This document shows, one piece after another, positions 1-36,630 of a stretch of DNA of 36,630 bases (positions within the stretch are counted from its first letter, which is position 1; each line of letters opens with the position of its first letter). Position numbers and translations under genes: made by a program. Origin of the DNA: Bacteriovoracaceae bacterium (lineage in GTDB: Bacteria; Bdellovibrionota; UBA2394); assembly GCA_028287765.1 (NCBI GenBank), contig JAQBPA010000208.1, forward strand, positions 1 to 36,630. Reading direction: 5' to 3'. The notes below the pieces were generated by a model. It was given only the letters and a program-made list of their open reading frames with translations. It was not told the origin of the DNA and made no database searches.

Positions 1-1
1 A

Positions 2-442
2 TCCCACTCGAAACTTGAAAAAATGGAACTCACTATCTACCCATATCATAATATGTATTATTAGCAACATCAATGGCGCTGGATTTGGCGTGAATATATG
101 CGTCTTTTTGCACGGACAGCATTCTGCATTCGATCTTTTTCTAGAGAACTCACCGAGCGAGTTCGTGCGTATAGACCTTAAGTGGAAGTGGAATCGGTAC
201 CGATTCCCTTTGATCCCGTTGTCGAAGTACTTGTATTTGATTGGCATTAGCAGCCAACAGCTTCAGTTAAACGTTTCAGATCCGTTTTGCAGCATGATAT
301 CACCCCAGGAATTTTCAAAGTATTTATTCGCGCTCGAAATTCTACAGAAAAAAAGATCAAAGAGGTCGGAGCATTCAAGACTCTCATGGAAAATTCTGTC
401 TCCAATGAAATCCCACTTTCTAAAACCTATTCAATAAAATGA
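2..442 (+). pseudogene. possible decayed protein-coding gene, function unknown
   Basis: The frame starting at base 2 reads as protein-like sequence up to a stop at 440-442, but it is interrupted by in-frame stops at 62-64 (TAG), 179-181 (TAA) and 248-250 (TAG). The segments between them have normal amino-acid composition, for example PIPFDPVVEVLVFDWH near 200-247 and FKVFIRARNSTEKKIKEVGA near 315-375. The alternative open frame from base 15 to 437 has no stop, but its translation is rich in Ser, Leu, Lys and Gln and looks like a shadow. No family is recognised. Because the gene begins at the window edge, its true start may lie outside. This is inference from composition only. Confidence 0.3.
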
Positions 443-657
443 CAAATACTCGATCAATTCAAACTGAGACCCCTTTCTCAGCTTGCTTTTTCTTGTGCTG
501 GTACCGTGGCGAATATACCTTTCTTGAAAAAGCCACCGGCATACTGACACTGCCCTACTTCCGTTTTTGGGAAATAAAAAATCGGGGCAATCCGATTCGA
601 ACCAAAATAGACATAGGTCGCAAGGCTAGAAAACAAAGATCGTCTAGTTAACTTTCC
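443..657. other. no gene recognised between decayed gene and first intact CDS
   Basis: Short open frames exist on both strands here, but none has a ribosome binding site or recognisable motif. I see no convincing promoter, terminator or RNA gene. A T-loop-like string on the minus strand near 593-606 does not fold into a tRNA. Confidence 0.4.
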
Positions 658-2235
658 ATGCAAAAAAGTAAAGTAAGTTTTTCCATCGCCAATCGAGTTC
701 TCGCTACTGTCTTCTGCTTCATTTCTTCATTTGACCTGAGTGCTTCGGCAAAAGACTCTGTTCGCATTCAGGATATAAACCAGAAATTGAGTGATTTTGA
801 TTCGACGTTTATCAACTTCATCAAAAAGCAGCAGGCTGAATCTAAACATCCGCTTACACTTCGAGTCGATACCGAGAGAACTCGAAAGCGAATTGAAGAG
901 AGCGTCGCAAAAGAAAAAGTGCCAGAGGAAAAACGTGCAGCTGCCGTCAAAGATTGGACGGATTTGATAAAGAATCAAATGCCTAATGAGGTGCTCTTAG
1001 ACGTTGTTAAAAAACCTTTAAGCGAGAGCTTTGCCGACCTTTTTTCATCTCACAAACAAGAAAATAAAACAGTTGAACTGACTTTTATCGGTCCGATTAC
1101 AAGACTTCGTGAGCTCGAACCTTTTTTGACTTTTCTGGGAAAAAGCTATTCGGATGATCAGAAGAATTTGCTTCGACAATCGGCCTATGTCGAAGAAAGA
1201 AATTCATCTCGTGAAAGCTTCGCACTTACAGCCGGAGGTTCAGATGACCTCACTCCCATCGATGTTATCGTTGGGATTGAAGCCGACGATAAAAAAGCAG
1301 AGATTCCCGTAACGGTCGATATTTTAAATCTTAAATCTTTTAAAGAAGAATTCATCCGATTTATTTTTGGCGGTTATCCAGTGGTTGGGGTCGGTTCTGT
1401 TCCGGTGTTGCAAGATGAAAAACTTAATGAGATTGCAAAAAAAAGAACTCAGATCGAAGAGATGGCTCATCTGCTCGATATTTCAAAATATCTCTATCTC
1501 GACGACCCCTCTGTTGAGGCCCGAGAACACGCTTATCTCGAGCGTGCTATTGAAGAAAATCGAGGCGGAATGGTTTTGCCGGACTATGAAGAAGCCATGA
1601 AAGAAAAAGAGTGGCAGAACGTAGGAGTTCAATTAGAAAAAATTGCAAAAGATGAGCATCCAGATTTCACCGAAAATCAAATAAAAGAATTGGTTATGAA
1701 TCATCTCCTGATGCGTTTTTCAGATGCCTATGAAAAAGATTTTATTTATCTTTATTCAGAGGCAGAGATGCGGGCCAAGGCGACATCAATAAAGTTTTTA
1801 AAAAAATCGGGCGAGCTAGACTGGCCAACATTACAAAAAATCATAGAAAACCAATTTGGCAAACGTCTCGTGGATGAAGTGAAACTTAGAAATGGGGAGG
1901 TTGTTACTGTCAAATACCCGTTAACGCCGCTCTATAAAAAATATTTCAAGTTACTATTTGATACCGAAAAAGGAACTCCTGTTCATGCTTTCGCACACAA
2001 CTGTGCGCGTCTCTCAGAACTCGGAGTCCGTCAGACGAGTCTCATCGGAGAACTTGCTTCAGAAGTGATCAAAAGAATTCCTGACCCTTCTCATACAGAG
2101 CCCCTATACGAAAAATTTAAGAACAGAATGGAAGAGAAGAAACTTCGAATTTCCGAAATGTCTTCTGAAGATTTAAGAAAAGAATTTATGGAGATCTTAA
2201 ATTCTTTTCCTCCTGAAACTCTTAGCGGCCATTGA
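658..2235 (+). CDS. secreted protein of unknown function (525 aa)
   Basis: The N-terminus looks like a Sec signal peptide: a basic start, a hydrophobic stretch around residues 12-28, then an ASA-type cleavage site at about residue 31. The mature part is highly charged and probably largely helical, with many Glu/Lys-rich segments. I recognise no catalytic motif or domain family. The start at 658 gives the complete signal peptide, although there is no clear Shine-Dalgarno sequence in front of it. The gene stands alone on the plus strand, 136 bp ahead of a BON-domain gene. Export is well supported; function is unknown. Confidence 0.75.
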   Translation: MQKSKVSFSIANRVLATVFCFISSFDLSASAKDSVRIQDINQKLSDFDSTFINFIKKQQAESKHPLTLRVDTERTRKRIEESVAKEKVPEEKRAAAVKDWTDLIKNQMPNEVLLDVVKKPLSESFADLFSSHKQENKTVELTFIGPITRLRELEPFLTFLGKSYSDDQKNLLRQSAYVEERNSSRESFALTAGGSDDLTPIDVIVGIEADDKKAEIPVTVDILNLKSFKEEFIRFIFGGYPVVGVGSVPVLQDEKLNEIAKKRTQIEEMAHLLDISKYLYLDDPSVEAREHAYLERAIEENRGGMVLPDYEEAMKEKEWQNVGVQLEKIAKDEHPDFTENQIKELVMNHLLMRFSDAYEKDFIYLYSEAEMRAKATSIKFLKKSGELDWPTLQKIIENQFGKRLVDEVKLRNGEVVTVKYPLTPLYKKYFKLLFDTEKGTPVHAFAHNCARLSELGVRQTSLIGELASEVIKRIPDPSHTEPLYEKFKNRMEEKKLRISEMSSEDLRKEFMEILNSFPPETLSGH

Positions 2236-2371
2236 TGGGTGCCTAGTTCGACTCAGAGTGCTGGCCTTCCAATACCTGCTCGTAACGCAGACTGAATTCC
2301 AGTCGCACTTTACACATCGACCTCGACTTTCGGCAGTACGACTCACCTACTTTTCAGGTTAACTTTTATTC

Positions 2372-2950
2372 ATGAAAAAGAAGTCTCACAAAACGAATAA
2401 AAAAAATGAGGGGCTTCTTCCTCTTCGCGAAAAGTCTTCAGACTTTCCACAGGAAAATGAAGATTATGACCCGATCAACAAACCCGCTTGGGATCCTCGC
2501 AAAAAGTATCCTGAAGAATGGAAAAATTTTGACGAGAGTCCGTCGCGTTCGTCTTTCAGTCAGATCGAATTGAATACCCAAGAAGACGCAACTGCTGATC
2601 CCGATATGCCGCTGCCATCTTCCGGATTTTCTCCAACTGAAGCACGGCTGCCTTCAAATTTGGCTCCACGTTCGGAAACAAAAGTTAGGAGATTTTTTGG
2701 CGCTTCAGAAGACTCGGAAGAGAGATCTGATAAAGATATTTACCGAGATCTGATGCTGCTGCTTCGGAAACAAAATTTTGATATCGATCGAGTCAAAGTT
2801 CAAGTGAACGACGGAACAGTCATACTGAAGGGCCACGTCGATTCATTTCTGACTAAACGTCGATTAACGGATTCTGCTGAAACGGTTCTCGGGGTGAAAG
2901 AAATCGAAAACGATATCATTCCCGATGAGGCTGAAAGTCATAAGATGTAA
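2372..2950 (+). CDS. BON-domain protein (192 aa)
   Basis: The C-terminal third, about residues 115-183, matches the BON fold. It has an alpha-beta pattern containing VQVNDGTVILKGHVDS and ends with LGVKEIENDI, the usual hydrophobic and glycine signature. BON domains occur in OsmY-like periplasmic stress proteins and in pore- or membrane-associated proteins. The N-terminal 110 residues are polar, Pro/Glu/Asp-rich and probably disordered. No signal peptide is visible: the N-terminus is Lys-rich without a hydrophobic core, so the protein is probably cytoplasmic or membrane-peripheral. A single BON domain does not fix a function. Confidence 0.75.
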   Translation: MKKKSHKTNKKNEGLLPLREKSSDFPQENEDYDPINKPAWDPRKKYPEEWKNFDESPSRSSFSQIELNTQEDATADPDMPLPSSGFSPTEARLPSNLAPRSETKVRRFFGASEDSEERSDKDIYRDLMLLLRKQNFDIDRVKVQVNDGTVILKGHVDSFLTKRRLTDSAETVLGVKEIENDIIPDEAESHKM

Positions 2951-3064
2951 GTAGCTTTGACGACAGAGTCTAAAAAACTGCGACTTCCTATTCTCATCGA
3001 AAATTCAGCGATGCCAGAAATGCCCTAAAAAGAGCATTTAACCTCACTTAAGACAGCAAAAAAA

Positions 3065-3079
3065 TGGCATGAATCTTGC
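3065..3079 (+). promoter_or_regulatory. sigma-54-like -24/-12 element
   Basis: TGGCATGAATCTTGC carries GG and GC separated by exactly ten bases and matches the consensus TGGCAC-N5-TTGC at all but one conserved position. It overlaps the first possible start codon (3069) of the following gene. If real, transcription would begin near 3091 and a later start codon would be needed. No enhancer-binding activator gene is visible nearby. Confidence 0.35.
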
Positions 3080-4067
3080 GTACTTAGAGAGAGTGAATCG
3101 ATTTTCATTTATTCTGAGAATGCTTTGGCTATTGGGTCTGCTCGGCTCATCTTTAACGACGAGCTTTGGATCGCCAGACCAAGTTTCCGCATCGACATCG
3201 TCTGAGGTGCTAAAAGCTTGCCTCCTTCAGGTCTATCAAGTCTCTGGACGGACATCTCTTCGCCCGGAAGTGACAATCGAAGCACCCGATTCTGCTGTCG
3301 TTTTTATTTTTTATAAGGGTGTAGAATTGAAAAAAATGGAAGACTTCGGGGGGAGTGCTGACAGATTTGCCGACCTGATGAGCTCACCCTATGTGCTTTC
3401 ATATAATTCTTCTACGGGGGTTGGATTAATCGCCGCAATCGACAACACTATGCTTTCTGGTCACGATGAGTTAAAGAAACTCATTCCAAAAAATAGAACA
3501 ATCATAGGTGGAACACGTTATAACAATGACCGCGGTATGATTTTTCGTAAAAACTCCGGCTACTTCGATCATTTTGACGGTCTACAAGCTGAAGAAGAAA
3601 ATTTTAATATTCATCTAAAGTCGAATCTGCCATTCAGAACTGAAAGTTCATTTCCAGTTCTTCTGGCACAGATTGAAGACTCAACATTAACTTCTGAGAT
3701 TAATCGTCTTCATTGGATTGCAATCATCGTTCGGAGAATCGCCGAAGAAATTTCTATCGCAAAGACGGGCACTCCTAAGCACTCATCCGAATATACTGAA
3801 AGTGCCGCAAAACATATGAAAGCTTATGCGGCGTCGAAAGTGAATATTTCGCCTCTCAATTATGAGGCAGAGATCATTAAAATTTATCGTCAGTTGGCGC
3901 TCGATATTGGCGATCAGAAGTCATTTCGAGACGCATGGGGATCAGGGTTTTTTAGCAAGAGTGTGATTGAATCCGCTCCGAGTCATATGACCTCATCCGG
4001 GGTATGGTTTGACCTTACCAAACTTAAAGCTTGGGTTTCGTTGGCCGCGAAGTACGACGTTAAATAA
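3069..4067 (+). CDS. secreted protein of unknown function (up to 332 aa)
   Basis: The N-terminal region contains a strong hydrophobic core (MLWLLGLLGSSLTT, residues 18-31) followed by a plausible cleavage site near SFGS, so export through Sec is likely. The mature region of about 295 residues matches no family I know and has no evident catalytic motif. Start choice is uncertain: ATG at 3069 lies inside a sigma-54-like element and has no ribosome binding site, while GTG at 3093 and ATG at 3120 are in-frame alternatives that keep the signal peptide. The gene ends 13 bp before the convergent S1/P1 nuclease fragment. Confidence 0.7.
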   Translation: MNLAYLERVNRFSFILRMLWLLGLLGSSLTTSFGSPDQVSASTSSEVLKACLLQVYQVSGRTSLRPEVTIEAPDSAVVFIFYKGVELKKMEDFGGSADRFADLMSSPYVLSYNSSTGVGLIAAIDNTMLSGHDELKKLIPKNRTIIGGTRYNNDRGMIFRKNSGYFDHFDGLQAEEENFNIHLKSNLPFRTESSFPVLLAQIEDSTLTSEINRLHWIAIIVRRIAEEISIAKTGTPKHSSEYTESAAKHMKAYAASKVNISPLNYEAEIIKIYRQLALDIGDQKSFRDAWGSGFFSKSVIESAPSHMTSSGVWFDLTKLKAWVSLAAKYDVK

Positions 4068-4079
4068 AATTTTAGCGAT

Positions 4080-4610
4080 CTAGTGAACCGACTTGCTTAA
4101 ATCACGTGGACGCTTCCGAGCTGGTGCAGGAATGTCGACGACACCCGTTCTCGGCTTGAGTTCAATGATTTTATCAATCGAGAGATTCATCTCGCCGAGC
4201 AAAGCAGATACTTTCTGACGAAATGCCTTTTCACTGTTATTCGAAATTTTATTTCGACTGAAAAACGATTTTATTGTTCGCTTTGAATCAAAGATATCGT
4301 TCAAGATAAAAGCAAGACGAGTCGCGGCTTGGCGAATTCGCGTATTTACTATATCTCGCTGACGAGGAATGTATGTATCTAGATTTTGATATCCACTATA
4401 GATCTCGCTTAGGTAATCGCGTCGCTCCATCGCCCATGTCTCTGGAGATAAGTCTTTGGTATACAATTTGAAATCACTTGCATCTGGTGCTTTCACAATA
4501 TCCGCGTAGACGGCTCCTGCATGAACGGGTTCAGGATTTTTTTGCCCACCAAAAGCTTGTCGGTACGATTCAAGAATGATGATTTCATCCCAAACTTCGT
4601 GGAGGTTCAT
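4080..4610 (-). CDS. C-terminal fragment of S1/P1-type nuclease (frameshifted)
   Basis: This frame opens with NLHEVWD, the last zinc-ligand motif of S1/P1 nucleases (His149 and Asp153 in P1). It continues with the family's C-terminal helices, including a segment near residues 90-105 ending in TRLAFILNDIF, which resembles the AG-RLA-LLN signature. About 70 further residues after that are polar and lineage-specific. The upstream fragment at 4607-5224 carries the other ligands and overlaps by four bases. Neither half has a complete active site, so they should be read as one gene broken by a frameshift rather than two proteins. Translation of this half alone from 4610 by coupling is possible but would be inactive. 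Confidence 0.75.
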   Translation of the reverse strand: MNLHEVWDEIIILESYRQAFGGQKNPEPVHAGAVYADIVKAPDASDFKLYTKDLSPETWAMERRDYLSEIYSGYQNLDTYIPRQRDIVNTRIRQAATRLAFILNDIFDSKRTIKSFFSRNKISNNSEKAFRQKVSALLGEMNLSIDKIIELKPRTGVVDIPAPARKRPRDLSKSVH

Positions 4611-5224
4611 CGCTTTCGACTGCCAAACGGCGCGTTCATTATGTAAAAAAGTCCTGTCACTTCATTTCCGCCCTTGTCGCCCGGATAGGCCACATGAAGC
4701 GGCTGATGAACATCGCCAATAAAATGAATTAAAAATCTGAGGGCATTTAGTTGATCTTCAACCGCACCGTTTGCACTCTTTATGGGTGAACTTGGATTTC
4801 GTAAAATATCTTCCGCTCGAAGAATGGCGAGCACGACATCCCCTGCAGAATGGCTCAAGCTTAGATGCTTCATGTTTGTATGAACGATCCTATCGTGTAA
4901 AAAATCGAGATAGTTTGTATCCTTTGGAATATCTGCAAAATGATAAGACGCTGTGTGGTTCCATTCTCTTGATCGTCGAACTTCGTCTGGAAAGACCGCC
5001 ACTTTTGCGAGATCTTTTGGTGAAAGACTCTTAAATATTTGATCAACATGAGCTTTAGTTTTTGCCGAAAGCATCGTTTGAGCTAAATCCCAAATCGCTA
5101 TATGTCCGATTTGTCCCCAACCAAAGGATACGGAAGGTTGAAGAACAAGCACGATGAGAGCACTCGGAATTATTTTTCGAAAAATCATCCGCGACTTCAG
5201 TATAACAAATTTAAAGGAATTCAT
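4607..5224 (-). CDS. N-terminal fragment of S1/P1-type nuclease (frameshifted)
   Basis: The fragment has a signal peptide followed by WGQIGH. In this family the Trp at the mature N-terminus is itself a zinc ligand, and cleavage before Trp36 fits. Other ligands are visible: His41, Asp80, His95 (SYHFADIP), His167, Asp171 and His177 (HFIGDVHQPLH), with spacings equal to those of P1 nuclease. The family cleaves single-stranded DNA and RNA and 3'-nucleotides outside the cytoplasm. After GDKGGNEV the frame changes at a run of six T (plus-strand A, 4645-4650). A seventh T would join it to the downstream fragment without stops. ATG at 5188 (residue 13) is an equally good start. Confidence 0.8.
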   Translation of the reverse strand: MNSFKFVILKSRMIFRKIIPSALIVLVLQPSVSFGWGQIGHIAIWDLAQTMLSAKTKAHVDQIFKSLSPKDLAKVAVFPDEVRRSREWNHTASYHFADIPKDTNYLDFLHDRIVHTNMKHLSLSHSAGDVVLAILRAEDILRNPSSPIKSANGAVEDQLNALRFLIHFIGDVHQPLHVAYPGDKGGNEVTGLFYIMNAPFGSRKR

Positions 5225-5275
5225 CGGTTGGGTTTAAGCACGCAAACGGCTTCTCGTCCAGCCCGTACTAAAGAC

Positions 5276-5288
5276 TCGACTAAGTCGA
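5276..5288. repeat. 13-bp palindrome TCGACTAAGTCGA
   Basis: This is a perfect inverted repeat with one central base. It spans the end of the pirin gene and lies 50-60 bp upstream of the nuclease start on the minus strand. It resembles the palindromic element found upstream of the stress genes further right, but its half-sites are one base closer together. It could be an operator or chance. Confidence 0.3.
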
Positions 5289-6164
5289 CTGAGGAGCAAT
5301 TTTGCCCATTCGCCCTTGATGATAATCCGAATAAGCTCGCTCAATTTCTTCCATACTGTTCATCACAAAAGGGCCAGATCCCACGACGGGCTCATTGATC
5401 GGCTCGCCGGCTAAAAGTAGAAGCATTGCCGGTTCTTCTGTTTTTAAAGTAATCACTTCGCCAGTTCGATTAAAAACCGCTAGTTCCGCTTCATTTATTT
5501 TTTCGCCATCAGAGAGTGCCACTTTGCCGTTAAGATTTAAAATGGCAGTGGTATGGCCTTCGGGCAATTTTAGATCTACCGTCGCATTTTTGTTGAGCCG
5601 AATATCCCAAAGATTTACGGGACTAAATGTATGAGCAGGTCCTTTAACTCCAGCAAACTCCCCCGCAATCACGCGAACGACGCCAGCGCCATTTTTTAGA
5701 TCAACGTTTTTGATTTGTGATTTGGTAAGGGTTTGATATCGAGGCGATGTCATTTTATCTTTCTTCGGAAGATTCACCCAAAGTTGGACCATTTGAAACA
5801 CTCCGCCATTTTTTGCAAAATCAACGCCATGAAATTCTTCATGCACCACTCCCGATGCCGCCGTCATCCACTGCACATCACCGGGGCCGATTTTTCCACC
5901 ACCACCGGACGAATCTCGATGTTCAACTTCTCCCGAGTAAACAATGGTCACCGTTTCAAATCCTCGATGAGGATGTTCTTCCACTCCTAGGCGCTCCTTA
6001 GTCGGCGGAAATTCAGCCGGTCCCGCATAGTCGAGAAGAAGAAACGGAGACATATCAAATCTGCTGTCGTGATAACCGAACATCGTACGTACTGGAAATC
6101 CGTCACCTACCCAATGAGTTTCATCACTTTTTCGAATGAGGGCGAGACCCTTCGGTTTGCTCAT
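5280..6164 (-). CDS. pirin-family cupin protein
   Basis: The 294-residue length and motifs fit the pirin family (YhhW/Pirin, bicupin). The N-terminal cupin carries the metal ligands in EEHPHRGFE (His64 and His66) and SGVVHEEFH (His108 and Glu110). The C-terminal cupin follows, with AMLLLLAGEPINEPVVGSGP as the typical closing segment. Family members bind iron and some have quercetin dioxygenase activity; the physiological substrate is usually unknown. No signal peptide is present, so it is cytoplasmic. It sits in a minus-strand series between a secreted protein of unknown function (46 bp upstream) and the nuclease. Family assignment is firm; the reaction is not. Confidence 0.92.
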   Translation of the reverse strand: MSKPKGLALIRKSDETHWVGDGFPVRTMFGYHDSRFDMSPFLLLDYAGPAEFPPTKERLGVEEHPHRGFETVTIVYSGEVEHRDSSGGGGKIGPGDVQWMTAASGVVHEEFHGVDFAKNGGVFQMVQLWVNLPKKDKMTSPRYQTLTKSQIKNVDLKNGAGVVRVIAGEFAGVKGPAHTFSPVNLWDIRLNKNATVDLKLPEGHTTAILNLNGKVALSDGEKINEAELAVFNRTGEVITLKTEEPAMLLLLAGEPINEPVVGSGPFVMNSMEEIERAYSDYHQGRMGKIAPQST

Positions 6165-6210
6165 TATTTAAAGATAAGTCCCAAAATAGATTTAGCAAGG
6201 ACCCTTGTGA

Positions 6211-6813
6211 TTAGTAGAGTATCAGCAATGAGTTGGCAGTTCGATCGATTAGTTCAACATTACCTCTAATGGTATTTAAAATAATTTCTCTCTCAAGATG
6301 CGAGTCGTTTTCACGAAAACGTAGAGTGGTCTGATTAGAAGTGGAGGTCAAATGCGCTTCTCTGATGAACGAGCTTTCATTCACTTCTGACTTTGGAGAA
6401 AGCATTACATAAAGAGCAGGTTTAGGATTTAAATTTATAAAAACTCGCACGTACGAGTAAATATTTTTTTGGCTTACGTTAGAAATATGATACGTAAAAT
6501 CCACACTGTCCGCTGTGCTTTGAAGTTGAATATCCATGTGTTGAGAAGAGAAGCGCCGCACGGGGCCCAAGCCTTGCGGCACAATTAAACCTGCCATAAA
6601 TCTGGGAGACTTTAAATGAAAAGCAATTCTCTCGAGGCTTAATCGAAGCCCGGGCACATTCGTATCGAATGTTGTGACGTTCCGACTTTCTGCAAGCTCT
6701 TTAATCTTCGCGCAAGGATTTTTCTTTTCTGCGCTATTAGCGGAATAAAAAGAGCCGCTAAAAAATAGTATTAAAAATAACGATAGGCTCTTTGCAAAAT
6801 GAGTCAAATTCAT
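6211..6813 (-). CDS. secreted protein of unknown function (200 aa)
   Basis: Starting at ATG 6813 gives a clean signal peptide: MNLTHFAKS, a hydrophobic core LSLFLILFFSGSF, and cleavage near ANSA. The open frame continues eight residues further upstream to 6837, but that extension only lengthens the n-region. The mature protein of roughly 170 residues contains a single Cys (NPCAKIKEL) and alternates short polar and hydrophobic segments as in a beta-rich domain. I recognise no family. It lies 67 bp downstream of the LigD-type polymerase gene on the same strand and may share its transcript. Confidence 0.7.
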   Translation of the reverse strand: MNLTHFAKSLSLFLILFFSGSFYSANSAEKKNPCAKIKELAESRNVTTFDTNVPGLRLSLERIAFHLKSPRFMAGLIVPQGLGPVRRFSSQHMDIQLQSTADSVDFTYHISNVSQKNIYSYVRVFINLNPKPALYVMLSPKSEVNESSFIREAHLTSTSNQTTLRFRENDSHLEREIILNTIRGNVELIDRTANSLLILY

Positions 6814-6880
6814 GCCTCTATAAAGACGAAAACCCAAAACGAGTATATCGACTAAAGACTAGAACAGCGGCGAAATGCTT

Positions 6881-7774
6881 TCATAAGAGGTTTTCAGGCA
6901 ATTTTTGTTTAAGACTATTGATTTTCTCCCATGGATCTCGGCGTAGTGAGGCTAACCTTTTTGGAAGATTTTTTACTGTAAAATAATCTGAACGAATTCT
7001 AGGGGTCAGTTCCTCCCATGCAAGAGGAACCGCTACAGACGCCTTTTCATTTGCACGCGTGGAATAGGAAGTAATAAAAGTAGATCCTCGAGCGTTGCGA
7101 AGATGATCCAGAAATATTTTTTTAGGCCGCACGTCCTTACGCATATTTGCGGTATAGAGTTCGGGTTCTTCTTGGACTATAAAATCTACAATCATCTTTG
7201 AAAAAGCCTTCACGATGTCCCATGAATATTTCGGCGCAATGGAAGTCACGATATGTAGACCTTTTCCGCCTGTTGTTTTCACAAAACTTTCCAGGTGAAT
7301 CTTGAGAAGCAGACTATGGATTTTTTTTGCAACTCTGATGACATCCGGCCAGGCGACGTCGGCCGCCGGATCCAGATCGAAGACCATTCGATCCGGAAAT
7401 TCAAGACTTTGAATTCTGCAACCCCAAGTATGAAATTCGAGCGCACCGAGTTGAACCAAAGAGATGAGTCCGGCCAACGAATCGATATAAAGATATTCTC
7501 TGGGATCCTTTTGTCCCTTTTCTTTTATAGAAACAGATTTCACTGCCTGCGGTAATTTTTCAGACGGATGTTTTTGATAAAAACAAGGGGAACCCACTCC
7601 GTCAGGACAGCGTTTAATCATCAACGGCCGATTAACGAGTTCAGGTAAAATCCACTCCTCGATATCCTGATAAAAATGGACGAGATCCATTTTTGAAAGA
7701 TTTTGTTTTGAATATAAAATCTTTTGCGGATGAGTAATTCTCGGCAACTCTGTGAATCGCTTATTTGCCTTCAT
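6881..7774 (-). CDS. LigD-type primase/polymerase (NHEJ archaeo-eukaryotic primase)
   Basis: The protein matches the polymerase domain of LigD, an archaeo-eukaryotic primase-like enzyme that fills in ends during non-homologous end joining. The metal-binding pair is in FDLDPA (Asp133 and Asp135), followed by TTGGKGLHIV and, further on, FLDHLRN carrying the third acidic residue. At 297 residues it is a stand-alone polymerase. In many bacteria this domain is fused to the ligase; here it is a separate cistron. ATG 7774 is chosen over the 5' end of the open frame (7852) because GGAGAG precedes it and the N-terminus (HPQKILYSKQNLSK) then fits the family. It overlaps the ligase stop by 14 bp, which suggests translational coupling. 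Confidence 0.9.
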   Translation of the reverse strand: MKANKRFTELPRITHPQKILYSKQNLSKMDLVHFYQDIEEWILPELVNRPLMIKRCPDGVGSPCFYQKHPSEKLPQAVKSVSIKEKGQKDPREYLYIDSLAGLISLVQLGALEFHTWGCRIQSLEFPDRMVFDLDPAADVAWPDVIRVAKKIHSLLLKIHLESFVKTTGGKGLHIVTSIAPKYSWDIVKAFSKMIVDFIVQEEPELYTANMRKDVRPKKIFLDHLRNARGSTFITSYSTRANEKASVAVPLAWEELTPRIRSDYFTVKNLPKRLASLRRDPWEKINSLKQKLPENLL

Positions 7775-9383
7775 TCGCTCTCCTCTTAACACCGTAAGAA
7801 TGACTTGTCTCAGACCGGACATCTTCTGGAGTTTTATCTTCTCGCAATCCAAGGAACGAAGGATGTCTCAGCAAACCCTCGTTTGTTTTTTCGGTGAAAT
7901 AAATCTGCGCGACGAGTTTTGGTTTTACCCAGTGCGCAGTTTTTTCAGACGGGGGATTCTTAAAGGGACTCTTCGAAACGGTAAGGAGATCCAGACGCTT
8001 TCTTAAATTCGCTAGCTCCGTTTGATTAAATCCAGTGCCTACTTTGCCGGCATAAATCAGATCATCCTGATCATAAACTCCGAGCAAAAGCGCTCCAAAA
8101 CCAGATCGGCTTCTTTTAGGGTCAGTGAAACCTCCAATTATAAATTCTTCTTCCTGAATGCATTTGCTTTTTAACCAAGAAGACGCTCGTCCAGGAACAT
8201 AAAAACTATTTATTTTTTTTGAAACCACTCCTTCAAGACGATGCTTGCACGCATTTTTTTGCACCTCGTCGCCCCGGCCCAGAAGATGATCCGAAAAGTG
8301 CACTCGAGAAGAATCTAAGGTATCAATCAATTCTCGCAAAAGTTGTTTTCGTTTAATCAGTTCGACTTGAGATAAATCGAATCCATCTAGATAAATCATA
8401 TCAAAAACAAAATAATGAATCTTGGTTTCTTTTTCAGTTTCAAATGCTCTTTGGAGTTCTTGAAAACTCGTTTTTTTTTGAGAATTGAAGGCGACCGCCT
8501 CGCCATCGAGCCATGCTTCTTTCACTCTGAGTGGTTTAAGCTCCTCCTTGAGATTCGGAAAGCGGTGCGTCCAATCATTTCCATTGCGAGTGAAAAATTT
8601 AATTTTACCGTGATCCCATCTCGTCAAAAGTCGATAGCCGTCGAATTTAACTTCATGAAGCCATTCACTTCCTTTAGGGGTTTCATCGACGAGCCTTGCC
8701 AATTGTGGCCAAATTATTTTTGGAAACTGAGATTTTATCGCACCGCTCATGTCTGAGACGGATTCTCTTTTCATTTTTTTGTCCTTTAATTTTTTAGACG
8801 ACCATTGAGCACGATTTTTATCAGAAATTTCAGAAATATCTTTTTGACTGAGAACGCTTAAAGTTTTTTTTTCCGTGATTGAGCCCTTGCCTTCACTTTT
8901 TGCTTCTTTGTCTTTTTCTTTGATCAGGAGCCATGAGTTGTCTCCCTTGAAAGAACGAGATTTTAATTTTATAAGACTCCAACCGCCGCGTAATTTTTTA
9001 CCGTTTAATTTAAATTTTAGTCGTCCCTCTTTGTAAGATTTGACAGGGTCGTTATCTGGAATCCAATATCCACGATCCCAGAGCAGAACTGAGCCGCCTC
9101 CATATTCACCTTCGGGAATTGTGCCTTCAAATTTGCCGTATTCAATCGGATGATCTTCCACATGAATCGCCAATCTTTTTACTTGCGGATCTAAGCTCGG
9201 TCCCTTTGGAACCGCCCAACTCAATAGCACACCGTTTAATTCCAACCTAAAATCATAATGAAGACGTCTCGCTGCGTGTTTCTGAATCACAAAATAAAGT
9301 TTTGAACGCCGCGAAATCTTTTTTCCACTTGGCTCTCGAGTTTTCGAAAAATTTCTCTTTTTTCGATATTCTTTTAAGCCCAT
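7761..9383 (-). CDS. ligD: ATP-dependent DNA ligase LigD (phosphoesterase plus ligase domains)
   Basis: The N-terminal 3'-phosphoesterase domain (about residues 30-155) shows HAARRLHYDFRLE, HVEDHPIEYGKFEG and EGEYGGGSV. A Lys/Glu-rich linker follows. The adenylation domain carries the nucleotidyl motif EVKFDGYR (Lys246), then WLDGEAVAF, LEGVVSKK and SSWLKSK. An OB-fold with YAGKVGTGF and ending near IYFTEKTNEGLLRHP closes the protein. It seals double-strand breaks with Ku and trims 3' ends. The domain order is phosphoesterase-ligase without the polymerase, which is encoded by the next gene. It starts 11 bp after the Ku stop, so the three genes form an NHEJ operon. Confidence 0.95.
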   Translation of the reverse strand: MGLKEYRKKRNFSKTREPSGKKISRRSKLYFVIQKHAARRLHYDFRLELNGVLLSWAVPKGPSLDPQVKRLAIHVEDHPIEYGKFEGTIPEGEYGGGSVLLWDRGYWIPDNDPVKSYKEGRLKFKLNGKKLRGGWSLIKLKSRSFKGDNSWLLIKEKDKEAKSEGKGSITEKKTLSVLSQKDISEISDKNRAQWSSKKLKDKKMKRESVSDMSGAIKSQFPKIIWPQLARLVDETPKGSEWLHEVKFDGYRLLTRWDHGKIKFFTRNGNDWTHRFPNLKEELKPLRVKEAWLDGEAVAFNSQKKTSFQELQRAFETEKETKIHYFVFDMIYLDGFDLSQVELIKRKQLLRELIDTLDSSRVHFSDHLLGRGDEVQKNACKHRLEGVVSKKINSFYVPGRASSWLKSKCIQEEEFIIGGFTDPKRSRSGFGALLLGVYDQDDLIYAGKVGTGFNQTELANLRKRLDLLTVSKSPFKNPPSEKTAHWVKPKLVAQIYFTEKTNEGLLRHPSFLGLREDKTPEDVRSETSHSYGVKRRANEGK

Positions 9384-9394
9384 GGCGATTCCAT

Positions 9395-10231
9395 TTAGGC
9401 CGCCGCTTTTTGTTTTGCATTTCTTTTTGTCGGCTTCTTCTTTGGGTGAGACGAATCTAAACTCTTCCTCAAAAGGCTCATCAAATCGACAGGTTTAGTA
9501 GAACGTGGTTTCTTCTTTTCAAGATCTTTATCAACTTCTTTAGAGGCTTCGATCTCTCCCCTATCAACTCTCTTATCGATAAGTTTTACCAGGTCTTCAT
9601 AATAAGTATCTTTATATGATTCCGCTTTAAATTTTTCTTTCATTTCATCTACGAGCTTTTCGGCCAGCTGAAGCTCCTTTGGCGAGACCTTTGCTGCCGG
9701 AATTTTTTCGTCGAAAGGTCTCAAATCATGTGAAAATCTCAAAATCTCGAGAACAAGACCTTTTTCATTTGGAATAACCGCCGCTAAATGCTCTCGCGTT
9801 CTGAGAACGATTTTTCCGATTCCGACAAGATTCTTATTTTGTAATGTAAGTCGGAGGAGCTCGTAACTTTTTTCGCTATGTTTTTGAGGAATTATAAAAT
9901 AAGGCGTTTCAAATAAAAGCGGATCAATTTCTTTAGCATCCACAAACGAAAGGATCTCAATTTGTTGGGTAGCCTTTACATTTGCTTTTTTAAAATCTTC
10001 ACTGCTGAGAAGAACGTATTGTCCCTTTTCATATTCATAGCCCTTAACGATTTCATCCCAACCAATTTCCTTTCCGGTAGCTTTATTGACGTGAATATAA
10101 CCGACAGGCGCATGATCTCTTCGATCAAGAAGGGTAAAAGACATTTCTTTCTTCTTTTCTGCCGGGCGAAGGCTCACTCCGATATTTACAAGTCCAAAAG
10201 TTAAAGCTCCGTCCCACATCGAACGCGCCAT
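9395..10231 (-). CDS. ku: Ku DNA end-binding protein (NHEJ)
   Basis: ARSMWDGALTFGLVNIGVSLRPA is the bacterial Ku N-terminus. The core beta-barrel and bridge region follow, including GWDEIVKGYEY, YVLLSSEDF, FVDAKEIDPLLF and the helix ending in LVDEMKEKF, a classical Ku landmark. The homodimer encircles DNA ends and recruits LigD. The C-terminal 40 residues are Lys-rich (KKKPTKRNAKQK), as in the extended tails that bind DNA in other bacterial Ku proteins. ATG 10231 (residue 4 of the longest frame) gives the standard MARS start. It is the first gene of the Ku-LigD-polymerase operon. Confidence 0.95.
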   Translation of the reverse strand: MARSMWDGALTFGLVNIGVSLRPAEKKKEMSFTLLDRRDHAPVGYIHVNKATGKEIGWDEIVKGYEYEKGQYVLLSSEDFKKANVKATQQIEILSFVDAKEIDPLLFETPYFIIPQKHSEKSYELLRLTLQNKNLVGIGKIVLRTREHLAAVIPNEKGLVLEILRFSHDLRPFDEKIPAAKVSPKELQLAEKLVDEMKEKFKAESYKDTYYEDLVKLIDKRVDRGEIEASKEVDKDLEKKKPRSTKPVDLMSLLRKSLDSSHPKKKPTKRNAKQKAAA

Positions 10232-10301
10232 GATTTTCAAATCATAGCGAACACTTGCAGAATGGGATCTAACTTAGGGCGATTATATGAAAAGATAGGT
10301 T

Positions 10302-10403
10302 TCAAGGAATAAGACTAAACAAGTCTGAGATACTCATATCCGAAATCCCCGCCTCAAAGAGTGCAACAATGCTAAATAAAAAAAACAGTAGCAGCTTGAA
10401 CAT
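10302..10403 (-). CDS. small membrane peptide (33 aa)
   Basis: On the minus strand ATG at 10403 is preceded by AGGAAAGGA with an eight-base spacer, one of the best ribosome binding sites in the window. The reading frame encodes MFKLLLFFLFSIVALFE, a single strongly hydrophobic helix, then a short polar tail with ISDMSISDLFSLIP and a TGA stop. The length and layout resemble small single-span membrane proteins or an amphipathic peptide. It lies 70 bp upstream of Ku and reads in the same direction, diverging from the VirB-like operon. Its function is unknown; a leader or toxin-like peptide cannot be excluded. Confidence 0.5.
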   Translation of the reverse strand: MFKLLLFFLFSIVALFEAGISDMSISDLFSLIP

Positions 10404-10563
10404 GTGAAAAATCCTTTCCTTAAGTCCTCTCTGAGTAAATAAATTTTGCTTGATGAACGACAGACCTAAGTATGTTCGCATGTCTTACGAAAGTGAGATG
10501 GCCTCGATTCCAAGTCCAGATAGAGCTCAACTCAAATTGAATGGAAAGGAATGTGACGTGATC

Positions 10564-10827
10564 ATGAAATTGTCGAGGCAAACACTATCTATCGTCGTCA
10601 GTATTTGCTTTCCAATCATGACCATGGCTCAAAGTTTAGAAGGAAGAATTGAAACGTCCATCGATCGATTGATTGTTTTACTTAATCTTCTTTTGGTCGG
10701 TGCAGTCGCCTGGAGTGGCTTTCTTTTAGCCCGAGGCGAGCAAACGGCTGTGACAAGACTCGTCTATTCAGTCGTCGCATTGATAGTTGTAAACTCGGCA
10801 CGCTTAATTATTAACTATTTTTTGTAA
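10564..10827 (+). CDS. VirB2/TrbC-like pilin subunit
   Basis: Starting at ATG 10564 the 87-residue product has a signal peptide with cleavage near TMAQ, a short linker, and two hydrophobic helices separated by a short basic loop (LLARGEQTAVTRL). This is the standard VirB2/TrbC arrangement, in which the mature pilin inserts as a hairpin in the inner membrane. The frame is open further upstream to 10450, but that extension would bury the signal peptide. Position directly before a VirB3-like and a VirB4-like gene supports the call. Sequence identity to known pilins is low by eye, so the assignment rests on architecture and context. Confidence 0.7.
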   Translation: MKLSRQTLSIVVSICFPIMTMAQSLEGRIETSIDRLIVLLNLLLVGAVAWSGFLLARGEQTAVTRLVYSVVALIVVNSARLIINYFL

Positions 10828-10917
10828 ATAATGATTAGGCTGTTTCGATTCTTAAAAACTTCACTGAATAAAAACTTCAGTAAGAAAAACTTATTTTGAA
10901 AGGATGTTATTTTTTGA

Positions 10918-11217
10918 ATGAAACGGCCGATCTATAGACATCTCAATCAGAGGCTAGAACTGTTCGGGCTCTCTATACTTGAAATTATTTCACTCTGTTT
11001 TTTATTTTTGATATTTTCCGAACTACTGACATGCGTGAAATACGGGAAAGCCATTGTCTTTGTTGGCATACTCTTGGCGGCCTTCCTACTAAAAATACTT
11101 CATCGATACTTTGACCGACATATTTTAAAAAAGCTCCTGCGATTTATATTACTGCCAGACGGATTTTATCGCAGAGCGATGCTGAATCACCCTTGGACGA
11201 CCCATGAAACAGAATAA
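10918..11217 (+). CDS. VirB3/TraL-like inner-membrane protein
   Basis: This 99-residue protein starts with KRPIYRHLNQRLELFGL, a cytoplasmic basic segment typical of VirB3/TraL proteins. Two adjacent membrane helices (about residues 18-37 and 42-60) follow, then a basic cytoplasmic tail. VirB3 associates with the VirB4 ATPase and the VirB6 channel at the inner membrane. AAAGGATG lies 12 bases before the ATG. The end overlaps the VirB4-like gene by 14 bp, as expected for interacting partners. Length and context agree with the family; primary motifs are weak in this family generally. Confidence 0.75.
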   Translation: MKRPIYRHLNQRLELFGLSILEIISLCFLFLIFSELLTCVKYGKAIVFVGILLAAFLLKILHRYFDRHILKKLLRFILLPDGFYRRAMLNHPWTTHETE

Positions 11218-13540
11218 GGCTTCAAAAAAAAGTGGAACCCTGGAAGATCTCTGCCCGATTGAACGTCAGGCCGAAAGCGGGGTACTTTTTTTTAAAGATG
11301 GCTCGGTCGGATGCATTTTCGAACTTCAAGGGATCGATGCAGATTTTTTTGACGAGCCACTCTGGAATTCGCTCTATGAAAGCTGGCGTCCACTTTTAAA
11401 ACTTTCAAAGGATGAGTCTCTTCAAATTTGTTTTAGTAAGAGAGGCGATTTGGAAGGGATTATTGAAGCGAAGTTTCAAGAAATGGAACTCGTAAAAAAT
11501 ACATTTACCAAAAAGCTCTTTCTCGAACAACTATCAGCCATTTTGCGGGATTTAGACGTGGATTCTCCTAACTTATTTTCCACAAAAATTATTTTGGTTT
11601 TTACAAAAAAAATGCACCGATCAACACCTTCTGTTGAACGAGAAAGAATGGCAGAACAGAAACTTTTTGATTTGGCGCAGGTCTTGGAGGGAAAAGGAAT
11701 ACCCACACTCCCCATAAAAGGTCCAAAACTATGGCGCACTTTAGCCGCTTCGGCGTCGGGCATGGCTTACGTTGCAGCAGATGAAACTCCCGAGGAATGG
11801 CCGGCTGTTTCGATTTCTGCCTATGAAGTGGAAGTCAATGAATCTCTTTTTAGAGCGCTAACACTAAAACAACTTCCTGAACAAAAATCTGAAATGGGAA
11901 TGATTCTCGCACTTCTCAAATTGCCTTACCCTTTTGATCTCACAGTTCGTTTTGAGGGGCGAGACCCCATTCCTCTAAAAAAGACTTTTGAGAGAAAAAA
12001 ACAAGTTCTCTTTGCAATGGCGCGCGGAAAAAGTTCGAGCAGTACGGACTTTGAAGCGCAGTATAGTCAGATCGAAGACGTTCTACGACGCCTGAATGAT
12101 CACAACGACGCCCTTTTAGATATGAAACTTACGATAGGCTTTAGAGCTAAGCGAGAAAATCAAGTTCTGATCCGCCGCGCAATGGCGGAAGTCGTTAATT
12201 CACAGTTCAAACTCGGACATTTAGAATTTGAAGAAAACTCTCTTTCAACATTTGACTGCTTTCTTGAAACAATTCCCTGTTTTAAAGGCAAACTTTTTCA
12301 TTCCGAAACCTTGCTTGCTTCGAATGCTGTCCATTTTCTTCCACTCTACGAATCCTCTCACGGCTCCGCAAGACCTGTTGCAACATTTCGTACACGAACG
12401 GGTGAACTTTTTTCGATTAATCCGGCAGATGAACAATTAGCTAATTTTAACTGGCTTGTCAGTGGCACGAGCGGCTCCGGGAAAAGTTTTTTTATCAATT
12501 CTCTTCTCGCACAAAGCATGTCTCTCAATCCAAGAATTTTTATTCTAGATATTGGAGGATCGTACAATAAACTGACGCGCTATTTGAGCGGTGATTGCAT
12601 CGGACTCGACGTGAAGCAGGGTTTTAAAATGGGCCCGTTTTTCATGGAGCGATCCAAAGATCCGAGTGAAGAGAAACGCCGACGAGAGCATATTCAAATG
12701 ATTTTCGTAGAAATGCTCAGAGACGAAAATAAAATTCCTTCGATTGAGGAACGTGGGTATTTGCACGAAGTTTTAGAACATTTTTTTGAACTCGAAGAAC
12801 TTCCAGAGCATCCTATTAAAGCTGTACAAACTGAGCTTTTAAAAAGATTTCCAGAACAAAGTAGAAAGCTTTATTTGCTCCTCGAGCGCTGGGCTTACCC
12901 TTCATTTTTTGGTGATTTTCTAGATCATCCGCTCCCGCTTAAAAATGAAAACGATATTTTGAACTTTGATCTCAAAGGATTAAGTGAATTTGACGATCTC
13001 TCTCGAGTCGTACAGCTGATTATCTGCGCAAGTCTTTGGAGTCGCATTCGCACCGACAACTCGCGATTTACTTTTATCGTTCTTGATGAAGTTGGATTTT
13101 CTCTTCTTAAGTACGAGCCTCAGTTTGTGGATGAACTCGTATCCACCGTCCGAAAACATAACGCGGGGGTTATTTTAATTGCTCAAGACTTAGAAAAAAT
13201 TACGTCCAATTCTGCTGGAGCGAGTATTCTTCAAAACACTCAAATCAAAGCCATCTTGCAACAAAGAGGAAACCCAAAAAATTACGCTGCTCCTTTGGGG
13301 CTGAACGCTTCTGAAATTAGTGCCATTCAATCTCTCGACCGAAAAAAAGGAAGCTTTAGTGATATCTTTTTAAGAATTGATGATCGAAGAGCCATCATTC
13401 GGTTTATTCCAAACACCTTAGAATATTATTTAGGGACGAGTACCCCCAACGACAACCGAATGCTTGACGAAGCGTTAGCGAAATTTTCTGGAAATTTTCC
13501 AAATCAAATTCTTCAGTTTGTAGAAAGCGTGCTTAAATGA
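11204..13540 (+). CDS. virB4: VirB4/TraC-like type IV secretion ATPase
   Basis: At 778 residues this matches VirB4/TraC/TrbE ATPases in length. Walker A is GTSGSGKSFF near residue 422 and Walker B is FIVLDEVGF near residue 625. A later conserved block has HNAGVILIAQDLEKI and NTQIKAILQQ, the arginine-finger region of these RecA-like hexameric motors. The N-terminal 400 residues form the divergent domain that contacts the inner-membrane complex. The protein powers pilus assembly and substrate transfer and is the most diagnostic member of the cluster. It overlaps the preceding VirB3-like gene by 14 bp and the next gene by 4 bp (ATGA). Confidence 0.93.
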   Translation: MKQNKASKKSGTLEDLCPIERQAESGVLFFKDGSVGCIFELQGIDADFFDEPLWNSLYESWRPLLKLSKDESLQICFSKRGDLEGIIEAKFQEMELVKNTFTKKLFLEQLSAILRDLDVDSPNLFSTKIILVFTKKMHRSTPSVERERMAEQKLFDLAQVLEGKGIPTLPIKGPKLWRTLAASASGMAYVAADETPEEWPAVSISAYEVEVNESLFRALTLKQLPEQKSEMGMILALLKLPYPFDLTVRFEGRDPIPLKKTFERKKQVLFAMARGKSSSSTDFEAQYSQIEDVLRRLNDHNDALLDMKLTIGFRAKRENQVLIRRAMAEVVNSQFKLGHLEFEENSLSTFDCFLETIPCFKGKLFHSETLLASNAVHFLPLYESSHGSARPVATFRTRTGELFSINPADEQLANFNWLVSGTSGSGKSFFINSLLAQSMSLNPRIFILDIGGSYNKLTRYLSGDCIGLDVKQGFKMGPFFMERSKDPSEEKRRREHIQMIFVEMLRDENKIPSIEERGYLHEVLEHFFELEELPEHPIKAVQTELLKRFPEQSRKLYLLLERWAYPSFFGDFLDHPLPLKNENDILNFDLKGLSEFDDLSRVVQLIICASLWSRIRTDNSRFTFIVLDEVGFSLLKYEPQFVDELVSTVRKHNAGVILIAQDLEKITSNSAGASILQNTQIKAILQQRGNPKNYAAPLGLNASEISAIQSLDRKKGSFSDIFLRIDDRRAIIRFIPNTLEYYLGTSTPNDNRMLDEALAKFSGNFPNQILQFVESVLK

Positions 13541-14229
13541 TTTCATTTCTATTCATTTTACTCTCGCAACCTTATTCGATTCTTCCAGGAGTAGGACTGC
13601 CGGGAGGAGACTCGGCTCAGCTTCTCTTGCTCATTGAACAAAGCCAAAAACAAGTAGAAGCACTTCAAAAGATTTTACAAAACTCAGAACTCACTTCCGA
13701 GCAAATGAAGCATGCTCTAGAACTCACGGCCCATCTCAACGAAGGGATCGACTCAAAATTGAATCCCCTCAAAGATACAAAAGAATATCATGCTGCTCTC
13801 ATTGCGATCCAGAATCGTGAAGATTTTGCGGCTACCCATTCTCTGACGGATCAATCGCGTGTTCATCCAGAACTACTCGGCCCTGACGAGTTAAAAAAAA
13901 ATAATCAAAGTTATCTCGATTTCAAGAATTTTCAATCGGGTCTTGTTCGGGCAAATGAGGCGGACATCCAAAACTTTCAAATATTAGAAAAACAAATCGC
14001 CGAATCTCCTCCTGGCGCACTTTCCAGACTTCACGCTGAAGCTGCGTCTAAAAATTGGGAAACTAATTTACGGCTTTCCATGCAATTGACGGAATTGCTA
14101 GATCAGATGCGAAGCGTTCGTGAAGAAATGGTACAGCAACGTGTCCACACTCGAGAGAACTCTACGGACGAAGAAGTCACCATGAAGAATACTCTCGACA
14201 AAATCTTTAGCCTGGAAAAATCCAAATGA
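13537..14229 (+). CDS. VirB5/TrbJ-like coiled-coil protein
   Basis: The 230-residue product has a short hydrophobic N-terminus compatible with export (ISFLFILLSQPYSILPG) followed by almost continuous helical sequence with many Gln, Glu and Leu. This is the pattern of VirB5/TrbJ proteins, minor pilus-tip components located in the periplasm. ATG 13537 overlaps the VirB4 stop by four bases and the end overlaps the next gene by four, giving a translationally coupled chain. The position between VirB4 and VirB6 is exactly where VirB5/TrbJ genes lie. The family is defined poorly by sequence, so context carries much of the call. Confidence 0.65.
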   Translation: MISFLFILLSQPYSILPGVGLPGGDSAQLLLLIEQSQKQVEALQKILQNSELTSEQMKHALELTAHLNEGIDSKLNPLKDTKEYHAALIAIQNREDFAATHSLTDQSRVHPELLGPDELKKNNQSYLDFKNFQSGLVRANEADIQNFQILEKQIAESPPGALSRLHAEAASKNWETNLRLSMQLTELLDQMRSVREEMVQQRVHTRENSTDEEVTMKNTLDKIFSLEKSK

Positions 14230-15755
14230 CGGCAGAGGTTTTTGCACTACCGGAACGCTGGACACAAGCTTTTACTATTTTTCAACATCTTGCGATGGTA
14301 CTCCTTCCGCTCTTTTTTATTATCTCCATTTTTATTTACGCTCTCCAAGCCTTTGAAGGAGTTAGGTTAGAATCGAATGTCTTTCAACTTATTTTAACAA
14401 CAATCCTGATCGCGCTTTGGCCAGAAGTTTTGATGGGCATTAAAACTTTAGTGGATTCATTTAATGATTTTCTTATTCAAGATGTTTTTCATATGTCCAA
14501 TCAGCACAGCTTAATTTCACCTTCCACTTTGGATGAACTCTCTCGTGCGACGGATTTCGGAGATAATTGGTGGAATCTCAAACATTTTGTAAATTTTTTT
14601 ATGGTTCTCATTTTGGTCACGGCAAAATTGATTATCTACGGTCTCTTTTTAATTTTTTTCTTTTTTTATGCAGCTCTAGGACCCCTTGTCATTGCCAGAG
14701 GTGTTTTATCTGAAAATCTTGAAGTCTCGTTAGATCTGATTAAGCAAGTGACCCTTCTCCTTCTCTGGCAGTCTACATTTCTTATCATGGTGGGTCTTGT
14801 CGATAAAACCGTCGGTTCCAGTCCGCATTTTATGTTGGTCGGAGACGACGGATTTTTTTTTAAGGCCGCAAAAGCAATTGGTCTAGCCATACTCATTCTT
14901 TGCGTTCCCACCGTGACAAAAAAGTTTGCCGATTCCATCAGTGCAGCTTTTGTTCCACACGGTTTCAAATTGGGTGGTGCTGTTCTCGGATTCACTGCAC
15001 TCGCCGCCCTCTTACGTGCGCCTGGAAGACTGAGCGGAGCAGCGGTGGCCGCGGAGGCGGAGGGCGGGGGATTAGCCGAAAGTATTAAATGGGGTTCTGA
15101 AAGTGCTTTTCACTTTGTCGAACGTGCAAAACTGCACGATGAGCTTCATAAAGCCGAAACAGAAGCGCGCGAAAGTCAGGAAGCCATTGCCGAAGCAGCT
15201 CATGAACGCGAAATGGATACTGAAATTTTGGAAGAAGAAGCGGAAATAGAAGAAAAAATCCATGAACATATGAAAAGTGAAATGCACGAGAAAGCTCTTA
15301 AGACGCATCTCGAGATAGAAAAAGTTCAGGAAGAAATAGAAGCAAAACACGTTGCAGAAAGTGTCGAGTCAGAAATCAGCCCGCTCCCAGGATTGGATAC
15401 TCTCCACAAAGGTCCGGGAATGGAAACACCCATAAGGAGATTTTTATTTCCTAAAAAAGCACAGATCAAAAAGCCAGCAGAAGAAAACATAGACGACGTC
15501 ACAGCCTTAAGGACCTCAATTGCTTTAAGTCGAGGCGCTGTCGGCTCCGACAAATATAAGGATATGGAAAAACAAGGAATTTCCCACAATGCCTTTATAT
15601 CGGGCGACCCTCAAATTCTCCGCGCTTATAAGGCTAAAATTGATCAATTCAATTCTCGTTTTGGTTGGCTTTACGATGCGACAGGAAAATTTACAGGCCC
15701 CGAACAACTCCGACCAACCTCTCCTAAAAATCCTAATGAAGGAACAGAGACATGA
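14226..15755 (+). CDS. VirB6/TrbL-like polytopic channel protein with coiled-coil C-terminus
   Basis: About residues 20-260 contain six hydrophobic spans, including LLPLFFIISIFIYAL, a long pair within residues 120-160, LLLLWQSTFLIMVGL and AIGLAILILCVPTVTKKF. This is the VirB6/TrbL topology of the inner-membrane channel. After a small-residue-rich segment (GGAVLGFTALAALL) a highly charged region from about 290 to 390 is rich in Glu, His, Lys and Ala and should form a long coiled coil. The last 100 residues are polar. The coiled coil is presumably cytoplasmic or periplasmic and is not part of minimal VirB6. Both ends overlap neighbours by four bases. Confidence 0.75.
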   Translation: MTAEVFALPERWTQAFTIFQHLAMVLLPLFFIISIFIYALQAFEGVRLESNVFQLILTTILIALWPEVLMGIKTLVDSFNDFLIQDVFHMSNQHSLISPSTLDELSRATDFGDNWWNLKHFVNFFMVLILVTAKLIIYGLFLIFFFFYAALGPLVIARGVLSENLEVSLDLIKQVTLLLLWQSTFLIMVGLVDKTVGSSPHFMLVGDDGFFFKAAKAIGLAILILCVPTVTKKFADSISAAFVPHGFKLGGAVLGFTALAALLRAPGRLSGAAVAAEAEGGGLAESIKWGSESAFHFVERAKLHDELHKAETEARESQEAIAEAAHEREMDTEILEEEAEIEEKIHEHMKSEMHEKALKTHLEIEKVQEEIEAKHVAESVESEISPLPGLDTLHKGPGMETPIRRFLFPKKAQIKKPAEENIDDVTALRTSIALSRGAVGSDKYKDMEKQGISHNAFISGDPQILRAYKAKIDQFNSRFGWLYDATGKFTGPEQLRPTSPKNPNEGTET

Positions 15756-16204
15756 ACCTCACTCTCGCCTTTCTTTTTTTAATATCGCTACCACGCGGAG
15801 TCAGAGAAGTGACCGCCACAAGTTGTGAAGTCATTCGTTTGAACGTAGCACTCGGCATGACGTCTCAACTGATCTTTGATGAGCCCCCCACGCTTACTCT
15901 TCATGCAGATGAAGAACATTTTAAAGTAAAGACGACTCCTGAAGCCAAGCGTTCTATTGCGATTATTCCTTTCGTCGACAGTGCAACTCTCGCGCAACTT
16001 TTTCAAAGTAGACGTGAAGAAAATGTGATCATTCCATCTCCTCGAGTTCTGGCCGAGCGTCTTGATGCCGCTTATCACACTAATCTTTTCGTTTTTTTTA
16101 AAAACTCAAATCAACTTATGTTTGAACTTCGTTTTGTTGAGAAGCCGAAGGTCGATTTCATTTTGAATGTGAGACAAGCCTTTCGAAAGGATTGTCAGCT
16201 ATGA
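15752..16204 (+). CDS. short VirB9/TraK-like protein
   Basis: The 150-residue product has a hydrophobic N-terminus and then beta-rich sequence: VIRLNVALGMTSQLIFDEPP resembles the start of the N-terminal domain of VirB9/TrbG/TraK (a strand followed by a GM-T-I-F-P-type turn), and NLFVFFKNSNQLMFELRFVE resembles its later strands. Full VirB9 is about 250-290 residues with a C-terminal domain that binds VirB7 and VirB10 in the outer-membrane core; that domain is absent. Position immediately before a VirB10-like gene, with a four-base overlap, supports the call. Confidence is limited by the short length. Confidence 0.6.
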   Translation: MNLTLAFLFLISLPRGVREVTATSCEVIRLNVALGMTSQLIFDEPPTLTLHADEEHFKVKTTPEAKRSIAIIPFVDSATLAQLFQSRREENVIIPSPRVLAERLDAAYHTNLFVFFKNSNQLMFELRFVEKPKVDFILNVRQAFRKDCQL

Positions 16205-17142
16205 GTCTAAGGGCAATTATTGCAGCGGCTAAACAACGATTTCCGTGGTTCCGAATTGCGGGAATATTTGCCCTGATTTCTCTATTAGCGTTCGTCATTT
16301 ATTTAGCGTGGTTTCATCATCGAAATGCGAATGATGAAGAAAGGCAGCGCGCAGGAAAACAAAAAGTAATCGAAACTTTAATGGCGATTCGAGCAGAAAC
16401 CGGACAGGTCGAAGATAAATTAAAAAAACAGCTTCATGCTTCGCTTTCATCCGACCTACCGAAAGAACGCCGAGCAACGTCCGATCGACAAAGTCGAACA
16501 CCACTGCTTTTAGGATTTAACCCGGGAGCAGGTTTTTCAAAAATTAGTCCTCCGGAAACTCCAGTTTATATTCCATCGGGATCTGTTTTTCGAGCACAGC
16601 TCATGATGCCGATTAAAACATCCATTCAATCAAATTTTATTATGGCTCGTGTCACGAACGAATTCAGAATGGACGCTGTTAGGCGCATCCCCAGAAACAG
16701 CAGACTCATTGGTTCAGCTCAACTAGATCCAATGTTAAAAGGCGTAGTCGTTCGATTTAGAACTTTGGTATCTCCGCGCGGAATTGAATTTCCTGTAAAT
16801 ATTTTAGCATTATCTCCGGAACTTTTCCCTGAACTAGACGGAATTTATTTTACCAATGATCTTGAAACCTACTCATCTGTTCTTGCATTTGGTTTTTTAT
16901 CGGGCTTTGCAGATGCAGCGAGACAGACTCAACCGACCATCATTGGGTCGATTCCTTCGGTAACACTTCAAAATGATGTGCTGAGTGGCGCAAGCACAGC
17001 ATCCTTTCGAGTAGCGGAAGAGCTTTTGCAAGATATACGAAGACGCTCGGTTGAATACATCGTCGTTCCGGCAGGTCAGAGAATTTTTGTCATCTTTGAA
17101 CAAAAGTTTATTTTACAAAATTCTAAACCCATTCCCGATTAG
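16201..17142 (+). CDS. VirB10/TraB/TrbI-like core-complex protein
   Basis: The protein starts with a short basic cytoplasmic segment and one membrane helix (about residues 22-40), followed by a helical linker of about 60 residues. The C-terminal domain (about residues 120-310) has the VirB10 pattern: PVYIPSGSVFRAQLMMPI, IPRNSRLIGSAQLD, LVSPRGIEFPVNILAL, an Ala/Gly-rich antenna-like stretch (VLAFGFLSGFADA), and VEYIVVPAGQRIFVIFEQ. VirB10 spans both membranes and links the energy-transducing inner complex to the outer-membrane pore. ATG 16201 is preferred to 16192 because AAAGGA precedes it and it gives an ATGA overlap with the VirB9-like stop. The Pro-rich linker common in VirB10 is weak here. 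Confidence 0.8.
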   Translation: MSLRAIIAAAKQRFPWFRIAGIFALISLLAFVIYLAWFHHRNANDEERQRAGKQKVIETLMAIRAETGQVEDKLKKQLHASLSSDLPKERRATSDRQSRTPLLLGFNPGAGFSKISPPETPVYIPSGSVFRAQLMMPIKTSIQSNFIMARVTNEFRMDAVRRIPRNSRLIGSAQLDPMLKGVVVRFRTLVSPRGIEFPVNILALSPELFPELDGIYFTNDLETYSSVLAFGFLSGFADAARQTQPTIIGSIPSVTLQNDVLSGASTASFRVAEELLQDIRRRSVEYIVVPAGQRIFVIFEQKFILQNSKPIPD

Positions 17143-17160
17143 AAAAGAGATGAAATATAA

Positions 17161-17805
17161 ATGAACACGAAAATTTTTCTAAAATTAAAAACCGCAATCA
17201 TTTTTATGATGCTTGGTCTTACAGGGTGCGCCACGCATACAAGAGAAATTGTTATTGGAGCACTCGTTGGAAGTGCCGTCGGAGCGGGACTAGGATACAC
17301 GGTCGTCCACAGTGGTGATCATCGCCAATATGTTATACCCAACACCATCACGACAAGCGTTCTTTTTGGATTAGCTACCGCCGGAGTACTGGCATGGCAT
17401 TATCATTCTCTCGATGAACAAAAAGTCGAAATTACGTCAAAATTTAGTCGAAACTGGATGATCGAACAGGAACAAGCGAGAAAATTATCGGGACCATCGG
17501 AATCCACGATCTTCTCCGACGAGGTTTATCCTACCGCTTCCACGATCGGAAAATATTCTCTTAGACTTGATGAGAATACGAGATGGATTTATCCCACTTT
17601 TCGAAAGCGATATCTCCCTCCTGAAAATTCTGGGACTCAACTGCTGTCGGCTCGCTATACCTGGGAAATTTTAAAGCCCGGAACATTTATCACGCGAGAA
17701 CAAGATCCAAGTTACTTTTTTGACAATTCTAAAAGCGAAACACTTCCTCCAGCTAAAATCGTTACTCCTGAAGAAGGACAAAAAAACAAACAACAAAAAC
17801 AATAA
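17161..17805 (+). CDS. lipoprotein with glycine-zipper segment, secretion-cluster associated
   Basis: The N-terminus has a hydrophobic core and the lipobox LTGC at residues 20-23, so the protein should be lipid-anchored after signal peptidase II cleavage. Residues 32-48 form a Gly/Ala-rich segment (GALVGSAVGAGLGYTVV) like glycine-zipper membrane-inserting motifs. A second hydrophobic stretch lies near residues 62-80 (TTSVLFGLATAGVLAW). The remaining 130 residues are polar. It is 18 bp after the VirB10-like gene and 10 bp before another lipoprotein, so it belongs to the same operon. It may play the VirB7/TraV role of the core-complex lipoprotein, but it is larger than VirB7 and shares no motif I can name. 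Confidence 0.7.
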   Translation: MNTKIFLKLKTAIIFMMLGLTGCATHTREIVIGALVGSAVGAGLGYTVVHSGDHRQYVIPNTITTSVLFGLATAGVLAWHYHSLDEQKVEITSKFSRNWMIEQEQARKLSGPSESTIFSDEVYPTASTIGKYSLRLDENTRWIYPTFRKRYLPPENSGTQLLSARYTWEILKPGTFITREQDPSYFFDNSKSETLPPAKIVTPEEGQKNKQQKQ

Positions 17806-17815
17806 GGAATAATTT

Positions 17816-18424
17816 ATGAAACTCTATTTACCATGCTTTTCTTTGATTTTATTAATATCTATGAATGCTTGCGGCACACAGGATTACGATACTGCCAATC
17901 TAGCACAAAAAAATGCGGCAGCTACAATCCCCCCTTCGCCGATTCCTGGTATCCCTCCGACACCAACGCCCGTTCCGACCGATTCTTCAGGTCAATCTTC
18001 TGCCAACCCTGCCGTTGCCTCAAATCAAAAAAGTAAAGGCGTAAAATTTAATGTGTTTGCAGATGGAACAATTGCCCAAGAGGAAGTGATTCAAAATTAC
18101 GATGTTCTGCGAGAGTCCTCTCGCAATCGAATCATCGCAACTTCCGCTATCATAGGTGCAGGTTCTGTGTTTGTTGCAGGATATTTGTTTAATCATGAAC
18201 TCGAAAAATCTTTTAAAGGATTGTGGAAACATCTTGTGAAGTCATCATTTACCGGAGGCGTCTGTGGTCTTGCTCTCGGAGCCTTGGCGGCGAGCGGACT
18301 TCCGAATCAAGTTTTAACACCTGCCCCGACTTTTAAACATCTGCAAAGCCCTCCGATAGTTGTTATTATTTCTGATCAATCAAAAACACCCGCAAGGAGT
18401 TTAGAAGTTGATCATTTAAAATAA
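17816..18424 (+). CDS. Pro-rich lipoprotein, last gene of the VirB-like operon
   Basis: A type II signal peptide is visible with lipobox MNAC at residues 16-19. It is followed by a Pro-rich stretch (PPSPIPGIPPTPTPVPT) that probably forms an extended spacer. Two hydrophobic segments rich in Gly and Ala follow near residues 103-120 and 140-160. The layout parallels the preceding lipoprotein, so the two may act together in the outer-membrane part of the apparatus. The gene starts 10 bp after its neighbour with AAGGAATAATTT in front. Family unknown. Confidence 0.7.
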   Translation: MKLYLPCFSLILLISMNACGTQDYDTANLAQKNAAATIPPSPIPGIPPTPTPVPTDSSGQSSANPAVASNQKSKGVKFNVFADGTIAQEEVIQNYDVLRESSRNRIIATSAIIGAGSVFVAGYLFNHELEKSFKGLWKHLVKSSFTGGVCGLALGALAASGLPNQVLTPAPTFKHLQSPPIVVIISDQSKTPARSLEVDHLK

Positions 18425-18441
18425 TTCACGCTGAATTAATA

Positions 18442-18825
18442 CTAACGACCTCGACTTCCCGTTCTATTTCGCACGGGTCTCTCCTCCTCTTGATAGTTTT
18501 GATTTCCATTTTCTCGGGAGGCTTCGTAGTCATATTCAGCTTCATCTTCTTTGCTCAAAAAATCAAACGGAACAGGTCCACCCCACTCTTCGTCTCTACT
18601 ATACTGACGAGTTGTTTCAGAACTTCCATACGGTCTTAACGATTCTTCCTGATCACGATTGTTTTGAGCGCGATTAGAGTTGCTTTCGTTAGGAACGATT
18701 TGATCGTTACCGTCCGATTGTCGTTCGCTATCTAGTTTAACGCTTTGCTTGGATAAATGAGGGTGTCGATTTTTACCTGTCTGCTTGGATTTAGAACGAG
18801 TTGAATTTTTTGTTTTGTGCTGCAT
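18442..18825 (-). CDS. disordered hydrophilic protein (127 aa)
   Basis: AAAGGGAA lies just upstream of ATG 18825, a good ribosome binding site. The product is almost entirely polar: Lys/Ser/Gln/Asn-rich at the start, acidic with Tyr in the middle (EDEAEYDYEASRENG), and Arg-rich at the end. It has one short hydrophobic patch (GPVPFDFLSKED). It is predicted to be intrinsically disordered and soluble. It converges with the VirB-like operon, 17 bp away, but has its own promoter region, which contains the palindrome CGACTTAAGTCG 107 bp upstream of the start. Function is unknown; the setting suggests a stress-induced protein. Confidence 0.65.
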   Translation of the reverse strand: MQHKTKNSTRSKSKQTGKNRHPHLSKQSVKLDSERQSDGNDQIVPNESNSNRAQNNRDQEESLRPYGSSETTRQYSRDEEWGGPVPFDFLSKEDEAEYDYEASRENGNQNYQEEERPVRNRTGSRGR

Positions 18826-18931
18826 AATTTCCCTTTCTCAATGTTTTTACTTTTTAGCTGAGCCGCTCTTGGCGTTCTCAAAATCATTGATGATCCAGAA
18901 AAACCGTAATCGCTCAGCAATATTTTTATAT

Positions 18932-18943
18932 CGACTTAAGTCG
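18932..18943. promoter_or_regulatory. palindromic element CGACTTAAGTCG (candidate operator)
   Basis: This is a perfect 12-bp palindrome in the intergenic region between a minus-strand disordered protein (start 107 bp away) and a plus-strand membrane protein (start 70 bp away). It is the best copy of an element repeated upstream of several genes to the right. Related half-sites lie nearby at 18962-18973 and 18978-18989. Confidence 0.45.
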
Positions 18944-19012
18944 GTCATCTAAAAACTTAATAGGCGAAGGTCAGGTCTCTTTTAAGTCGCCCCACGGTTA
19001 AGTTTTATCGAG

Positions 19013-19474
19013 ATGAGTATTGTTTTCACAATTCTCTTAGCTGGAATTGCTGGAACGAGTGGGATGACCCTTTTTCTTTATGCGATGCATGGACGTAAAA
19101 TTCGAACCGGCGACATCATCAGAGCTGTCGGAAGTATTGTGACTCGTTCCGAAAAAAATGCTTTTTTTGTTGGGCTGATTCTACATTATTGCATGGGAAT
19201 ATTTTTTGCTTTTGTTTATTCTCTTTTGATCGGACTTTCACCTGTAAAGTCGCATTTGGATTCTATCCTTTTTTGCTCGTTTTTTGGCTTCCTGCACGGA
19301 GTGATTATGGTGATTATTTTTACAATATTTGTGGCCGAACACCATCCGATCAAGCGATTTCAACAGGCAGGCGTAAGCGTCGTGGTCGCACAATTTCTTG
19401 CGCATATCATTTATGGCACGCTAGTGGGTGCCGTTCTTGGGCCCATTTCCATTTTTTCGAATAAATTGACTTAA
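19013..19474 (+). CDS. four-helix integral membrane protein of unknown function
   Basis: The 153-residue product has four hydrophobic helices, roughly residues 2-22, 52-74, 83-106 and 120-143, separated by short loops. The loop after helix one is basic (HGRKIRTGD). Small residues (Gly, Ala, Ser) within the helices suggest tight packing. I cannot assign a family with confidence; it resembles small uncharacterised inner-membrane proteins of the YagU or DUF6789 type only in general layout. It is followed by an HMA-like protein and superoxide dismutase on the same strand, 99 bp on. Confidence 0.65.
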   Translation: MSIVFTILLAGIAGTSGMTLFLYAMHGRKIRTGDIIRAVGSIVTRSEKNAFFVGLILHYCMGIFFAFVYSLLIGLSPVKSHLDSILFCSFFGFLHGVIMVIIFTIFVAEHHPIKRFQQAGVSVVVAQFLAHIIYGTLVGAVLGPISIFSNKLT

Positions 19475-19487
19475 GAGTTTAGATCTC

Positions 19488-19499
19488 CAACGAAGGTCG
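19488..19499. promoter_or_regulatory. imperfect copy of the palindromic element, CAACGAAGGTCG
   Basis: The outer half-sites CAAC and GGTCG match the element seen at 22686. It ends 74 bp upstream of the ATG at 19574. A possible -10 (TATAAAAT-like, about 19512-19520) lies just downstream, which would place the element near -35. A related half-site covers 19467-19478, centred 21 bp away. Confidence 0.35.
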
Positions 19500-19573
19500 A
19501 TTCTGAAAATTATAAAATTGAATTAATGACTGTGAGCGACCATCGTCCAGGACCTAATTAGGAGAACCGATAA

Positions 19574-19930
19574 ATGAAATCAAAATTCGTTTTTTTTATT
19601 GCACTTTTAGGGTCAACTTCTTTAGCAGCACAAGTTTGGCGCCTCGAGGGCGTAACAGAAAATAATCGATCTCGTGTAGAACAGGCCATTAGAACTCTGG
19701 ACGCCGTTTCGGATGTAGTGGTCGATTCTAAGAGTAAGACACTTAATATCTATCCACGGCCCAAAGCTAAGATCACAGATGAGCAAATTCTCGCAGCTCT
19801 TAAACTTATTCCAGACGTTATATTAAAGGAAAAGATTTCAAATATCCCACCTCCGATCAAACGAAATCCTCCAGAAGAAAAAATAGATTTTCCTCCAGAT
19901 AAAATTCAGAACCCCAAACATAAAAAATGA
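19574..19930 (+). CDS. secreted HMA-like domain protein lacking CXXC
   Basis: A signal peptide (FVFFIALLGSTSLAAQ, cleavage near residue 19) is followed by about 65 residues with the ferredoxin-like beta-alpha-beta-beta-alpha-beta pattern of heavy-metal-associated domains: VWRLEGVT, a helix, VSDVVVDSKSKTLNIYP, a second helix, and a final strand. The CXXC metal-binding motif is missing; the matching loop reads ENNRSR. The C-terminal 30 residues are Pro/Lys-rich and flexible. The gene is 12 bp upstream of sodB with GGAGAA before its start, so the two are probably co-transcribed. The fold is inferred from pattern; metal binding is doubtful. Confidence 0.6.
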   Translation: MKSKFVFFIALLGSTSLAAQVWRLEGVTENNRSRVEQAIRTLDAVSDVVVDSKSKTLNIYPRPKAKITDEQILAALKLIPDVILKEKISNIPPPIKRNPPEEKIDFPPDKIQNPKHKK

Positions 19931-19942
19931 GAGATAAAATCC

Positions 19943-20560
19943 ATGCCTATTCAACTCAAAAATTTACCCTTTTCGATCGATGCACTTGAACCGTATATAT
20001 CCTCTGAAACCGTGTCATTTCATTACGGAAAGCATCAAAAGGGCTATGTTGAGAAAGCGAATCTTTTAATCTCCCAAAATCCAGCTTACGCGGATTTAAG
20101 TCTCGAGGAGGTCATTCGGCAGAGTCGGCGTAACGAAGATGAGAGTATTTTTAACAATGCGGCACAAGTATGGAACCATGAGTTTTATTGGTCTTGTCTT
20201 TTACCAGTGACGAAACAAAATACGACTTCAAACACGAGCGATCTTCTTCTCAATAGTTTATTCAAAGATTCGTTTCCATCTGTCGATGACTTTAAAGAAG
20301 AGTTCTTTGATAAATGTACTAAACTCTTCGGCTCCGGGTGGGTTTGGCTCGTTAAAAATACAGAAACACATTTACTCTCGCTGATCCCAACCAAAAATGC
20401 CGAGACACCTGCTGCTACAGCGCTCCTCCCTTTACTCACCTGCGATCTTTGGGAACACGCCTATTATATCGACTACCGTAACGATCGAAAAAAATATTTG
20501 GATAATTTTTGGAAGCTCATTAATTGGGAGGCTGTTCAATCGAGAAATCTGAAAAAATAG
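19943..20560 (+). CDS. sodB: iron superoxide dismutase
   Basis: The 205-residue protein carries all four metal ligands: His27 in SFHYGKH, His79 in AAQVWNHEFYW, Asp168 and His172 in CDLWEHAYYIDY. Gln75 in NNAAQVWNH is the residue typical of the iron form, and FGSGWVWLV is also a family mark. It converts superoxide to oxygen and hydrogen peroxide in the cytoplasm; no signal peptide is present. The usual Val before the Asp ligand is Cys here (LLTCDLWEH). It follows the HMA-like gene by 12 bp and overlaps the convergent response regulator by 41 bp. Confidence 0.95.
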   Translation: MPIQLKNLPFSIDALEPYISSETVSFHYGKHQKGYVEKANLLISQNPAYADLSLEEVIRQSRRNEDESIFNNAAQVWNHEFYWSCLLPVTKQNTTSNTSDLLLNSLFKDSFPSVDDFKEEFFDKCTKLFGSGWVWLVKNTETHLLSLIPTKNAETPAATALLPLLTCDLWEHAYYIDYRNDRKKYLDNFWKLINWEAVQSRNLKK

Positions 20561-21047
20561 CAGGCTCAGGTACTGCTCCAGCTCGAAGAAAGCGAAGATC
20601 CTGATCTTCCTCGTTAAAGCTTTTTGGTAATTGCACTTTTTTTAACCAAAATATTTCGACGGCTCGAACGAGTTCTTCAAATTCGGCCAGACTAGCTGGC
20701 TTCGTAAGATGAGCATTGGCATGAAGATCATAGCTTCGCTGAATATCTTCGTTTCGATCAGACGCAGTTAGCATCAATACCGGAATAGCTTTAAGCGACG
20801 GGTCATTTTTTATTTCTGCCAAAACTTCATAACCTGTTCTTTTGGGCAAATTAATATCAAGCAAAATGAGATCCGGTCGCTGGCAATTAAAAAACTTTTT
20901 TCGTCTAAATAAAAAATCAAGAGCTTCGCACCCATCGCTTACAAATGTAATACTCACAGAAGATTCTAACTTACTTAAAAGTTGTGAAAGAAGTTGAGAG
21001 TCCCTACGATTATCATCTACTGAAAGAATTCTGAGTTTACGTGCCAT
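20520..21047 (-). CDS. Rcp1-like single-domain response regulator
   Basis: A receiver domain fills about residues 5-140. The acidic pocket is VDDN, the phospho-acceptor is Asp64 (LILLDINLPKRTG), the conserved Thr is in MLTAS and the Lys in LTKPAS. The loop LDFLFRRKKF and the overall layout resemble Rcp1-type regulators that pair with phytochrome-like histidine kinases. There is no DNA-binding output; the last 35 residues are an unstructured tail. Its kinase could be the sensor-less kinase at 21966 on the same strand. A palindrome-like element (21132-21143) lies about 85 bp upstream. The 3' end overlaps sodB. Confidence 0.88.
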   Translation of the reverse strand: MARKLRILSVDDNRRDSQLLSQLLSKLESSVSITFVSDGCEALDFLFRRKKFFNCQRPDLILLDINLPKRTGYEVLAEIKNDPSLKAIPVLMLTASDRNEDIQRSYDLHANAHLTKPASLAEFEELVRAVEIFWLKKVQLPKSFNEEDQDLRFLRAGAVPEPAIFSDFSIEQPPN

Positions 21048-21131
21048 GGCCCACTTTTTTGAAATATTTTAGAATTGAAACTAGATTTTCCTCACAACAC
21101 TTATTTAAACTTTGTGGTATTTAATCGGATC

Positions 21132-21143
21132 CAACTAAAGTTG
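21132..21143. promoter_or_regulatory. palindromic element CAACTAAAGTTG (candidate operator)
   Basis: A 12-bp near-perfect palindrome fits the pattern CRACTWWRGTYG. It is located 85 bp upstream of the minus-strand response regulator start at 21047, in the short gap behind the YqjE-like gene. Confidence 0.4.
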
Positions 21144-21163
21144 ATATGAGTGAGTTATTTGCC

Positions 21164-21502
21164 TTATGAGTGATTAAGTGTGTTAACGAGCTTATCTATC
21201 CTGAGTCGCTTGATCCAATAGCGTTCGGAGTTAAAGGTGATAAGGAGACTTAAAGATAAAAATGTTATCCCTATTCCTAAAATGGAAAAAATCCAGAGCA
21301 TCCTCGGAGTAGTCGCAACAGCTAACCAAGGCAGAACAGCAATAATTAATCCAAATTGAATTCCTATAAGAAATATCTGAAAAATGATAATTGCTGAGGA
21401 GAGTCTTTGAACAACTCGACCCATCCGAATATATTCTTTGGCGCTATCGCTAACCGCTTGCTGGACGATATTGCTTGTCCAATCGCTTAGAAGACGATTC
21501 AT
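21164..21502 (-). CDS. YqjE-like (holin superfamily III-type) membrane protein
   Basis: The 112-residue product has an amphipathic N-terminal 35 residues, two closely spaced membrane helices (about 35-62 and 68-90), then a basic tail. This is the YqjE/phage-holin-3-like layout. In many proteobacteria yqjE follows yqjD, and here the gene starts with an ATGA overlap at the end of a DUF883 (YqjD/ElaB-type) gene, reproducing that order. Such proteins are linked to stationary-phase membrane association of ribosomes or to general stress, but the role of YqjE itself is unclear. Confidence 0.65.
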   Translation of the reverse strand: MNRLLSDWTSNIVQQAVSDSAKEYIRMGRVVQRLSSAIIIFQIFLIGIQFGLIIAVLPWLAVATTPRMLWIFSILGIGITFLSLSLLITFNSERYWIKRLRIDKLVNTLNHS

Positions 21503-21738
21503 AGAATTGATTCACTATGACCCTTCTTACGTCCCAGCATATATCCAACGACAATCCCTCCCCCAATGCAGGTGCTCAAAAAAGACCACGGTCTCTTGCC
21601 AAATTCACGATCCAACGCTCTTCCCACCTCTCGCACAGAATTTTCGATCGAGCCGACAATTTCTTCAGTAGTTTTTTCGATTGCTCCCTGCCAATTGTCT
21701 AAAAATTCGTCGGCTATATTGTGATTAGATTTTTCCAT
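21499..21738 (-). CDS. DUF883 (YqjD/ElaB-like) tail-anchored protein
   Basis: Starting at ATG 21738, which has GAGGGAT eight bases ahead, the product is 79 residues. It has an amphipathic helical region, then KRPWSFLSTCIGGGIVVGYMLGRKK, the characteristic C-terminal DUF883 helix with N-P-W-like entry and GYLLGRR-type end. Family members sit in the inner membrane by this tail, and E. coli YqjD and ElaB bind ribosomes in stationary phase. The open frame extends to 21798, but that part lies inside the preceding 58-residue gene. It overlaps both neighbours slightly and forms a three-gene operon. Confidence 0.8.
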   Translation of the reverse strand: MEKSNHNIADEFLDNWQGAIEKTTEEIVGSIENSVREVGRALDREFGKRPWSFLSTCIGGGIVVGYMLGRKKGHSESIL

Positions 21739-21901
21739 CGTCAAATCCCTCTGTTTTTTCTTCATCTCGATGCGGTAGCCAATAACGAATGAGCGCATCG
21801 TGATTTTCGTCAGCTTGGGTGATTGGATTAAAAACTTTGCGCTCTGTTTTAACTTCCTCTTTTTCCAACTGCGTACTCTCTACATAAATTGTATCCACCA
21901 T
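21725..21901 (-). CDS. small acidic protein (58 aa) heading the DUF883 operon
   Basis: ATG at 21901 on the minus strand follows AAGGAGAAATT, a near-ideal ribosome binding site. The reading frame MVDTIYVESTQLEKEE... runs 58 codons to TAA at 21725 and contains RYWLPHRDEE near its end. The product is acidic, without membrane helix or signal peptide. Its stop lies 13 bases beyond the DUF883 start, so the two are translationally coupled. No family is recognised. CGACTTAAGATA, a copy of the shared element, is 49 bp upstream. Confidence 0.65.
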   Translation of the reverse strand: MVDTIYVESTQLEKEEVKTERKVFNPITQADENHDALIRYWLPHRDEEKTEGFDDGKI

Positions 21902-21949
21902 AATTTCTCCTTACGACGAAAGCTTATACGAAGGGATGTTTTTGAGATG

Positions 21950-21961
21950 CGACTTAAGATA
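21950..21961. promoter_or_regulatory. half-conserved palindromic element CGACTTAAGATA
   Basis: The left half CGACTTAAG is identical to the perfect palindrome at 18932. It lies 49 bp upstream of the 58-residue gene on the minus strand, just before the end of the upstream histidine kinase gene. Confidence 0.35.
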
Positions 21962-21965
21962 GACT

Positions 21966-22649
21966 TTAGAAATTAATTTTGGCCGGAATAGAAAAGAGAA
22001 ACTTAGTTCGACCCTCGGATCTCTCATGCCAGATCTTTCCGCCATGCCTCTCTATTACGCGACGACAATAGAGTAAACCAAGGCCGGGGCTTACTTCATC
22101 ATTCGTATTCGTGATGAGAGATGAGAATAATTGCGGCAGCATATCGTGTGAGACTCCATGACCGTTGTCCTCAATACAAAAAATCTCTCCATTGTCGCTT
22201 TTCATTGAACTAATTTTAATTTTTTTAGGCTCGCTGGAATTTACATCAGCAGAATACCTGATCGCATTGTCAATGAGCTGCTGCCAAACTTCGATCATGT
22301 GAACAGCATCCACATAAGCCTTATCTGGTAAATCAACGATGATTTTTACTTTGTGCGCTGCAATTTGCAAACTTAGTTTTTCGAGCGCTTCAGTTACTAG
22401 TTCCTTCATATCGACGATCTCGTCTGGACGAGCTTTACCTGCCATACTAAGACCCGCGAGTCCCTCCATTAAACGAGTAAGTTTTCTTGAGGTTGAAAGC
22501 GCCATCTCGGCCATCTCACGTGCCCTTGCAAAATCATTTTGGTCGAGAGCGCGAAGTAACATATCTAAGTTGAGCGATAGGACTCGCACCGGGCCTTTAA
22601 GATCATGCGAAATCTGAAAGCCGAGATGATCAAGTTGATTGAAAGTCAT
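21966..22649 (-). CDS. sensor-less histidine kinase
   Basis: The protein begins directly with the dimerisation domain: phospho-acceptor His15 in ISHDLKGPVRVL. The ATPase domain follows with N-box WQQLIDNAIRYS, G1 box EDNGHG, and G2 box GLGLLYCRR, ending with HGGKIWHERSEG. There is no sensory, PAS or membrane domain in 227 residues, so input must come from a partner protein or an upstream domain encoded elsewhere. The H-box resembles that of phytochrome-type kinases, which use Rcp1-like regulators such as the one at 20520. No clear ribosome binding site precedes ATG 22649; no longer in-frame start was found. Confidence 0.88.
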   Translation of the reverse strand: MTFNQLDHLGFQISHDLKGPVRVLSLNLDMLLRALDQNDFARAREMAEMALSTSRKLTRLMEGLAGLSMAGKARPDEIVDMKELVTEALEKLSLQIAAHKVKIIVDLPDKAYVDAVHMIEVWQQLIDNAIRYSADVNSSEPKKIKISSMKSDNGEIFCIEDNGHGVSHDMLPQLFSSLITNTNDEVSPGLGLLYCRRVIERHGGKIWHERSEGRTKFLFSIPAKINF

Positions 22650-22685
22650 ATTCGTTCGTGTAGCAAATTAGAAACAAAGAAACCC

Positions 22686-22697
22686 CAACTTTGGTCG
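22686..22697. promoter_or_regulatory. palindromic element CAACTTTGGTCG (candidate operator)
   Basis: This imperfect palindrome is preceded by CCC. It lies between two divergent starts: 37 bp upstream of the histidine kinase (minus) and 94 bp upstream of the DUF883 gene at 22792 (plus). Confidence 0.4.
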
Positions 22698-22791
22698 TTT
22701 GTTAAAAAAAATAAGACATGAGAAACTTAACTCAAGATTTTAAGATTTAATAACCCATTAATTGCAGAGCAATATTTTAGGAGAATAAACC

Positions 22792-23094
22792 ATGTCAAAT
22801 AAACCCTACGGACAAGAGACTCAAGATTACTCGAAATCGGATAACAGGGCTGGAAATGCTGCGGACAAAGTAAAAAATATTTCTAACAGTGTTAAGGAAG
22901 CTGCAAAACAAACTTTTGATGATATGCAGAGTAATGTCGAAGAATTTGGAGATACGATCAAAGAGAAGGGTCAATATTTGAGTAACCAAATTAGAGACCG
23001 TGTCCAAAATAACCCGTGGGCTTTTATTGGCGGAGCAGCGATCGCTGCCATGACTCTTGGTTTTCTCTTTGGCAGACGAAGATCATCTATTTAA
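22792..23094 (+). CDS. DUF883 (YqjD/ElaB-like) tail-anchored protein
   Basis: The 100-residue protein has a polar start, a long amphipathic helix (VKNISNSVKEAAKQTFDDM), and the family-typical tail NNPWAFIGGAAIAAMTLGFLFGRRRS, which forms the membrane anchor. The NPWAFIGGAA motif and GRR end are hallmarks of DUF883. Homologues bind ribosomes and membranes in stationary phase and are often induced by stress. TTTAGGAG precedes the ATG by six bases. This is the second DUF883 gene within 1.1 kb but on the opposite strand. A strong terminator follows. Confidence 0.88.
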   Translation: MSNKPYGQETQDYSKSDNRAGNAADKVKNISNSVKEAAKQTFDDMQSNVEEFGDTIKEKGQYLSNQIRDRVQNNPWAFIGGAAIAAMTLGFLFGRRRSSI

Positions 23095-23121
23095 AAAAAC
23101 TTTATTCAATACCACTAGCCT

Positions 23122-23159
23122 AAAAAGGGCCTTTCGTTCACTCGAAGGGCCCTTTTCTT
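23122..23159 (+). terminator. rho-independent terminator after DUF883 gene
   Basis: An AAAAGGGCC/GGCCCTTTT stem extended by TTCG/CGAA pairing with a small loop is followed by a T-rich run (TTTTCTTATTT). It lies 28 bp after the plus-strand stop. Confidence 0.75.
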
Positions 23160-23169
23160 ATTTATAAAA

Positions 23170-23198
23170 AAAAGCGCCGGAATAAATCCGGCGCTTTT
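23170..23198 (-). terminator. hairpin terminator for the minus-strand small gene
   Basis: A perfect 12-bp inverted repeat AAAAGCGCCGGA/TCCGGCGCTTTT has a five-base loop. Read on the minus strand it continues in a run of seven T, so it terminates the gene ending at 23223; the plus-strand side could back up the preceding terminator. Confidence 0.75.
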
Positions 23199-23222
23199 AA
23201 ACTACTTTGGTTTAAAGAATGG

Positions 23223-23417
23223 CTATGGGTTCAAACTATCGTCTTCCGATATCTGAGAATCTCGCGGAACATCATCGGGATCCCGATTTCCATTTCGTCC
23301 GGTTCTATCTTTTGGGTCGCCGATAATGTCCCTCGATTGAGAATCATCCTCTTCATATCGTTTATCCGAGTTTTGACCCTGATTTTTTTTATTTTGTTTT
23401 CTGTTTGTCTGATTCAT
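23223..23417 (-). CDS. small disordered hydrophilic protein (64 aa)
   Basis: Starting at ATG 23417, which has AAGGAGCG seven bases upstream, the product is Asn/Gln/Lys-rich at first and Asp/Arg-rich later (GDPKDRTGRNGNRDPDDVPRD). It has no hydrophobic segment. It should be fully disordered and highly soluble, resembling hydrophilin-like stress proteins only in composition. The open frame extends ten codons upstream but without a ribosome binding site. Two copies of the palindrome-like element lie 75-110 bp upstream, shared with the divergent response regulator. A perfect hairpin terminator follows. Confidence 0.65.
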   Translation of the reverse strand: MNQTNRKQNKKNQGQNSDKRYEEDDSQSRDIIGDPKDRTGRNGNRDPDDVPRDSQISEDDSLNP

Positions 23418-23491
23418 AACGCGCTCCTTCATATGGTTTTTAATCATTTAACATAGTTTAAGTTCGATGAGGGTCTCTAGAATCTAACTTT

Positions 23492-23503
23492 TAGCTAAAG
23501 TTG
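23492..23503. promoter_or_regulatory. element copy TAGCTAAAGTTG
   Basis: The minus-strand reading is CAACTTTAGCTA. It is one of two copies 24 bp apart between the divergent 64-residue gene and the FixJ/NarL-type regulator. Together with the next copy it flanks TGGGAA-TATAT-TTCCCA, a separate small inverted repeat. Confidence 0.35.
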
Positions 23504-23515
23504 GGAATATATTTC

Positions 23516-23527
23516 CCACCTAAGTCG
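23516..23527. promoter_or_regulatory. element copy CCACCTAAGTCG
   Basis: The minus-strand reading is CGACTTAGGTGG. This is the second of the pair, located 110 bp upstream of the response regulator start at 23637 and 99 bp upstream of the small gene start at 23417. Confidence 0.35.
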
Positions 23528-23636
23528 GGGGTTGAAATAAATCATTCTAAATAGAGTAGCTTTACTCAGTGATGCTTTGAGCAACTGCTCTCTGCGAATT
23601 TTATTTAAACAATAATTATTTATGAAGGAGAAAGCA

Positions 23637-24260
23637 ATGTTGGCACAAGCTGGATTAAAACCGAAACAATGGGAACTGAAAGGCCGTGTCTTAATTGTCG
23701 AAGACGACGAAATCATGGGCAAATGGCTTTTGAGAAAATTAAAAAACTGTGGCTTAGATTCTGAGTGGGTTGCAAATGCTCCCTCTGCTCTTAGGGAATT
23801 ATCGAACAAGCGTTATCATGCAGTTGTATCCGATATTTTTTTAGACGATTCAAAAACGGGTGGCCTTGATCTCGTCAGTAAAGTTAAAGAATTGGATATT
23901 CCTGTGATTGTTATTACCGCCAAGGCGGATCTGGAAATGGCAAAAAAATGTCTCAATTCGGGCGTTCACCAATTTTTAGAAAAGCCCTTTGAAATCGACC
24001 AATTAATCCAGTCTCTCACGGATGTTTGGGAAAACCCTCGGGGGCTCTCCACTTTGGTAGAGCGCTTTTTAGAATCGAACTGTCTAACGGAGACAGAAAA
24101 GAAAATAGCCAGATTGGCGCTAAAAGGCCTCTCCAACAGAGAAATTGCGGACGTGAACGGGAACACCGAAAAAACCGTGAAATTTCATATGACTGTGATT
24201 TACGACAAATGCAACGTAGGAAGCCGTGGCGAGTTTTTTAACTCTGTTGTGCCAACATAA
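23637..24260 (+). CDS. FixJ/NarL-family response regulator with LuxR-type HTH
   Basis: ATG 23637 follows AAGGAGAAAGC, so it is preferred to 23622. The receiver domain (residues 15-130) has the acidic pocket VEDDE, phospho-acceptor Asp66 (VVSDIFLDD), Thr in VITAK and Lys in LEKPFE. The C-terminal domain (about 145-207) has LTETEKKIARLALKGLSNREIA and TEKTVKFHMTVIYDK, the LuxR/GerE helix-turn-helix. The proportions resemble FixJ. It is a transcription factor acting as a phosphorylated dimer, and dimers of this family bind palindromes. It lies next to two copies of the recurrent element and 55 bp before a PAS histidine kinase, its likely partner. Confidence 0.92.
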   Translation: MLAQAGLKPKQWELKGRVLIVEDDEIMGKWLLRKLKNCGLDSEWVANAPSALRELSNKRYHAVVSDIFLDDSKTGGLDLVSKVKELDIPVIVITAKADLEMAKKCLNSGVHQFLEKPFEIDQLIQSLTDVWENPRGLSTLVERFLESNCLTETEKKIARLALKGLSNREIADVNGNTEKTVKFHMTVIYDKCNVGSRGEFFNSVVPT

Positions 24261-24315
24261 AGGCCTGCAGAGGTTAATTGACAAATAATCTCAAAATTGT
24301 GCTACAGAAGCTCCG

Positions 24316-25458
24316 ATGAACTGCGTAAAAGATATCAATACGCTTAGAAAAACGGAGCCGATCTTTACCAAGGAAGCGGCCCTATCGGTCATTCTAGAGC
24401 AGATTACCGATGGTTTTTTTGTCGTTGATTCGCAATGGGTCATCCTCTTTGCCAACGAGCCCGCCGCTCTTATCGCTAAAAAACCTCTGCGCGAAGTGAT
24501 TGGAAAAAATCTTTGGAGCGTGGTTCCGCAGTATGTCGACTCCGAAATATATGATCACTACGAACACGCGATGACTTCAGGAAAGCCGACCAGTTTTATT
24601 ACGTATTTAGATGAGTTTAAAGTTTGGCTCGAAACACGGCTTTTCCCTACCTCTCAGGGTCTCACCAGTTATTTCCGAGATATTACCGCACAAAAAAAAG
24701 CAGAGTCGAAACAAACAGAAATGTTCAACCAATTAAAATTGACCACTCAAGAATTAGAGCGCTCCAATCGTGATCTTGCCGAATTTGCTGCGGTCGCATC
24801 TCATGATTTAAAAGAACCGCTCAAGTCGATCTCATTCTGGCTTGATATCGCAGGACAAACGTCATCGACGGACGAAGTTCGATCAAAGTGTTTTATGCGT
24901 GCCATTCAAAATGCGAAACATTGCGTGAATCTCATTGATGGAATGCTTGAATATTCCCGTGTAGGCAGAGAACAACTTCATTTTCAAAGCATTTCTTTTG
25001 ATAAAATTATTGCGTCCGTTAAAAGCGACCTTGCCAATAGTATTGCAGAAGCAGGCGTTACGATGATTTATTCATGTTCTCCGATCATCTGTGTCGATGA
25101 AATTCAATTTGTGCGTCTATTCCAAAATTTGATTTCAAATGCGATCAAGTTCAGAAGTCCAGCTCGAGATCTTAAAATTGAAATAGAAATTCAAGAGGTC
25201 GAAGAAAAGATTGAATTCATAGTAAAAGATAATGGGATTGGAATTCCAGAGTCGGATTTGAGTACTATCTTTCAACTTTTTTCTCGTAGCGAAAATGCAA
25301 AAAGCGTTCCTGGAAGTGGCATCGGTCTGGCGACCGTTAAAAAGCTTGTAGAACTTCATGGAGGCACGATTTCGGCAGAGTCTCGTGTGGGTGACGGCAG
25401 TCTATTTAATTTTTCAATTCCAAAGAGGCGTGAAGGGAATAGTTTTTCGCTTCTTTGA
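24316..25458 (+). CDS. cytoplasmic PAS-domain histidine kinase
   Basis: Residues 20-125 form a PAS domain (ILEQITDGFFVVDSQWVILFANEPA, ending FRDITAQKKAE). A coiled coil follows (MFNQLKLTTQELERSNRDL), then the dimerisation domain with His163 in VASHDLKEPLKSI and an ATPase domain with N-box FQNLISNAIKF, G1 KDNGIGIP, F-box IFQLFSR and G2 GSGIGLATVKKLVELHGG. No membrane span is present, so it senses a cytoplasmic signal. The ELERSNRDLAEFA-VASHDLKEPL arrangement is typical of bacteriophytochrome-related kinases. A receiver protein gene follows 15 bp later, making a two- or three-gene signalling operon. Confidence 0.92.
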   Translation: MNCVKDINTLRKTEPIFTKEAALSVILEQITDGFFVVDSQWVILFANEPAALIAKKPLREVIGKNLWSVVPQYVDSEIYDHYEHAMTSGKPTSFITYLDEFKVWLETRLFPTSQGLTSYFRDITAQKKAESKQTEMFNQLKLTTQELERSNRDLAEFAAVASHDLKEPLKSISFWLDIAGQTSSTDEVRSKCFMRAIQNAKHCVNLIDGMLEYSRVGREQLHFQSISFDKIIASVKSDLANSIAEAGVTMIYSCSPIICVDEIQFVRLFQNLISNAIKFRSPARDLKIEIEIQEVEEKIEFIVKDNGIGIPESDLSTIFQLFSRSENAKSVPGSGIGLATVKKLVELHGGTISAESRVGDGSLFNFSIPKRREGNSFSLL

Positions 25459-25473
25459 TCAAATTGAAAAAAT

Positions 25474-25839
25474 ATGAATTCAAAGCACCATATTTTAATA
25501 TGTGACGACAGTGAAGATGTTCGAAGTCTTTACAAATTGGCCTTAGAGCAAGAACACTTCGTTGTAGAAACCGCTCAATCTCGAAGCGAAGCTCAGTCTC
25601 TTGTGGAGGATTGGGAACCGGATTTAATCCTTGTTGACTTTAGAATGACAGGCATTTCGTTCAATGCATTCGTCAAATTTCTGAAAACGAATCCGAAGAC
25701 CCAGGCGAGTAAAGTGATCGCACTGTCGTCATTTTCCAAAACGGATCCCACGGTTTTAAATCGAGATCCATCCGTCCAATTTTTTCAAAAACCCGCAAGC
25801 TTGAGTGAACTGCTTTCGATTGTTCAAAATTCATTATGA
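25474..25839 (+). CDS. single-domain response regulator
   Basis: The 121 residues are a bare receiver domain: acidic pair in ICDDSED, phospho-acceptor Asp55 (LILVDFRMTG), Ser in IALSSFS in place of the usual Thr, and Lys in FFQKPAS. There is no output domain, so it acts by protein contact or as a phosphate relay. It lies 15 bp after the PAS kinase, which is its probable phosphate donor. Its stop overlaps the start of the next gene by ATGA, which ties signalling to that secreted protein. Confidence 0.9.
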   Translation: MNSKHHILICDDSEDVRSLYKLALEQEHFVVETAQSRSEAQSLVEDWEPDLILVDFRMTGISFNAFVKFLKTNPKTQASKVIALSSFSKTDPTVLNRDPSVQFFQKPASLSELLSIVQNSL

Positions 25840-27113
25840 TTGCCATCTCCACTGACGACATAAAAATTTTCAGAACTTTTGTTTTTTGTTTCCTTGGCTT
25901 CTATGCTTCTAACTTATCCGCAACCCGCCACGAATTGAAAACCCTTAAGCCGTGTATACGAAATCTTGCTTTCATTGGTGTCGATAGCCAAATAGAAAGA
26001 AATTTAGAGGAAAAATTTCCTTCCATTACCATGTCGATTGTACAGAGGGGAAATTTTCCAGGTATTAAACAGGAAAAACATTTAAATCATTATCTCCTTG
26101 AGACCTTTCCAAGTTTTTCAACGGAAAGGAAAGCGCTCGGTATAGCTGGTGTATGGCTCGGTGAAAGAAAATATCGCATGGCGAGAGAAAAAGCTCGGCT
26201 TCATCATCTTCCTCTTCATCTTGCTATGTTGCCCGACGGACAAATCCATCCGTATTGGGAAATTGGTGTCCAGGCATTTGTCGTCAGCGCTGCCCATGAA
26301 AGCCGTCATCAAATTGCAGCCGTCAGCGCAGCCATGGCGTACCTTCTCCATGATCTCGACGATTTAGGGGATCAATTTTATGCAGGGTTTTTAAACCATC
26401 TAAATTGGGAAGAAATCGTAGGGGCAAAGTCTGCCACGTCTTTCTTAAAATGTTATTATCCACCAGGCTATGAGCAACTTTATCGAAACGTGATGACGGA
26501 AGTATTTCGTTCGATCCCTGATTTTGATTTATTGGAATTTGAAAAGGGAACCCTTCGAATGATTATGGGCGGCGTTCTTTTATCTCCCAGAGTTCCTTAT
26601 AATATGCGCGTAAAATTCAGGGCTATAAATAAAAATGCGCACGTTATTAGGCTCAACAAACATCTCCGTATTAAGAACTATTTGAAAAACGATGTCTCGG
26701 ATCTTTTTTATGCCTATAGCGTAAAAAGTTTAGCGGATGCAATTTTGTCTTTTCATGGCCCGAAAATCGATCGAGCTCTATCAGTAATACTTGGAATACG
26801 TGCGGCACCTGGCTTACTTCTCGAAAATATCGACAAAGAAATTTCAACTGGAGAAATCGATGCTCGAGATCGCCTCACGTCAGTAGAATTATTAAAGGTC
26901 TTAGAGGGGGCCAATCGCGAATTTATTATGGCAATTAAAAACGGTGAGTTTGAAGTACAGCAACTTCAGATCGTCGAAAAGATTTTAACGGCCTACGGAG
27001 ATGCTTTTAAAGATATTCTAAAAAAAGGCGGGCTTTGGAAAGAACATATCGGTTTTATGATTCAATTCCATATGGCAATCGAACAGATGACTTCTAAGAG
27101 TGGGGTAAATTAA
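25836..27113 (+). CDS. exported protein with HExxH motif, function unknown
   Basis: The 425-residue product has a hydrophobic N-terminal segment (FRTFVFCFLGFYASNLSA, residues 12-29) consistent with a signal peptide. The motif HESRH at residues 154-158 matches HExxH of zinc metalloproteases, with a further His-Asp pair (LLHD) 14 residues on. I cannot identify the third ligand or a known peptidase clan, so catalytic activity is uncertain. The rest is helical without familiar domains. The start overlaps the receiver-protein stop by four bases, which indicates coupled expression. The end overlaps the convergent oxidoreductase gene by 20 bp. Confidence 0.7.
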   Translation: MIAISTDDIKIFRTFVFCFLGFYASNLSATRHELKTLKPCIRNLAFIGVDSQIERNLEEKFPSITMSIVQRGNFPGIKQEKHLNHYLLETFPSFSTERKALGIAGVWLGERKYRMAREKARLHHLPLHLAMLPDGQIHPYWEIGVQAFVVSAAHESRHQIAAVSAAMAYLLHDLDDLGDQFYAGFLNHLNWEEIVGAKSATSFLKCYYPPGYEQLYRNVMTEVFRSIPDFDLLEFEKGTLRMIMGGVLLSPRVPYNMRVKFRAINKNAHVIRLNKHLRIKNYLKNDVSDLFYAYSVKSLADAILSFHGPKIDRALSVILGIRAAPGLLLENIDKEISTGEIDARDRLTSVELLKVLEGANREFIMAIKNGEFEVQQLQIVEKILTAYGDAFKDILKKGGLWKEHIGFMIQFHMAIEQMTSKSGVN

Positions 27114-28230
27114 CAGAAATCAACTTTTGTTTGTGAAACGCTGGGACGTTTATTTCTTGCTCTATCGATGGTCGCAACTCTTTTTTTAAAGAGCTGTCGA
27201 TCTTTACCGGTACACCTCGTTCGGTCGATTCGTAAAGTGCTTGAATCACTTTCACATCGAGTAAGCCCTCCTCTCCTGATGGCTCAACCTTCAGATCCTC
27301 TAAAATACATTTTGAAAAATAAATAAGTTCTGGGGCGAATTGATCTCGTTTTGGAAAAACTTTTTTACTTATCTTACCTTTTATTTTTAGAGATTGAATA
27401 ATGGAGCTTTGCCATTCGTAGGCATTTTCAAGCTCAAGACTTCCCTTCGTCCCGACTATTTTATAAACGCTTTGATCGTCTGCTCCAAAACTCGTTGCGA
27501 AGGTTGCCAATCGATCGCCCGGAAATTTTAAACAAGATATTGTCGTTTCGTCTATTTTCTCGAAACGCGGATCATTGTTTTTGCTACTCATAGCAAAGAC
27601 TTCTTCCGGCTCCGCTTGAAATAAATTTCTAGCGGCATTGATACAGTAAATTCCAATATCGTAAAGTGTCCCTCCTCCCATCTGAATGTCGTTGGTGCGA
27701 ATGTTAGGAGATTTGATTTGCATCGAAAACGCAGATTCAAAATATTTGGCCTCACCAAGTTTGCCACTTTCGACCATTTGAATTGCCTTAAGATTGGCTG
27801 CTTCAAAATGAAGGCGGTAAGCTACCATGAGTTTTATATGGTGAAGCTTCGCCATCTGGATCATGCGTTCGCAGTCTGCGACCGTAACGGCGAGAGGCTT
27901 TTCACAGAGAACATGAATTCCAAGCCGAGCAGCACGCTCCACATATTCAAGATGTAAATGGTTAGGCAGAGCAATATAAACGGCATCCACTTCTCCCGTT
28001 TCTAATATTTTTTCAAACTCGTCATAGGATCCATTCAGCTGAGTTCCATATTTTTTACTCAATTCTTTTAATTTCTTAGAATGATCTGAAATCAGTCCTA
28101 TCAATTTTGAATTTTCACGAGCATTTTTAAACGCCGGCAAAACTGCTGCCTGAGCAATATAGCCAAGCCCTACAACAACATAACGAATTCTTTTTTCTTC
28201 TAACGGGGGAACCAAGCGTAAATATTTTGC
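27094..28230 (-). CDS. Gfo/Idh/MocA-family oxidoreductase
   Basis: The N-terminal Rossmann fold shows VVVGLGYIAQAAVLPAF, the dinucleotide-binding loop, then DAVYIALPNHLHLEYVERA and the family motif CEKPLAV. The C-terminal domain contains MGGGTLYDIGIYCINAAR, as in glucose-fructose oxidoreductase and dehydrogenase relatives. It should use NAD(P) on a sugar or polyol, but the substrate is not deducible. There is no Tat signal, so it is cytoplasmic, unlike periplasmic Zymomonas Gfo. ATG 28230 is preferred over 28254 because GGAGATAGGT precedes it by eight bases. The last 40 residues are a variable tail. Confidence 0.88.
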   Translation of the reverse strand, partial: AKYLRLVPPLEEKRIRYVVVGLGYIAQAAVLPAFKNARENSKLIGLISDHSKKLKELSKKYGTQLNGSYDEFEKILETGEVDAVYIALPNHLHLEYVERAARLGIHVLCEKPLAVTVADCERMIQMAKLHHIKLMVAYRLHFEAANLKAIQMVESGKLGEAKYFESAFSMQIKSPNIRTNDIQMGGGTLYDIGIYCINAARNLFQAEPEEVFAMSSKNNDPRFEKIDETTISCLKFPGDRLATFATSFGADDQSVYKIVGTKGSLELENAYEWQSSIIQSLKIKGKISKKVFPKRDQFAPELIYFSKCILEDLKVEPSGEEGLLDVKVIQALYESTERGVPVKIDSSLKKELRPSIEQEINVPAFHKQKLISVNLPHS

Positions 28231-28333
28231 CATAATAATAGACCTATCTCCCAAAATTATTTTTTTATGATGGGTTTAAATAGCGCGCAAAATTCACGGA
28301 ACACATCTAACGAATGATAGAATCTAAACCGGC

Positions 28334-28345
28334 TCACTTTGGTCA
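28334..28345. promoter_or_regulatory. weaker element copy TCACTTTGGTCA
   Basis: The nine-base core ACTTTGGTC is identical to that at 22686. It is located 104 bp from the start of the oxidoreductase (minus) and 106 bp from the 46-residue gene (plus). The shorter core ACTTTGGT also occurs in coding sequence, so this copy is less secure. Confidence 0.3.
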
Positions 28346-28450
28346 GATTTTAAAACGTCTGGATAAGCTAAAAAGACGTTGATTCATTTTGACATCATGA
28401 TCAGTAAGTTTTTCAAACACTAAAGAAGAAAGATGATGAAAGGAAAAAAT

Positions 28451-28591
28451 ATGAAATCACAATCGAGTAAGAAAGGTAATCAAAAATCGAGTCGTGCAAG
28501 CCACTCGAAGTCGTCTAGTCGGTCTCAATCGGGACGCGGTGGAAGTTCGCAGCCAGCCAGTAATAGCAATAGAAGTTCAACGAGAGATTAA
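28451..28591 (+). CDS. small Ser/Arg/Lys-rich disordered protein (46 aa)
   Basis: ATG 28451 follows AAAGGAAAAAAT, a good ribosome binding site; ATG 28436 is an in-frame alternative. The product is almost only Ser, Lys, Arg, Gln, Asn and Gly (SSKKGNQKSSRASHSKSSSR). It has no hydrophobic residue cluster and a strong positive charge, so it is disordered and possibly nucleic-acid binding. It resembles the 64- and 127-residue disordered proteins in style. A perfect hairpin follows 29 bp after the stop, which supports a discrete short transcript. Confidence 0.55.
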   Translation: MKSQSSKKGNQKSSRASHSKSSSRSQSGRGGSSQPASNSNRSSTRD

Positions 28592-28620
28592 TGAGAACAA
28601 ATGAACAGAAAATAAAATAA

Positions 28621-28651
28621 ACCCCTGCGGAGTTTTTTTCTCCGCAGGGGT
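28621..28651. terminator. strong hairpin between the 46-aa gene and the DUF1328 gene
   Basis: A perfect 12-bp stem ACCCCTGCGGAG/CTCCGCAGGGGT has a loop of seven T. The plus-strand side lacks a T tract, while the minus-strand side continues in T-rich sequence. It probably ends or stabilises the 46-residue gene's message, or attenuates readthrough into the next gene. Confidence 0.5.
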
Positions 28652-28688
28652 CGGGGCATTTGTGTTAATTAAATGAAAGGGAAAATAT

Positions 28689-28874
28689 ATGTTGAGCTGG
28701 TCATTAATGTTTTTTGTTTTGGCTGTGATTGCCGGAATCTTCGGCTTCACAGGAATTGCGGCCGGTGCGGCGGGAATCGCTAAAGTACTTTTTGTAATTT
28801 TTTTAGTCATATTCCTCGTATCCATGATTGGCGGCGGACTGTCAGGAAGGCGCCCTTCAGGCCCTTCAGTTTAA
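28689..28874 (+). CDS. DUF1328 (YtjA-like) small membrane protein
   Basis: The 61-residue protein has two hydrophobic helices and the DUF1328 pattern: [35 protein letters not shown], then a second helix and GGGLSGRR. YtjA-type proteins are small inner-membrane proteins, often induced by membrane or osmotic stress; their biochemical function is unknown. AAAGGGAAAATAT precedes the ATG. The gene lies between a hairpin and the YihY-AsmA-like fusion gene 61 bp downstream and could be transcribed from a promoter near 28592-28680. Confidence 0.85.
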
Positions 28875-28935
28875 GCGACGCATTCGAATAGGAATCTCAT
28901 GAGTTCGTCTGCGGCAATATTCAAGAGAACGGAAG

Positions 28936-30912
28936 ATGGCTAATGAGATGCATGAAAATAGAACGTCTTCCACGTCGAGAAGTACACGGTATCGTCTCCT
29001 TCAATTTTTTGAAAAAATAGGAGGCGACCACCTTCTCACGCAAGCCGCTGCTCTTTCCTATTATGCACTTCTTTCGCTCGCACCGTTATCGGTTGCAGCA
29101 CTGATTGTTTGGACATTTTTTTCTCCACTGCCTTCTGAAGATTTAATGAAATTTGTCGATGTTTGGCTTAGCCCACAAGCTTCGAATGCCATTCGATTAG
29201 TACTTACTCAAACCGAGAGGCCCCATTTACGCGTCTGGGCAAGTAGCCTCACGCTTTTGAGCGTATTCATTTTTGGAACGGCCGTCTTTAATCAACTCCA
29301 ATCCTCATTTGATCTCATATGGAAGAAAAGAACAGCTCCAGTTCGAAATTGGTTTATTCAAAGGCTCTTATCTATTTTGATATTTGGCTGCCTTCTTCTG
29401 CTTTTTTTCTGCTCATCTATTTTTATAATGATCGTCAAAAAATTAGATCCAAGCACACGGACATTTTTAAATCCCATTCTGTCGATCGCCGTGTTTGCAT
29501 TTTTACTCATGGCAATCACCGCTCTTTATCGATGGTTTTCTAAAAAGCAGATTCCCTGGGGGGCGGCCTTTCAAAGCGCCCTGATCGCAACCATTCTATT
29601 TGAATTCGGAAAGATTTTATTTCAAATCTATATTCATAAAGCAGCTGTGAGTTCCGCCTACGGTGCAGCTGGAACCGTGATCGTCTTTCTCTTCTGGATG
29701 TTTTATTCCGCTCTTCTCGTTTTAGTCGGAGCCGAAATTGCTTTTCAAATAAAAGACCACCCATGGGCATGGGCAGAAAAAATACGAAATATTGCCGTTT
29801 ACAGACGACATCGTTATTTATTCTGGAGTCTTGTCATCTTTTTAACAATTGTACTCGCTGCAAGAATACTGGCCCCGAGCCTTATAAAATATGAGATTAA
29901 CCATCAGCTTGATCTTTCGAAAACTTGGAAGGGTCGCATCGAAGATGTTGATTTAGGTGTTTTGAGTGGAACGCTTAAAATACAAAACGGAAATATTTCG
30001 AAAACAACCAAGGATCTCAATCTCAATTTTAGACTCATAGAGATAACTATTGCCTGGCTCGCATTATTAAAAAAAGAAATTCATCTAAAGGCACTCATTT
30101 CTAATCCGCTCATTGTTCTAAATATAGGTGTCTCTCAACCAGGAAAAGAGGCTCAGCCTAAAACTCTGAAAAGGCCTTCGACTTCGTTACAAACCAAAAA
30201 CAAAGTATTAGAGACAAAGCAGGCCTTATCAGAGAAATGGCCTATATATATAGATACATTAAAAGTAAAACATCTAGAATTTGATATTGAAGATTCAAAA
30301 AATCAATCGATTCCAAGCTTTCAAATCAGAGATTTAAATCTGGAAGCTGAAAATATTTGGAATCATATTCAAAAGCAAAGTGGCCCATCGAATATCCGTT
30401 TCTCAGGAGTGACGAGCGGTAATGGACGCTTGACCGGTAAAATTTGGCTTTCCGCCTTTGCGCCAACGCCTAATTTAAAAGCTCAAATCGAACTCAAATC
30501 GCTCGACCTGCGAGCGTTTAATAGTTTTTTTAGAAAAAAGGGAAACTTCGATCTCAAACAAGGAAAATTCGATATGTATATGGAAGCGGCGAGCAAGAAC
30601 TGGAGAGTGGACGGTTATATTAAGCCTATTCTTTCGAATGTTAAATTTATTGATCTGAAAGCAAGAAAGAAGGAATCTTTTTTTCGCAGAGTATGGGAAA
30701 GTCTTCTCCAGCTGATTGCTGGCATTGTAAAAAATCCGCAAACCAAACGCGTCGCAGGAAAAATTCCTTTTTCAGGCAGACTTGATGATCCTTCGACAAG
30801 TGCGTCTTCGGCACTCGTTAGCATTCTAAAAAATGCATTTATTCAGGCTCTTAGCACGGGCTTTGAAGGACACTTAAAGATTGCTCCAACATTTCCGTCA
30901 TCGAAACCTTAA
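28936..30912 (+). CDS. YihY-family membrane protein fused to AsmA/DUF748-like domain
   Basis: Residues about 15-280 are a YihY/UPF0761 (formerly ribonuclease BN) domain: AAALSYYALLSLAP, a run of six membrane helices, IPWGAAFQSALIATILFE, VSSAYGAAGTVIVFLFWMFYSA and LVGAEIAFQ. After a basic loop, another helix (about 292-312, LFWSLVIFLTIVLAARILAP) begins a second module ending near 650. It contains IKYEINHQLDLSKTWKGRIEDVDLGVLSGTLKI, a beta-rich repeat pattern as in DUF748/AsmA-like proteins. The latter span the periplasm and some carry lipids to the outer membrane. YihY normally stands alone at about 290 residues, so this 658-residue fusion is unusual. It is 33 bp upstream of a PerM-family gene. 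Confidence 0.85.
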   Translation: MANEMHENRTSSTSRSTRYRLLQFFEKIGGDHLLTQAAALSYYALLSLAPLSVAALIVWTFFSPLPSEDLMKFVDVWLSPQASNAIRLVLTQTERPHLRVWASSLTLLSVFIFGTAVFNQLQSSFDLIWKKRTAPVRNWFIQRLLSILIFGCLLLLFFCSSIFIMIVKKLDPSTRTFLNPILSIAVFAFLLMAITALYRWFSKKQIPWGAAFQSALIATILFEFGKILFQIYIHKAAVSSAYGAAGTVIVFLFWMFYSALLVLVGAEIAFQIKDHPWAWAEKIRNIAVYRRHRYLFWSLVIFLTIVLAARILAPSLIKYEINHQLDLSKTWKGRIEDVDLGVLSGTLKIQNGNISKTTKDLNLNFRLIEITIAWLALLKKEIHLKALISNPLIVLNIGVSQPGKEAQPKTLKRPSTSLQTKNKVLETKQALSEKWPIYIDTLKVKHLEFDIEDSKNQSIPSFQIRDLNLEAENIWNHIQKQSGPSNIRFSGVTSGNGRLTGKIWLSAFAPTPNLKAQIELKSLDLRAFNSFFRKKGNFDLKQGKFDMYMEAASKNWRVDGYIKPILSNVKFIDLKARKKESFFRRVWESLLQLIAGIVKNPQTKRVAGKIPFSGRLDDPSTSASSALVSILKNAFIQALSTGFEGHLKIAPTFPSSKP

Positions 30913-30948
30913 AGTGACAGACGATAGAGAGGTGCTTATACATACATG

Positions 30949-31986
30949 ATGTCTGATAAAGTAAAACTTGATCTTCCTGCAGTAACAGCTTTAAAAATTT
31001 TTATTTTTGTCGGTGTAGGTTATGCATTCTATCTTCTGCTTCCCTTATTCCTCATTCTATTTTTGGCATGTCTTCTCGCCATAACGCTTGAACCCGTGAC
31101 GAGATGGCTTGAACGTCATGGTTTCAAACGCGGCCTAGCGGTGATATTTATTAGCTTCGTTCTCCTTTCGCTTTTAACTCTTTTCATCGTTTTTGTTCTA
31201 CCAACACTTTTCCATCAATTGGGATCGTTTGTGGAAGACTTTCCCAGTTATCGAGATAAATTGTTCAGCAGATTCCCCGAAGGAACCTTTTTTAATCGCG
31301 CCCTCAGATCGACAATAGCACTCGCGAATGCTCAATCTTTTGGAGAATGGATGACCCACTTAGCAACTGTGGGCCAAGTTACAGCAACCGTTATTTTAAA
31401 ATTGCTTTTTTTATTCGTTATCGCTGTCTATTTATTAGCCGACGGGAAAAGTGCGTATCGTTGGATTCGGCATTTTTTTCCACCTGCTACTCAAAATAAA
31501 ATGGATTCTTCGGCCGATGAAATGATCGATGTCGTCATCGCTTTTACGACGGGTCAGGGGATTTGCTCACTTCTCGCTATATTTTATACCTTTTTAATTT
31601 TGAATATATTTTCTGTGCCTGCTGCCCTTACCTTGGCACTTCTCGCAGGTATTTTTGATATTCTTCCCGTGCTAGGATTTATTTTGTTTAGTATCCCGGC
31701 CATTTTGCTTGCTCTCACCGTATCGGAATACACAGCTTTAATGGTTTTTCTCTTTTATTTGGTCTATCACGGAATCGAAGCATATATTCTCGTTCCTAAA
31801 ATATATGGGAACAAACTTCGTCTCTCGAGCCTAACGGTCTTGCTCACATTGACGGCTGCAGGTCTTATCGCAGGAGTTCCGGGAGCTATAGTGGCCCTTC
31901 CACTAGCCGCTGCCTTTCCGATAGTAGAAAAAATTTGGTTGAAAGATTATCTCGCCTCTCAAAAGGACGCCCCCACAGTAAGATAG
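30949..31986 (+). CDS. AI-2E/PerM-family transporter
   Basis: The 345-residue product has the family's layout of about eight helices: an N-terminal trio (YAFYLLLPLFLILFLACLLAI), EPVTRWLERHGFKRGLAVI, a central soluble segment with FVEDFPSYRDKLFSRFPEG, then the C-terminal helices with DILPVLGFILFSIPAILLAL and IEAYILVPKIYGNKLRLSSL. That last motif is diagnostic for the AI-2E transporter family. Substrates vary and are mostly unknown (autoinducer-2, sodium or protons, other solutes). ATG 30949 is chosen over 30946; the two are adjacent. The end overlaps the convergent Omp85 gene by 28 bp. Confidence 0.92.
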   Translation: MSDKVKLDLPAVTALKIFIFVGVGYAFYLLLPLFLILFLACLLAITLEPVTRWLERHGFKRGLAVIFISFVLLSLLTLFIVFVLPTLFHQLGSFVEDFPSYRDKLFSRFPEGTFFNRALRSTIALANAQSFGEWMTHLATVGQVTATVILKLLFLFVIAVYLLADGKSAYRWIRHFFPPATQNKMDSSADEMIDVVIAFTTGQGICSLLAIFYTFLILNIFSVPAALTLALLAGIFDILPVLGFILFSIPAILLALTVSEYTALMVFLFYLVYHGIEAYILVPKIYGNKLRLSSLTVLLTLTAAGLIAGVPGAIVALPLAAAFPIVEKIWLKDYLASQKDAPTVR

Positions 31987-33242
31987 GTTGCAAAGGCTTT
32001 ATCTTCTATTCCATAGCCCACGTCGTAGCCAACAATAGGTATCGCGATACCTTTAATATAAATTCGAAGTCCCGTTCCAAGTCCATTACGCCAGGCGGAT
32101 CTCGAAAATTGATGCTCGCTAAAATAAATAATTCCAGAATCCCAAAAGCCGATTCCACGCAAAATAAATTTTTTAAAATTAAAAATGGGAAACGTCACTT
32201 CTTCTTGAAGCGTATATTTTGTATCACCGCGAAATTCTCGATAAAGATACCCGCGCAAATTATCTCCTCCGAGCATCAATTCGTAATAAAACGGAAGATC
32301 TCGAGCGAGCTGTATGGATGCACGAGTTGCAAAATTAAATCGGTGGTGCGAAAGACCAAACGCATTTCCAAACCTAAGAATTTGTTTAAAATAATTGAAA
32401 TCGCTGTAAAATCGGCCATCGGAGAGCTGTGATTCGAGTTCTAGTGTCGAACCTTCAGTCAACCCTTCAAAAGTTTCGGTATTTGAATAATTGAATTTTA
32501 ATAATAAGGCATTGTCGTTTCCTTCGATAAGATCAACAGCACGGAGTCCGGGTTCACTGCTCTTTAAGCGCTGCCTTATCCGACGATAATAAGCACCGAT
32601 AGAATTTGAAAAATGCGGACTCCACTGATAACCCGGCAGAAGGGTAAAACCCTTCTCAGTTACGTTCACGCGCCTCACTTCTTTTCGATCTTCGTATTCG
32701 CGCATCTGATCCAAACGAATGAGCCCATCGAAGTCTAAAATAAATGCGGAACTGAACAAAGACGGATCGCGATAGGCAAACACCGCATGACGCGCTTGAT
32801 TTCCATAGTCTGCAAACAGAAGAATTCTTTTAAATCTCCCAAAAAGATTACTCTCCACATAAGTCGCCCCTCCCGAATAAGTCCCTTCAGAAAAAGAAAA
32901 TGAGGGAACCACAAACCAAGATATTTTTTCTTTGACCCAAATAACAATAATCGAGTGCATAGAATCAGAGCCCGGTTTTTGAGATACCCTTACTTCCTCA
33001 AAAATAATATTGGAACCTAATTTTTCTTTTGCTTCTTTGAGAAGGACTTCCGTAATCTCTTGATTAATAAAAAGACCACTCTTCGCTAAAATAGCGTCCG
33101 TTTTTGCTTTTTTATTATTTTGAACCACGATGCTCTCGATTCGCTCTGCTTTCGCCAGAAGAAATTGAGGTATCAAAAAAATAATAAAAAGAGAAAAGAG
33201 TTTAAGAAGGCGAAAATCTTGATTGATGATTTTCAACGCCAT
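31959..33242 (-). CDS. minimal Omp85 (BamA/TamA-superfamily) outer-membrane protein
   Basis: A signal peptide (FIIFLIPQFLLAKA, cleavage near residue 32) is followed by one POTRA-like domain of about 75 residues (IESIVVQNNKKAKTDAILAKS with beta-alpha-alpha-beta-beta order) and a barrel of about 320 residues. GGDNLRGYLYREF (residues 325-337) is the conserved LRGY/VRGF loop motif of Omp85 proteins. The protein ends in Phe (GASF), as outer-membrane barrels do. At 427 residues with a single POTRA it is far shorter than BamA (about 800). The role may be export of lipids or proteins; nothing in the sequence decides. Confidence 0.88.
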   Translation of the reverse strand: MALKIINQDFRLLKLFSLFIIFLIPQFLLAKAERIESIVVQNNKKAKTDAILAKSGLFINQEITEVLLKEAKEKLGSNIIFEEVRVSQKPGSDSMHSIIVIWVKEKISWFVVPSFSFSEGTYSGGATYVESNLFGRFKRILLFADYGNQARHAVFAYRDPSLFSSAFILDFDGLIRLDQMREYEDRKEVRRVNVTEKGFTLLPGYQWSPHFSNSIGAYYRRIRQRLKSSEPGLRAVDLIEGNDNALLLKFNYSNTETFEGLTEGSTLELESQLSDGRFYSDFNYFKQILRFGNAFGLSHHRFNFATRASIQLARDLPFYYELMLGGDNLRGYLYREFRGDTKYTLQEEVTFPIFNFKKFILRGIGFWDSGIIYFSEHQFSRSAWRNGLGTGLRIYIKGIAIPIVGYDVGYGIEDKAFATYLTVGASF

Positions 33243-33255
33243 TCGAAATAAATAT

Positions 33256-33744
33256 TTAAGCGGCTTCTAAAGAGTGTTTAACGGATTCTTCCTCTTTTTC
33301 TACTTCCTGGGCCAAATCAATCGACTCATCCTTCATAATGACTTTTTTCGCCTTTGGAAAAATTTCATCTTCTTCTTCACGGACATGAAGCTTGAAAAGC
33401 TCGCTTAGAACCTCTGCTTTCGCACACCATTCTTCAGTATTCTTGTCGGCGTCTTTTAATTCATCGAGTAGTTGCTTTACGAGACGATGTTCTTCATACG
33501 CTTCAAGAGTCAGATAGTGAGTCATATCGCTTTCTTCGGTTCGAGGATAAAATAGTTTCTCTTCCGCCTGTGTATGAGCTTCGAGTTCACGGTAAATATC
33601 GTTAAAAATACTTTCGCGCTCAGTATCTTCATCGTCAGTCACTAATAATTTTTTAAAAAGGCTTTCCACTTTTCTATGATCTTTCGAAAGCTTTTCAAAA
33701 ACATTTAAATCAGTTGTTTTATGTTCGCTCTTAGCGGTGGCCAT
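33256..33744 (-). CDS. hemerythrin HHE-domain protein
   Basis: The four-helix bundle is visible with iron ligands His23 (KDHRKVESLF), His57 and Glu61 (EAHTQAEEKLFYPR), His86 (YEEHRLVKQ), His120 and Glu124 (LHVREEEDEIFPKAKK). These repeat the H-HxxxE pattern of HHE proteins. The domain binds a di-iron centre and in bacteria contributes to oxygen, nitric-oxide or peroxide sensing or storage. AAGGAGAACACT precedes the ATG. The gene is only 13 bp after the Omp85 start region but is oriented in the same direction (minus), so it may lead that transcript. An element-like inverted repeat lies 97 bp upstream. Confidence 0.92.
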   Translation of the reverse strand: MATAKSEHKTTDLNVFEKLSKDHRKVESLFKKLLVTDDEDTERESIFNDIYRELEAHTQAEEKLFYPRTEESDMTHYLTLEAYEEHRLVKQLLDELKDADKNTEEWCAKAEVLSELFKLHVREEEDEIFPKAKKVIMKDESIDLAQEVEKEEESVKHSLEAA

Positions 33745-33840
33745 AGTGTTCTCCTTTTGTTTGTAAATTTTATAAAATTGAAAACCATTTATCAGAATGC
33801 ATTAAATCAACTTAACGCATCGGCTACAGTCTCGCCTAAC

Positions 33841-33852
33841 GACTAAGGTTAG
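33841..33852. promoter_or_regulatory. element copy CGACTAAGGTTA within CTAAC/GTTAG repeat
   Basis: It fits the left half CGACT and the right half GGT of the recurrent element and sits within CTAAC-N7-GTTAG (33837-33853). It is 97 bp upstream of the hemerythrin (minus) and 108 bp upstream of the 88-residue gene (plus). Confidence 0.35.
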
Positions 33853-33959
33853 AACTCCCTGTTTCTACTTCGCTCTACCAGACTTAGTTCTATTGCAATC
33901 AGCAGGACAAAATGGCTGGAAAAATTGTATAAAAACTGTTTCTCAGTTAAAGATTTTAT

Positions 33960-34226
33960 ATGAGTTTTACTCCCAAACAATTCTACCGATACCGAAAGAA
34001 CTTCCATCGAGCTGCCTTGAGGCTTGGAGATATTTATCAGCTTTCTAAAGAAGTTGACTGTTTCCCAAAGCTAAAGAAAGAATTCATCCTCATCAACGCT
34101 CGCGGAGTTGAATTTCATCTTAGTTGTAGTTACGAGGATCTCGATAACGTACGACTCGAAGACATTTTTGAAGAAGTCCCGAAACCTACTTGGTGGGGAT
34201 CTTCTGACAAATCCTATAGCGAATAA
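33960..34226 (+). CDS. small protein of unknown function (88 aa)
   Basis: The 88-residue product is soluble and charged, with YRYRKNFHRAALRLGDIYQLSKEVDC at the start and a Trp-rich end (KPTWWGSSDKSYSE). It has no signal peptide or membrane segment. The ribosome binding site is weak (AAAGATTTTAT). Codon use looks normal and the frame is well formed. It sits 64 bp before the thiolase gene and may be transcribed with it. No family recognised. Confidence 0.6.
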   Translation: MSFTPKQFYRYRKNFHRAALRLGDIYQLSKEVDCFPKLKKEFILINARGVEFHLSCSYEDLDNVRLEDIFEEVPKPTWWGSSDKSYSE

Positions 34227-34290
34227 ATTTTCCACAGAATTCTAAAAAGCAATTCTTTAACAGCGAGAGTGCTTAATGTATCTTTGAAGA

Positions 34291-35556
34291 ATGAAAAAAG
34301 TAGGTATTATTGGTGGTGTACGAACTCCATTCGTTCGATCCTTCGCAAATTATTCATCCAAAACAAATCAAGATATGATGACGTTTGTTCTGCAAGAACT
34401 TACGTCTCGTTACGGACTTAAAGGAAAAAAAGTAGGCGACGTTCTCCTCGGTGCCGTCATTAATCATTCCATGGATTGGCATCTTGCTCGTGAATCCGTT
34501 TTAGGAAGTGGACTGGCTCCCGAAACTCCGGCTGCCTACGTTCAAAGAGCTTGCGGAACAAGCTTGGAGACCACGCTCCAAATCGCAAATAAAATTCGCG
34601 CCGGGCAAATCGAATGCGGAATCGCGGGTGGAGTAGATACAAATTCGGATTTACCGCTCGAAATCAGTCGAAAGCTCGCAAAAAAAATTGTGAGCTTTGC
34701 ACAAACCAAGGGACTGCTGAATAAATTAAATATTTTAAAGTCATTTCGTTTTGCGGAACTAAAACCAGCGAAGCCTGGCATTGTTGAGCCGAGAACAGGT
34801 CTTTCAATGGGTGAACATTGTGAGCTCATGGCTAAAGAATGGAAAATTTCTCGTAAGGCACAGGATGAGCTCGCTCTGCTTAGTCATCAAAATGGTCTTC
34901 GAGCGTATGACTCGGGTTTCTATAAAGATTTAGTTTTGGAGTACGAAGGATTAAAACAGGATTCGTTTCTGAGACGAGACACAACTCTAGAGAAGCTCTC
35001 AAAGCTAAAACCTGCCTTTGATCCTGCGAACGGAACGCTTACAGCTGGAAATTCTACTCCCTTCACAGACGGAGCGTCCGCTGTACTTCTTTCTTCTGAA
35101 GATGAAGCAAAAAAAATGGGCTGGAAAATAGAAGCTTACTTCGTGGATGCAGAAGTCGCTGCTGTCGATTATATAGACAAAAAAGAAGGCCTTCTTATGG
35201 CGCCGGCTTACGCTATCCCTCGCCTTCTCGCCCGCAACCAATTAAAGCTGCAAGATTTTGATTTTTATGAAATTCACGAAGCCTTCGAAGCGCAAGTTCT
35301 TTGCACTCTGAAAGCTTGGGAGTCCGAAGATTTTTGCAGAAATCGCATAGGACTTTCAAATGCTCTGGGTTCCATCGATCGCGCTAAACTGAATGTGAAC
35401 GGCGGGAGCGTTGCACTCGGCCATCCTTTTGCTGCCACGGGAAGTCGAATCGTTGCGACTCTCGCGAAAGCTTTAGAAAAAAAAGGGAGTGGCCGTGGAC
35501 TGGTTTCGATTTGTACTGCGGGAGGAATGGGAGTGACTGCAATCCTTGAGCGATAA
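34291..35556 (+). CDS. fadI: acetyl-CoA C-acyltransferase (thiolase, FadI type)
   Basis: The product is 421 residues. The nucleophilic Cys88 is in QRACGTSLET; GHPFAATGSR near residue 380 holds the catalytic His, and SICTAGGMG near 407 holds the acid/base Cys. EIHEAFEAQVL corresponds to the NEAF loop but with His in place of Asn, a substitution known in FadI-type and trifunctional-protein thiolases. The enzyme cleaves 3-ketoacyl-CoA with CoA in the last step of beta-oxidation. A convergent fadE gene lies just downstream, so both ends of the pathway are encoded here. FadI rather than a biosynthetic acetyl-CoA acetyltransferase is favoured by length and motifs. Confidence 0.9.
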   Translation: MKKVGIIGGVRTPFVRSFANYSSKTNQDMMTFVLQELTSRYGLKGKKVGDVLLGAVINHSMDWHLARESVLGSGLAPETPAAYVQRACGTSLETTLQIANKIRAGQIECGIAGGVDTNSDLPLEISRKLAKKIVSFAQTKGLLNKLNILKSFRFAELKPAKPGIVEPRTGLSMGEHCELMAKEWKISRKAQDELALLSHQNGLRAYDSGFYKDLVLEYEGLKQDSFLRRDTTLEKLSKLKPAFDPANGTLTAGNSTPFTDGASAVLLSSEDEAKKMGWKIEAYFVDAEVAAVDYIDKKEGLLMAPAYAIPRLLARNQLKLQDFDFYEIHEAFEAQVLCTLKAWESEDFCRNRIGLSNALGSIDRAKLNVNGGSVALGHPFAATGSRIVATLAKALEKKGSGRGLVSICTAGGMGVTAILER

Positions 35557-35695
35557 AGAACTCATCGAAGGTGTAGATTATTATACGAATGAGAACGGAC
35601 TTTTAGTTTTCACGGCTAAGTTTCATCTCGACCGTGGGTACTGCTGTGAAAACGATTGTTTAAACTGTCCTTACGATTTGAAAAATAAAAAATAA
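35546..35695 (+). CDS. DUF5522 small Cys-rich protein
   Basis: The reading frame gives a 49-residue protein ending in GYCCENDCLNCPYDLKNKK. The GVDYYTNENGLLVFTAKFHL stretch followed by RGYCC-C-CPY is the DUF5522 pattern; the four Cys probably bind zinc or an iron centre. The frame has no ATG or GTG before the conserved region; TTG at 35546, which overlaps the thiolase end by 11 bp, is the only reasonable start. Coupling to thiolase translation would explain the weak start. The gene is often found near metabolic genes, but its function is unknown. Confidence 0.75.
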   Translation: MSDKELIEGVDYYTNENGLLVFTAKFHLDRGYCCENDCLNCPYDLKNKK

Positions 35696-35748
35696 CTCAG
35701 TCATCATCGCTTTTTCGGCCAGATTCGCCTTCAGACTGTTTGTCTAAT

Positions 35749-36630
35749 TCATACTGCAGCCGGAAGCGAATTAAACGCGTCCACTTGAATCGCTTCGTCT
35801 CGAGCTTTTTCGGCCTCAGAAAAAGAATTAAACTCTGCCTGGCTAATCACTCCGGCCTTAAGCGCACGCTCGGAGACATTATTTTTTGGAGCCTTATCTA
35901 ATTTTTTGGCTTTCACGGCTGCCTTGATTTTTGTTTCTACAGATTTAGCGGCAAGCACCTTTGTGCGCGCCCATTCGAGTCGACCAAGACCTTGCTCAGT
36001 GGCTAAAGGACGGTACGCCTGAAGCGTAAGCTCGTCTCTTACTTGCTCGTCGTAAAGAAGTGCCAAAGAAAGCTCGGCGGTTAATGAATCGGAAGGCGGA
36101 CGGTAAGAAATGCCGAACGGAAAAGTCACAAGCTTCGCAGCGAAGGCGGCCAATCGATTGGGAAAATTTTCGAACAACCCGTTAAACGAAAGACCGATTT
36201 GATGAAGGGAGTACTGACAACACCATCGCACAAAAATTAAATCTTTTTGTTGTTGTCCGCGATCGACGTAATATTTGAGCGAAGACGAAGCTAAATACAT
36301 CCAAGCGAGAATGTTTGCAAATCGAGAACTCAGTCTCTCTTTTCGTTTTAAATCGCCACCGAGAGCGCCCATCGCAATATCCGCAAATACGGCGAACGCC
36401 GTGCTCATGCGAGTAAGCTGTTTGAAATAACATTTCACTTTAGGAACGGAAGGCGCCGATGCAAAACTCGCACCAGTGAGCGCATACCATTTTGCGCGAA
36501 ATACGTTTGCGATCGTAAAACAAATATGTCCAAAAAACGCCCGATCAAAGGCAACGAGATCCCCTTTAGCAACCGCATTCATTTCTTTTTCAACGAAGGG
36601 ATGACATCGAATGGCTCCTTGCCCGAAAAT
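35749..36630 (-). CDS. fadE: acyl-CoA dehydrogenase FadE, C-terminal part (runs off window)
   Basis: The frame is open to the right edge, where it reads GQGAIRCHPFVEKEMNAV, so the ATG at 36582 is internal and the gene's 5' part is outside. The visible 293 residues match the C-terminal DUF1974 region of FadE: FDRAFFGHICFTIANVFRA, SSRFANILAWMYLASSSLKYY, FVRWCCQYSLHQIGLSFNGLFENFPNR, YRPPSDSL and RPLATEQGLGRLEWA. FadE carries out the first, FAD-dependent step of beta-oxidation. It converges with the thiolase and DUF5522 genes. The catalytic N-terminal domains are not in the window. Confidence 0.93.
   Translation of the reverse strand: MFGQGAIRCHPFVEKEMNAVAKGDLVAFDRAFFGHICFTIANVFRAKWYALTGASFASAPSVPKVKCYFKQLTRMSTAFAVFADIAMGALGGDLKRKERLSSRFANILAWMYLASSSLKYYVDRGQQQKDLIFVRWCCQYSLHQIGLSFNGLFENFPNRLAAFAAKLVTFPFGISYRPPSDSLTAELSLALLYDEQVRDELTLQAYRPLATEQGLGRLEWARTKVLAAKSVETKIKAAVKAKKLDKAPKNNVSERALKAGVISQAEFNSFSEAEKARDEAIQVDAFNSLPAAV

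Follow-up and report, generated by a model that had tools for sequence, protein, structure and literature searches.

A YihY–AsmA-like fusion protein from a Bacteriovoracaceae bacterium suggests a link between YihY proteins and AsmA-like lipid-transfer proteins

Genes and domains at the locus

The stretch of DNA analysed here (the window; 36,630 nucleotides from a Bacteriovoracaceae bacterium) contains a single open frame in which a YihY/BrkB membrane domain is followed by an AsmA-like (DUF748) domain (Table 1). Both domains score above their Pfam cut-offs in this one frame, so that the fusion claimed in a first-pass annotation of the sequence is confirmed: PF03631 (BrkB/YihY) is matched with 127.9 bits against a gathering cut-off of 33.7 (E 7e-37; profile positions 3-256 of 259 covered), while PF05359 (DUF748, AsmA clan) is matched in the C-terminal half with 69.8 bits against a cut-off of 50 (E 1.8e-19), the best stretch being residues 423-553 and only part of the 1037-position profile being covered. 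The protein also scores just above the cut-off of the NCBIfam model TIGR00765 (yihY_not_rbn); the name ribonuclease BN for the YihY family is regarded as a misassignment.

Table 1. Features of the window, with positions counted from its first letter
Feature	Positions	Strand	Evidence
BON-domain protein	2372-2950	+	
Non-homologous end-joining set: Ku, LigD ligase/phosphoesterase, separate LigD primase-polymerase gene	6881-10240	-	
Conjugation or type IV secretion-like cluster: TraG/VirB4-type P-loop ATPase, multi-pass protein, TrbI-like protein	11204-18424	+	
Fe/Mn superoxide dismutase	19943-20560	+	
Ser/Lys-rich 52-residue open reading frame, before the fusion gene	28433-28591	+	no Pfam family
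DUF1328 small membrane protein, 61 residues, 61 bp upstream of the fusion gene	28689-28874	+	PF07043, E 2.9e-14
YihY–AsmA-like fusion gene, 658 residues	28936-30912	+	single open frame, ATG start
YihY/BrkB domain, residues 31-273, six membrane helices, N-terminus predicted cytoplasmic	29026-29754	+	PF03631, hydropathy, charge
Basic linker, residues 274-298, predicted cytoplasmic, without start codon	29755-29829	+	hydropathy/charge
Seventh membrane helix, core residues 299-317, retained signal anchor of the AsmA-like half	29830-29886	+	hydropathy, model
AsmA-like (DUF748) beta-groove domain, residues 331-635, predicted periplasmic	29926-30840	+	PF05359, modelled strands, Foldseek
AI-2E/PerM-family permease, 33 bp downstream of the fusion gene	30946-31986	+	PF01594, E 5.4e-55
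Short Omp85 protein (427 residues, POTRA-like part and barrel), convergent with the fusion gene	31959-33242	-	
Hemerythrin-like protein, beyond the convergent Omp85 gene	33256-33744	-	NF053874, E 2e-23

According to hydropathy only, six hydrophobic segments with a positive-inside charge pattern precede the linker; helices are present there in the structural model as well. The linker region is basic (six lysines and arginines in residues 267-298), and the seventh hydrophobic segment lies within a helix that spans residues 287-327 in the model. The N-terminus and the linker are thus predicted to be cytoplasmic and the C-terminal half periplasmic, which is the orientation that an AsmA-like domain requires. 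Stand-alone relatives of the C-terminal half start with the same N-terminal membrane helix. Between residues 256 and 342 the frame contains no ATG, GTG or TTG codon, and no separate start for the C-terminal half is hence evident at the joint. While the division into two domains that had been drawn at residue 285 stands, its exact position does not, since the YihY domain ends near residue 273 and is followed by the linker and then by the C-terminal half's own helix. Elsewhere in the window, the two LigD pieces of the end-joining set lie in different frames and overlap by 92 bp.

Predicted fold of the C-terminal half

The AlphaFold2 model of the C-terminal half, built with 27 relatives (mean pLDDT 83.7, pTM 0.76), consists of a long membrane helix and some 13 long strands in antiparallel order, together with further helices. 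The same strands and the same best structural matches (Vps13, Atg2) are obtained with the full-length model (pLDDT 83.7, pTM 0.66). When the C-terminal half was compared with the PDB using Foldseek, the first eight matches were chains of Vps13 (E 2e-6, probability 1.00), LPD-3/BLTP1, Atg2 and TamAB, that is, proteins all tied to bridge-type lipid transfer, with the matches falling on the N-terminal parts of Vps13 and Atg2. The TM-scores are low (0.16-0.32), and the resemblance is therefore local. For the YihY half no convincing fold match was found in the PDB, and a sequence search of solved structures returned no real relative of either half.

Hydrophobicity along the modelled strands alternates more than in shuffled sequences (p 0.0006 overall, not for each strand singly), as is expected if one face of the strands lines a groove. 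Moreover, DUF748 was detected in 27 of the 27 relatives scanned. The model therefore supports assignment of the C-terminal half to the AsmA clan, with a helical anchor followed by a predicted beta groove with a chorein-N-like start. The earlier AsmA-like assignment is borne out by these matches, and the structure prediction proposed along with it yielded a helix and a groove-like array of strands.

Recurrence of the fusion, gene pairs and the YihY tree

An in-frame fusion of the same architecture (644 residues, 45% identity over residues 12-657) is encoded by a member of another genus of the same family (G001), in which it is the only PF03631 protein found in the genome; the joint between the halves can be aligned with that of the window protein. 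A third fusion, with a longer linker, is present in another family, in the Bdellovibrionaceae MAG ACE_BDE1 (G173; locus L053). The assembly of the window genome (G000) is fragmented and 76% complete, so that one might suspect an assembly error or a frameshift to have joined two genes. The fusions in independent genomes have already refuted this explanation, and its probability is vanishingly small.

Two further candidates were discarded. A 654-residue open frame in G089 belongs to a stand-alone YihY protein and merely runs on upstream of it without a stop codon, and a 672-residue frame of a Dokdonella YihY protein carries, as judged by eye, a different kind of C-terminal extension. In the open-access literature, the scope of our search, we found no description of a YihY–AsmA fusion.

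In other genomes the two halves are neighbours rather than one protein. For example, YihY (299 residues) and AsmA-like (404 residues) proteins are encoded in G009 by separate genes with a 3-bp gap. The survey of distribution that the first-pass annotation had called for turned up, among the best 30 loci for the C-terminal domain in 241 genomes of the phylum, three fusions and eight directly adjacent pairs with YihY first; at the other 19 there is no YihY gene within 1.5 kb. Four named contigs add pairs from Pseudobdellovibrio, Bdellovibrio, another Bdellovibrionaceae MAG and, outside the phylum, a Steroidobacter MAG, and adjacency is thus seen in at least 12 genomes besides the fused ones. In most pairs the frames overlap, the shared stretch measuring from a few up to some tens of bases. 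For 43 genes, chance would yield about 0.01 adjacent placements; this is a rough estimate that takes no account of shared ancestry. In a further genome the two genes are divergent and 0.7 kb apart (L133), and in G002, of the same family as the window genome, they lie on different contigs and are apparently unlinked. The C-domain genes of Pseudomonadota are nearly all unpaired with YihY. Ten of the 14 control genomes contain YihY proteins.

A maximum-likelihood tree was built from 61 YihY sequences. Every fused and every paired member falls into one clade of 25 (support 100/99), which makes the link to AsmA-like proteins a feature of a single YihY subfamily. On this tree the fused state requires two changes, located on the starred branches of G000 plus G001 and of G173; most simply, the fusion arose twice, independently. 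Conserved adjacency together with two separate fusions makes the link non-random, and these comparisons suggest a joint function of YihY proteins and AsmA-like lipid-transfer proteins.

Genomic neighbourhood

The PerM-family gene is possibly co-transcribed with the fusion gene, and the 52-residue open reading frame and the DUF1328 gene may possibly form part of a stress island. The hemerythrin-like protein relates to the PA2171 persister-protein model NF053874, with a score far below the cut-off of that model. Similar genes recur near relatives of the C-terminal half: in L236 and L238 the AsmA-like gene has a hemerythrin gene as its neighbour, in L059 one lies close to the pair, and L236 also has CsbD and DUF1328 nearby. 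In G001, genes for a BON protein, a YflT-like protein and the fusion directly follow one another, and DUF1328 and a transglycosylase-associated gene surround this group. Three other, Bdellovibrio-type genomes (L237, L240, L241) have BON, YflT/ActD-like and AsmA-like (DUF748) genes in a row, here with no YihY; this tandem, which spans about 4.9-7.4 kb, is possibly a stress operon. In a pseudomonadote (L180, 2103-8556), YihY, CsbD, Pmp3, a short AsmA-like protein, MscS and AI-2E are encoded within 6 kb.

Counted over all loci, stress-type neighbours are found at 8 of 27 in the phylum (YihY and one false match left out) and at 3 of 21 in Pseudomonadota; of 39 control loci taken from these genomes, one has a listed stress family. 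The false match is an apparent CsbD in L235, to which Pfam assigns another, weak family. Since the seed proteins of this survey came partly from the very loci surveyed, and since the YflT-like matches lie below the Pfam cut-off, the stress context is a lead and not a proof. The window also holds a BON-domain protein and a superoxide dismutase gene at a distance from the fusion gene (Table 1).

Discussion

Our findings raise the question of what a YihY domain and a short AsmA-like groove might do in one polypeptide. We give about an even chance to the proposal that the fusion is a stress-linked lipid-handling unit of the inner membrane, in which YihY would present or equilibrate lipid and the short groove would receive it. 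The six-helix YihY part would then span the inner membrane, its two ends facing the cytoplasm, the basic linker and the seventh helix would carry the chain into the periplasm, and the groove would stand directly on the inner membrane. At the periplasmic leaflet, YihY might equilibrate or present a lipid, be it a phospholipid or a glycolipid of the LPS type, whereupon the groove might shield the acyl chains and hand the lipid to another periplasmic carrier or back to the membrane, possibly as part of a response to envelope or osmotic stress. Of this picture, the fusion, its recurrence, the gene pair and the YihY clade are observed, topology and groove are predicted, and the lipid substrate, the direction of its movement and the role in stress are inferred. 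In favour of such a unit are (i) the domains and the predicted fold, (ii) the two fusion origins and the adjacency of the separate genes, (iii) the alternation in the strands, (iv) the links of YhjD to LPS and (v) the stress context. Against it stand the low TM-scores, the lack of a PDB fold match for the YihY half, the absence of a phenotype for PA2708 of Pseudomonas aeruginosa in the assay used, and the fact that some two thirds of the AsmA-like relatives sampled from the phylum, and nearly all of those in Pseudomonadota, are not beside YihY.

The first-pass annotation had instead proposed that the fusion is part of a bridge from the inner to the outer membrane, together with the neighbouring Omp85 and PerM proteins. 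The AsmA-clan fold and the position of both genes next to the fusion gene speak for this proposal. The periplasmic beta region of YhdP, TamB and YdbH, however, measures about 700 residues or more, which is enough to cross the periplasm (PMC8593681), and the groove region of the fusion, with about 300 residues, falls far short of this length. PA2708 (361 residues, PF05359) has been judged too short for spanning the periplasm; it is dispensable for growth, and its deletion has no effect even in a sensitised strain (PMC10900882). Given the short groove and this precedent, we reject a bridge, except in the case that several molecules stack or pass their load on to another carrier. The window genome, moreover, encodes its own TamB. 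Linkage to an outer-membrane partner, as expected of a bridge, is likewise not conserved: Omp85 relatives are present in all five genomes of the family, but in G001 the relative lies on a different contig from the fusion, and G004 (93% complete) has kept Omp85, yet neither YihY nor this AsmA-like protein was found in it, so that Omp85 is ruled out as a fixed partner. A PerM-family gene is found again close to relatives at two further loci, L055 and L180, but there it stands among stress genes and not in an envelope-spanning set. We consider a bridge very unlikely. Separately, the window genome has two further paralogues of the Omp85 protein (G000:C247:5714-6967 and G000:C260:3360-4397; 69% and 45% identity).

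The same short groove and the stress-gene context would also suit a sensor or regulator, in which the periplasmic AsmA-like domain would respond to lipid packing or to envelope stress and regulate a YihY protein acting as channel or transporter, and this would agree with PA2708 being dispensable for growth in the background that was examined (PMC10900882). We nevertheless deem a sensor unlikely: the fold of the C-terminal half resembles transfer proteins, the retained membrane anchor is like that of carriers, and in the literature covered no AsmA-like protein is reported as a sensor. Quite unlikely, too, is that the halves are merely co-expressed stress proteins of one membrane that share no mechanism, their adjacency and fusion being a matter of co-regulation. 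Many AsmA-like relatives do stand alone in stress islands lacking YihY (L237, L240, L241), and G002 keeps the two genes apparently unlinked, but mere co-expression accords poorly with two independent fusions, with a single YihY clade tied to an AsmA-like partner, and with adjacency far above chance.

The repeated fusion and pairing provide a concrete, testable partner hypothesis for YihY proteins, the function of which is unsettled, and the link addresses the question of which inner-membrane partners load lipid into most AsmA-like proteins. It also points to a class of short AsmA-like proteins whose role, perhaps in stress, would be at the inner membrane and not that of a bridge to the outer one.

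Comparison with known systems

Compared by family and length only, PA2708 is the counterpart of the C-terminal half, being a short PF05359 protein of nearly equal size; unlike the fusion, it is described as a stand-alone protein and has no YihY domain (PMC10900882). YhdP, TamB, YdbH, AsmA and YhjG share with the C-terminal half the Pfam clan and the succession of one membrane anchor and a chorein-N/AsmA beta domain (PMC8593681, PMC4494059), and profile comparison puts DUF748 in one group with TamB and AsmA (PMC4494059). In contrast to the fusion, the AsmA-like proteins of E. coli, of 617-1266 residues, carry no polytopic domain, and the three essential ones are long enough to span the periplasm.

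E. coli YihY and YhjD belong to the same Pfam family (PF03631) as the N-terminal half but are stand-alone proteins; in YhjD, the PF03631 stretch ends within 11 residues of the C-terminus and leaves no room for an AsmA-like part. YhjD is reported to bind LPS, to be recovered together with LptB on purification and to show genetic interactions with LPS transport (PMC3219608). In MG1655, a distance of 1.9 kb separates yhjD from the AsmA gene yhjG, which is encoded on the other strand; yhjE lies in between. Pfam confirms the families of YhjD and YhjG, and YhjG contains a sub-threshold match to DUF748. A C-terminal addition to YihY is also implied by the model PRK04214, 'ribonuclease BN/unknown domain fusion' (NF003256), which matches the window protein in its YihY part only (68.8 bits against a cut-off of 500).

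Vps13, Atg2 and LPD-3/BLTP1, the best structural matches of the C-terminal half, are much longer and cytosolic, and their partner scramblases are separate proteins. By comparison with these eukaryotic bridge proteins and scramblases, one may speculate that YihY proteins are general inner-membrane partners, as loaders or scramblases, of AsmA-like lipid-transfer proteins in diderms, YhjD with YhjG included, and that the fusion exposes this pairing; we hold so broad a role to be doubtful, if conceivable.
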